Source: Ceratodon purpureus (taxonomy: Eukaryota; Streptophyta; Bryopsida; Pseudoditrichales; Ditrichaceae). Taken from it: 64,000 bases of DNA. Of this stretch, positions 1 through 64,000 are shown piece after piece. The translations under genes were made by a program, and so were the position numbers. The DNA lies in assembly GCA_014871385.1 (NCBI GenBank), contig CM026433.1, forward strand, positions 8,665,078 to 8,729,077, in the 5' to 3' direction. Position 1 is the first letter of the stretch, and each line of letters opens with the position of its first letter. The notes under the pieces were generated by a model that was not told the origin of the DNA, searched no databases, and saw nothing but the letters and a program-made list of their open reading frames with translations.

Positions 1-249
1 TTTTTTCATCAAAGGAGCAATAATACTACACAATCAAAAGATTGTATATTTCATTCAACCTTGTACGAATGTTTGTTTTCATATCCTTCCATTACTTATC
101 TAGTATTTTTTTTGACTTCCAACATGTCGACTGATAGGCTTATGCGCACTTTGAGTGAGTTCCTACTAAATGTTGTTCTTGGTATAGATTTGTCCGACTT
201 TGTAGTGATACAGCTTTGTTCAATTTTATCGACAAATGATTGAATAATA

Positions 250-1587
250 CCAGGAGTTGGCCTTTTATTCTAAACTCCCTAATAACTTGCTAAGATTTAC
301 GCATGCAGAAAGTCCGCCGAAACTTAGCATGAGTCAGTGTGAAACAAAAACTCATCATTCATTGTTATAACAAGAACTTATATACTCTAACCAACCTCAT
401 ACCGTATTATACATAATCTAAGGTAATTCCATCAATACTTCTATTTGGGACGAGGTTGAATGGCTAACATCAACCGTGGTGAAGCCAAGTAGATTCTTTA
501 AGCAATCAAACTTGTCTCTAAGCAATGCCTTTTGTGAGAACATTGGCAATATTGACAATTGTATTGATTAAGTAATACGTATATCCCCTTGTGCTTTCGC
601 TTTACGGAGGTTGTGAAACTTAAAGTCAATGTGTTTGGTTCTTTAGTGAAATTTTGGATTACGTATTAAGCGGATGGCAACTTGGTTATCGTAGACACGA
701 GCGTGGGACCGACTTGAAATTAACGAAGATCATGTAAAAGTAGACGAAGCCATATTATCTATGGAATAGCCAAATGAGCAACAATATGTTTTGCTTTTGT
801 AGTATTTGTAACAATGCATAGCTACTTCTCGTTGCCCGATAAAATTGACTACCATTAAGCATCAAAAGCTACCATTTATGCTTTACAACTCTTGCATGAA
901 AAGCATTAATGATAAAATCGACTACCATTAAGCATCAAGAAGCTTTTCAAGCAAGAGTTGTAAAGCATTAATGGTATGCTTTACAACTCTTGCATAAAAA
1001 GCTTCTTGTGTCTCACAAAATTTTGTAGCATAGCTAGTAGCATACGTTACATTCACTCAGGGACCTTGGTTTAGAAACTAGATGTTGCCAATGCAGTTGC
1101 GATATGGAAAGCTAGAATCTTGTAGTTCATTTTAGGCTGAGAGAAAATCCGCTAATGAATGAGGGTCAACAGTGATAGAGATTGGAATGGCATACTACAT
1201 TCCAAATTTGGCAATAAAACAATCAATGTAGCACTACAAGTTGAGTTGGATTTTATGTTGGACATGATCACGAGAAATATGCAAGCCAACATACATTTTA
1301 GGGTCTCCTTCTATAATGCTAAATGCTCCTTTCATCTCACCAAGGACTTGTGAGATATTCTTGTTTCTAACGCTATAGAGAATTCCATCATCAACTTAGG
1401 CAATCGACTCGGTTTTAACGTTGCATGTAAACTCATCATCGACAAAAATGCACAAGATCTATATTGGGTCCATTGCACTTACATACGTGCACAAAGGTCT
1501 CAAATTGTAGGTACAAGGTTGTGAGTTGTAAGGAAGTCATTGAACTTCATATTCCAAAGGCGTAAAGACTACTTCAATTCGTAAAGA
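250..1587 (-). pseudogene. Decayed Ty1/copia pol, 3' part (RT end and RNase H)
   Basis: Read on the minus strand, this stretch keeps copia polymerase landmarks in shifting frames with stops. Just inside 1587 is the reverse-transcriptase LYxLK block followed by W-N-M-K-F-N-D-F-L. Around 1430-1460 there is an ILCIFVDD-like catalytic block, near 1080-1130 an FPYRNCIG block, and at about 601-645 the RNase H block RTKHIDFKFHNL. The element is interrupted at 1587/1588 by the large inverted-repeat element; its upstream RT coding continues at 19278. Frames are broken throughout, so it cannot be active. LTR borders were not located; bases 1-250 show nothing I can assign. Confidence 0.7.
845..1000. repeat. 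Cluster of short direct and inverted repeats
   Basis: GACTACCATTAAGCATCAA occurs at about 847-865 and again at 920-938. ATGCTTTACAACTCTTGCAT occurs at about 878-897 and 976-995, with its inverse (CAAGAGTTGTAAAGCAT) at about 951-967. The arrangement can fold into a hairpin and probably records local rearrangement inside the dead copia element. No function is suggested. Confidence 0.6.
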
Positions 1588-1949
1588 CATTAGGAGAAAA
1601 ATCAGGTCACAAAAAGGCCGTGTAAGCGGCACGTGAGAGAAAAAAACGGGCGCTGCCCGCGTACTTTTTGACATGGCATGTGAAGTGCCACCGTGGTGCC
1701 AGCAACCGCCACGGGGGCTCGAACCAATGAGGACGTAGCTTGTACGTGAGCGGAGAGCGTAGAGCGGAGAGCGGTGAGCGCAGATTTGGAGAGCGGAGAG
1801 CACAGAGTGGGGGACAGAACCTAAAAATAGCACTTTTTTTACTAAAAATAAAATATAAAATTAGAAGATTCGAATATTCTCAGTATATTTTTGGAAAAAT
1901 ACTAATTTTAGTAATTTTATTGACCCTATAACCGTGGAATAATTACAGT
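1588..1949 (+). repeat. Left terminal inverted repeat of the 17.7-kb element
   Basis: It is a mosaic rather than a continuous repeat. The outer block (CATTAGGAGAAAAAT, then GGCCGTGTAAGC) matches the other end. A unique stretch follows, then a GC-rich block at about 1741-1803 built from GGAGAGC/GCGGAGAGC units (TACGTGAGCGGAGAGCGTAG and onward). The innermost shared block is GACCCTATAACCGTGG near 1922-1937. All three blocks recur in inverted order at 18880-19277, with different spacing between them. Confidence 0.85.
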
Positions 1950-2239
1950 GTTTTCATTGAATTTGTAGTTCGTTTTCTCTTTTTTTTGATGATTAATTTT
2001 TTAACGTGCACCAATTACTATGCTCCAGCTCCTTCTAACTAGTTTAGGCATACATTAATTCCCTTTATCTCCTCAAATTTATATGCAAATTACCGCATAA
2101 AATGTATTGGTATTAAAGCTCTTAAGAGGGATAAAGTAACAATTAATATCGTAACAATTTCTTAACATTGTTAGAAATCATCCGCCATGGTCTACATGGT
2201 TTATTTCTTTTATTCTTCATATTAACTTCCATTACTCTA

Positions 2240-2650
2240 TCTAACTTTCCTTTCCTTTAATTCTCTTTCATTTTCTTTTCTCTTTCATTTTATTCTCTCT
2301 TTCATTTTATTTTTTCTTTCATTTTATTTTCTAGTTCCTTTTATTTTCTCTTTCATTTTATTCTCCCTTTCATTTTTTTTTCTCTTTCATTTTATTTTCT
2401 CTTTCATTTTATTCTCTCTTTCATTTTCTTGTCTCCTTCATTATAATTTCTCTTTCATTTTATTTTCCTTTTCATTTTATTTTCTCTTTCATTTTATTTT
2501 GTCTTTCATTTTATTCTCTCTTTCATTTTATTGTCTCATTCATTTTATTTTCTCATTCATTTTATTTTCTCATTCATTTTATTTTCTCATTCATTTTATT
2601 TTGTCTTTCATTTTATTTTCTCTTTCATTTTCTTAGTCGCCTTCATATTA
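2240..2650. repeat. T-rich minisatellite, about 16-17-bp unit
   Basis: About 400 bases consist of imperfect tandem copies of a unit close to TCTTTCATTTTATTYTC. One strand is almost free of G. The long Phe/Ser/Ile/Leu-rich open frame at about 2531-2806 is a by-product of this repeat, not a gene. Confidence 0.9.
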
Positions 2651-2935
2651 TTTTCTACTTTAATATTTATTTTTGCTTTTTTTCCTTTTTGCTTTTATAA
2701 TTTATTTTTAATTTTTTTTATTATTTTTAAATTTGAAAAGCTAAATGACTTCTGCTCAACCCTCATCCTTTTCCATTCAGTTGAGGAAGATGCAACTTTC
2801 AAATGAATGAATAGCCGATTTTCAAGGGCGCCAAGCATCTCCTTCACGGATATTTAAGTTAGGATTATGGAATGTCTCTTCCTCTTTTCTGTTGGTGTTT
2901 TGTGAAGCTCTTTTCCGTACTGCGGGACAGCAGTT

Positions 2936-3388
2936 ATGGAAGACGTCAGAGATATTGTTGTTTCACTTGCTGACGATGTTTGTCCATTTCAACCATATGT
3001 TGAGGTGGAGGACGAAGAAGAGGTGATGGCCAGCAGCCAAGGGCGTCCTTTAACAACGGATGTTGACGTGCAACCGGATGTTAGAGCTGACCCTCCACGT
3101 TCAGAAAATTCGGATGATATCAGAGTGCTGGAGGAGGACGCAGATGTGCCTTTGCAACCTCATGCATACTCCAAGGTTGGAAAGATCCCAAGGGGAACCT
3201 ATTCCAGGGAATCAGTGAATCGGAGGCGGGGAGGTGGGCCATTGCTGAAACGATCATACCAAGGACACGCTCCAAGTGTGGGAACGAAAGTGAATGCGAA
3301 TGTAGTTTGTCTTGTAGTACAGTCAGAGGTTCGCAATCCTGCTGATAGTGTAGTGGGCAACCCTAAACGTGTTAGGGTCGAAGATTAG
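2936..3388 (+). CDS. Hypothetical acidic-to-basic protein, 150 aa, in the 17.7-kb element
   Basis: A single open frame starts with ATG at 2936 and stops at 3388. The N-terminal half is acidic (DVEDEEE-like stretch around residues 22-30, DDIRVLEEDAD around 60-70). The C-terminal half is basic (RRRGGG, KRSYQGH, ending KRVRVED), which could serve as a nuclear-localisation signal. No domain is recognised. It lies 250 bp from the 3' end of the convergently transcribed transposase gene and inside the terminal repeats, so it is probably cargo or an accessory protein. It could also be one exon of a longer gene. Confidence 0.45.
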   Translation: MEDVRDIVVSLADDVCPFQPYVEVEDEEEVMASSQGRPLTTDVDVQPDVRADPPRSENSDDIRVLEEDADVPLQPHAYSKVGKIPRGTYSRESVNRRRGGGPLLKRSYQGHAPSVGTKVNANVVCLVVQSEVRNPADSVVGNPKRVRVED

Positions 3389-3642
3389 GACATCTAATAA
3401 CAAGTATATGTTTGCTGTAATAAAGGGTACATGTCAGAGGATACGAGGTATATAGTGCACTTCTTCAAGATAGAATGTATTGAAATAGAATGCAATCAAT
3501 GTGAACGACAAAGCCTTTAATATAATGAAAAAGTCAATACAGCTTCTATATTGCTGACTTAGTACATGGGATATTACTAAAATCATTCACTACGTGACAA
3601 ATGGCCATTGTGGAAATGGCAGTTCTAAAGTAGGAGGGCTAC

Positions 3643-6600
3643 CTACTTCTTCGCCAAGGGGTGACGCAAGATTCCACTCTCTAGGAGAAGCCTGACCTCG
3701 TTGAAGCTAAAGGTAGGCGCATGGATGAAAAGCTCGGCTTCGGGATCACGGTTGCAGACCTTCAAGAGTATGTAGTAAAGGTGCTTACAATACGTGAACT
3801 GAGTCCTGCCTTTGAACGTAGTCATCGTCTTCTTGAATGCTGGGCAAGTGCAACCAGGGTAAGAACTGATGGTAATCTGGTAACGTGTGATGTGAGGAGC
3901 GACGCCCGAATCCAGCCCAATGATGCAACCGTGGCCCGGCTCAGGTATCATGGTGACGGAACGGAGGCGCGCTTTGAGAGACTCGGAGGAGCCCATGGAT
4001 AGTCGCTGCGCCGGATTGGGACGAGTGGCAGTGCGCTTCACCATCTTGCCGTCTCTCTTGCCTGGGTAGCGGTCAGCGTCTGCAGGGACTGGCACCGAGT
4101 TGAGATTCGCAGGGGGCGGGGCAGAGGAGAAGAGGCGTCTTGGGGAGACCGGCTTTTTAGGCGGAAGTTGAAAGCCTGCTGCTTCGAGGGCAAGAATCTC
4201 AGTCAGTTTTAGATTAGTACCTAGTTTCACTGGCCAGACCTCTGGAATGGAGGGGAATTCCTGGTCCTTTGAGTAGTGTGCTACCCACTTGCGCTTAGAG
4301 CCTTTCACGCAACGCTCGATATCGTCGGAGCAGAAGAAGAACTCAGTCTTCTCCACTAGGTTCCTGCGATAGTTAGTCCACAGCCCAGTGTAGGTCGGTG
4401 CAGCTGTGCAAAGGGGCCCCCTGACGATTCTCTCAGTGCACTTCTTCTTCGTTTCAGCTCTCTGGGCCCAGCAGCACTTCGCAGAAAGTTTGTGAAGTCT
4501 CGAAATGTGCCACTCCTTCACGTCCACCTTGGTTTCTTCAACCGCGTTGACATGGCGAATGCCGCCCTTGTTCACAGGTGAAGGTAAAGGGGAATCAACT
4601 TCCTGGGCAGGAGGTTGCGTACATTGTACCTCGGTGTCGTGTTCGGAGTCGTCTTCCACAATGACGGGCATCTGCATAGGGCGAGCCCTGACGGCACGTC
4701 TTGGGCCTCTTGGGCGTGAGAAGTTTGTCTTGTCCGGGCGATGAGACTCCTCGTCAGCTCCGATGGGGACGTCGGCTTTTCGCTTCTGTGAACCGAAGAC
4801 TTCCGCTCCAGGCATGATAGGCTGACGGGTGCAGAACTCATCCGCGCCTGGCATATCGAGCATGGGCTTATCGAGCAGTGTAGGATTTCCCCATTTCTTG
4901 GCGTTGCGTTCAGCCATCCGGAGTCTGAGTTCCTTCTTGGACGGTCCTGTTCCGCCGACGTCACCTTTGAGGAATTGGTAGTAGTTAACAACTTGAAGAA
5001 AAGCCCGAACGAAATCGTCCACGGTAGCAACGTAGAGGTCGTTCCCGTTGTTTCCAGAAGCCTGGAGCCACTTGTTGTGAACTGTTTCGGCGAGGTTACA
5101 GGTGGGCATCTCTGTGAGTTCTTCTTCCGTGAATTTCTGCAATTTTGACAGTAGGTGCCATTAGATTCACGGATTAGACTTTTGTAGGTTAGGGCTAGGA
5201 AACCAGTATGAAAAACATCAAAACAGAGTTCAGAGATAATACCTCGGTCATGAATCCCCCCCACTGGCGGAAGCGGTGGTGCCAGAATGACAGCCACTGA
5301 TCGAGTTTGATGAGCCCGCTTTCGCCAACGACCCCGGTGGATGCCCACCATGCTCGCAACGCGTGGTACAGAGTTTCCGCCTCTGCCATGCTGGTCGCAT
5401 TCTTGTACTGAGTGCACATCTTCTTGTGCTGTTCCCAGAGTTCTTCGGGGAAGTGCTTCTGCGTATACGCCACCATGTTCTGAGTCCAGTGGAACAAGCA
5501 CGACCTCTCCCGGTCCTCCATTGGGTCCTCTTTGTTGCCATTGCCGTAAAGGATTCGCACTGCATTCCAATTCGCCTGTGCGTTATCCGCCATGAACCCC
5601 TTGAAGTTCGGCGCTGCAACGCCATTGATCTCCATGACCAGGTTCAGGTTTTTCCAGAAGACGAGCTGGGCGTCCGTGTCCTCGGACTGCATGTCGCAAG
5701 TGGCGATTGTCATCACGCGGCAGTACGTGGCGTCGTACACATGGCACGCCATGGTCGACCAGTCTTTGACGCGTTTTACATGGTCGAACATGATCCATGC
5801 GTTCTCCAAGTCGCCACCAGCTTGCATTCGGCTGACCAAGTCGACACCACTTCCCGGCCCAACCTCCGACATCTTGAAGAGGAAGACTTTGTCACGCATC
5901 GATCCCTGACCAGGAAACCTATTCTCCTGGACATACGCCCAGAGACTGTTACCACGGAGCTTGGTGATACCGTCCATGATTCCGTACCTTTTGAATCTTT
6001 TGAAGGTGGCGACTTTGTTGCGGATGTTGGGCGACGCCATATCTTTGCATCGATCCAGAACAGGAACCAGCTCCTCCATCGTCAGCTTCCTCGGTGGTGC
6101 ATCCTCGGGCTGTAGAAGGTAGCTCCCGATGAGGAGTTTGCTCGCCTCCAGGACAACGGCGCTCTTTGTTGCTTTGTTGTTCATCTCTACCTGCTCTTCT
6201 ATTAAGCTACTAATTTCTGCTTTAGAGTCTCTGTAGTCTCCAACTTTCACTGGATGATGATGTGTTCCTATGTGAATACAAGCTCTAGTCTGATTTGGTT
6301 TGCCCACAACATAATAAATCTTAGCCTCGCATGTAGCTACACATGATGGAGGTTCTTTACATACCTTGCACACTAGCGTGGAGTCAGATGGAGGAGGCTG
6401 ATCCATGAGAAAAGCTTGCAGGGTACAGCCTTCGAACTCAGTCTCGTTAACCTCGAAGATCTTGGGAACACGCTTCAGGAAGTCACACTCATTGTTGCTG
6501 CACCGCAGCCATCCGACGCAGGTGGAACTTCGAAAAGAGAGTGCGAAGTCGTTTTTGATGTTTGTTGTGATGGTCTTGGTCCACAAGTGTCCGTCGTATC

Positions 6601-7408
6601 GTTTGTCCATTCCCTGCATTGACTTGGCGGCGAGCTTAGAGGATCCTGCAGCAGCTGGGGGCAACTCAAAAATAACCGGACCATCAAACTTCGCAGGCAA
6701 GTACTCTACTCTCTCGTGTCTAATAGTGGAATAGTCTATCTTCTTCAAAATGTTTTTGGACCCACGCGTCTTAGCAATCTCTTTAAGGAGCGGAACAATG
6801 CTAACTGTGACCTGGGACAATGGAGGAGACACATTGGAAGGAGGAGCATCTACGTGGACCTTAGGCACCAACTTGACGGGACTGACTTCGTCATCAGAAG
6901 AGAGAGATATGACGGTCGGAGGAGGTTTCTCTACATCTGAAGTCTCTGTACCAGGCTCGACTTTGACTTTGACATCACGAGGTAAGGGAGTCTGAATTGT
7001 GCAAGTAGAGGAGCGACGGGGGGTGAGGATCTCAGTGGATGCAGCCATCAGAGAATCAGTAAGACCATAGACTCTATAGGATCCAGGGAGGAGTCTCCAC
7101 TGCAACATGTTGTTCTCATCTCTCACTGAAGGTTGCCCGAGGGTGTGGGTAACCTCGGCAGTAACGTCATCAAAGATCTCCTCCTCTATACTGATGGAAT
7201 CTTCACGGAAATGGAATCTGAGACTGAGGCGAAGAGAGGACACCGTAGCTAGACCATCGTCATCTACGCGAAACCTAAGAGGGATGCCCATGCCTTGGGC
7301 GTACAGACAGACCATCCCCATATTCGCAGGAAACTCAGGCAAGAAGAGAGAAGTGTGACTGTACTGGCGAAGCAATATTGCAAGAGCAAAGTGAGAGGAA
7401 TGATGCAT
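3643..7408 (-). CDS. MULE-type transposase with GCM/WRKY-like and SWIM zinc fingers
   Basis: Two exons, 7408-5243 and 5136-3643, are joined by a short phase-0 GT-AG intron and give about 1219 aa. Residues 137-142 hold a sumoylation-like VKVEPG, and 156-164 a SUMO-interaction-like VISLSSDDE. A Cys/His cluster at about 287-375 (CSNNEC, VCKVCKEP, ACIHIGTHHHP) resembles WRKY/GCM1-type DNA-binding fingers placed before many MULE catalytic cores. The core shows D549 (VYDATYCRV), D598 (FMADNAQANWN) and C627-x2-H630. The CNLAETVH block at the start of exon 2 is a candidate for the third acidic residue. Near the C-terminus CTCPAF...TYCKHLYYIL is a SWIM finger. It would cut and rejoin the element ends. 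The coding frame is open throughout, so it may be functional. Confidence 0.85.
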
Positions 7409-7949
7409 CGCTGTTGATCATTATATTCAGGTCGGAATGTCCATGTGAACAGGTGGAGAATGATTCATTCTGTTACGTAACGAATGTACGATTTAAGAGG
7501 GACGGCTCTAACTATTTGGAATGTGACTTTTTGCTGGCCGAAGTATAGCAGGTAAGATATTAATAACTGTACTTTAATAATTTCAATCGTCGCGCAGATT
7601 CTAATAGTTATAAAGTTTGGTAAGATTGGATTGCGCCGTCTTTAAAATTATATATTTAAATCAGTGAATATAAAAAGGAGCATGCTTTCAAGTGCTTGAT
7701 TCTAATCTTTTAATTTAGAGTGTGCTTGGATTTCGACTATATATTTAAAGGTTAATATTTTAAACCACACTTAAGAATAGAACTATTATTAATATTCTTA
7801 AAATAAAGAGTGTATAAAATGTTTATACTGTTAAGATGCTATATGAACTTAGGGTTGTATCCAAATAGTTGTTCCTTATAGGTATTTAAGCGGGCAGGAA
7901 GTTCTTCAGAGAGTCTTTTTGTGAGAGAGTCAGTCCTTTGGTTAGACAC
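7409..7949. promoter_or_regulatory. Presumed divergent promoter region
   Basis: This 540-bp AT-rich gap separates the transposase start (minus) from the plus-strand ORF at 7950, so both promoters are likely here. A TATA-like ATATAAAAAGG lies near 7668-7678 and TATTTAAG near 7882-7889, shortly before the plus-strand start. No conserved regulatory motif is otherwise recognisable. The role is inferred from gene orientation. Confidence 0.4.
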
Positions 7950-8879
7950 ATGAAGCAGAGTGAAGGGCCATCTCCCTCCACTTATGTCACTCCTAAACCT
8001 AGACGAAAACGAGGTGTTACAGATTTTACGGATAGAAGAGCGAGGAAGAGGAGAGAGTCACGTAAGAAGGTAGAATTTCAACGTGACCATGTGAGTGCTC
8101 CTGTGAAAAGGAGAGGATCAGGTTTGCCTGTAGCTTTAAAGTTCTGTAGCATTCGTAAACTCATTCTAGACTCTATTGTGGAGGAGGAAGAAGAGTTTAC
8201 AGAGAATACTGTCGTCGGCAATCACGAGCAGGGACAGGAGATACTCGTAAGTGGAGTTCAAGGTGAGACCATGACGGAAGAATTAGTTTTTAATTGTAGT
8301 CAAAGAGTAGAGTCACCGCAACCGTCTATCAGATTTAATGACTCTTTGACGGGGGAGTCAAATTGTCAATCAGATCTTCGTTTCATCTCCGTCGAGGTTA
8401 GTATTACTAAACCGTCTTAAATGTTGGGAATTCTTTATATTAATTCAATAATTTAGCATGAACTCAATTTACTATCAACTTATTTAAAATAGGCAACTCC
8501 GTGAGGTCCCTTAATTATCACGCATTTTATTTTAATTGGTTTGGGTAGGGTATCGAAAGGATAAGGGAAGTCGATGTTCGAAGAAGGGCTCAGGAGGGGT
8601 GGAACATCGAGCAGCTGCAACTCATTGCGAGGACAGCCAGGAGTGGAATTCTGAGTGCAGGGGAAGGAGGGGAGGCAATGGCAGCAAGGTTAGAGCAGAT
8701 GAGGGGCGGAGAGGAGGAGCAAGGCGACGCAGGGGCGGCGGGGCAGGCGCTTGTCGAGATGGAGGCGGACGTGGGCGGAGGTGGACAGGACCAGCCCGAC
8801 CTGGTTGGGGATGCGAGTGAGGATATGGAGAGGACGGACGGGGACGATGGAGAGGAAGACCCAGAAGATGCAGACCAGG
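7950..8879 (+). CDS. Two predicted 5' exons of a charged nuclear-type protein, possibly the start of the ParB-methyltransferase gene
   Basis: Exon A runs from ATG 7950 to 8396 (GAG|GTTAGT, 149 codons). Exon B runs from 8550 (TTTGGGTAG|GG) to 8879 (GACCAG|GTACGG, 110 codons). Both are phase 0 and join in frame. Exon A is strongly basic near its N-terminus (PKPRRKRG, RRARKRRESRKK: NLS-like), then acidic. Exon B is rich in Gly/Glu/Asp and ends EDPEDADQ. No domain is recognised. Exon B ends in a splice donor rather than a stop. The next good plus-strand coding sequence is the exon near 12664, also phase 0, so a single gene with an intron of about 3.8 kb is plausible. If unspliced, exon A alone ends at 8420. 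Confidence 0.5.
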
Positions 8880-10030
8880 TACGGAATCTTTAGCTTCAGA
8901 AATTGAGAGTACGTGTTTCAATGATGAGCTATTTGAATGGGGTGTTGTACGGATCTTGGGGTGTAGTCAACAGTACGGCATAGAATATTTCGGGAAATGA
9001 GTTGGGTTCGTACGATTTGGGGAAATGGGTTCTGATAAGTTGGGTTGCGGTCTTTTGGTTTGTCGGTCGTGGGTTTGTGGAAAGTGGTTTGCGGGTTGTA
9101 ACTTGTGGATTGGGTTTGGGTTGATTGCATTTTTGGCTTTGGATTTCGCTCCTTCGAAGCTGCTGTGGGCTGCGTGGATTGACTGTTCGCTTGCTCTTGG
9201 GATTGGGAGGCACTGCCTTCGGCTGGACCTCGGAGATGATTTCTTTTAGGACTTGAGTGTGTCGTGGTCGAAATCCTGTGCGGACCATTTTAATTGAACT
9301 TGTGCGGAATCGCGAATGCCCGGATCGAGTCACTTGTGCTAATATTCAACTTTGACCCTCGTGTATTTTGACTCTCGTGTTTGAGCTTACTGACTACTTA
9401 TCTCTCGGCCACACAGTTGTAAACTATTGCACACTAGGCTCTCCTCGTTCTCGTCTCATGACTTTCTTTGCCAGCGTCGTCGTCGTCGTCGTGCCCGGGA
9501 TTTGTTCGTGTTCTTGTAAGGTTTGGTTGCAGTTTTCATCTGCTGGGTGCTGGCTTCATGGATGGACGAGCGAGGGTTTGGTATTGAGCTCTGTCGCGAA
9601 TCGTGCATTGTAGCTGCGATGAGGTTGCTGAGGTGATACCCGGTGAATTGTTCAGTGGTTCATGTGCGCTGACCTGAGCTGTTGTGCGGATTTTGAAGTC
9701 GTCGTGGCAATATGTTTCGGTATTTCTGGGAGGGTATGTGGGAGTCTGTTTGGGGCATGCGTTGCTTGTGTCGTACACGCGGGGGCATTCGTCAATCACG
9801 AGTGGATGGAATGGAAATTGTGAGCTGTGAGCGTGGGTGCTGGTTGCCCCTCTCTGGACGTCGGTCACTTCGGGGTTTGGTTTGGATACTGCCTTGGCTG
9901 TTCAGGGATGCATCCGAGTTTTCTCGATATGTTTTTGGATTTACACCTTTGTTAACCTCGTTGTCCATCTGGATGTCCACCTGGTAGGAAATATTCGTAT
10001 TTGAAGTTAATTTTGATTTTTTTAATTTTT
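8880..10030. other. GT-rich spacer without recognisable genes
   Basis: Between the donor at 8880 and the palindrome array, the plus strand is G/T-rich with many near-repeats of TTGGGTT/GTGGGTTTG type (about 9000-9130). Short open frames occur on both strands, but none has a recognisable domain or consistent splice context. It may be part of a large intron. Confidence 0.5.
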
Positions 10031-10046
10031 TTAAAAATACCCCAGA

Positions 10047-11993
10047 CCTACTGTCGTCGACGACAGTAGGCCGAGGGAGGGGTTCGGAGTTTGGGGATTT
10101 CTTTTTAGTTTTTTTTTTTAAATTTTTTTGGGTGATACTTTGTGTGATAAAATCGCATAATTGCTTAGAGAGAATTTATAGTAATGCGAAGCTTTTCAAA
10201 TTGTATACGTATTTGAATTAAATTATATTTTTTTTATTTTTTTGGGAAAACCCCAGACCTACTGTCGTCAACGACAGTAGGCCGAGGGAGGGGTACGGAG
10301 TGTGGGGATTTCTTTTTAGTTTTTTTTTTTAAATTTTTTTGGTGTTATTTTGTGTTTTTTTGTGTCATAAGAATGCATAATTGCTAGGAAATAATTAATA
10401 GGAATGTGAAGGTTTTGAAGTTCTATTCGTATTTGAAGTTAATTTTAATATTTTAAATTTTTTTAAAAATACCCCAGACCTACTGTCGTCAACGACAGTA
10501 GGCCGAGGGAGGGGTTCGGAGTTTGGGGATTTCTTTTTAGTTTTTTTTTTTAAATTTTTTTCGGTGATACTTTGTGTGATAAAATCGCATAATTGCTTAG
10601 AGAGAATTTATAGTAATGCTAAGCTTTTCATATTGTATACGTATTTGAATTAAATTTTGATTTTTTTAATTTTTTTTAAAATACCCCAGACCTACTGTCG
10701 TCAACGACAGTAGGCCGAGGGAGGGGTTCGGAGTTTGGGGATTTCTTTTTAGTTTTTTTTTTTAAATTTTTTTCGGTGATACTTTGTGTGATAAAATCGC
10801 ATAATTGCTTAGAGAGAATTTATAGTAATGCTAAGCTTTTCATATTGTATACGTATTTGAATTAAATTTTGATTTTTTTAATTTTTTTTAAAATACCCCA
10901 GACCTACTGTCGTCAACGACAGTAGGCCGAGGGAGGGGTTCGGGGTTTGGGGATTTCTTTTTAGTTTTTTTTTTTAAATTTTTTTGGGTGTTACTTTGTG
11001 TGATAAAATCGCATAATTGCTTAGAGATAATTTATAGTAATGCGAAGCTTTTCAAATTGTATACGTATTTGAATTAAATTTTATTTTTTTTAATTTTTTG
11101 GGAAAACCCCAGACCTACTGTCGTCAACGACAGTAGGCCGAGGGAAGGGTTCGGAGTTTGGGGATTTCTTTTAATTTTTTATTTTTAATTTTTTTGGGTG
11201 TTACTTTGTGTTAATTACAATGTATATTAAACATTATTAAATTTTTAGAGGTTTTTTTTTTTATTTTTAAAGAAATTTTAAGTCCACGAACCTACTGTCG
11301 TCAACGACAGTAGGCCGGGAGGGTATGGAAGGATTTGGGGATTTTATCGATTTAATTTTTATTTTCTTTATTCTTTGATTTTTGGTGTTATAAGAATTGC
11401 ATTTTGCTCCCAAAATCTGAATATTCTTTACATTGTTTTCAATTTTCAATGGTTTTATTATAATTTTTAATAGGAATGTGAAGCTTTTGAAGTTTTTTAC
11501 ACATTTGAATGATAATTTCAGTTTTTTAAATTTTTTGAAAAATTCTAGACCTACTGTCGTCAACGACAGTAGGCCAAGGGAGGGGCAAGGAGTTTGGGGA
11601 TTTTTGAATCGTTTTTTTTTTTAAATTTTTGGAGTTCTTTTGTGTAATAAAATAGCATGAAAGCTTAGAGAAAATTTATAGGAAATTAAAAGTTTTCAAG
11701 TTGTATATTTAGTTGAATGTTATTATTTTTTTTTTAAAATATTTTCAAAATGCCCAGACCTACTGTCGTCAACGACAGTAGGCCGAGGGAGGGGCATGGA
11801 GTTTGGGGATTTTTGAAGTTTTTTTTTTTTTAATTTTTTTAGAGTTATTTTGTGTGATAAAATAGCATGAAACCTAAGAGAAAATTAATAGGGAATTAAA
11901 GCTTTTCAACATGTTTACTCATTTGAATGATATTATTTTATTTTTTAAATTTTTTTGAAGAACCCCAGACCTACTGTCGTCAACGACAGTAGG
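10047..11993. repeat. Array of ten 24-bp palindromes at about 211-bp spacing
   Basis: Each site has 10-bp arms CCTACTGTCG / CGACAGTAGG around a TCAA centre; the first has TCGA, making it a perfect palindrome. Sites are at 10047-10070, 10258-10281, 10479-10502, 10691-10714, 10903-10926, 11114-11137, 11291-11314, 11550-11573, 11759-11782 and 11970-11993. Each is followed by GGCC..GGGAGGG and a poly-T tract, and the AT-rich DNA between sites is also repeated. Start-to-start spacing is 211, 221, 212, 212, 211, 177, 259, 209 and 211 bp. A half site (CCTACTGTCGTCAAGC) lies at about 12377-12392. As RNA each site would form a 10-bp hairpin with a four-base loop; as DNA it is a binding-site-like dyad. 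Confidence 0.95.
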
Positions 11994-12663
11994 CCGAGGG
12001 AGGGGCATGGAGTTTGGGGATTATTGAAGTCTTTTTTTTTTTAATTTTTTTGAAGTCAATTTCTGTGACTATAAAATCGCTTCACTCGCCCGGTGATTTG
12101 AATCAGGAATTAAGCCAATATAAATTGATTAACTGATGTAATGGACAGTGATAATCAGTAGCTACTTACATATTGACCGAGTGATTTTATTTTATTTTAA
12201 ACCGGTTGATATTTCAAGATTTTGGTTTCGGGAGGCCGGGAGGGTGGGGAAGGATTCGGGGATTTTTGCAATTTCTTTTTAGTTTTTTTTATTCTTTGAT
12301 TTTTTGTGGTCTGTGAACTGGATTTTGGTCAGAAAATCTGAATGTTATTTATAATGTTTTTTTAATATTAGGCAATCCTACTGTCGTCAAGCATGGTTGG
12401 GAAAATACTTCTATTTAAATTGTAAAACATTTTTGGATTTCTTTGAAATATTTGGATATGGGGATTATGCTTCTGTAATTATTTTTATTTTTTTGAGTTC
12501 CTTTTTGTGTAAAGTCAATGCATGGTTGATAAAATAGTTTTAATTGAATGGTAAGAGTCTTGATGAGTGTTGATGAGTTCTTAAGGTTTTTTTTGGAGCG
12601 TTCTCGAAGTTGTGGTTTGTTTCATTATAGTTGCTGTTTTTTCTAATAATTAAAAAATTGTTT
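11994..12663. other. Degenerate end of the palindrome array
   Basis: This AT-rich DNA resembles the array spacers, with a truncated repeat flank at about 12227-12300 (GGGAGGCCGGGAGGGTGGGG) and a half palindrome at 12377-12392. No gene is visible. The 3' end, with TTTTTTCTAATAATT before ATGATTAAG, could be an intron end feeding the exon at 12664-12732. Confidence 0.5.
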
Positions 12664-15600
12664 ATGATTAAGGACTCTGATGGAGATCATCTGGGTAGCG
12701 AGCGTCAAGACCCGACTCCAGCAGAAACTGAGGTATTTCATTCAATTTTCAATTTATATTGTTTTCTTATGTTTTTGATTTTGAGTTCTATTCGCCTCAA
12801 ACACATGTTCGTTTCCTTCTTTTTAAAAAATTGAAGTTAATCCTCACTTCATTTCTTCTACTCTAGGTATCATCCGATGCTCCTGAGATTGCTACTTCCC
12901 CCATTTCTGTGATCAATGTTTCCGATCTCTCGGATTCATTTGATCAGCCTTATTGTACCTGTGATGTAGCCAACCCTGTAGGTGTGGAAAGTGGACCTCT
13001 CGAGGTCCACTCTCCTCAGTACATGCCTACCTCGCCAGTGTACATGCCTACCTCTCCAGTGTACATGCCTACATCCCCGGTGTATGAGCCTACCTCCCCG
13101 GGCTACATGCCCACGTCTCCTCCACAGGGCTCCCCGCCGATGTCTCCTCCCTCTCCTTCGTCGCCGATTAGAGTCAGGAGGCCAGCCCATGTCGTCTTTG
13201 CTCTGCCGGCAATTCTGCCGTGCCCTGTCCAACAGACCAGGCGATTTTGGAGGAGGCGCCGTCACTGGAACTGTAGACAGTCTAAGGAGTACTATAGTCG
13301 ATCCTCACGTAGATAGTTTTATCAATCACAGTTGATGATTGATTTGTTAAAAGAGAGGTTACAGTATGAAGATATATTGTTACTTTCTTTTACATAATTG
13401 TCTACTTTGCATGACTTTCTTCTATTGTGCTTGTATTCCTAATTTGCTTACCTTCTCGCAGGTTACGCAAACACAAGATGTGTTGGCTAAACCATCTTGT
13501 CCGTTAAACTTGAAGACTGCAACAGAAGGGGAATTGGAACATCAGACCTTATACAAGGTGAACACCAACGCCGTCATCAACAAGCTCAGGATCAAGCCAT
13601 CGCAAAAGTCCCGAATGTCGGTGCCCCTTTGCAGGATGATCCCAATGGCAAAGGTCAGACCAGTGGGCGAAGTGGGTGTGCAGCATTTGGAGCGGGAGTT
13701 CGTCAAGGGGTATAGAGATGGCGACCGCGTCATGTACATCTCCATGTACAACAACGAAGAGCAGACACGAGATGTTACGGATGAGGTCATGGCTAAATGG
13801 AGCCCATTATGGAGGGACGCGAATGATGCCTTTGAATTTGAGCTTCAAAGTGACGAGGACTGGTCTCATTTCTCGGGGAAGATGTTCTTTGTCTGGGAAG
13901 GTAACCATCGCCTCTCAGCATGGCTTCGGCATATCAACAAGCATCATGCAGAGGACCCGTCATGGCACATATCAGTGAACTGCATAGTACTCGATCCCCG
14001 TGGCCATGTTGGCAATCTTCTTCACGCAATGCATGACATCAACTGGTAAGTACTTGTTTCTTTTCTCGTGTTATTCATTTGTTACTTAATCTCATCTCTT
14101 TTATTCATCATACGTATTTTGGTTTCTTTTCAGGTCGACTGAGAATGACCACGTCAAGAGTAATCTCCCTGCAAAACTATTTCGAATCCGCTCTTTTGGA
14201 ATGATGAAGCTTGAGGAATTCAAAGACCTCCTAAGTCCTGAAGAGTATGACGCATGTTTGAAGAACAAGCCACCTAATCCATCGTGGTTTCCCTTGACAA
14301 CTAAAGTTTTCATCGCATTTCTCTACCGAGTAAGTCCTACCTCCTCTCTCTATTTGCTTTTTATTCTTCAATACTCATGGAATTTCCTAAGCCTGAATTA
14401 TCTATCTACAGCGGGAACTTGCTGCGGCCTCCGATGAAGCAGCAAATGCCTACCGCATGAAGACACCCGTGGAAGAGCAGTCTGCAAGTGCAGTTTGGGA
14501 TGTCATGAATGAGGCATCAGAGAGAATGGTCGAAGCCATCAAGAAGAAGGACTTTACCAAGTACTTGGCCATTGCGAATCCCAAGAATGGTGACGACTTC
14601 CTCAATGAGGTGACTCACTTATCATTGTTCAATTCACTATTTCGTATTACTTCATTAATTTCTGTATTTATATTTTTTAAACTTCCGTGCTTCTTGCAGA
14701 TTAATCGCCATTTCAGTCTCAACAATAAGCCTGAGATGTCAGTCGATAAGCTTCAGAAGGTTGTTCCAGCGGCCGTTGAGGCCAAATACAAGGCTCGTTG
14801 GTTGAAGTGGTGGAACTCATCCCCGACTGCTCGAACGTCTTACAGATTTCTGCCATCTGAATTCAAAGACACCGAATTCGACCCATGGTTGAACAAAGCT
14901 TCATTCTGGGCTGGGGTAATTTTCATTAAAAATTTCTTTCGAATTCCTTGTTCCTTTATTTTTTTACTGTATTCCTTCTTCGCTGCTACTAATATGAATT
15001 CTGTATTACAGTTGGAGGAAGCCGTCATCCACGAAGTCGAGGACATATTCAAGTCTGAGAACCTCGATATCAATTGGATGGCATTTCCTGATGTCCAACA
15101 GCCGGGCGATTTTGTCGAAAGTTCACGTATTCTCTTGTGGGATAAGGCCTTCCCTACGTTCATAGGAAAAAAAGCTGTGAAGCACTTCGACAAGAAGTCC
15201 AACTTCGCTAAATTCCCTGGAACCGCTCAAGTTGTCAAGCGGGTTATTTACCGGTACATTACCAAACTTAATCGCATTTCCATTTCATAGTTCTCATTGT
15301 AATTGTTTCTTATACTTACCTCCTTTGTGTCTTACCATAGGTACTTCAAGCGAGAGCTTCTTTTGAAGGGGGCCATCAGCGTTCAGCAACTCCCCATGTA
15401 CTTCAAGCTTTGGACGCAGACAACCTCGGACCAGTGTATCTATTCTCCCCAGCAGATAAAAAGGTACAAAGCTGCTCACCTTGACGCTGGATGCTGGTAT
15501 CTTGATTGTATTGGTGGTTTCACCATTGACTCCGAGGCGGAAGTCAAGATGCTGCACGATGGAGGTGCAGTTGTCGTGGAGGACTCCGTGGATGATGCAG

Positions 15601-17415
15601 AACGTCCTGAAGGAGAGCAGGATCAGTCTTCTGCTCCTCCACCGAAGAGAGGGAGAGGAAGGCGACTAAAATCTCTGGGTTCTCGGTCAGAGGCATCACA
15701 GCAAACTGGTGCGGAGTCTTCCGCGCCAACTGAGAAGGCACCAGAGCCCTCTCCGGGTATTGTCGTTACGAACCCTTCTCCAGCTTCTTCACCGGCTCCT
15801 TCCTCGATCAGTGCTTCGGAGATCACCAGAGGTCTCCTTCAGCAGAGGAAGGCCAAACTATATCCTCAAACAACTTCTTCCGCTGGAGCTTCGATTTCCA
15901 CACATGTCTCCGTCTTCAACTCATCTGTGGATTCCATGTTACGGCGAAATAGGAGACAGGAGAGAAAAGGTGGCGACCCGGATTGGATCAAGACTCAAGA
16001 CTTCATTCGCAAGGTTTGTTCCTATATTTTGACATTTACTGGATTCTGCCACCTTTACTCGCTAAGCAGTTACTAACTCTGCTTTCTTGTTTCCTCAAGT
16101 TTGGAGCAGGCCGCGAAAACATAGTTGGGGACCGTTGCAAACAAGAGGACCATCTGGGAGTCGACTTGATCATTGCCGACATCCCTGAGAATCTTCCCGT
16201 CCCATCCGTTTCCGTTCCCCCCACGAGTATTCCGCCTTGGAACTCTCGCTACAAGGATTATTTGTACGACATCTTCCATTTTGCAGATGATTTCCTGCAG
16301 AAAGATGGTGCCATCTGCCTCATCTACAACACTGATCAGAAGCTGGCTGAGGATATCGAGGTAGAAGCTGCTGGTGGTGGATACGTGCTGTTCAAGGACT
16401 GGTGGGGTGTCAATGTACTCGGCCTGACTTCTCCTACGAACCCCGAGAACTTGGTACTTTTCCTGAACATGCCCTTCTCTTTGCTTACTGATAACCCTTC
16501 CGCTTCATTTTTCTCACTAGTTTTGCTTGACTGCAGACTATGCGGTTCTGGATTCGCGTCTACGTTCGTAGTGGCAGTACTTTCTCCTTCCAGACGAAGA
16601 AGGAAGACCTGATACATGGGCTCCTCAACATTACCGAGAGTGATGCCATTTTCAACTTCACCGATGCCGACTCTCAGCTCATGAATGGGGAGGTGCCGTG
16701 GAGAGGCCCAAGGGAGAAATCCCCTGAGATGATGCAGAACATCATTGAGGAGCTGTCGAAGCCCGGCGACATAGTCTTTGACTGGAATGCTGGGACAGGT
16801 AACTCTCTTACATATATCTGCTTCATTTTTCCTCTCGTTTTTTCCAAAGTTTCTCATTTCTTTGTTTCTCTTCGAGTTTCAGGGGCCTCCATCAAGGCCG
16901 CCCAGGCTGTTGGTCGTCACATTCTCGCTTTTGAGGAGGACGAAGCCATATTCAACGCCCTTCTCAAACCACCCGCCATGGGCCCTCCTAAACATCCAAG
17001 GCCGGCAGCAACAGGCGAAGCGCCTCCAAAGAGAGCAAGACCTGACAAGTGGTGTAAGTCTTCTATTCTTTGTTTATATTATCCAATTATTACTGCTCTT
17101 TCTAGCTCTACGGACTCTGTCTAACCACAGTCGGTTCTCTATTGCAGAGTAGTTTCCGCAACACCGCCACGTGGGCCAAGAGCAGTGTCCACTCCATCGT
17201 GGCGTCTTCATTCCAGCCCGATTCAGCCTTTCATACTTCCGGACTACGCAGAGGACTTAGCACAGGCGTTTCAATCTGGAGCCCTAACATATGTTCCTAG
17301 TCGGCCAACTACTTTTGATCCCAGGGCCCTTCTATTCGTCGATGACGAGGCGGTAGAAGGAGATTCAGAGTCATCTAGTTCTGAGAGTGGAAGTAGCGAT
17401 GGTAGCATATTCTGA
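12664..17415 (+). CDS. ParB-like / DNA N4-N6 methyltransferase protein with Pol II CTD-like heptads
   Basis: Predicted exons are 12664-12732, 12867-about 13300 (3' end uncertain), 13462-14045, 14134-14329, 14412-14609, 14700-14915, 15012-15253, 15341-16013, 16100-16453, 16537-16798, 16883-about 17048 and 17148-17415. Exons from 13462 to 16798 join in frame. In order the protein has five YxPTSPx heptads, then a ParB/sulfiredoxin-like domain ([19 protein letters not shown], then [11 protein letters not shown] with the GxHR motif). A Trp-rich middle and a Ser/Pro-rich linker follow. The beta-class methyltransferase domain comes last, with [10 protein letters not shown] at the DPPY position preceding SAM-binding motif I ([14 protein letters not shown]...[10 protein letters not shown]). 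The C-terminus is acidic/Ser-rich. ParB-methylase fusions are known in bacteria and phages. DIPE departs from the canonical catalytic motif, so activity is uncertain. Exon 2 otherwise ends at a stop at 13316, and the last donor is weak. Confidence 0.75.
13020..13124 (+). repeat. Five tandem CTD-like heptad codons
   Basis: Five consecutive 21-bp units encode Y-M-P-T-S-P-V (three times), Y-E-P-T-S-P-G and Y-M-P-T-S-P-P. Relative to the RNA polymerase II CTD consensus YSPTSPS they keep Y1, P3, T4, S5 and P6 and lose S2 and S7. Only this reading frame is open across exon 12867 onward, and it is in phase with the previous predicted exon, which supports it as coding. Confidence 0.9.
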
Positions 17416-17868
17416 GTTTGAAGGAGGCTTCGGTCTTTCATTGTTTTCATTGGATTTGATTTGATTTGATTTAATTGGAGTTCATTGCGTAATCCTTTGC
17501 CTACTCTACTACCCTGAATCTATACTTGTTACGATTCTCATTTCCAAATCGTCTCCTCCTATGTAGAGGATGAAATGTCACAACCATAATGCTCAGAATA
17601 TAATATGAAGAATGAAATGTTACAAAAGAAATGTTCAACATTTAAATTGCGCTGTAACTTATATTTTAACCATTCAAAATCCCACATTTATTAACCATAT
17701 TACCTATTATTGACTTGGTTCACATCTTGGTTTCTGCTACTCCATTATTCTACACGAACTCTGAAATAGTCCACGAACTTTTAAGACCATCTCTTTTAGT
17801 TGGTTTCGAGTTCTCTTATTCCTAAATCTTAAGGATTGTATTCGAACACCCCGCTATACTTCACAGTA
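17416..17868. other. Convergent intergenic gap
   Basis: AT-rich 3' flank between the methyltransferase gene (plus) and the 123-aa ORF (minus). It contains a short TTTGATTTGATTTGATTTAAT repeat near 17454-17474 and AATAT-rich stretches that could carry polyadenylation signals for both genes. Nothing else is seen. Confidence 0.5.
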
Positions 17869-18240
17869 CTAATCCTTCGGAGGATATACAGTCCAACTCT
17901 TGTCCATATCAAACCAGCAAGTTTCGCCATCCGATATGATCACTTCGGGCAGTTGAACAACTGGATTCTCATCGACGTTCGATAGCAAGGGATACGGGAT
18001 TAGGGACAACTCCATAATACGTAGAAGCTCATTGGTACAAAGCACTGTCCAACGCCATTCACCTTCACCAACATGGAGGCTTCCGATGTGCCTAAACGGT
18101 GGCAGGTCCATGCCTCGTTCCCTGGCGCGCTCCACCTCCAGCAGCCACGGCCGCAGCTCCTCATAACTCGCCGGTGCCTTTGGGGGCAAACCTACAGCCG
18201 CTCTCGTCCTCTTGGATCTCGCATTACACACCTTCGGCAT
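17869..18240 (-). CDS. Hypothetical protein, 123 aa, in the 17.7-kb element
   Basis: The open frame runs from ATG at 18240 to a stop at 17869. The N-terminus is basic (MPKVCNARSKRTRAAVGLPP), followed by a charged segment with EVERARERGMDLPPF and a Trp/aromatic-rich C-terminus (GEWRWTVLCT, CWFDMDKSWTVYPP). No family is recognised. It is the last ORF before the right terminal repeat and is convergent with the methyltransferase gene. An upstream exon in 18250-18500 is possible, but I could not identify one. Confidence 0.45.
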   Translation of the reverse strand: MPKVCNARSKRTRAAVGLPPKAPASYEELRPWLLEVERARERGMDLPPFRHIGSLHVGEGEWRWTVLCTNELLRIMELSLIPYPLLSNVDENPVVQLPEVIISDGETCWFDMDKSWTVYPPKD

Positions 18241-18879
18241 CGCGCAACACAGTGAATTCTTGTAGTCTTCAAACGTTACACTCTAGCTTGCAGATTGACA
18301 TCCCCGAACTCCTACGCTACCTTCGCATACAGCACAGAATGCCAAGGTCTGTGTCACTATCCTAATACACCTCCTAGAGACAAGCTCAAGAAACCAAGAG
18401 TGACCTCCTTCTCTGGAACCCAGCTTACCAAGTGCTGTTTCATGATGAAAATCTCCTACTTGTATCACTCAAATGAAGATGCTTTGCTGCCTAGGAAGAG
18501 AGAGTAATCTTCGATGAAGACAAGGACTCTGACAAGGTATATCTTGGTTCCAGCAGTTAAGATAATATACACGACATTTGAAATATTCCAGGAAGTTTTC
18601 AAACCTTGCCTCCTTTACGTTCTGTCAAATTTGTTTTTTCCCTTGTGAATTTACATAATCCTATGAAGGAATTATTTGTTTCATCTAAAACTCAACGCCT
18701 GATCATTGTATCTTACCTAAACCCATGACAAATCTAAAGGAATGTATGCATGACGTCAGCATGACATCAGCCCTAATTTGTATCTTTGAGAATAAACGTA
18801 ATAAATTCTTACCAGAGATAACCCTAATTTCCACGGTAATATACTCTTTTTCTAAAAAAAGTGTCACAATTAAGCCTTA
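18241..18879. other. Spacer before the right terminal repeat
   Basis: Only short open frames in conflicting phases are found, without recognisable domains. The stretch becomes AT-rich after about 18590. No repeat other than the terminal-repeat blocks starting at about 18880 is apparent. Confidence 0.4.
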
Positions 18880-19277
18880 ATTTAGTAATTTTCCACGGTT
18901 ATAGGGTCTACTTTGCTTTTGAAAATTTTCGTAATTGTCAATTCTGTGCTCTCCATTCTGCGCTCACCGCTCTCCGCTCTACGCTCTCCGCTCACGTACG
19001 AACTTTCCCCGAACCAATGACCTCCGAGCGAGGCGTGTGGAGGGCACATCTACAGTGTCGGGCTGACACAACCTGCCCACTTGGGACCAAAGCCCGAGCC
19101 GAGGCATTCATGTCTCACCTAATATTCCGAGGACCTTTGTTGTGAGTGCGCCACGCAGTTCTGTGCGGGCAACAACTCTGGCATCCGCTGCCAGCGGCAG
19201 AGGTGCCCAAAGTAGGGAGTTCACCTAGAAAGGGCAGGCTTACACGGCCTTATTTTGAGCTCATTTTTCTCCTAATG
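18880..19277 (-). repeat. Right terminal inverted repeat of the 17.7-kb element
   Basis: Read inward on the minus strand from 19277 it starts CATTAGGAGAAAAATGAG and continues with GGCCGTGTAAGC. After about 200 bp of unrelated sequence come the GC-rich GGAGAGC block (about 18946-19000) and CCACGGTTATAGGGTC at 18892-18907, the inverse of the left end's innermost block. The ATTGGTTCGGGG next to the GC block is itself in opposite orientation to the left end's CTCGAACCAATG, another sign of mosaic rearrangement. Confidence 0.85.
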
Positions 19278-19546
19278 GCTTTAAGTGAACGACGAACTTT
19301 CTTTGCATTTTGCTCATCAATAAGTCCGATTGGCTGCTCTAAATAGATTTCTTCATTTATTTCGCCATATAAGAAAGCAGTATGAACATCAAATTGGATA
19401 ATATCCATGTCTTTTATTGTTGCTTAAAAAGAATAGTTTGTATAGAATCAAATTTCACCACATGGCAGAAAGTCTCTATGTAGTCCATTCCTTCTTTTTG
19501 TATTCCATTCCTATGTAGTCCGTTCCTTCATTTTGCAAGAAGTTGT
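19278..19546 (-). pseudogene. Decayed copia pol, middle of reverse transcriptase
   Basis: The minus strand encodes in broken frames the copia RT blocks EGMDYIETF...VVKFDSIQTI (about 19420-19490) and QFDVHTAFLYGEINEEIYLE (about 19320-19400), then a K-K-V-R-R-S-L-K-A segment reaching 19278. This is the same dead element as 250-1587, separated from it by the 17.7-kb insertion, and from 24823 onward by the young copia insertion. Confidence 0.8.
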
Positions 19547-19840
19547 TGTTAGACAGTGAACCATGGGGGTGAGCCAAGACATACACCAAAAGAGAGTGAG
19601 AGCTTGGAAAGCTCTCCCTTTATATAGTAGAGGGAGTTGTACAATCAGCCGCCAAGGCATTAATCATCATCAGTCATGCCCTTAACTAAACCGTTGTATA
19701 TATAGTACGGTAGATAGTGGGGATATGGTTAGATCCTAAGTGGTTACCGGGAACTGGATGGAAACTGGGAACAGGAAGGTGAAGCGTCTGTGGATGGATG
19801 GGAAAACCCCGGAGTGGGGATGAGAGTCCCTATCTTAACA
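19547..19840 (-). repeat. 3' LTR of the young copia element
   Basis: 294 bp, nearly identical to 24529-24822. It is the 3' LTR with respect to the minus-strand coding sequence. The purine-rich tract on its inner side (minus strand CTCGAGGAGGAG, about 19841-19852) is the expected polypurine primer. Confidence 0.95.
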
Positions 19841-19906
19841 CTCCTCCTCGAGGGACACCGTGCTCGCTAAAAAACTTCATGGGTGTGAAGAAAAAGAGCT
19901 ATGGCG

Positions 19907-22900
19907 TCACTCGGATAACTCCGCAAGGGTTTTCATCCCGGCGGCAGAAATGAGTTTCCGGTGCTGAGGGGCTGGTAGTGCCTTTGTAAGCACATCAGCG
20001 ATGTTTTTGGCGGAGGCTACCTTCCTAATCTCAATCTGTCCTGAGTCGGTAAGCTCTTGTGTGTAACCGAATATATGCGGGTTGATATGTTTCACCCGAT
20101 CGGACTTGATGAAACCTCGATGAGACTTGCTCGATGCATGCGGCGTTGTCTTCGAAAATGACCGTCGGCTTGGGGTTTGTGGAAAAACCAGCCATTGTGA
20201 AGATGGCTTCCTGCATGGTCCGGAGCCATACAGACTCCCGAGCTACCTCATAGAATGCAAGTAACTCCGCATGGTTCGTGGAGGTGGCGGTTGTTGTTTG
20301 CTTGGTGGAGCGCCACGAGATTGGGGCGCCGTTTTTGATAAAGATCCACCCGGTCTGAGACTTGCCGGATGCTGGATCAGTCTTGAAACCTGAATCTGCG
20401 TAGCCAATTATTTCGCCGGGGCCGCGAGTGAAGTGAAGTCCCAGATCTTCTGTCCCACGGTGGTAGCGCATCAAATGCTTGACGCCTTGCCAATGTCTTG
20501 CGGATGGGCGTTGGCTGTGCCTCGCTAAAACGCTGACGGCGAAACTAATGTCCGGCCGTGTGTTGGTTGCTAGATACAGCAAAGCTCCCACGGCTGCTAA
20601 GTATTGCCGTTTCTCTATCTCCTCCTCCTCGGGTTCGCTGGGGCGATATGGGTCTTCTTCGGTCTTGGACTTGCCGATCATAGGGGCAGAGAGGGCGTTG
20701 GCGGTTTCCATGTTGAATGTGCGTAGCAGCTTGCGAGTGTAAGTCTGTTGGTGAAGTAGCAAGCTTCCATCTGCAAAATGCTTGATTTGCAGTCCAAGGC
20801 AAAACGAGGTTCGGCCTAACAGTTTCATCTCAAACTGTTTGGTTAGGATAAGCTCTACTTCTTTGGTTAGGTGCGGAGTTCCTATGGAATTCAAATCGTC
20901 CACATAAACTGCCAATATCACAAATTCCTTGTCGGATTTCAAGACAAAGATGCATGGTAGGGCGGGGTGGGTGGTGAACCCATGGGCGATCAAGTATGAC
21001 TTGAGATGGTGGTACCAAGCGCGCCCGGCTTGTTTCAAGCCATATAATGCTTTGCATATCTTAAGTCCCGAAAATTTTCCAGGTTGGGTGGGAGGGAGCT
21101 GGGGTAAGAATCCCGGGGGAGGTTTGATATGGAGTTCTGTATCTAAGTCTCCGTAAAGGTAGGCAGTCACCACGTCTAGCAGCCTTGTTTCTAGCGACAG
21201 CTGAACTGCTAGGCTTAGCAAGTAGCGAAACGAGGTGCTGTCCATCACGGGGGAGTATGTTTGCTCAAAGTCAATCCCGGGTTTCTGAGTGTAGCCTTGG
21301 GCTACCAATCTAACTTTGTACCTAAGGATATTTCCGTGCTCATCTCGCTTGCGAGTGAAAATGAGCTTGTGGCCTATGGACTGGGTTTGGAGATTTGTAA
21401 CAAGGGGGCCAAACACGGCTCTCTTGCGAAGGGAGTCATACTCGGCCTTAATGGCCGCTTTCCATTGGGGCCAATCAGTCCTGCTTTTGGCCTGATCTAG
21501 GGTCGAGGGTTCGGGCTCTAAGCTGGTGAGCCTGGTTACAAAGGTCTCGTGATCATCCCAAGGAATGTCACTTGGTGGTTCAGGTGCCTGGTGATTGACA
21601 TGGAGTGACGCTCGGGTGCGAGGATTGGTGGTCTTGCGGCGCTTTTGAGGTGGCGCTGCGGGTACTAGGTTGCCTGCACCCGGGAGTGGGCTGCGGACTA
21701 TGCGCGGGCCGGTTTGGAAACCGTTCGGGACCTTGTCTGCTAAGTCTGCTAAGGCAAGAAGTTTGCGGACTTCTATGTCCGGGAGTGCTGTGCGAGGGTC
21801 CGGGTTCATAGTCAGGGTCTCCTGATCTTTGAAGTTAAGTGGTTTGCTGCTCCTGGACTGGAATCTAGGCATTGCGCCGGGAAAGCTAGTCTCTATGAAC
21901 TTGCAGTTCTGGAATCTAGCTTTGAGAATGTCATCCTTGTTTGGGAGCTTGTACCTAATGATGCTAGGGGAATCAAAACCAAGGTAGATCCCTTTGATTC
22001 TATGGGGTTCCATGGTTTTCATTTTAGGTTCAGGTGTTGGGACCCAAACTTCCCAGCCAAAGGTTCTTAGGTGGGAAACTATAGGTGTGCGCCCGGAGGC
22101 AATTTCTAGGGGTGTTTGCGTTTGGAGCAAGGTTGGGCGCAGCCTAAGTAAGACTGCAGCATGCAAAACTGCATGCCCCCAATATGTTGCAGGGAGTTGG
22201 GCATGGAAAAGGAGGGGGCGGACTATGAGCTGGATCTTTTTGATAAATGCCTCAGCTAGGCCGTTTTGGGAGTGCTCATATGCAACTGAGTAGGAGAGTT
22301 CTATGCCTGTGGCTGTGCAAAAGTCCTCAAAAGCATGTGACTTGAATTCTCCTGCGTTATCTAGTCTAAGGTGGCGGACTGGATACTCAGGGTAGTGGTT
22401 GCGAAACTTGAGCAACATGGCTAAGGTCTTGGGAAACACCATATTCCGGGTGGTTAGGAGTGACACTTCAACGTGACAACCGGAAGCATTGACAAGTACG
22501 AAGAAGTACTGAAACTGACCTGAAGCAGATGTGATGGGGCCGCACCAATCTCCATGCAATCGGAAGAGAGGTGGGGGCATTTCACCCGGGAGTTTCCAGC
22601 GTGAAGGTTGGCGGATGAGCTTGCCTTCCATGCAGGTTGCGCATTCTTTGACATGCTCCGCGTCGCTAGAGCACATGTCGTGCCCACCCAGCAGCGGGAT
22701 CATGCGCCGCATCATGGTTGTGCCTGGATGACCTAGTCGCTTGTGCCAAAGGTCGGGCCGGTGATGGGCAGCGAGGAAGGAAGCTTGGCCAGTCCCGAAG
22801 GGAAGGTGGTGACTCGCGCTGGGGCGGCCAGTGACCTCTTCCGCACCCAAAGTGGTGGGGGTAACGCCGCGGATGCTGAGCAAGTAGAGCCCATTTGCAC

Positions 22901-24284
22901 CGGCGTGAGCTGCGGCAAGGAGTTTGGGCCCTTGGCGTAGCTCCAAGATTTCAGTGCCCTGCTCGCTGGCAGTGGACACATGAATTTTGTTGGCCCGGAG
23001 GTCGCGGTAGCTGATCAAGCTCCTTGGCGCCCCGGGAGCATACATTGCTTTTTCGCAGATGAGGGGGGCTCCTCCGGGCAACACTAGGTGCGCTCGGCCC
23101 TCACGGAAGCGGAATGTCCGTTTCCCTGCGATTGTGATTAGATCACAAGTTTGCCAAGGCTCATTTCGAGTTTTGAACTCAAATAGAGCTTGGTCTTGTA
23201 AGATGGTGTGTGTCGAGGCACTATCAAGCAAGGCAATGTTGGCCTGATTGCTAGTGACCCTCGTGTTTATCATATAGTTTTCTGGGTCAAGTTCAGTGAG
23301 GGTGAGGGAGGGGGCATCGAGGGTGTGAGTCTCCCTCTTTCCCCCCCTCAGAGCCTGCAGCTCCTTATACATGTCAATTATGTATTGCGAGGCACGGCAA
23401 TCACGAGCATAATGGCCCTGCCTGCCACATTTGTGGCAGGTTCCCTTCACTGTTTGAACTGGAGAACTAGATGAGTCTTTCTTGGGTTTGCCCGCGTACC
23501 TTGTTGTTTTGGACTTATTCCATTGGTGCCGCGGCTTCCAATCTCCCTTGGGTTTGCGGCGTGGGGCTTCGGAGTTATGAGACTCACGGCTTGCTCCGGT
23601 TGGCTTGGATGCTGTTGATGGTGTTGGTGCACTCTTGGCGAGTGGCTGGGACACCTGGGAGTTGTGAATCTCCTTCCTAGGGCGCTGTTCTGAGACCTTG
23701 AGCATCACTTGCTGGTTCTGTTCTCCAACCTGCAAATTTCTCATCAATTCAGCGTAAGTAGGGTATCTCAACATCCTGTACTGCTGAGTCAACGCGTATG
23801 TGGCTACGGGGAAGGAGTTGAGCGTTTTGTTAATCAGCTCTGCCTCAGAAATCTTGATGCCGCAGATCTTAAGTTGTGCTGTGATCCGATGCAGTTCAGA
23901 GTCGTAAGCACTCAGGTTCGGGAAATCTTGCACCCGGAGCTGCGACCAGTCTTCTTGAGCCTGCGGCAGTGAGACTAGTGCATCCTGCGCAAAACGAGCT
24001 TTAAGGGCGTCCCAGAGCTTGGCTGGGCTCTCTTCCGGCAGGTACTGCATGCGCAAGCTAGCGTCCATATGTCTGCGCATTGTGAGTAGTGCCTGCCAAA
24101 GGTAGGGTGGCGGTATCTCATCTTCAGGGTGAAGATCTAGGCATGCGTCAAGTTCCTCTGCAGCTAAGGTTGCTCTAATGTTAAAGCTCCAGTCTGGGTA
24201 ATTGGAACCGCTGGCCTCTAATGGATCAAAGATTAAAGGGGCTGTCCGAGTATCTCGGCGAGGCTGGTTGGCTTGAGTAGCCAT
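19907..24284 (-). CDS. Copia gag-pol polyprotein with one C-terminal frameshift
   Basis: ATG is taken at 24284 (MATQANQPRR). In order: gag with zinc knuckle CHKCGRQGHYARDC; protease with LLDSASTHTIL (DSA instead of the usual DSG); integrase with the HKRLGHPG...C-x2-C zinc finger and a DWCGPI...DNAGEFKSH core; reverse transcriptase with LDVVTAYLYGDLD, ALYGLKQAGRAWY and YVDDL; and RNase H with YADSGFKTDP and TNHAELLAFYEVARESVWL. The long frame ends at 20031. The expected C-terminal sequence (HINPHIFGYTQEL to a stop at 19907) is in another frame, so a one-step frameshift lies near 20100-20125. It makes the capsid and enzymes for retrotransposition; this copy is probably impaired at its RNase H end. 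Confidence 0.93.
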
Positions 24285-24513
24285 GGCGATCACTGCTGGC
24301 CTACTAATTGTGCTAAGTTGGCTGCCCTATGGAATGGCTCGCTCTCTCTCTCATCAAAGTCACACTTCTCACTGTGAAGCTACTTGCTATTTTGATCGAG
24401 GGGAGGAGGGCGGGGGGAGGGAGGGTGGGGGAAAAATAAAAATCAGTAAAGACAAAACATCCCCTAAAAACAAAGCATCCTCCTAAGACGAAAACACATG
24501 GGCGGTAAAGACA

Positions 24514-24528
24514 AATGTGCTGATAACG
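24514..24528 (-). other. Primer-binding site candidate
   Basis: Directly inside the 5' LTR, the minus strand reads CGTTATCAGCACATT. TATCAGCAC resembles the initiator-tRNA-Met-complementary sites typical of copia elements. Position and similarity are the only evidence. Confidence 0.55.
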
Positions 24529-24822
24529 TGTTAGACAGTGAACCATGGGGGTGAGCCAAGACATACACCAAAAGAGAGTGAGAGCTTGGAAAGCTCTCCC
24601 TTTATATAGTAGAGGGAGTTGTACAATCAGCCGCCAAGGCATTAATCATCATCAGTCATGCCCTTAACTAAACCGTTGTATATATAGTACGGTAGATAGT
24701 GGGGATATGGTTAGATCCTAAGTGGTTACCGGGAACTGGATGGAAACTGGGAACAGGAAGGTGAAGCGTCTGTGGATGGATGGGAAAACTCCGGAGTGGG
24801 GATGAGAGTCCCTATTTTAACA
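24529..24822 (-). repeat. 5' LTR of the young copia element
   Basis: 294 bp, same orientation and sequence as 19547-19840 except for two observed substitutions. It contains a TTTATATAGTAG motif at about 24600-24611 and TATATATAG near 24679-24687. Their use as a promoter on the minus strand was not tested. Confidence 0.95.
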
Positions 24823-24880
24823 GTTGCGCTTTGAAGTGAGCAATGCTTTTATTAACGCCAAGTTTCAATTCCTTGAGATA
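24823..24880 (-). pseudogene. Decayed copia pol, start of reverse transcriptase
   Basis: The minus strand reads KLGVNKSIAHFKAQ, matching the copia block that precedes the LVAKGYTQ motif. It is the upstream piece of the element found at 19278-19546. Similarity fades beyond about 24880. Confidence 0.65.
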
Positions 24881-25457
24881 TTTATTATAAAATATTCTTG
24901 TTCAATTGTTATGTGTTATGTTCTTGTAAGATGGTGTTTTGATACTAAAGCTTGAGATAGTAGCATGGCTTTTAAATTATGTAATAAGTTTTTTGAATAA
25001 GATTGATTATATAAATTTGATAATTCCTCTTAGCATCTTATTGAAATAAGTATCATTTACCATTACTTGTGTTGTCTAAACAGATGCAGACTCTTTCATG
25101 AACGTGGATCTTACAAGTAACCTTCCTGAACATAAGGCTTCCATTAAAGACTCAAAAAATAAATTGATTAAATTAGCACAAGCAAACCAATTGATTGGGT
25201 TCTCATTGGTTCTGAACTATGAGACCGATGTCAATGACCAAACACTTGGACCAAATTTTCTAGAGGATGCTAAAAATCTAGAGGACTATTGATTTAATTT
25301 TAATAAAAAAGAATGCAACAATATTTTTTTTGTTTGCCTCATAGTACTACATAGATTTCTTCATTTTTCATTTTAAGGTTTCATGTAAATATTACGTTAT
25401 ATATATAAACCTTATGTGCAATAAAATTTCATTTAATCTCTAAAGTTCTTTAACTAT
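24881..25457. other. AT-rich DNA, no clear gene
   Basis: A 64-codon plus-strand frame (25098-25292) has Asn/Asp/Lys-rich content and no recognisable domain. The remainder is AT-rich and may be remnants of the old copia element. Confidence 0.4.
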
Positions 25458-25724
25458 CATTAGGAGAAAATTGTGGTCACAAAGGGGCCTTTGACATTCA
25501 CATGTGCGAAAAAATCTGACCCCAAACCGTGCACTTTTTATGGTGGCACCAATTGTGCCATTTGAGCAGTGAAATTCTGTGGATTCAACACTGTAGCGAT
25601 TGTCACTGTCAACGAGCAGCAACACGGACCGATGGTATTTTATGGGGAGGAGTGTGTGGGCAACTGTTCACCTACCACGAGTAGTCTTAGAAGGCCCCTT
25701 TGAGACCCCATTTTTCTCCTAATG
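25458..25724. mobile_element. 267-bp non-autonomous relative of the 17.7-kb element
   Basis: Left end CATTAGGAGAAAATTGTGGT and the inverse right end CATTAGGAGAAAAATGGGGT continue into CAAAGGGGCC on both sides, as in the large element's ends (CAAAAAGGCC). More of the large element's ends is recognisable inside: GCACTTTTTATGG on the left (compare GTACTTTTTGACATGG) and TAGGTGAAC on the right. There is no coding capacity. Flanks (TTAACTAT and GTTTCACC) show no target duplication, again like the large element. Confidence 0.8.
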
Positions 25725-27579
25725 GTTTCACCAAAAAACGCTTCAAAACTACCATTTTCAATGTAAAAAGCAAGAATGACTAAAAACTCATTATTTTCTA
25801 ATTTTAAACGTAAAATATTAAAAAATATTAAAGATGCCAATAAATATTTATAGAAATATTCTCAAAGGTAACGGATGTGATTAGCATGGCTGCCCGAATT
25901 GTCCACCGATCAGAAAAATTCACTTCGGACACTATAACTATGTTTTTAAGTGTTTCATTGAAAAAAATTAGATTACCTCAAAGTTATGGATTATATTCAC
26001 AAAAAAATAAAAAATAAAAATCTAAAATTAACATTATAGGTACTTGCCCAAGATTTAAAAAGCCCATTCTATGACAATTGTCCTTTAGAGATTAAATATT
26101 ACAAAAAAACGTTCACAACAAAATTTTAATTGCAGGCTTTTTAAATGTAGAGAGGTTTCTTAAATGATTTTAATTAATTATTAGTTTAAATTTCAATTTC
26201 AGGAGTAATAGTAATTTTAAAGTTTTTTTGGAACTTTTTTTTATTTGGATTTTACAAGATGATGGCTATGCCAACAAGTTTCTTTCAGTTGCTCCTCTTT
26301 AAAATAGAAATTTTATCAATTGTAGCAACATATAATCTATAACTTATGGTTTTAATAATGATCGTTTTGATTTATTTATTTTAAGATGTAATATAACTAG
26401 ATATTTTTTGGATGAATGAATTTTCTAATCACATATGGCAATTTATAAGCGGCGGATGAAAGGAGCAAAATAACTCCCTCTTGAAAATTGATGAAATGGA
26501 GTTAGTGACAACTCCAAATTGACAACATATACACATGAGTGAGACCTTTCCAGATTTGAAATAGGTGCACAAGAATTAGATAATTCAACGATGAAGTAAA
26601 TTGGAATTAAACTATTTTATGTTTAAAAGGAAAAATTAGACTACTCCATATTAAAAAGTGAAAGACTTAAATGTCCATAAGTTTTAGCTAATTTCATAAC
26701 AGAAAGTAAAAGAACTTTGACTATAAATTCCAAAGGTAGGAAGAGAAGAATTTTTTTATTTTGTTTTATTATTTCAGGCATGTGTATATTTGATAATTAG
26801 TTGTATTAATGTATGTTTTCAAGGTATCAATTCAACACTATGAAGAAATACACTAAATATTGTAATGTTTGTGAACATGGCATTGACTATCATTCACAAT
26901 TATGTAGTCATCAATTGAATAAAGTAGCGCAAGTGTTTCCTTGGATTTCTACTTTAGTGCCCCCACTAATGTTTGGTCTTTCCAATGACAAGAGCATGAG
27001 ATCATAAATGATTTACTTTTTATTGAACTAATATAGTCAATTACATTAGCTTAGCCATCTACAACTCCTTTTTACTCTCAAAATACATATCTTCATTGGA
27101 CTATAATTAGTAACAATGGTTCTAGTTTGTCTAATAGAGTTGTAGATACTTTGTTGAGGGATGCTTGTTTTAAAATTTGTTCTACTATTAGAATTACAAA
27201 ACTTCTCATTTAGATCAGCAGCAGATATGGAAAACATGAACAATTTTTGTTTAGCAAATCAGAAAACATGAACATTTTTTATTTAGCAAACAGATGAATG
27301 AAAAGAGTACTTTGTTTAAGGACATGTTTTGAAGTTTAAAGATTCTATTGAACAAGTGAAAACATTGTTCTCTTGTAAGAAAATGAATGAAGACTACATG
27401 TTGGGTCTTCTAAGTTAAAGACAACTTTATTCCACTCCAGCAACTGCTACAAATTGGTGGCGTGACATGCTGATATGTACATTGCACTACTTCTCTACTT
27501 ATTTTTCATAGTCTTTATCTTTATTTTTTAATTTTATCTTTGTATTTAAGATAATTCCTTTATTTATATATTTATTTTT
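25725..27579. other. AT-rich gene-poor DNA
   Basis: No gene is supported. A 60-codon frame at 26813-27007 with Cys/His-containing YCNVCEHGIDYHSQLCSH could be an N-terminal remnant of the Plavaka-like element downstream, but no conserved block confirms it. Confidence 0.4.
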
Positions 27580-28540
27580 ATGTTTTATCACTATCTATAC
27601 TTTTTCAATTTTAATGTCATATTTTTTATTTTTTATATTATGCAAGATCATGTTGGTAATATTAGTGTTGGAGGTATAATGGTACTTATAATCTTATATA
27701 GTAAAGAAACAACACTTTTCAAAAACAAAAAAACTATTGGAAACTCAATAATCCTCAACATTAATAGTATTTCTTGCAAAAATCGGTATCTTAAAGAAGA
27801 TCATAGTTTGATTAAAACATTACATGTAGATACCGTATTGTGTGCAGGTACTGGAAATTTCTCATCTGTAGCGCGCAATTTCATAGTAAATTTGAGGAGA
27901 CTATTGGGATATGGCAGAGATGTACTCCTTTTTAAGAGATTTATTCTCTCTCAGAAGTACACCTTAATTGACCCTAAAGTTTGTGGTACCACATTTTTCT
28001 TCGATCTTCAAGAGAGAGTGTAGTATATTGTATATAGAAATAACAATGGTCAATACGACATCTTGGCTATGGCCATGACCGATGATCTATGTGAAGAATT
28101 ACAGGAGCGTGTATATGTAAAAAAAATAATTCAAATACTATTATTAGATCTCATGTCGAAGAAGAAGTGGAATATATAAGTGATTGACATCTTTGCAAAC
28201 TCAAGATTCTCCCCTCTCCATAATTACTTATTTATTTATTTTCTATGAAATTGTCATGTATTAAATATCGATACATTGGTTTAAAAAGAAATGTACATAT
28301 ACCATGTGCAAGTTACATGTACTTATGATCCTGAAAGATGTCAATATCCGTGTAGCATTTGCATGTGTTTTACTTGTGAATTGAAGGATGTACATATTCT
28401 TCATACGTTGAGAACCAAAGCAACAATGAAACAAATTGTCAACAACATTTTGACTACAACCACTGCTTTGGAAGCCGATCGAATTTCAAAAGAATATTCT
28501 CCTCATCAAGTGAATGTATATTTTTCATGCCAACTTTAAT
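27580..28540 (+). pseudogene. Decayed Plavaka/KDZ-like transposase
   Basis: The frame at 27580-28023 contains GGIMVLIILYSKETTL followed by IGNSIILNINSISCKNRYL. This fits the Plavaka-transposase block that reads roughly G-x-I-x-P-I-I-L-x-S-D-K-T-x-L ... I-x-L-T-I-G-N-I-S. A second frame at 28291-28539 has YPCSICMCFTCELKDV...LRTKATMKQIV, resembling the Cys-rich block further downstream in such proteins. Frames are separated by stops and AT-rich sequence, so the copy is dead. Further fragments up to about 31210 could belong to it. The family call is from motif memory and moderately sure. Confidence 0.5.
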
Positions 28541-31500
28541 ATTTCATTTAATCATATTAAATGATGTGTTATTATTTGCATATGTGATTTATATAATTAT
28601 TTTCTAAGATAAATTTTCTATAAAGAATTAAAAATAAATTCGTATACTTATATGATATTTGTAGATTATCTGTAATGTGCTTTTTAAAGATTTGTTGGGG
28701 ACAATACAGCGTTTGGCAATTCGTGCCTTGTTTTGAGTATTAATATATTACATCAAGTAGACCTTTGAGTGTTCAGAACATTGATTGACATAGTGCAAAT
28801 GATAGCCCAAGGTCATTCCAATGGACGCCTGATTCTTTTTGAATTAGAGAGAAAGTTATTAATTATCAAAGAAAATGCACAATTTGACAAATTCAAAGTG
28901 CCCAACAATATTCCAAAAGGATCTTTTTTATCTCAAGCAAGTTATGTTGCTTTTGAATTTTGCTCTATTATGTAGATTAGTTACTATCTATATTATAATA
29001 CAATTATTGTTGTATTTTTATTTTATTTTATTTAGTTCAATTTTAAATAGATTACATTAATTTATTGGTGATATTATTTATTTATTTTTTAATTTTGTAT
29101 AGAAAGAACATCAAATTTAATATTTTTTTAAAAAATTGGTTATTAAATAAGGTATTTTCAGCAATTTAATGATTTTTAATAATAATATTTTTTCAAATAA
29201 GGTTTTGAAAAAGGTTATTGTATTTTGTTTTTTTGATTTATATGAAGAAGATGTTATAAGTGCTATTGTGAAATTCTTGAGATGGTATCAAATGGCATGC
29301 CGCAAAAAAAGAGTATAATATTGTATTATTTACAAGATTAAATGATTTAATGAGTGAGTAAGTGTTTTACTTTAATACTAATGTATTTTTTTGTTTGCAT
29401 GATGTATTGGCAAACGTTGACAAGGAATGTCAAGTCCCGGCTGCAGCGCAACAAGGGCATACAGAGGTGCTCCGTTTCTTGCTTCGTCTTTGTCACCCTC
29501 ATTCTTGCATTCCTATAACCTCAGCAGCCTTCACCACTGCGCAACGCTCTTACCTCGCCATTCTCCACATTCTTGACTGAGAAACGATAATGACCCATGG
29601 GGTTCCGTTCTTTGCTTGGACACAGTGAGAGCTCAGTAGGAGTAGCCATGCTCTGACTACGGAGAAACATCCAGCAGAGCCTCATTAGGGATCGCTCGTT
29701 GTTCTAGATGACCCACAGTGAGTAGAAAGATTTTAGCAGAGCTCTTTGCATGTAAATTGGATTTTGTAAAGACATTTGTAGCATTGTTTAAAAGGGTATA
29801 TTCTTTTGTCTAAGAGGTTTTATTAACAGCTAATGTTTGTTTATAGTTATGAGGAGATGTATATATGAAGGTGTATTGTGGTGAAATCGTTGTTGCAAAT
29901 GATTAGGTCCCTTTCTGTTTTGTTGTTTGATGTTCTTTCATATTGGATATCCGTCGCTTTATTTGATGTTATGCCTTGAATTACTTATATGGTTTGAGTT
30001 GTATAGGCTGAGTAGTTAATACTTGTACACTAGTAATTATGGACTTTGAGGACTGTATAGCGCTGATTTTAGCATTTGCATGTTCACATATCATATTTAG
30101 GACGATTGGAATGGACAAATTTGATAAGCCTAAGAAAGTCTACTTGCCTTTAAATATTGTATGTGAAAATACCCTTTTTAATTCAAAATCTTAAAATTAA
30201 GATGAATTAAAAAACATGTCAATATTGTAATTGTTCTTTTTTATTTAGTAATTTTTTTAAAAACTATAGATTGCTAAAATAAAATCTTGCAAATTTTTTA
30301 AAATATTGATTTTTATTATAAATTTATTTTAATTTATTATGTTGCATTTTTCATTATTACATACACAAAAGTTTTGATGAACATATGCACATTATTTCTA
30401 TAGATTTATAATTACATTTATAAGCTCATTTTTTTACCATAGATTTAATTTTTTGTGTATATGCTCATTTTTCCATCTAAATATGTTATTTATGCAATGG
30501 ATAATGGAAATGGGGGAATATGTGACGAAGGTTACATTACAAAATTTGACTATAAAAAGACAAAAACTAAGGTTTTAAAATGCAATTTAAGTGGTTATCT
30601 TGAAACAAACGATTTAACAAAACTTCAACAAGTTTTGCATAATTAGCTTAAGATTAGTATACTTGATAAAGTGTTTGGATGCATATTCAAATTTTAATAA
30701 TATGCCAACATATGAGGTAAATAAATGCACATTACAAAATTTGAATTAAATTTTTAATATTTTTTTATAATAAAAATTATAATCTCTTTCTCTTCATAAA
30801 ATTAATGTATGAATTATTTCTTTGTTTTTTTTAACATCACCTTCAAATCTATACAACTCCTGCTCTAGTACCATTTTGGAACTTTTAATATGAATAAGCA
30901 CCTACATATGCACGAGCTATTCTTAATATTATGGTAGGAGTTCGTTTAAGAGTGTTTATTTATGATCAGAAAACACAAGAGATGAAAAAAAACTTCATTT
31001 GGGCAATTGAGAGTTTTATTCAAATGCCCTGTTAGGGACAACAATATAGAACATACGTACAAAGAATTTGCACTGTTGAAAATGAATTCTTTTGTAGGTG
31101 TTGACAATGTATGTGATTGTCTCAAATTGAAATGGGAAAAAGTAGGTGCAATGTCTTTTGGAATAGTTGAAACTTTTTTTTATTATATAAGCTATATAAG
31201 TGCTTTCTGACTTTGTAACGGATATTGAATATTTTGTTAATAAATTCAAATTTTGAAGTATATAAGAGTGGGCATAATATGTGCCAAGCCTTCGTCCTAC
31301 AATGGTCTATGGTAAATAATTCAATTTTTTTTAGTTTTTCCCAAATTTTAATGATATTTAATACCACTAAAATTTAACATAGAATTTATATTGTATTGGT
31401 ATTAAATTATATAAGTTTAATATATTATTCTTTACACCAATTTAGCCCAAATTCAACATAAAATATAAAAAAACTACAATTTTGACGTAATTTTTTTTCA

Positions 31501-31716
31501 TTAATTTTATAAGCTTATATATATTTATTATTTTTATTATTTTTACGTTACTTTGTAGAGTACTAAAAATAATATAAAATTTATGTTAAAAAAATGATAT
31601 TACATTTCTGTTCCAGTATACAATATTTTGATATTGAATTTACATTGATTTCTCTCCAATTAATATAAAATCAAATTTATAGAGACTTTCGTGATGTAGT
31701 TTCACTGCACATGCTT
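28541..31716. other. AT-rich DNA with scattered transposon-like scraps
   Basis: Very AT-rich (runs of A/T over tens of bases). Short frames at 28769-28975, 30455-30646 and 31007-31210 are plausible remnants of the Plavaka-like element. A frame at 29410-29580 contains AAAQQGHTEVLRFLL, which looks like part of an ankyrin repeat, but it stands alone. No intact gene is supported. Confidence 0.45.
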
Positions 31717-31854
31717 GGGATACCCCCAACACATATCCAATACCCCCGAACACCTATCCAATACCCTCCCAACACCTATCCAATACCTTCCCAACACCTA
31801 TCCGATACCCTCCCAACACCTATCCAATACCCTCCCAACACCTATCCAATACCC
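31717..31854. repeat. 22-bp tandem repeat
   Basis: About six copies of a unit close to CCTATCCAATACCCTCCCAA (plus CA) lie end to end with few substitutions. It is about 350-480 bp upstream of the SKI2 start codon, so it may fall in that gene's promoter or 5' leader. Confidence 0.9.
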
Positions 31855-32197
31855 AGGGTGATACTGAGGCGCCCTTCGGTTGCAGGCTGCTTGTGTATGT
31901 TTGATGAGAAACCACACTCCGGTGAAGTTGCATCGACGATCATTCTACTTTGACTTAAGTTAAGCTAGTTCCGGCATTTCGGTGTTGGTGCCTCTGCGAT
32001 GGTGTTGCCGCTGGATTGGACTTAATCAATTGTATGGGATTCGAGTGAAGAAGTTCGATGCCAGGCGTTTGGAAATGCTCAAGGACGAAAGTAGCGGGAG
32101 CGCTGTGTTGAAGAAACCCTAGCTCGTGCTAGTGTGGGAGGAGGATTTCGGAGCTTCGATCGATTGGTGTTCTGTCAATGCTGTGGCCTTGATCGCC

Positions 32198-35100
32198 ATG
32201 GCGCCTCACCTCGGTAACGCTTCATCTCTCTCTATTCTTTTGCGGAATTTTTTTCTCATGTGTTTGTGTCGTGTTTTGGAGGAGGTTTCAGGGAGATGGA
32301 TTTTGGTTTGGTTTTAGGTGGAATGTAGGTTTAGTTGAGCTGAATTTGAGGTGGAATGAGTTGAGGTTGTGTCCGTAGAGGTTAGAGCTCGTTGTTCTCA
32401 GCTAGGTGATGATGGTTTTGCTCCTTTGCGGAATTTTTCTCTCATGTTTTTGAGGAGGTGTTTAGGAGAAGCGGCTCAGGAAGATGGAATTTAATTTGAT
32501 TTTGGTGCATGATGAGTTTAGTTGAGCTGAATTTGGGGTTGGATGAGTTGAGGCGATTTTTCTCGTGTCTTTATGGAGCTAGTTTGAAGGATTTTCTGCG
32601 TCCCAGGGAGATGGATGTAGTTGATTTTAGATTCCGATGTGGTCTCAGTTGAAAAGTAGGTTAAATTGAGCTGGATTTGAGGTTAATTGAGTTAAGATCG
32701 TCTGCGTTGAGACAATGTCTTTGCTTAGCTGTTTGAAGGGCTTACTAGGTATCAGGGAGATCGATTTCAATTTGGTTTCAGGTGCGAAGTGAGTGTACTT
32801 GAGCTGAATCGGAGGTTAAATGAGTTAAGATTACCTGCGTAGAGGTAAGAGCTCGTTGTTCTCAATTAGTTCCAGGGGGAGGACTTAGGTTGAGGATGCA
32901 GAGAATTGAATGGATTTTAACAATTTGTGTGAATGTAGGAGGCGATGTTCCTTTTAAGCTTTCATTGACAGGCTATGGCGGGAATCTAAGCGTTGTGAAG
33001 TTGCCGCCGGTGTGCCGCGATTCGCCGTTAAGCAATCTCCCGGACCTTGTACTTGTAAGAGACATTCTGAATCGTTGCAGTGCTGAGGATCAATCTGTAC
33101 AAATTGATTGCGCAATTTTGTTTGAGTAGTTTTATTGTGATATATATTTTTCATACCTTACTGATCAGTACATCGACCAGTGCCTAAGACAAGTATATTC
33201 GAGCTTGAGCTAATGCATCGACCAGTGCCTAAGACAAGTATATTCGAGCTTGAGCTAATGGATCTTAGATTCAACCAACATGAAATTATTGTCTTAAGTG
33301 TAGTCTTGCTTCTCAAGATTGCCTACCTTTCTCTGATGTAATTTACCGTATTCGTTCTTTTCCCAGCCCTCTCCTTTTCCAGCTGAGACACGAGAAAGCG
33401 CGCTAAGGAAAATCGAAGAGGAACATCTTACTCCTTGCCTAGATGAAGCGGCTAGTGATGTCGCGCTTTGTGGAAAGCAGTGGGACTTCGACTGGTTTGA
33501 TGAAGGTGTGTTCAATATCGTTGATCAGTGATGGCATATAGGGTTTCTGACTGTTCACTTCTCTAGATTCTCGCATCTTTATTTTTGAAGTTGCACAAGC
33601 GGTTTCGACTATGTTGTGAAGAAGTATGTTGTTGCAGCATAATTCTCTGCGTGAAAGTCCTAAGTGGATTCTTGCATTAGGTTCTTTGGAGCTACAGCCA
33701 TCGTTGCCGCGTCTGGCAGTCGCGCCAGTCTGGGAGCCACCTTATAGACGTGGAAAGAACGATGATACAAATGAATGTGGAGTCGAGGACTGGATACCAG
33801 ATTTTGAACAAGTTCGTATTTCTCATGTCTTTTTGAGTTATGTAAGATGCATTGGAGAGGGGAGCTTCAAAAACTTCACTTAAGAGTATTAAACGGTATT
33901 TCCATTATTGTTTTCTGTATTGTGTATTTGGTCATCTATACTAGTATCTTCTCCGGTTTTAAGTATGTACAAATGGCCATCTATATCTTAGTAAGGGTTT
34001 AGAGGTGCTTATTACTACCAGCAAGCAGTTCTGTCAACCCTACACGCCTGGATGTTAGAATTCTAGTGTATTTGGTGACTGATATGGTCACTGCGGGTGT
34101 TTGAGGGTTGGTAAAACTCGAGATCTTAGTGGACTTACTAGATATGTTTTTTTAATTTTTTAATTTTTAAAATTTTTTTTGGTTTCGTTTCCTAAAGTTT
34201 TTCTCTCTTCCAGGTGGAAACCGAACATGCAAACCTCAACTCGCAAAACTCTTCATCGGTTTTACGGAAACCAGGGCATCCTGAGGACTTTGTAAGAGGG
34301 AGCACCAGTAATCATCCCTTTCGACCAGGGGGTTTTGATCTTCCTCAAAGTTCCGGCAAGACTGTCCCTCTTGGAGCATTGAATGGCGATTGGCTACGAG
34401 AAGTACTTCATGGGGGTCCTTTACAAAAAGTTGCCCCAGGTTTCAAGCATGGTATTGATTTTGGATTGCCAGAGGTTAGCGACCTGATCCTCTCACGAAA
34501 CCCCTGTACAAATGAAGGACATGCATCACCTTCTCTACTTGATATATGGAAAAGAACATCTTGCATCTTTGGGAGATTGCTTTGCGGTTGTACTCGTGTT
34601 TGAGAATGATCATTGAATATGAATAAATGCTTGTTTGTTGTAGGATACAAATCATCAAGAAATATCATTATATGTTGCCATGCTCAGTTTATGCACTTTG
34701 CTCTGCTGTTCATTTTCTATTTGGGTTGTGTTGATTCCGTGAACTTGTATTTCCACGTATTCTAAAATTTGCTTTGGGTAACTGTGATTAATTCTTCATT
34801 TCTCGGTGTACAGCCATATCTTGAGCTACAAGACTGGGATGTGACAGCTGACGCTTCAAGATCTGCGGAAGCGCAAGAAAGCTCTGTTTTCAACCATGCA
34901 AGTCTTTCTACGATTTTTTAAATTTTGTATCCCTGGTGCAATTTATGTTCTATTTGTCTCCCAGGTTTTCAGGAAAATAGAGTGTAATAATTATTCTGTC
35001 ACGTTCACGTAGAGGACATTTCTCAGTCTTACTGAATTCAGTACTTGTTAACTGTTCACCGAGCTGACGAGGGAAATGTGAATGTATCTGTGTAGGATGG

Positions 35101-38100
35101 AGGAGTCTCGCGCTTTGATGATCTGTTCAAGAAGAATTGGGAGGAAAATGAGACTCCTGCTGAAAGCGACGAAGAAGAAGGTGTGATTTGTTTCATCATC
35201 TGATATTTATTGCTTCATACCAACTTTTTTTGTTTACTTCCATTAACTTAAGATACGCTTATTTTTCGTTAACTGTTACTTGTTTATTTGTTTAATTATA
35301 ATATTCTTTCAAGTTTGATGAGGTTCTATTATTGGAAGAGGTCGGTTTTCTATGAACGCTAGTTTCTGAAATCACTACTGATACAGCTGATTTAATCTTG
35401 ATTCTGCCATCGTTCAGTTTGCATGCAATTTTATTCATCTATACTATGATCTTTGTGGTTACAAGCTATGAATTGAGAGTTTTTTTTAATGAGATGCTAT
35501 TCTTTGTGCCAGTGAAAGAAATTGATAAGGAAGCAAGTGCAGTATTCCTGGATGTACAAACTGAGACTGTTCATCGGTCTATGCGGGATCAAGAGGTAGT
35601 GTTAGACGAAGTTTTGGGAGATCCCAAAGATGTTGTAAAATCTGCGAAGGCCAACTTAAAGAAGCCTGCTAATAGAGAGGTACATTGTACTAACTTTGTT
35701 CTTTTTTGCATCTTGGGTATGTTTTCACAGAAAATGAAACCTTCTTTTCATTTTCTTTGTGTAGTAGTAATAGGTTGTGGTTATTTAAGGCGTAATTTGA
35801 AGATGTGAAAAATGTTAAATGCTCTACCTAGAGAATTTTAACGTCAGTGAGGCGTATTTATGCTGAATGTTTTATAGTTCTATGTATGGTTTTTTTAACC
35901 TCAGGTTCTGTTTGCTTGTAAATTGTTTTGTTGGAGTTAGTATTGTTCGCAATAGAGTTCCATTATACTGGGATCCCTAGGGGCTGATGGGGAGTGATGA
36001 GCTTTGTCCCGCCTTGAACTTGTCCTAGTAGAGTTATTATGCTCTTTATATTCGCGTTGGAACTGCACTTGTATGTGTTATTGATGACATGTCCTAGGCA
36101 ATCGGGGGTTGCTCAATGCGTATTTTTAATTTTAATGTGCAGGTGTGGGCAGTGATGGAACCTGTTCCAAATATTGCTCAGCGTTTTGAAGAACTTGTGC
36201 CAGACCTGGCTCTCTCTTTTCCGTTTAAGCTGGATACCTTTCAGAAAGAGGTATATCAATTGTAATTTATTCTCCTTTTTCCACTGAAACCTGGATGTTG
36301 GCAAACTATCTGAAAACAAATGCACGTTCTTCATTGTTCATTTTGGTTGAAATTATGCGAGAGGAAACTATGGACTATAGTCGTGGCCAATTGTTCTGAT
36401 GTTGAACAAAGTCTATAAAAACTCGATTGCATTAAGCACTATAGCTCTTGATGTACAAGATTAACACCTTGGCTATGTTGTGATTGGTGGCATGATCATG
36501 ACCAAAGGATCTCCTCCTCTTGCTTCTTCTATCTCTCTTAGCTGCATCGTTTTTCTTGCAGCTAGCCTTTGTCTGAAGCCGTTCTTGTGTGAATTTGCAG
36601 GCAATATATCACCTAGAAAGAAATGAGTCAGTATTCGTAGCAGCACATACATCTGCTGGGAAAACCGTTGTCGCTGAGTATGCTTTCGCGTTGGCTGCCA
36701 AAGTGAGTTCATTTCATCAGTTATCAGTTTTCATAAATGTTTCATATCATTCTATTTATACTTGTGTTAGGACTTGTAGGTGATTTTGAGTTCATTTAAT
36801 CGTATATTGATGAATTGGTTTTGTTACGTGATAATAGCAATGTACGCGAGCAGTATACACCTCTCCCATAAAGACCATCAGCAACCAGAAGTTCCGAGAT
36901 TTTGGTGGGAAATTTGATGTGGGTCTGCTGACTGGTGATGTTAGTTTGCGGCCAGAGGCGTCCTGCCTCATCATGACAACAGAAATTTTGCGCTCTATGT
37001 TGTACAAGGGTGCCGATATTATTCGAGATATTGAGTGGGTACGCTCTATTAAACTCCAATTTCAGATTCGCATGCCCTTTGCGAACAGATTCTTGTTTGC
37101 TAAGCTTGTCCATTTACATTGACTATTCTCCTTTGTTTTCCGTCCGATTGAGAAAATCACGAGTACTTGGAAGTGGGCAATCTGGGAGATCGATAGTATA
37201 ACTCTTTGGAGAAAGTAGTCAAGTTGTAGTAGTGTATATCATTGTTCTGTCCCTGCAATTTCTTTTAGAAAGATTCTCAAGGCAAGAACGAGTGAAAATG
37301 ATTGAATGATTAATGACGACATTTACTTCCCTAGTTATGAGTCATCCAACATTTAGTTTTTCATGTGGGTGTCGGCTGGGATCAAGCGTTATATGGCAAG
37401 CCGAAATACTTACCTCAGGCCTTGTAACCACTGCAGGTGATTTTTGATGAGGTACATTATGTAAATGATGTGGAGAGGGGTGTGGTGTGGGAGGAGGTGA
37501 TAATTATGTTGCCGCCTCATGTTAACTTGGTTATGCTGTCTGCCACTGTAAGTTCTCTTAAACTCTTGAGTTTCTTGAATATTCGTCTATGTCATATATC
37601 ATGCGAGAAATATATTGTAGATGTCATTCCAGGATTTTCAAAAGAGAGAGTTCCCAGAACTCATCTGTCTACTACAAGTGTTGAAGAATTGTGACTGATT
37701 ACATTTTTTGAATTCTTTGATGTCAGGTACCAAACACATTTGAGTTCGCAGATTGGATAGGCAGGACGAAGAAGAAAAAGATCTACGTGACAGGGTAAGG
37801 ATTTTCTGTTAAATTTGAAGCGCTTGTAAGTGCTTGCAACAAGGAGACTGATAATTGTCATTAGGGTAGTGAAGCGGTACTCTCTAGGTAACTACTACCA
37901 GAAGCTCAGTGGAACGATTGCTATGTTTTATCTAGATATCGTCTCAGAGCGATGTTTGTTTTTGCTGTTTCAGAACTATGCAGAGACCAGTTCCACTGGA
38001 GCATTGCATATACTATGGAGGGGAACTGTATAAAATCTGCGAGCAGTCAACGTTTTTACCAGAAGGTATCAAAGAGGCCCAGAAAGCACATCTTGCAAAG

Positions 38101-41100
38101 ACAACTAAGTCCTCTGCAGGCTCTGGTGTAGGAAGTCCTGGTCAGGGTCGTGGAGGAGGCACCCAAGGACGTGGGGGAGGACCCCCTGGTCGCGGTGGCG
38201 GTATGGCAGGGAGGGGAGGTGATAATCAAAAGGGGGGAGGCCGGAAGGGACCCACTTCAAAACAAGTTGCTCAGGGAACAATTGATTCTGCGATGCGTGG
38301 AGGTGGCACTGGTTGGAGGTCAGAAACCTCACAGTGGTACACACTTATCAACAACCTCAATAAGAAGGGGTTACTCCCTGTATGTTGATCTTTCACTTTT
38401 ACCCTTCAATGTGCACCCAATCTTTGGTTCTCTCTACAAGTAATCTGCTCAGCTTACCCATGCGTAGCTTGCCATGACACAAGTTCTAAACTTCGTTGTA
38501 TCAATTTGTCACTACCTTATGATGTTTCCGCTTACATAGATGCTTTTTGGCAGGTGGTGGTATTCTGTTTCTCAAAGAACAGATGTGATCAATCAGCTGA
38601 CAGTTTAAGTTCAATCGATCTTACAATACAGACTGAGAAGAGTGAGATATACATGTTCTGTCAGAAGGCTTTCTCCCGATTGAAGGGATCTGATCGACGA
38701 CTACCTCAGGTATGAATTAATATGATCCTTCACTTTTACATACTTCCGTTAAACTGTTCTCTCTTTGACCTCAACGCATGAATGTGAGAAGTTGACTCTA
38801 AACCTGTATTTGTCATTCAGTCAAGTTTCTCTGCAGTAGCGTATACTGGTATTGGTTTGGGAGTGACAAATTTTCTGGTATTTAGGTGGTGCGTGTGGGA
38901 GAGCTGCTGAAGCGGGGTATTGGTGTACATCACGCTGGCTTGCTACCTATAGTGAAAGAGGTGGTGGAAATGCTCTTCTGTCGTGGTGTCATCAAGGTTT
39001 ACTCTCAAAACCTCAGCACATTTTGGTTTTACAGCTATTTTTAGTCGCTTACTGCAACGAAGGGTATCGAAAGTTCCTCATGAGTTGTCTTGACAATGTG
39101 CAGGTCTTGTTCTCTACAGAAACGTTTGCTATGGGTGTGAACGCTCCAGCTAGGACGGTGCGCATAACCTCATATTTATTGAAAGCTTTTGTGCTAGGTT
39201 TTTTTATCAGCATATGCGTATTGCTAAGCTCAAGCAATATGCGTACTACTTGGGATTTATGAACTTAGTTATTTGTCACGCATTTGATTGATCATTGTGC
39301 ATTGTGGTAGTACATAATAGAGTTTTTAGTTTTAGTAACTAGAAGGTGGCTTTGAAGAGTAACGTACATGCAATGTTATGTTCCGATGGCATCATCTTGA
39401 CGCCTCCAGTATTGCATGAATTATCTGCAGGTAGCCTTTCATAGTCTGCGGAAGCATGATGGAAAGACATTCCGACAAATTTTACCTGGCGAATACACAC
39501 AGATGGCAGGACGGGCTGGTCGACGTGGTCTGGATAAGGTCTTCTTTTGCATTTTCACCTGATTTCTGCACTTATCAAATTCAGTTACTACTTGTATTCT
39601 AGTGGCGGTGTTGGCGGTCCTGATTCTGTGATTTTTTCATTAGCTGCCACGGCCAGTTGCTGTTAAAGTAGAAAATTACACTGGTTTGCATTCATTTCTA
39701 TGTGAATTATGTAATAGGAGTGCATCATTATTGTAGACTGTTGTACTATGGGCTATTTAACGACTGAAGTGGCGTGTCCAACTCGGTTATTATTGATTCT
39801 AACATACTGGTTACCGGTTCGGATTTTTAGGTGGGCACGGTTGTGATAATGTGCTGGGATGATATTCCAGAAGAGGGAGATTTGAAGCGCCTGTTGACTG
39901 GAAAGCCAACTAAACTGGAATCTCAATTTCGCCTCACATACAGCATGATACTCAATTTACTTCGGGTTGAAGACCTTAAGGTAAGTCAACTTATCGGTAG
40001 TGGCGCTACCGAGATTAGCTTTCCCATTGGTGGTATGGCTTATTGCAGACCTTAGATATATTATTATGTGCTTTTAGGAACGTCTTGATTCGTAGACCTT
40101 TCGATATGTCATATCTTGGTTGGTTTTGGTTAAATCTTGCTGCTTCATGGGTCTTCTTTGAGGATAGGTGGAATGATTGTGGGGTCAATATCAGTGCAAT
40201 GCATTAACCCTGCGTACTGGGATGTGTATCTGCATAATTAGATGATTGTTGGTGTTCCACCTAATACTGATGGAACGCCTTACTCAATTATCGCAATCTA
40301 AATGGGTTAGTAGTGATCGAAATCATAGGAGGATTGACTTGATGCCTTTCCCAATTGAATCACATCGTTTTTCAGGCATATTCATTTATTAGTAAAGGCT
40401 GTACCTAGATTCTTTTTCATTAGACTGCTGTTCTGTTTTCTCGGAGTAAAATGTTTTCTATCTTGAACTTGCAGGTAGAGGATATGCTCAAACGGAGCTT
40501 TGCTGAATTCCATGCTCAACGTGCTCTTCCTGAGCAGCAACAACAACTCTTAGAACGAGAAGGTGCCCTTTCAAAGATGAACGTTCAAATCGAGTAAGGA
40601 TTTACCTTCTTCTGTGCTGTTTGTTGCAAATTATGCTAGTTACTGCTTCAAAAGATCATTTTGTATTTGGATCATTATAAACATTTGCTTACAGAATTAC
40701 AACATTTTTGCAGTTGTATACTTGGTGAGCCGTCTATAGAGGACTACTTCAAGGTTTCTCTAGAGTATGACAAGTTAGGAGACAAGATCCAAGAGGCTGT
40801 TATGCAGTCTAGGGGAGGACAGCAAGCACTCGTTGCAGGGCGAGTGGTGCTAGTTCGTAATGCTATTGTACGTTCGAACCACGGTCTTGACTGTTGTTGA
40901 TGTTCTTTGCTTCAATGTCTTCGCATTGTGGGGCACCTCCCTAGCAGGTATTCTGTGCTGTTTGATTCCTTTCTACGCACTGGTTCTAGAGTTTTCTGTC
41001 CTCCTGCACTCAAAGTGAGTGCCTTTATTACAGGTGCCAGTCCCTACCTTGGGGGTGATAGTGCGAGCGGGCACAGGGAACGCAAAATCTCCTATTGTAC

Positions 41101-43455
41101 TAGCTCTTCACAGGGCTCCTCTTCCTGCTGAAAGAGGAAATCCTGCCAAATCAGCTGTTGCTAAAGCGACCAATGAGCTTGCACAAGAAGGGTATTTCAT
41201 CAGTAAAAAAGGGAGAGACAACAGTGATGATTTCTTTATGGGTGTTGGATCTCGCAAAGGAACTGGGGTCATGAAAATCACACTGCCTCATTATGGAACA
41301 GCTGCGGGTTTAGGCTATGTGGTCATGGAAGTAGACAATCACGGATTTCTCAGTCTATGTAAAGCTAAGATACGTGTTGATTCTGCTCGGCTATTGGAGG
41401 ATAATTCTCCTGCTGCATACACATCAACTGTGAAGGAGCTTCTTCAACTCGAACAAGAATATCCTGGCCAGGATCCTCCTGCACTAGATCTTTTGAAAGG
41501 TAAATATGAAGAAATCTTACAAGCTATACTGTACGTTGTAGGGCCTCACATTTTTTAACAGTTTATTAGCTGTTAGGTAGTAGTACACTTCCAGAGAACG
41601 AGCTGCTAGTTATTATAAGCTATACTAGGTGTCTGGGGTTGGTTTCGAAGGTTTTGAATCTAAACATTTGTAAACGACACCGATATTTTCGCTTAAAGAT
41701 TCCCGGTGTAGTTTTATTGCATTGCTGCAAAGATCCAAAGCTTTGCGTGACGCTAACGTAAGTTTTTGTTTCAAAATATGGCAGATTTGAAGTTTACTGA
41801 TTTTGATGTAGTGGAGGCATATCGAAGACAGCAGTCTTTGCTTGAGGTTTTGGCACATAACAAGTGCCATAAATGTCCTAAGCTTCAAGAACACTACACT
41901 CTTGTGAAGAACCAGCACATATTGAAAGAGCGAGTTAAAGAGCTGAAATACGAGCTTTCTGATGCAGCACTCCAGCAAATGCCTGACTTTGGGAAAAGGG
42001 TAAGATGGATTTTGTAGACGAAATAGATGGTTTATTGAACTGAATCTTGTTGCTTATTATTGTGGATGTTAGTTAATAAAAATTTGGTATCCGGAAATAG
42101 GGGCTTAAACTTCTGTGTCGTTGATGGGAGAGATGTTCCTACGATCTTAACTTGTTCACTAAAGTGTATTAGCTGGATGTGCAATCATGAAAACGTTACG
42201 GATTGAAGTTTTCTTATCAAAATGAGACCAAGCTGTATTGTTTCGATTTCATGATCTGCTGTAGTGGTCCCAAATTTCTGAAAATTTCAAATTGTTTTGA
42301 GGTTGAACATATCCTTAACCTTAATTCATATGGCTGCGTGCAGATAGAGGTGTTGCAGGAAGTGGGGTGCATAGATGCTGAACTTGTTGTGCAGCTCAAG
42401 GGACGGGTGGCCTGTGAACTTAATAGCTGCGACGAGCTAATCGCTACAGAGTGTCTTTTCGACAACCAGTTGGGTGATTTAACCCCTGCAGAGGCCGTCG
42501 CACTTCTATCCTCTTTGGTCTTCCAGCAGAAGGACGCTAGTGAGCCTATGCTGACGGAACGTCTGGAACAGGCTAAAGACAGGTATTTTTCCTTATCTCA
42601 TTACCTCTAATGATAAGGCGTGCTAACATTCAGAGTACTTGCTCAATCGCCAGTAGAGGTGGTTCAGTTCCTTCGTGAATATTATATCTAGAATTCTCAT
42701 CGTATGCTGGAGTTGTGAGGTTACACTGTATCGTTGCAGTTAAGTAGATAGAGCACCTTACAATTGTTCAGCCATGAGTGTAACTGGCCTAACTATTTGG
42801 TTGATTAACAGGCTCTATAATACAGCTATTAGGCTCGGACATGTTCAAAAGAGCTTTGATTTGTCACTTGATCCGGAAGACTATGCACGTGGCAACCTAA
42901 AGTTTGGTCTTATGGAAGTTGTTTATGAATGGGCCAAGGTACGTGCTTGTTTTTATTCACTTTCCGGAAGTAGCATGAAATCATTTCACAAAATCTTCTC
43001 AAAGAGTTTGTTTTCTATCCAAAATCACAGGGCCTTTTAGCATGTTTGAGGTAGTTAATTGTTCTAATGTTTAGTTGGATACATCTTGTTGACTCGGCTG
43101 AAAACTTGGGTCGGCTTTATCATGGAGCATCTTTATCGAAAGTTCTATATCATAGATTGTGTCTGCCTGGAGTTCAATTGATCATCACAACGTTCTTTAT
43201 CTGATGCTGGCTGTGAAACTGGTGCTGAAACAGGGAACTCCTTTTGCTGACATCTGTGAGATCACAAACGTCCCAGAAGGCTCTATTGTACGTACAATTG
43301 TGAGGCTTGACGAGACATGTCGGGAGTTTAGAAATGCAGCTCGACTTATCGGTGATTCAACTCTCTTCGAGAAAATGGAGCAGGCATCAAATGCCATCAA
43401 ACGTGACATTGTGTTTGCAGCTAGCCTGTATGTCACAGGTGTTCCTGTTGTATAA
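32198..43455 (+). CDS. SKI2: SKI2-type DExH RNA helicase, complete gene, 26 exons
   Basis: Exons: 32198-32213, 32939-33054, 33367-33507, 33638-33811, 34214-34474, 34814-34897, 35096-35180, 35513-35679, 36143-36250, 36601-36702, 36838-37038, 37437-37547, 37727-37794, 37974-38379, 38554-38709, 38886-38996, 39104-39157, 39431-39538, 39831-39980, 40475-40593, 40714-40867, 41034-41499, 41785-41999, 42344-42582, 42812-42938, 43234-43455. The joined frame is open: 1386 aa, in the family range. Motifs: AHTSAGKT (399-406), DEVH (489-492), LSAT (519-522), [21 protein letters not shown] (811-820), and a C-terminal DSHCT region ending [12 protein letters not shown]2 unwinds RNA for the cytoplasmic exosome with SKI3 and SKI8. 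A Gly/Arg-rich insert (about 589-630) follows the first RecA domain. Exon 6 ends in a GC donor. The start ATGGCGCCTCACCTCG is short exon 1; the end of exon 3 was chosen to keep the frame. Confidence 0.95.
33171..33260 (+). repeat. 45-bp perfect tandem duplication in SKI2 intron 2
   Basis: Two adjacent copies of a 45-bp unit beginning CATCGACCAGTGCCTAAGAC (33171-33215, 33216-33260) are identical. The copy lies within an intron and does not affect the coding sequence. Confidence 0.95.
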
Positions 43456-46400
43456 CAATTCAAAGATTGTATCATTTTCCCATCATTGGTGTTTATGAAT
43501 TGATTCTGTACCCTGTATCCTCTGTAATCTAATTTCTTAGTAATCATCAATGCATTTATCTCTTGGCAACCACATGACGGGCTCCCTTAAAGTTGGTCTA
43601 TAAATAGAACCTCTAACACATTGTACCTAAGTTTTTCTAATTCAACAGGTTTTGCAAGAGGCTCGCTTCCACGGTTCCACCCTGTTACCTGCTTAAAGAT
43701 AGTGCATACAATTCAGACTTGATTAATACCCACACATTCAGCCCGTGGTGCCGGTTGAGTGCGAATTTATTCGGTACGCTTAGACTCATACTCCATATTT
43801 TCAAAACATAAGTACACAATCTGACATGGATTAGATCAGAAATTTTGAATCAGTTCATCTTAATCGGTATCTTCTCTGAACTGCCCCCCGGAAAAACAGC
43901 TTAGTCAGATCCTCTATACAGTTTTCTGTGTCCCTTGTGGTCGCTCATGTGAGCTCCAGTTCAGCAGAATTGGAGGACGTTGTACAGGAAACCCTTGGCT
44001 AGACTTTTCCGGGTTTATCGTGCACTAATTCTATGATCCAAATGCTTCTATCATCAAAGAAAAAGGACTAACTTACATCTCAGCCAAGGTTGGAAGGCGC
44101 TTCATCGTACATTGGAGACCCAGATCTCTCAGAAAGGGGCTCCTCAACCAGCCACAAATGTTCCGCATGCTCACCATGCGGGTTGGAAATTCTGTCATCC
44201 ACCATTCGCATTGAAAGCCACGCCTCCAAACGCCGAACCTGCCACATCCCTCAGAACCCTCACAGCCTCAGAACCGCCGAAAATGATTCAGTCGACACAT
44301 CTTCTCACGTCCAAAGCCGACACATATCTTCTGCCACCTGACAATTGTTCGAGCCCAATAGAATGCCATTCACATTGGAGTTGAAGAGAAGCTTTACCTG
44401 GGATAATGGAACCACAACCATGTCTTGACGTTCATCGGCAATCCAAGTAGCTCTCGGCGGATCGTTCTTTTCAGCAGCCCCACAATCAACAACATAGTTA
44501 GATGGTACCCTCAGACGCAGAATTTACAACTTCAAACTTGTAAGAACCTTCCGGCCTAAACCCTAAATTCACTCCATCTTTCTCCATGAGGGTGGTGAGG
44601 AAAGACCATGACAAGGGGTTCGATGTGGCACACGAGGCTCGAAGAAGAATTATCCGAAACAAGCTCGTGCACAGCTCCAAGCCCATAGCTGCGGTCGCCG
44701 TAGAGACCACCTTGTCTAACCTTCTCCGGCAGAGGATACTCCACCACGTCGCCTTCGATAATTTCTCCATTTGCTCGCGTTTCCCAACAGTTTCTCCTGC
44801 GCTGACGACGAGCAACTGTAACTTCAGTCCTATCAATGTGCTGTTAAATAGACGACGTTGCAATCAATTATATGTACAGTGCATATCATCAAACTCCTCA
44901 GAAACCATTTAGTGTTCGTTCAAAGAAACCTGGCGAATTCGGGCTTCCAAAGAGTCTGATGTTAATACTGCGGTGGCGGGGCTGCTATCAAACTGGGTTC
45001 GAAGCTCAAGGTGACATTCCAAAATAAAGATAGCCAAGGGCGAAAGATTTCTTACCTTCGAGATGATTTGGACGCATCCCTTGAGGACCGAAGCCTAATT
45101 TCTCTCGTTCTCCTTCGAGACCAGGGAATTGTGCGATTGCAATATCCAATGCAGGCACTTGTGCAAGTTACGGAAACTTTTTGGCAAGAAAGATGAGCTG
45201 CTTGAGGTGGCAAGTATACGCTGTGGAGGTACGTTCCGGATGCAACAAACGTCGCCATGGCCATGTGTTTGGATTGGAAAGAAAGATTGTGCTTCTTATC
45301 ACAGTGATGTTCGTTCCCCTCCGTCGCGTTGCTGCTCAAGAATGATGCTTTTGTTGACAACTGCTGCGTTTATGTTTGCTGCCGTTTCCATTCCCCTCTC
45401 CGTTTGTCATCACCTCTTCGTTTGTCACCGGCGCTGTTGATTGTTTTCGGGACAAAGAATCCTTGATTTGTTATGAAATGACAATCTTTTCTAGGCATAA
45501 TTACATGTTTTGACAGTTCGGGCAGCATACGTACGTTATGGACTCAGATTTGTGACGGACAGAATTTAATAAAGAAATGTTGAAAAGTGTCAGGAGAGTA
45601 AGAGCAGTTGGCCTTCTAGATTCGTAGGCAATGCACGAGAGGGAAGGTTTGAAGGACACAATCAGGTAAGAACTCTATTAACTGAGAAGGAAAAGTGGGC
45701 GAGGGCTGTCGGAGCAAGGGGTGCTGGAGAATTTCCTTTGATATCCATCCTACAATGCGAGAAATTTTGAAAACCGATGCTGCTGATAATATAAACAAGA
45801 GCAGGCTCAAGAAAGAGGGTCTGGCACTTGAGGCTGACCTACGGAGGGTGAGAACATGGATGAAGTGGTTCCTGTGCCATAGAAACTGAGCAGTTTTGAA
45901 GAACAGGTAGGAGGTGAAGCTCAAGAACTGGAGATTGAACGACATTTTTGAAGTTAAGATCGGAAGGACACTAGCTCAAAGCATATCTACTCAATCAGGT
46001 TTTAGCGTGAAATCTCAAAACATGATTCACAATTCTCAATTCTGTTGTGTTCTGTCCGATTGAACTTAAGGTGTTTCAACCTCCAAGACCAACAACACGA
46101 GCATCCTCAACAATGGCATGATTCTGGTGCAAGGATCAAAGACGAAAAAGATCCATAACAAACAGAGATTATAATACAAACAAGAACTTTCAACACGAGA
46201 TCTGGACCTCACAAACTATGAACCAGGTATTCTCATAAACCCCACATGTCTGTCTATGAGAGTTCGTTTGCATTTTCTCTGGATGCTAAAAAATATACGT
46301 TCCAAATACAACGGCATCCACATTAGGTTTCCTCAATACAATGATCACTCAAGGACCCCAAGAAAGTACAAAGGGGCATCATGATATGAAAGCCTCTGCA

Positions 46401-47175
46401 AAACCTATGAGGACATGTGTACACAATCAGCACAGCCGCGTTCAGCTTCAACGCTGCACCAACTCAACTCAAATGTTGGAAATCTGTCGGTCCAGAGCAG
46501 ACCAAACGAGGGAACTCTGGGCAAGTTTTACGCTCATCTACCTGTTGAAACGGCCACCTGCAACTCTGGATAAATGACCATCTGTTTGATATACAGAAAC
46601 TGTCTACTCATCTGACAGAATCGTGAATTTTTTACAACCTCGTTGGACTCGGGCCTCCGTTGTCCTCTCACTCACAAATACCAGTATAAAAGACAAGATA
46701 GAAGAGTAACAGGGGCTTGAGACCAAGACAAATGCAGGGAACTTACGATCAGTTCATACAGTAAAGGAATCAGCATCCCTCAAAGCTGTTACCTACTCTG
46801 CATCAGGCCAAGCACATCTCAAGGTCCCAATCAGGTGTATACAAAACTCCTTGAAATAGACGGTATGGAAAGCCTCGACATTGATATGTTGGCTACCACA
46901 GTCCCTCCTCCCCTCCATCATGTTCAACATGATCGCCAAAGAGTATGTGAGGTCTGTCTCATTATCTCCAGAGCCAACACTCCCTGTTTCTGTTATATTA
47001 AACCTAAGTTAATCCTAGTAAAGCAGAAACAGAGTTCTAGAGAACAGAGAATAACTAATTTTATGTACAAACCCTAGAAATTGCAATCACAAATACCTGG
47101 AACCAAGAGATTGCATAGCGAAGAATTCATCAGCTGGAGGATGCTACGTAGGTTCTAGTTTAGGGTGTTGGCAGG
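43456..47175. other. Gap between SKI2 and CHMP1 with coding-like scraps
   Basis: On the minus strand about 44380-44830 carries protein-like segments in different frames (GEIIEGDVVEYPLPEKVRQG, YGLGAVHELVSDNSS, FRPEGSYKFEVVNSASEG, VDCGAAEKNDPPRATWIADE). They suggest a broken or unrecognised spliced gene; I cannot name the family. A plus-strand frame at about 45750-45870 (REILKTDAADNINKSRLKKE) is also protein-like. The rest (45.9-47.1 kb) shows only short frames; part of it is 3' flank of CHMP1. Confidence 0.35.
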
Positions 47176-47796
47176 TTAGCCCCTGTTTCTAAGCTCTGCC
47201 AATCTGCGGCTCAAATCATCCTCAGCGTTTTCTGTGGTCGACTCTTTCACAGGCACGGACGTAGCGCCCGCTTGCGGCAGCCCGACCGAAACCTCGAGGC
47301 CGTAGTCGTCAGCAACCTGGTTAATAAGCGAGTTCACCTCGTCCTCCGGTGTGGACAAGCTGGTACTACCAGCCATAGCGGTCTCAATAAACTCAGATTG
47401 CACCTCCATGTTAACAAACGTCTTCTCAAACTGGTCCATGGTCTGGGAAATCTTCTCCATGTTACCCACGGCGAGCGAGCTGTCAAGCGCCTTCACGATG
47501 GACCCCATCGACTTGGAAATCGTCTGCATCTTGCTCTGCGTGTTGAGCTGCGCCACGACCGCGTCCAACCGTGAGGAGAGCCGGAGATAATTCAGCTGCT
47601 CGTTGTGCTTCCGAATGGCGTTCTGCGCGTATATCCTCGCCCCGTCCATGTTGTTCTTCTCCATGGCCTTCTTCACCTTCAGCTTCTCCGACTTCTCCTC
47701 CTTCTCACACTTCTTCGCCTCTCGCACCAGCGACTTGGACGTGAACTTCAGCTGGAATATCTGGTCCAGCAGCTTCTCCTGCGCTCCTCCCCCCAT
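47176..47796 (-). CDS. CHMP1: ESCRT-III-related protein CHMP1 (Did2/Vps46)
   Basis: A single exon from ATG at 47796 to a stop at 47176 gives 206 aa, close to the usual length of plant CHMP1 (about 200). The N-terminus has the basic first-helix region ([20 protein letters not shown], then [18 protein letters not shown]). The Snf7 core follows ([20 protein letters not shown], then [20 protein letters not shown]). The C-terminus ends in the acidic-plus-helix MIT-interacting motif [14 protein letters not shown], which binds Vps4 and LIP5. CHMP1 acts on endosomes to control ESCRT-III disassembly and cargo sorting into multivesicular bodies. No intron or frame problem is seen. Confidence 0.96.
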
Positions 47797-50700
47797 CTCT
47801 CCTCTCTTTTCCTCCCCTCCCCTCCCTCAATACAACTCAATCCACCTCTCTCCCACCCAAAATCACCCGGCTCCCTAGAAACCCAACAGAACCCTCTCCT
47901 CTAAAAACCCAATTGAACACTCTCCTCTAAAAACCCAAATAAATTCTCTTCTCGTGAAACCCGATTGAATTCTCTCCTCGCTTATGCCCAAGTTGAAAAG
48001 CAACAACGCGACGTACCAACACTAGAACCGACTTCAGACGTGTGGCCTTTCAGAGGCGAATTGGAATCTAAGACAGTAAGTTAAGTTAGGCTAGAGATGA
48101 AGAGGCATGAGATGATTGGCATAAGAAGTGAAGTTGGCTGTTTCGTGATTGTTGTGGCGATGGCGAGGCTTTGGTGGCACGATACTTTTGCAGGTGCTGG
48201 GAAGAAGCGAGGACTGAGGTGGTTGTCACGGCGAAACAGTCTCGCCCGGTCACTGGAGGGACAGCGTCAACCAGGTCACCAGCGTATTCATGATCTCTTC
48301 TCCGAGATATCTACAATTATGCAGATTTATCAAATGTATATAATGAGGTATGTGAAATCTACTGAAAGTGTGTATTTGGGAATCTAGGAAAGTCTTATTT
48401 AGGTGTAGATTCTAAAGATATTTATCTAGTGATGGATGTTGAGAAATTAGAGGGAGTTATGCTAAATTTTCATTCTACCTTGAGGTTAATTAAGTTCATT
48501 ATTGTTAGTAGAAACTTATTGGTTGTTGTTTGTACTTGCTTGGGTAGTAGATAAGATCAAATCTATACCATAATACTATAGCAAGTTCATTCATAAATAA
48601 TCCTCCAAAACATGAGACTTCAAAAATTATGGGTCAAGAAAAACGAATAATTGGACAATTATATTATAAAAAAAACGAAAGAACTAAAAATCATGCTAGG
48701 CAATTATTACGTCCGTAGGCCACCATTTCGTATACAGTTTAGCAACGCGTTTCTATCCCTCAAATCTCGGCGCTAAGCATTGGAAAGACACCAAGCTTCC
48801 ACAAATCTTGTGATAGACGCAACGCACAATATCTTATAAGAGCCTCGCTACTAGGATCGGTTCTCAATTCACATTGGCAATTACACCCTAGGAGTTTGAA
48901 GGATGTTGCGGGCTTTTGCAATTTGAAAACATTTCTTACAATGCACAGCAAGGCAATCTAGGTTTTTCAGATTTACAAATACTAGTCTGTATCGCCAACT
49001 TGTTTGCTTTTTGGTATAGAAGATAGCGGCAAGCAATCATATGGTTTCAAAAAAATGTTGTTGGTAGTATTTCTAATCTTTCATTTTTTCTTATGCACGT
49101 TGAAGCAAAGGAAAGCCACGCCAAAGTAGAGCAGGGACAAAAGAAGAACACATAAGCTCTATTACAGCGGAGAAGGGGCATGTTAAAGCAAACAAATTGT
49201 GTTGTAGGAGAGCAGAAGAGTAGGGACCAAATTTGGAGCTTTGGATGGTGCTTAAAAAAATTGTTGGCTAGCTTAGTAGTGCTTCACAAATGGAGCTCTA
49301 TGGGGTTTTTTTTTAACCCTAATTTTTTAGTTAATTAGTGTTTCAAATCTGGGGTTCTATCTATCAGGAAAGAGCAAAGGAGATGTTGAATTTTCGTAGC
49401 TCCAAATGTGGATAGATATAGGAAGAACAAGCCTTGCTGACTTTTCAACCCCAAAGCTAGAGGCGGAAGAGGAGCAAGGAGATGCACATTGGATTGCACC
49501 AAAGGTGAAGGAGTCCATTCCAAAAGAGCAAAGGGAATCCTATTTTGAAGCATCTCCTTCTCAATTACTATCTCCATCTCCTCACTTGTAATAGAAACAA
49601 ATGCAAAGTCCACTCTTTGTTGTTTGAGCGCCATAACTAGTCCACATTGTTTTACACGTTAACACAAGAAGAAGCAAATACATATAAGTGTGGAGAGAAT
49701 AAAGACATACAATTGACAACAATTTAACTAAAAGTATTTAAGCAAAATTGGGACATAAAGTTAGACTAAGATATTATTAGCTGTTGGAAATGGATAGAAA
49801 ATGCAACTAAGATATAATTTTATTACATTTGTCCACTCTAAGACGAATTATTTTTTTTCAAAAAACAAAAAGATGGATTTCAAACAAATCTATCTTTAAA
49901 AGGCAAACTTTATTTTTTCAAAAAAAAAAAATTATTTACTTGGTGGCAAACTTGTTATAGTCTTACCGTAAACTCTAAAATATCTCTGTCTTTTTATAGT
50001 AATTTTGAGAGTATGAGCTACCTCTTTTTATAGTGGAAATTTTTAGTTTGAACTTATGGAAAATATTAGAGATGCCATAGAAGATAATGACTTTGTAAAA
50101 ATGTAATTTTTTTCCATAAAAAGTTTGGAAAATTTTATTTCATAGAAAGTATTTTTGTGATGGCATTGAATGACTCCGAATGTTTGTTACATCCATCTAC
50201 TATGCTCCATATTTGATTTACCAATGATTGTTTTTGAGATTATTAAAAAACTTTAATATAATGAAAAAATTCAACCATTTGTCATCTTTAGAATGAAAGA
50301 ATGTACAACTAGATTATGTACGTAAAAACTAAATTAAGGTTATCAATCAAAGATTCCACTTACATAAACAAATCCTCAATATTGGTATTATGCTAGCGCT
50401 AGCATAAAATCCTTTTAAGCTAATGTGAATATGTTGAGCTAAAAAGAGTGTGTGAAGGTAGCACGATCCCTTAATTAACACTAAGGTAGTGACGCGTCCT
50501 GCTAATGACCTTCCGTCGAACCCTGCAACTGATGCCATGGCCCTGCCCGAACGTCTCTTCCCGTACCTATTTTGAAAGATCAGCTTAATGCGAAAAATCT
50601 GAAAAACTAATGACAATAAACTTAACCAAATCTAATCATTTTCACCTGCTACTTTACGCACTGATCTAGGGTAAACTCCCTCCGTTTTGGCGCTATCCCG

Positions 50701-51106
50701 AAACAACGGCAAAGGATTAATTAGCATTAGTCCAAAAATTTTCCAAAAACTACTTGGATGAAAAAATTACATAAAGTTTAAAAAATAAAATACCCAATTG
50801 CACTCGTACACTTCTTTGGCTTCTCTGAATGCACGTGCGTCAGTGCTCTCCGGATTGGCTTTAATCCACACCAAACCCGTATGAAAGTCTTATTTCTGAA
50901 CAAATGCAAGGCCTAGCACTCCGGCCTTCCTCTCCGTCGTCGTGCAGTGCACCGTAGCAGCAGTATTGAAAAAAAAGGCAGATGCATACGATGGTAAGAA
51001 ATGGACTTTGTATTCATTAAGCCAGAAGTTCAAAACCTCATTTGATTCGATGTGCTCCGTAAAATCACAATTCAAAAATATTTCGAAGAGTAACAAGATT
51101 TTTAAA
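47797..51106. other. Gene-poor DNA upstream of CHMP1
   Basis: The CHMP1 5' flank (47797-47960) has a CTCTCCTCTAAAAACCCAAT-type short repeat (at about 47893 and 47922, degenerate near 47947). A 96-codon plus-strand frame at 48097-48387 has no recognisable domain and is probably not coding. From 48.4 to 51.1 kb the DNA is AT-rich, and no feature is supported. Confidence 0.45.
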
Positions 51107-53813
51107 TCAAGCTGATAAATTTAGAAGGCAGAACTTGAGAAGGATTGCAAGATGCCAGTTACTAGGATGTAGCCACAGGATAGATCCAAACCCATAATTT
51201 CTTAAAATATCGTGGGGAGTACAATTATAATCTCGAGTAATGAAAAATTGTGTAAATGGTGTGCCTGCGAATCGACCCTCTCCTTTCGCCAAACCCTCCA
51301 CCTCCATATTCTTCCAGAGTCGTGCCATGTCATAAGCAACATCCTTGACAAACCGCACCAATTTTGCATATAAATTTTTATCATCATGGACAAACCTAAA
51401 TCACAAGTCAAATTACGCACACTTAGATGTAATACTAATAGTCTAAAAACAAATAATGCTCAAATAATAAGTTTAAGATTTTTTACCAATTCGAATATCC
51501 TCGATTAAACAATCCGTCCATTACCAGTCTTGAATTCTTTTTCTTTATTCCCCGCACGGTATCGCGACTTCTAATCTCCAAGTTAGAGGCAGTTTCATAC
51601 AATCTTGAACCAAACATTTCCGGCACAACTTAATGCCTAATCAGTTCTAAACAACTTTCTGCAAATTCGATAAGATGCAAAGGTCCCTCAATAATTCTGA
51701 AGTTCCCCTTATCCGTATTGAAGTCATAATCGACGGACTCGTAGAACTTCTTAGACCGGAACGCCTTGAATACAGAGAGTTGAGATTCGACTTCGCTAGG
51801 AAGGGTGTAATAATTCACGTAATGACTTTGTAGCTTTGCAAAGCTACAGCCCAAGTTGCCCAACAACATATCGCAATGGCGACAATCAAAAGCCGGCCCC
51901 GTAGGCTCCCAACCTATGTTCCATTGATCCAATGTCCCCATCTTTCTCAACAATTCAACAAACCTTTGGTGCCCATTGCTACTGTTGTGGCTCTTAATAT
52001 TGTCCTCACAATTGGAATTTTCATCCAACATTGCCTACAAAATTTGCATATAAATTTTTATCATCATGGACAAACCTAAATCACAAGTCAAATTACGCAC
52101 ACTTAGATGTAATACTAATAGTCTAAAAACAAATAATGCTCAAATAATAAGTTTAAGATTTTTTACCAATTCGAATATCCTCGATTAAACAATCCGTCCA
52201 TTACCAGTCTTGAATTCTTTTTCTTTATTCCCCGCACGGTATCGCGACTTCTAATCTCCAAGTTAGAGGCAGTTTCATACAATCTTGAACCAAACATTTC
52301 CGGCACAACTTAATGCCTAATCAGTTCTAAACAACTTTCTGCAAATTCGATAAGATGCAAAGGTCCCTCAATAATTCTGAAGTTCCCCTTATCCGTATTG
52401 AAGTCATAATCGACGGACTCGTAGAACTTCTTAGACCGGAACGCCTTGAATACAGAGAGTTGAGATTCGACTTCGCTAGGAAGGGTGTAATAATTCACGT
52501 AATGACTTTGTAGCTTTGCAAAGCTACAGCCCAAGTTGCCCAACAACATATCGCAATGGCGACAATCAAAAGCCGGCCCCGTAGGCTCCCAACCTATGTT
52601 CCATTGATCCAATGTCCCCATCTTTCTCAACAATTCAACAAACCTTTGGTGCCCATTGCTACTGTTGTGGCTCTTAATATTGTCCTCACAATTGGAATTT
52701 TCATCCAACATTGCCTACAAAATTTGCATATAAATTTTTATCATCATGGACAAACCTAAATCACAAGTCAAATTACGCACACTTAGATGTAATACTAATA
52801 GTCTAAAAACAAATAATGCTCAAATAATAAGTTTAAGATTTTTTACCAATTCGAATATCCTCGATTAAACAATCCGTCCATTACCAGTCTTGAATTCTTT
52901 TTCTTTATTCCCCGCACGGTATCGCGACTTCTAATCTCCAAGTTAGAGGCAGTTTCATACAATCTTGAACCAAACATTTCCGGCACAACTTAATGCCTAA
53001 TCAGTTCTAAACAACTTTCTGCAAATTCGATAAGATGCAAAGGTCCCTCAATAATTCTGAAGTTCCCCTTATCCGTATTGAAGTCATAATCGACGGACTC
53101 GTAGAACTTCTTAGACCGGAACGCCTTGAATACAGAGAGTTGAGATTCGACTTCGCTAGGAAGGGTGTAATAATTCACGTAATGACTTTGTAGCTTTGCA
53201 AAGCTACAGCCCAAGTTGCCCAACAACATATCGCAATGGCGACAATCAAAAGCCGGCCCCGTAGGCTCCCAACCTATGTTCCATTGATCCAATGTCCCCA
53301 TCTTTCTCAACAATTCAACAAACCTTTGGTGCCCATTGCTACTGTTGTGGCTCTTAATATTGTCCTCACAATTGGAATTTTCATCCAACATTGCCTACAA
53401 AATATGCGTTAGCGCATGATCCTCTTCCAACACCTTCAATATTGTTAGCTTTTATTACTTCAAGCAGATCGTTTGGAACAGTCGTGGAAGCAATAGAGGG
53501 CTTCGGCAGTTCACAATTATTTACACCTCTATCGAAGTTGCTTCCCAAATGACGATCAACATAATGCTTCTCAATCTTTATGAAGCTGCAACTAAGAGCC
53601 AAATTGCACGTATAGCAAAAAAAATGCGTCCCTCGAGAGCCCATCGTGCGTTTCATTGTTCTAGCAAACTTTCTTTGAAAACGACTCCACATACCTCATG
53701 TGGCTAAGGCAATTGTTATGAGTGTCAAGATTGTTCTCGCACTTCAGCACATCTTTGCAACATGGCTTGCAATGAACCCATTCTGCGACGAAGATTTTCT
53801 TTTTCCCACCCAT
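51107..53813 (-). pseudogene. Broken zinc-finger-like / possible oxygenase gene with triplicated exon
   Basis: The first segment (ATG at 53813) encodes MGGKKKIFVAEWVHCKPCC with C-x2-C...H pattern. A second (about 53692-53430) has CYTCNLALSC...KHYVDRH (C-x2-C...H-x4-H). A third, after acceptor TTTTGTAG|GC, has CRHCDMLLGNLGCSF...QSHYVNYY and is present three times. In that exon the frame meets TAA after CLELIRH, but continues in phase with protein-like sequence (FGSRLYETASNLEIRSRD) to a GTAAAA donor. The last segment (about 51394-51107) reads FTQFFITRDYNCTPHDI...YGFGSILWLHP, reminiscent of the metal-binding part of a 2OG-Fe(II) oxygenase. An in-frame stop and a probable frame break near 53697 mark it as a pseudogene. 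The oxygenase link is inference. Confidence 0.55.
51363..53402. repeat. Perfect 680-bp tandem triplication
   Basis: Three end-to-end copies (51363-52042, 52043-52722, 52723-53402) appear identical; each encodes the same 133-codon frame at exactly 680-bp offsets. The unit runs from just before the acceptor of one exon to inside the next exon, with a few bases of shared sequence (TTTGCATA / ATTTTGTAG) at the join. Confidence 0.97.
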
Positions 53814-56800
53814 TACTCTTTTCTCTGCAGTGATGCAACAAAAAGATAACTTTGAAAGACTCTTTACCTTGAGAAACCCATTTGAAATATAATTGATATT
53901 GTATGCTCTAGAGACTCAAGTTGATCGGGGGTTGTCTATATTTCACCAAAAGGTCCATCTTTGGCATTGCAAGGCTTGGTGCACATTGCACACAGCCTCG
54001 ATAACAAATTAGAGAAAATGGGCTTAATCCTCAACATTGTAAGGTTAGATGCACTTTCCACGCAGCCTGACAAAGTAGAGAACATGAGTAATTGGACATC
54101 CTCAACCCCTCTCTCTTTAATCTTATAGAGCCAACAAAACCAAATTATATAGTTGCTTTTATAACAACGGCATTCTGTCAATGGCAAAAATATCTATCAA
54201 AAGAGAGGTTTTTGACAGACCTTGTATATTGAGGATAAGAGAATCGAGGCTTGCAATAAATAAACTTATAGCTAGAAATTGCTAGACCGCTCCTGACTTT
54301 GAAGAAATAAACCACCACGCCCTAATACCGTATTCGGCATTTTGCCCTACTTTCTGCATATAAATTAGAACTCGTTGTTGAGGAGAGAGGGGTTTGCTTT
54401 GAAAAATCACAGGGATTCTAGCTATAGCTGAAATTGACTTAGGGAAGAGGGATTTTTTATCAATGTCCCCTCGGTCCTTGAATCTTCAATCAGCTTTACG
54501 TTGACCCATCATGTTATTGCTCTAAGGGCTCAAGGTTCAAAGAAGGAATAAGAAACCTCAAGATACAAGACGGGTAGAACAGACAGCAGACTACAAGCTA
54601 AACCGTCCGTGAATATGAATCCTAAACTTTCAAATTCACAGTCTACTAGTCATCAACCCAGTCTCACTCTAAGAACAACATAAGATTCAACCATCTGGGC
54701 CATTAATCCTACTTTGTTGCCCACAATAATCAATGAGGTAAGGCCATGATTGTTACCTCAAGCCAAACCCGCAACAAGGTTTAAAAAGCCAAAAATGACA
54801 GCACAAAATGAGGTGAAATCATAGATGCAGTATTTGAATCCAGGTCCATGCGCAAAATTGAATCCATACCTACAATAAGGTTCACAATGCAAAATTGACA
54901 ATGAGCCTCAAAATCAGGCTGGGAATAACAAAGCCACATGCCCACAACATAGAATAGGTCCTTGCAATGTAAATCTTCTCTTCACTCTTCAATTCTTCAA
55001 GTCTTAAAATCCTCAATTCTTTTACTCGAATGTCTTCTGAACTAGCAGTACTAAAACAGTCACCTAAAACGTTCTAGAGCTCCACTTTATATAAGTGATA
55101 GCTCTTCTAAATGCTAAGACAGTTTGCTACAATGTGTTAAATTTTCATTTGAAACAAAAGTACTTTGTATAAGATATGAGCTTTCAAACTTTACTATAAT
55201 AATCTTGATCGGCAGTGTATACTAGTCTACCTATCTGCTTGTAACTCAAGATTCACGGATGCTATCTATAAATGTGGTAGCTCTATTGAAAGCTAACAAG
55301 AATTTCTCGACTCCCTCTAAGTTTTATTTTGCTTCAACAAGAATTGCAACTATAGGAGAGGTACAAAATCTTTGTTCCTCACTTTGGATTACAATTGACC
55401 ACTCTTCACTCAAATGCTCACAAAACAGCCATTAAAGCTTCAAATCAAGTGAAATTAAGGCCAAAAGAATTGTATGCTCATCATCTTTAACTCAATCAAT
55501 TTTTGAATTTAAATTTGGCTTACGTAATACAGAGAGTCCGATTCAAGTCTCGGCTTTCTTCACTCCATCACACCTCACAAAACTAAAACAACGACAAGAA
55601 GAGAGGAGGATTCCCTCCTCATATCCTTCCAAACTCAGCCACCCCAACTCATGCGCCGCCCATGAGTGCATCTTTCAAGCCGTAGGCTCCCAATAATTTT
55701 ATGTTATCATTTATCTAAATCATCTTTGACCCCACAAACCTGAAAGTCAATTAGATAAAAGTAAAGCAAGTAACTAGCTTTCATCCAATTCCAAATAATA
55801 CCAATTTGAGGAAATAAAACTCAATACTAAGGCTAAAACAAGCCAAATCAGCACTCAAATCCCAATAATGAAAACAATCAACTTTAAATACTCAAGAACT
55901 TCAAAATATGCAGAATAACCATATCAATGAAGCTTGCTCTCGTTCCCTGGTCAGGAGATTAAGCTGTCCTTGAAGCCAAAAGCGATGGCCAACTTTTACT
56001 AGACCTACGGCTCACCATTTGTCCTTCGTTGTTGTTCTCAAAGCACCCCTCAAACACCATTTGATAGTTTCCGGAAAGCGCAGGCTCAGATTCCAAAACG
56101 ATAACCAAAGCCATGTTATCCAATTGCAAGGCTGGAAGTGTAAACTGCGGGATACTTGGCTCTATTCGTGATTGCACACAACGCTCAGAAGGCCCCGCCT
56201 TATCTCGCAAATGCCGTCTTGAAGAAGATGGTTGACTTAAATCAACCGGTAATTGAAATAAGGACAATTGCCAATCGTTAGGATCTTGTCAATCCATCAC
56301 TACAAACACTAAAATAAAATCTAAACTACTCAGAGTGAACTAAGAGAAGCAAAGCTACATGGTTATCTTTATTATAAACCTAGTAGCTCCTTTGAGAAAA
56401 GTTGCTTCCACTTTTAACACTCCAATAAAATCATGAAGGCTATCTTTACAGTAAAGCAAACACTAACAAGCAAAAGCATCTTTTATTTTTCAAAAGATAA
56501 CCTAGGTGAGGAAGAATAGACCTAGAACTATTCTTCCGTCAGTCGAAAGCCAAGCGGTTAACCAACAGTGGTATAAAACCACTGCGGGACTAACAACTGT
56601 CGCCAAGTTGTAGACTTGGTTAGTTGTCAGAGTTCCTGGATAGTTGCCAACCGGTTCCGGGTTTGAATCCCGTCGGATCCGTTGATTCGATCGGAGCAGA
56701 GGCAACTTGGCACCGCTAGTGAAAGCAGGAAATAAGCAGCCAACCATCCACCCTATTCCCCTGAGCTAAGTGATATGATGCACTACAAACCAAGACCGTG

Positions 56801-58612
56801 GATCTCTCCACGACCCACCCTTTTCAATCTCTATCCAATTCTTGAATTACACCTTTAAGGTTAATGTCTTCATGTTTTTACATGGTATAGATATTTACAA
56901 CACAATATGGGGCAAAGGAATATTAGATTCTTCAGCTGGTTTGTGTTGCAGTGCACTACTTGGATTAGTTTCCATTCTCTCACAATCCTCTTGATTCTCT
57001 ACAACGGCTTCTTGCAAATAAAGACCATAAAAACCCGCCTTTTTATCTTTGCATGCATCCCAAAGAAGACGTTGGTACTGGATCAACACTCTCTGCGAAT
57101 GTAACATGTCCCCGTTTATCTTGCCCTATTTCAACAACAACCTCTCTTAACAATGAGGTTTGATTATCCATCCCCATAAAATTCTAGTCGATATGGGGTT
57201 TTTAAGCAAGTAGGATGCACGACGGAATGCAAGAATTGTTCAAATTACTGCATACCAGGATTTTACCCTAATACCGAACTAACATCCTAGGTAAATCCTA
57301 ACTGTAGAACCCTCCTCGACATAACCCAATCCCTAAACCATACGCTTTATTCACTTCGTAAACAACAGAGCAAGGCGCGACGCTCTAAAGCGATCCACGA
57401 CAAGGCAGCACAACGCGACATCGTTCTAAAGCGGAACACAATAAAGCAGTACAAAGCGACGCAACACAAAGACAACGAAGATCTAAACAACAGATGAAAG
57501 ACAACTGTCGGGGAGGCCGAAACAAATGGCGGCCCATAAAGCAGGACGACCCTAGGCTGGGCCGTGTTCCATCAGGTCCTGCTATCCAATATCGGGTTCG
57601 GCCGAGACCGGCCTCGGGCCCCTGAGCCGGAGTTTCCATGGGCACCTTGGTCAGCCCGTTACATACCCAAAATACGAGTTGGAAGAGGGGTCGTTAACGT
57701 ACCGCGGTAGTGACACCTAATTTCAAATCAGACCCAAAATGGTTTCCTGCACCCGTCTAGATTGTCCTTTTTTGATCATCTTTTGAAGAAGTAGATGGCA
57801 ATTTTAGATCATTTACCAATAAAACTTTGACCTTTTATGACTTTCGCATACTATATTCAAATCATGCATTCTTTGGTGCATTGAAATCCTCTTGAACTTG
57901 CTCATAATTGCAATTTCTAACCATAGCAAGTAAGCAGAGCAGTTAAAGTGGCGATTTTAGGTGTTACTATCTTACCTTACCAGATGGGAGACACAGGGCG
58001 AGTAGTTCCTTCTTCCTCTCGAACTTTCCTCTAGCAAACCGAATCGTTGAGGGGATGTACCGTACACTCGCACACTAAGGCAAGGTACTCGATAAGCAAA
58101 TCTCGGAAAATCCATATTACATCTTTTTAGGCATCGTCACTCCATTACTCAGATAAAACCTTGAGTTATGGAGGGAACCGAGAGCTCTGTACTGTACTGT
58201 TGGCAGGATGACCACCACTACAACGAAAACGAAAAAACCGTGATAAAAATGTGCAGCCAGCCCATGTAAAAATGTTTTATCATATATTGGTCTTCCCCAA
58301 TGTGGAGAGGGTTATACAAGGAGTGAGAGAATACAAGCTAAGAGTTCCTAACTGTAAAATACAGTGCCCCAGACTTCGAATATGTAGGTTGATGTACTGC
58401 TTCTCATCAGGACTTCATTGCCCAACCTCGCTCCAGGCCTCTTCAGTATCATTCGGCTGGCCTCCTGCAGACAGTACTCGACTGACATCATTGCGGAAGT
58501 CTGGAAACGCTTAAGCTACCTATGTTCGATCCCGCTTTTATTTAGCAGGCTCAAAGACTTCTATTTAGTAACAGCTGCCAGTCCGTATGAATCTATACAC
58601 GTTGTACACAGG
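53814..58612. other. Gene-poor interval
   Basis: No gene is supported in 4.8 kb. Short frames at 53936-54187 and 55959-56267 (minus) have no recognisable domain; the latter is ordinary-looking protein but isolated. A tRNA-like fragment lies at about 56545-56690. The end (about 58.2-58.6 kb) is 3' flank of the Munc13-like gene. Confidence 0.45.
56545..56690 (+). repeat. tRNA-like fragment, possibly SINE-derived
   Basis: AGCCAAGCGGTTAACC at about 56550 resembles a tRNA A box and GGTTTGAATCC at about 56658-56668 a B box, inside a T-arm-like CGGG...CCCG. Spacing (about 100 bp) is too long for a tRNA and no cloverleaf forms, so a tRNA-derived SINE remnant is the best guess. Confidence 0.3.
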
Positions 58613-61600
58613 TCAGTAAAACGAATCAGCTCCGTTTCGTGTATCTTGAGAGAGCATGGATCGGGCTTCTGCGACAGATCTTGGAGGCTCTAGGTCCTTG
58701 TCTTGCAGTGCACGTCCTTGTAATCTTTGCATTTGCGATGCAAAGATATCATCTAATATCTGCAATATTCAGGATCCAAGTTAGTTCCGTAGGGGATGGC
58801 GAAGGAGCTAAAGGAAAGGCATATACAGCATATACAACCGAATACCTTCAAGGCATGTACAGCATCACAAAGGCTAGAAGTACTCACTCCGAGGGCAAGC
58901 GTGGTACTCTTATACCAAAGCTTGTTTCCCTTCCTGCTCTCCAGAAATTGAAGAACGTCCTGCAAAAACCACATTGTAACGAAGCAGTCAGAATACCTCA
59001 GGATTCAAACAGATCCCAGGGGAAACAGCTATTAAATCACGACTGACATTCGACTGTCTACTGCAAAGCATAGGTTTGTGACCAGATTGACTGTGACCAT
59101 CTAACGGACCCTCCGACATCAAAACAACCACTAGACATTGGGGATGGGGAGAGAAAGATTCATACTCGCGCCATTCTATCCCAGTATCCTCGGCACACAG
59201 CAACGAAGACACGTGGCGTGAAAACATCGTGCAGGTGTGAGATTGTATCTTCCAGTTGTGCAGTCAGTGGTTGCATTCGTTCACGAATGTCTGATGCACC
59301 CCCTGCTTCTCTTGTATCCTGAAGTATCCTTTTCAGCTTCGTTGAATTCTGGAGCCGAGACTGTAAGCCACATCCAATTCATGTGAGATACATCAAATTT
59401 GCAATACATCATGGGCAAGGCCTTCACCTCTACAGACATGAACCTCAAGTTGACATCAGAGATACACTCACATTTCCAGCCAATTTCTCGACTATGGCCT
59501 GTAAGTAATTCTTGTACTTAGCACGCAGCTCAATCGTGACTTCGTTGTGTCGTTCTCCGAACACAGCCCCATCAGGTAAAAGCTCAGCCCAAGCCTTCAT
59601 TTGCGTCTCTAACTTCGGTCGCAACGTGTCTAACAATCGCTTGATGCTATTCAGCATCACCCCTAGCTGCAACACATCCTTGTTTGTCAGATCATGCATA
59701 ATAGCATAATTCAGGTTTGGATGTTGTTACCGACAATATCTGATGTCGAATAGCAGGAGCCAGGGTGAGAGTAAGGAAGGAGATGGACCTGTGCCGGTGC
59801 AGAATATACGGTTGGTTTTTGGCGACGGGTAAGCTTCTGCATGTACTGCAGACTGAATTTCTTCGGTACAAGAAGATCCTTGAGAGGGGCAAGCAAGTCG
59901 GCATATTGTTTCTCTAAAGCTGCTACAACCGCTCTTTCGACATCTGCCATTGCCTGACATTGCAGGTAGGAAGAACATCCAGAGATTATCAGTATTTGAG
60001 AAGTCATCCACCCAGACAATGTAGGCTAATATTTACACTAGTGTATTAAGAGAAAGTTGACGCTAAACAGGCTTACATGTTCCAAAGGTATCGTATACTC
60101 CGGCCACCGGTGTATGATAATCTCATATTCATTCAAAGTCTCCTTGATTCGTTCGTACACTTCTTCTACAAACGGAGAAGTACTATGCTGCGTGGTTACC
60201 CATGTACAGCGTTCCTGCAACCAAACGAGTAAGACCAAAAACAGCCACGACCGTAAGCAAGGGAGTCTGCCACTAATCTTATAAAGCATCAGATGAGAAA
60301 TGAACAGTTGACAACTCACTTTATCAAATTTGCAGAAGTCTAGGAGATGCAGGCGTTTGTCTTGAATCCAAAGCACTACATATAGATGGAACAGCTCCCT
60401 TGCGTCCACCCCTCCCTTACAAGGCCTATAAATCATTTCACATTCCTTCATTAGCATGAGAAAAATATCAGCGACTACAGTTCCCTGCTAAGAAATCGGT
60501 CTATATCAGGTCAAAATACAATACTCCTGCAGAAAGGACCACAAAAACTACTGTTATTCTACCCCATGAACTGCCGGCTGAAAGCATAGACAATGTATTC
60601 ACCTGATACTCCAAGTAGCTAAATCTCGTTGGAAATCTGCAGTAGCAAGCATTAGATCCGTCACAGGAGGTGATGGAGATGATGGCGGACAAGCTACGAG
60701 GAAGCTGCGTAGTCGGTTAGCCAGCTCCACGCCATATATTCCTGCTGTTATGTTTGGCAAATCTATGGAACTGCGGCAGGAAACGGACCAGTTAGTAGTG
60801 TGCATTGAAGAAATCGCAGTGTCAAACTTAGATTGTATACAATTCAATGCGACGAAACGTGCATGTCCTTTTCAGTCCCTTGAAAACAAAATGTGTAGTT
60901 ACCAAGGCTATACGAAGGGAACATGAATAATTTCGGGATTGATATTACAAACCTGGGAAGAACATGCTTATTGTGAATCTCGATATCAGTGCGGACTTCG
61001 GAGCTTATGTTCAAGCAAAGAGCTTTCATCTTCTGATAGGCAGTAGACATGCTCAGTGGATCCATTAAAAACCCATCGCTGTTACTCGACACATACTCCT
61101 CGGTTTCCATCATATACCGCTTGCACCTCTTCCACGCTCCAGTCTGCAGCACAGCACGTTCATAAGAGCGGTACTAACGTAGAGTTCATGACTGAAATAG
61201 TCCAACTACGTTATCCGATGATTTCAAATTTGATCTGGTAAGTAATAAATTTCACAATGACTCACCTTGAAATAGTTCCGTAAGGTACTTTGCGCTTCCA
61301 CACTAAGAATGTCATGTGTTAAGGTGAATAGTTGAACAGCGGGCAATATAGCAGGAGCCACACATCCCGTAGCTTGTGTGAAGGTCTCGGCCAGACCGGA
61401 GGTGGACGCTTCATCCAGAGCCTTGTAATTCTCGAACGTCAGAGCAAGAAGCTGTTGCACTTGCTCCTCGACTTCGACCAATATTCGCTTCTGCACATGC
61501 AAAGGAACCATGAATTCAGGCAGCCCAGAATAGTTGTGGACAGCATATCCTCCTCCGTCAAACAGAGTTGTGACAAATAACACTTCACATTCTTAATCCC

Positions 61601-63869
61601 TGATAGATAAGTACCGAGGAAGTAAGAGTTTCAAAGACTCAACAAGGTCTACTACCTCTTGACGACTGAGAGCATTTTCGTCACGCGCTTTGAAGATGGG
61701 CTGAAGAAGTTCATTGATGAGAACCAGGCAATCCTCTGTGGGTGTGGCAATCTCCATGACACAGGCTAAATACCTAAACAAACACAAGTTCATTCGTCAT
61801 CAACTTCAAAAATAATGGAAAATATGAAATAACATGCTCAATACCAATGACGTACTTCGAGTTCCATGCCGAGACACGCCTACCCCACCCGTTATCAGAT
61901 ATAGCTAATCAACATCTAGTTCGGGTGTCAACGTTGTCAACACTCATTACTTGGTCGGCATAAACGGTCATCCATTCACATACCTGAGTTTTGTGTAAGA
62001 CTCCGAAACTCCGTAACAAGATGCAAATTCACCAAGCAGCCAAAGCCATGAACCTTGAAGCCTGAGATTACGTCGTTGAAATTTCTGTACGCGCATGGCC
62101 ACATCTAGCACTATATCATATGCTCTGGTCTCTCCAACAGGACCCCACTGCGGATAACACACATGCCACCAAGTCAGTGAGGTCCTTGCCAAGGTGATTA
62201 CTCGACACATTAACGACATCGAAAAAACTTGTTGGATCAGATAGATCATGCAGCCATTGCACATGAATAATTTAAGGCATGAAAGTAATGGTCGAAAGAG
62301 AGTAATGAAATCAGACTGAGGTAATAAATTAAAGTTTTAGTGTCGCAAACCTTCGATGCGGATTCTGGTGATACTGTAGTGTGATGTAGAAATAGCTGGA
62401 CCTTCCCCACACACTCGTTCTCCCCACCGCTGTAAATCCCGTACCATCGAACTCGTTCATTCTGCTCGAGTCCAAAGAGATAGGGTAAGAGAATGGAAAA
62501 GAAACTAAGAGGTCATAAATGGAGAATAAGAGAGCAGTCTTCAAGTCAAGGAAAAGCAGACTGAAGGACTAACCGGATCATCGCTGATTGATGCAATGGG
62601 CACGTTTAGACGACCTTGGGAAACTCCTTTAGAGTCCTGAATTTCCATAAGCAATTCGTCTCCTGAACCCTCGAGAAGCCTGTGCACAATCACGAGGATC
62701 AGGTTAAACTCAATGTGCAAGCCAAGCTAAAAGTAATTGTATATAAGAAACTTCAGTAAAGGCTCGCAATGGCAGATTTCTCCAAAAACAAATCGACTCA
62801 CAGGACAGTGGAGTCAGTAGAACCGGGTTGAACGCGAACTGCTTCTGCTTCTGGTGAGCTCTTCAGTTTGATCACGCAAGTGAAATTATCTGCTGTCATC
62901 ATAGAGGAATTCGGACATTTTAAAGATGATTTTACTGCAAAGTAGTACATTGTGAATTGAAATCATTGTGCTGCAAAATGACCCTCAGTGAAAATGCCGG
63001 AGAATAACCTTGAGGCGTTTCGTTAAGAGCTGTTTGTCGCAAGCTATTGACCTTATCCTTAAGAAGTCCCGACATCTGACGCATGTAGTGTGCACCAGCA
63101 TTCACATATGCCAAACGCTGACCCGAGGTTTGCCCACGATGAACTGGTTTGTTGGTGATGATGCGAATTTTCCTCACTGCCAACAATACATAAGATGAAT
63201 TTTGGAATTCAGTGTTTCAGACGTACGATAACAATTATATCATTCAACCTTAAAGTCTCATTGAAGCATGCACAAGGTTTGGCTCAAGTTCCAGTTCATC
63301 CATGATAGCGACAAAGTCAGTCAGAGGCTATTGCAATCACGTGATAGGCCAACTGGAAACATGTCAAGTACTAGAGTTAGAGGCCTATCAGCGGGAATAG
63401 ACCCCGCCAAACAGAGAAAGTCAAGAATCTACCTTGGATTTTCACATTGCCACTTGTGATCTTAGGCTTCGCAGCTACAGCGACTTCCACCTCTCCACTT
63501 GCTCCTTTCCTTATGCCATCTTCCTGAGGCTGGAGTAGGATCTGTGAAAGTCTGCGTGATAAAAGACACCTTTAGATTCTAGTATTTTACATGTTAACGG
63601 GGTAAGTTTTAATTCAAAAGTGGTTATATTCTTACGGAACAATCAACTGACCAGATACGCGGGTGGCTTCAACAAGGTTTAAATAGTGTAACAAACCGTG
63701 AGATCAGGTGTGGCCTAAAGGATTGGACTATTACCCGAAGCAGTCTCGTAGAACGGCGCATTCATCTTGAAGAAATTCCGGAGCCTCCGTACAGCCACGG
63801 GACCATGCCCTCAAGCATAAACGCACACAGGCATCGTATGCTATAATTGACTGCCATGCTGCTTGACCA
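58613..63869 (-). CDS. DUF810 / Munc13-like (PATROL1-type) protein, 3' 18 exons
   Basis: Exons, 5' to 3': 63869-63735, 63551-63433, 63176-63009, 62889-62802, 62679-62574, 62461-62351, 62147-61984, 61773-61656, 61490-61266, 61143-60953, 60770-60603, 60425-60320, 60214-60077, 59953-59789, 59666-59472, 59360-59166, 58959-58888, 58759-58613. They join without a frame break into 869 codons plus stop (TGA at 58613-58615). Diagnostic blocks are AYDACVRLCLRAWSRGCTEA, APEFLQDECAVLRDCFGLSQ, the ADFQRDLATW segment, GGVDARELFHLYVVLWIQ, LEKQYADLLAPLKD, and LRAKYKNYLQAIVEKLAGN in the MHD-like region. Plant members such as PATROL1 tether vesicles, for example for proton-pump delivery at the plasma membrane. 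The N-terminal exons lie beyond 64000; the family is usually about 1000-1200 aa. Confidence 0.93.
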
Positions 63870-64000
63870 CTACATCCAGCATATTTTCACAATATTAACA
63901 ATCGAGGGGGAACTCCACAGATGAAATCAAACGAGTACAGTGAGAGGGGTCAGGACAGCAAAGCTTCAGTAATAAAGACATTCTTTCCAACTGAAACATG

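What the first reader, a model, noticed from the sequence alone, without database searches (positions are those of the whole stretch)
1588..19277. 17.7-kb transposon whose cargo is a ParB-methyltransferase, a palindrome array and unknown ORFs
Sequence shows matched inverted ends, exact boundaries inside a broken copia gene, an open transposase frame and a second large multi-exon gene with DNA-recognition and DNA-modification domains. Plant DNA transposons rarely carry their own DNA methyltransferase. An element-encoded modification system could protect it from silencing, mark its ends or regulate transposition; those roles are inferred.
Basis: partly seen in the sequence, partly recalled or inferred. 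Interest (0 to 1): 0.92.

Follow-up and report, generated by a model that had tools for sequence, protein, structure and literature searches.

The report
Moss jumping gene with ParB self-recognition
A large, repeatedly copied jumping gene in a moss-like genome carries, besides its transposase, a protein built from a bacterial DNA-clamp (ParB) fold and a DNA-methyltransferase fold, next to an array of palindromes whose sequence changes with the ParB type, which suggests that the element may mark itself as 'self' with a lock-and-key system.

The parts
1588..1730 (.). Left part of the outer 400-bp CATTAGGAG MITE (target of the element, not part of it)
   Evidence: 4 of 4 fetched copies are exactly 400 bp and read through
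1721..1730 (.). Target-site duplication GAACCAATGA, left copy
   Evidence: single in the 4 fetched empty MITEs
1731..1784 (+). Left terminal inverted repeat GGACGTAGCTTGTACGTGAGCGGAGAGCG..., with GAGCGGA-type repeats at 1748-1801
   Evidence: first 29 bases 221 times exact in the genome, control 0
3643..5136 (-). Transposase exon 2: NLAETVHNKW (third acidic residue by motif) and CxC...CxH SWIM-like finger (motifs recalled)
   Evidence: 97.8-99.8% aa identity in 10 of 10 other copies
5137..5242 (-). Transposase intron (GT-AG in the window)
   Evidence: donor pattern in 11 of 11 copies, exact acceptor string in 8 of 11
5243..7408 (-). Transposase exon 1: ubiquitin-like N-terminal part, WRKY/GCM-like zinc domain, RNase H-like core with D559 and D608 (start codon assumed at 7408)
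9964..12065 (.). Tandem array, mostly about 212-bp units, with the palindrome CCTACTGTCGTNNACGACAGTAGG (10 exact: 10047, 10258, 10479, 10691, 10903, 11114, 11291, 11550, 11759, 11970)
   Evidence: 1,802 exact palindromes in the genome, control 0
12867..13316 (+). Exon with RNA-polymerase-II-CTD-like heptads; its joint to the ParB exon is unresolved
   Evidence: mean dN/dS 0.11
13462..14045 (+). ParB-like exon E1 (CTPase fold, GNHR motif)
14134..16013 (+). Linker exons E2-E6 (14134-14329, 14412-14609, 14700-14915, 15012-15253, 15341-16013)
   Evidence: open, AG/GT at every edge that could be checked
16100..17415 (+). Methyltransferase-fold exons E7-E10 (16100-16453, 16537-16798, 16883-17048, 17148 to the stop); motif IV ADIPEN at 16175, motif I DWNAGTG at 16780
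   Evidence: PF01555 E 1.6e-9, 38.4 bits, cutoff 26.7; positions
18948..19010 (-). Right terminal inverted repeat ...GTACGAACTTTCCCC
   Evidence: last 29 bases 285 times exact in the genome, control 0
19011..19020 (.). Target-site duplication GAACCAATGA, right copy
19021..19277 (.). Right part of the outer 400-bp MITE

Best explanation
Window 1731-19010 is an autonomous Mutator-like transposon (MULE). Shown: its ends and 10-bp duplications, an IS256/Mutator-type transposase, and a conserved second gene whose product combines a ParB-CTPase-like domain with a methyltransferase fold. Shown: a tandem array beside that gene whose palindrome is kept far better than the spacers and differs between ParB clades, while the transposase hardly varies. 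Inferred: the palindromes are parS-like loading sites for the element's own ParB-methyltransferase protein, which binds as a dimer, may slide as a nucleotide-dependent clamp, and so singles out copies of its own family. Inferred, less sure: the methyltransferase fold is a SAM-binding or effector part that has lost or changed base methylation, and the purpose is to keep self copies out of silencing (VANC-like) or to help their transposition.
For: Ends: 10-bp duplications in 6 of 6 copies with both ends read, empty site in 4 of 4. Copies: 221 left and 285 right exact ends, controls 0; 28 of 52 exact left ends on C1-C4 face a right end within 40 kb (median 17.7 kb), 4 pairs in three wrong arrangements. 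Linkage of the second gene: 47 of 76 exact motif-IV sites on C1-C4 lie 1.4-2.9 kb before a right end, 0.14 expected, 3 wrong arrangements within 4 kb. Coding: 0 stops in 94 exon hits, window included; 137 of the best 150 ParB exons (1,901 candidates) without a stop, my count. Selection: ParB exon dN/dS 0.12 at mean dS 0.97; transposase 0.17 at 0.08 and 0.10 at 0.05. Fold. Arrays: 11 of 11 long copies, 8 of 8 further stretches. Palindrome 88-100% identical among clade A and C2 arrays, spacers 44-67% (one pair 81%), shuffled 47-50%. TCGN4CGA in 14 of 19 units, 0.27 expected; CTGTCN6GACAG in 11 of 12 clade A+B units and 0 of 6 C+D; TTCGGN2CCGAA in 4 of 5 clade D units and 0 of 13 A-C. L040 and C11_889 differ from their clade in both arms (sequences; my reading).
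Confidence: 0.6

Rival explanations
1. The protein is an active 4mC/6mA DNA methyltransferase, guided by its ParB domain, that chemically marks the transposon (first reader; the Ectocarpus authors suggest the like for their protein).
For: PF01555 match above cutoff; weak similarity to CcrM and DpnA (E 0.0037 and 0.01); exons open in the copies read; Ectocarpus passage.
Against: Motif IV, aligned to DPPYN of DpnA, reads DIPEN in 9 of 9 copies, the diverged C6 copy included; loss of the aromatic residue is expected, from general knowledge, to hinder base methylation; dN/dS of E7-9 (0.29) is above that of the ParB exon (0.12).
Confidence: 0.2
2. The palindrome array is a cis element for the transposase (enhancer or synapsis site) and the ParB-methyltransferase has nothing to do with it.
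For: It lies inside the element, next to the transposase gene.
Against: Palindrome types differ by ParB clade, while the transposase is 96-99.8% identical over the 11 long copies; the termini carry their own GAGCGGA-type repeats as candidate transposase sites.
Confidence: 0.09
3. A partition- or tether-like role: the ParB protein on arrays clusters copies or holds them to chromosomes, as bacterial ParB does for plasmids.
For: ParB fold and palindromes.
Against: The element is chromosomal; none of the 10 ORFs scanned matched a ParA-like Pfam family (not all ORFs were scanned).
Confidence: 0.08
4. Chance capture of a host or bacterial gene as passive cargo.
For: Mutator elements are known for gene capture (general knowledge).
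Against: Hundreds of motif sites, purifying selection at dS about 1, fixed place before the right end; relatives of both genes in other assemblies, with two contig lengths in common.
Confidence: 0.02

Closest known systems
ParB-methyltransferase accessory genes of algal transposons (Sola1-1_Ec32 of Ectocarpus, 21.5 kb; green and red algal cases cited there)
   Same: One protein (1,104 aa there, 1,052 aa or more here) with ParB-like and N4/N6 methyltransferase domains, on the strand opposite the transposase, in a giant DNA transposon (PMC12477816, passages).
   Different: There a Sola1 element of a brown alga, here a MULE in a moss-like genome; the word palindrom does not occur in that main text; their catalytic motif was not seen, here it is altered.
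VANDAL elements and VANC proteins (Arabidopsis)
   Same: MULE with an accessory gene; short target motifs in tandem repeats of non-coding element DNA that change together with the protein (PMC5735166, passages).
   Different: VANDALs are described as non-TIR MULEs (PMC13317346, one passage); the VANC passages I saw mention neither ParB nor methyltransferase nor palindromes; here TIRs, palindromes and a ParB fold; anti-silencing not shown here.
Bacterial ParB-parS, KorB, Noc
   Same: ParB-CTPase fold; palindromic sites near the gene (parS recalled).
   Different: No ParA, HTH or dimer domain identified; eukaryotic chromosomal element; identity to solved ParB/Noc/KorB structures 3-14%.
Phage ParB-N6N4-methyltransferase fusions
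   Same: Same domain pairing, reported as enriched in phages (PMC12704722, passages).
   Different: Eukaryotic multi-exon gene on a transposon; the words transpos, plant and moss do not occur in that main text.
MULE / IS256 transposases
   Same: RNase H core nearest ISCth4, WRKY/GCM-like zinc domain, 10-bp duplications.
   Different: No significant Pfam Mutator or MULE hit.

Membership tests
Mutator-like element (MULE) | 8-11 bp target-site duplication | tested here: met
   10 bp in 6 of 6 copies with both ends read; range per PMC6446971, passage
Mutator-like element (MULE) | Terminal inverted repeats (present in TIR-MULEs) | tested here: met
Mutator-like element (MULE) | IS256/Mutator-type DDE transposase | tested here: met
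   [not shown]
Mutator-like element (MULE) | Match to Pfam Mutator, MULE or SWIM models | tested here: inconclusive
   No significant hit; Transposase_mut best E 0.034 in 2 of 50 members
ParB-CTPase fold | Fold | tested here: met
   [not shown]
ParB-CTPase fold | Pfam ParB model | tested here: inconclusive
   Not hit; one of 87 members hits CB_ParB_C at E 0.089
ParB-CTPase fold | CTP binding and hydrolysis | not testable with these tools
   G147 N148 H149 R150 A153 nearly invariant in 87 sequences
ParB-parS system | Palindromic sites specific to the protein, near its gene | tested here: inconclusive
   Palindromes and clade association seen; binding untested, linkage not excluded
N6_N4 DNA methyltransferase (PF01555) | Profile match above curated cutoff | tested here: met
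   38.4 bits against 26.7
N6_N4 DNA methyltransferase (PF01555) | Catalytic (D/N/S)PP(Y/F/W), motif recalled | tested here: not met
   DIPE in 9 of 9 copies
Transposon ParB-methyltransferase accessory class | Both domains in one transposon-encoded protein, opposite strand to transposase | tested here: met
   class described in PMC12477816
Transposon ParB-methyltransferase accessory class | Sequence homology to the algal proteins | not tested
   Algal sequences were not fetched
VANDAL/VANC | Homology of the accessory protein to VANC | not tested
   No VANC sequence fetched
VANDAL/VANC | Lack of terminal inverted repeats | tested here: not met
   TIRs present

The most novel reading that the evidence does not exclude
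A eukaryotic transposon family runs a ParB-parS-type self/non-self code: exchangeable modules, each a ParB half plus its matching palindrome array, are swapped among elements that share transposase and methyltransferase half, and a methyltransferase fold that has lost base methylation serves as effector on a ParB clamp to defeat silencing of self copies only.
Probability: 0.35. Interest if true: 0.93.

Novelty: new variant of a known kind. Interest (0 to 1): 0.82.

Why it matters
How a transposon tells its own copies from the rest of the genome is known in detail for few systems, such as VANC in Arabidopsis (general knowledge). Here one genome holds hundreds of copies with at least four ParB types among 18 read, and array types that go with them, so specificity can be read from sequence and tested directly by swapping arrays and ParB domains. 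It would also be a eukaryotic use of the ParB clamp fold on palindromic DNA, and a case where a methyltransferase fold is kept by selection with an altered catalytic motif.

Tried and rejected
Rejected: 1588-19277 as one element. Rejected: passive cargo. Led nowhere: the whole 1,052-aa protein as query, 7,989 candidates scored, none at E <= 0.001; I suppose because the collection mostly holds unspliced ORFs, and exon-sized queries did find relatives. Pfam, NCBIfam and PHROGs on the ParB exon gave nothing useful. tblastn of the methyltransferase against phages gave weak hits only (best listed E 2e-4). The joint between heptad exon and ParB exon could not be solved (no phase-0 donor found by eye), so the heptad exon may be a separate small gene; no heptad occurs in the 120 listed ParB relatives. 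Positive selection on the variable half was considered and rejected: dS is raised with dN, so exchange between old lineages fits better. Pfam hits above E 0.01 on the transposase and ParB sets were ignored, and one below it that matches 2 of 87 members (DUF5531, E 0.0096). The E3-5 averages include a weak C12_465 hit that I judge spurious. C12_465 was not read as far as the second gene, and C7_4640, C6_1067 and C4_1705 not to its end, so exons missing there prove nothing. In some searches one unit per copy was used (two for C3_2386); minor second arrays of C13_748 and C4_1705 were left out, and one search lacks L039-L046 and the clade C and D copies.
Full report
1. Where. The window is C13:8665078-8729077 of an assembly of 362.5 Mb in 151 contigs; C6 is 110.5 Mb long. 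These sizes fit the moss Ceratodon purpureus with its large sex chromosome; that is recall and inference, no call names the organism.

2. The ends. The CATTAGGAG repeats at 1588 and 19277 are real. A genome search with 1588-2200 scored 40 of 2,808 candidates; the 39 other than the window start matching at query position 134-144. Searching 1588-1730 alone finds another repeat family (40 scored of 1,335 candidates). Four of those copies were fetched: 4 of 4 are exactly 400 bp with the same ends and no insert; taking 1731-19010 and one duplication out of the window also leaves 400 bp. So the outer unit is a MITE and its copies are the empty-site control. The inner element starts GGACGTAGCTTG and ends CTTTCCCC. 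Both ends were read in 6 of the 11 copies held (window included), and 6 of 6 have a perfect 10-bp duplication: GAACCAATGA, CGCGCGCGTG, GGCGCGCGAT, CATTATCTGC, GTGGTGATTG, CTGAACCAGC; sizes about 16.5-18.9 kb.

3. Copies. The first 29 bases occur 221 times exactly and the last 29 bases 285 times, reversed controls 0. On C1-C4, 28 of 52 left ends face a right end within 40 kb (median 17.7 kb), against 4 pairs in three wrong arrangements together. The motif-IV DNA of the methyltransferase occurs 631 times with up to 3 mismatches, control 0. Of the 76 exact sites on C1-C4, 47 have an exact right end 1.4-2.9 kb downstream in the right orientation (0.14 expected; 3 wrong arrangements within 4 kb); 29 have none within 4 kb, and I did not look why.

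6. Mosaic evolution. Mean dS between copies is 0.08 and 0.05 in the two transposase exons, 0.63 in the heptad exon, 0.97 in the ParB exon, 0.72 in E2, 0.98 in E3-5, 0.33 in E6, 0.20 in E7-9 and 0.10 in E10, with dN/dS 0.17, 0.10, 0.11, 0.12, 0.10, 0.20, 0.34, 0.29 and 0.47 over 55, 55, 45, 45, 45, 55, 36, 36 and 21 pairs. The E3-5 figures include one weak C12_465 hit. One pair runs against purifying selection in E7-9: C13_748 and window, dN 0.027, dS 0.012. Ends, transposase and methyltransferase end are thus young and homogeneous (the C6 copy apart), the ParB part is old and constrained. Eight further copies chosen for a window-identical motif IV have ParB exons 71-95% identical to the window's. 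Exchange of a middle module between elements would give this.

7. The array. All 11 long copies have a tandem array downstream of the transposase's 5' end; in 10 the second gene follows, in C12_465 it was not reached. Units are 129, 171, 201, 210-213 or 242 bp, up to 39 units. Eight of eight further stretches have one as well, units 108-215 bp. Among clade A and C2_1929 arrays the palindrome is 88-100% identical, while spacers are 44-67% (window and second C3 array 81%), shuffled 47-50%. Within clade A spacers (53-67%) still stand above shuffles, so they are related but much diverged; C2_1929 against the rest is at or near the shuffle level. C11_889's palindrome is 71-79% identical to the rest, its spacer at the shuffle level. 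ParB exons fall by identity into clades A (8), B (4), C (1) and D (5). Clade A: CCTACTGTCGTNNACGACAGTAGG in 7 of 8; the eighth, L040, has TACATTCGTGCACGAATGTA, changed at two inner places of both arms. Clade B: CTGTCN6GACAG in 4 of 4; C11_889 changed outside it in both arms. Clade D: TTCGGN2CCGAA in 4 of 5; the 18-bp sites are 67-94% identical and spacers lie within about 0.05 of the shuffled mean in 9 of 10 pairs (L042/L041 0.71 against 0.55). The core TCGN4CGA is in 14 of 19 units, 0.27 expected. Fisher tests of clade against motif give 0.0004 and 0.0016 but ignore shared descent and linkage, so they are descriptive. Against the reading: C7_1121 and C12_465 have only weaker inverted repeats, C6_1067's alone is not above shuffles, L043 is imperfect and its ParB exon has a stop. 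Genome-wide the clade A palindrome occurs 1,802 times, control 0; the five arrays first listed, all on C1, each lie within about 22 kb of an exact right end.

8. Mechanism. Palindrome type follows ParB clade, while the transposase of the same 11 copies is 96-99.8% identical to the window's; so the ParB protein is the likeliest reader of the palindromes. Change in both arms fits a dimer. A ParB-type clamp could then spread over the element. What it does there is open. VANC proteins bind short motifs in tandem repeats of their own MULE family and lower silencing, and protein and motifs change together (PMC5735166, passages); I take that as the best model, not as a result. Active methylation is the main rival.

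9. Known or new. Ectocarpus Sola1-1_Ec32 carries a 1,104-aa ParB-methyltransferase gene on the strand opposite the transposase; its authors cite similar green and red algal cases and propose that such proteins bind and modify their own transposon (PMC12477816, passages). The class is therefore known. I did not find, in ten searches of which I saw listings, such a gene on a MULE, in a moss, or with co-varying arrays. Word counts in a paper on Mutator elements and a review of gene capture give 0 for ParB and methyltransferase (PMC6446971; PMC13317346). Most subscription papers are not held; the book chapter and the Bostrychia paper cited by the Ectocarpus authors were not seen.

Noticed in passing
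   Followed up: partly
13020-13124: Five RNA-polymerase-II-CTD-like heptads (YMPTSPV type) in the window; heptads, in varying number, in 10 of 10 copies where the exon was read; dN/dS 0.11: possible mimicry of the polymerase tail.
   Followed up: partly
2261-2673: A 17-bp tandem repeat of about 24 copies near the left end of the element; its length in other copies was not measured.
   Followed up: no
20031-24293: An open 1,420-aa copia-type reading frame (RVT_2 E 2.3e-49) next to the element.
   Followed up: no
[not shown]
   Followed up: no
C4_1705 copy, C4:17028900-17051250 (L021, L022, L034): Its array is split by a GC-rich block with 44-bp and 275-bp repeats and other palindromes, perhaps another insertion.
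   Followed up: no
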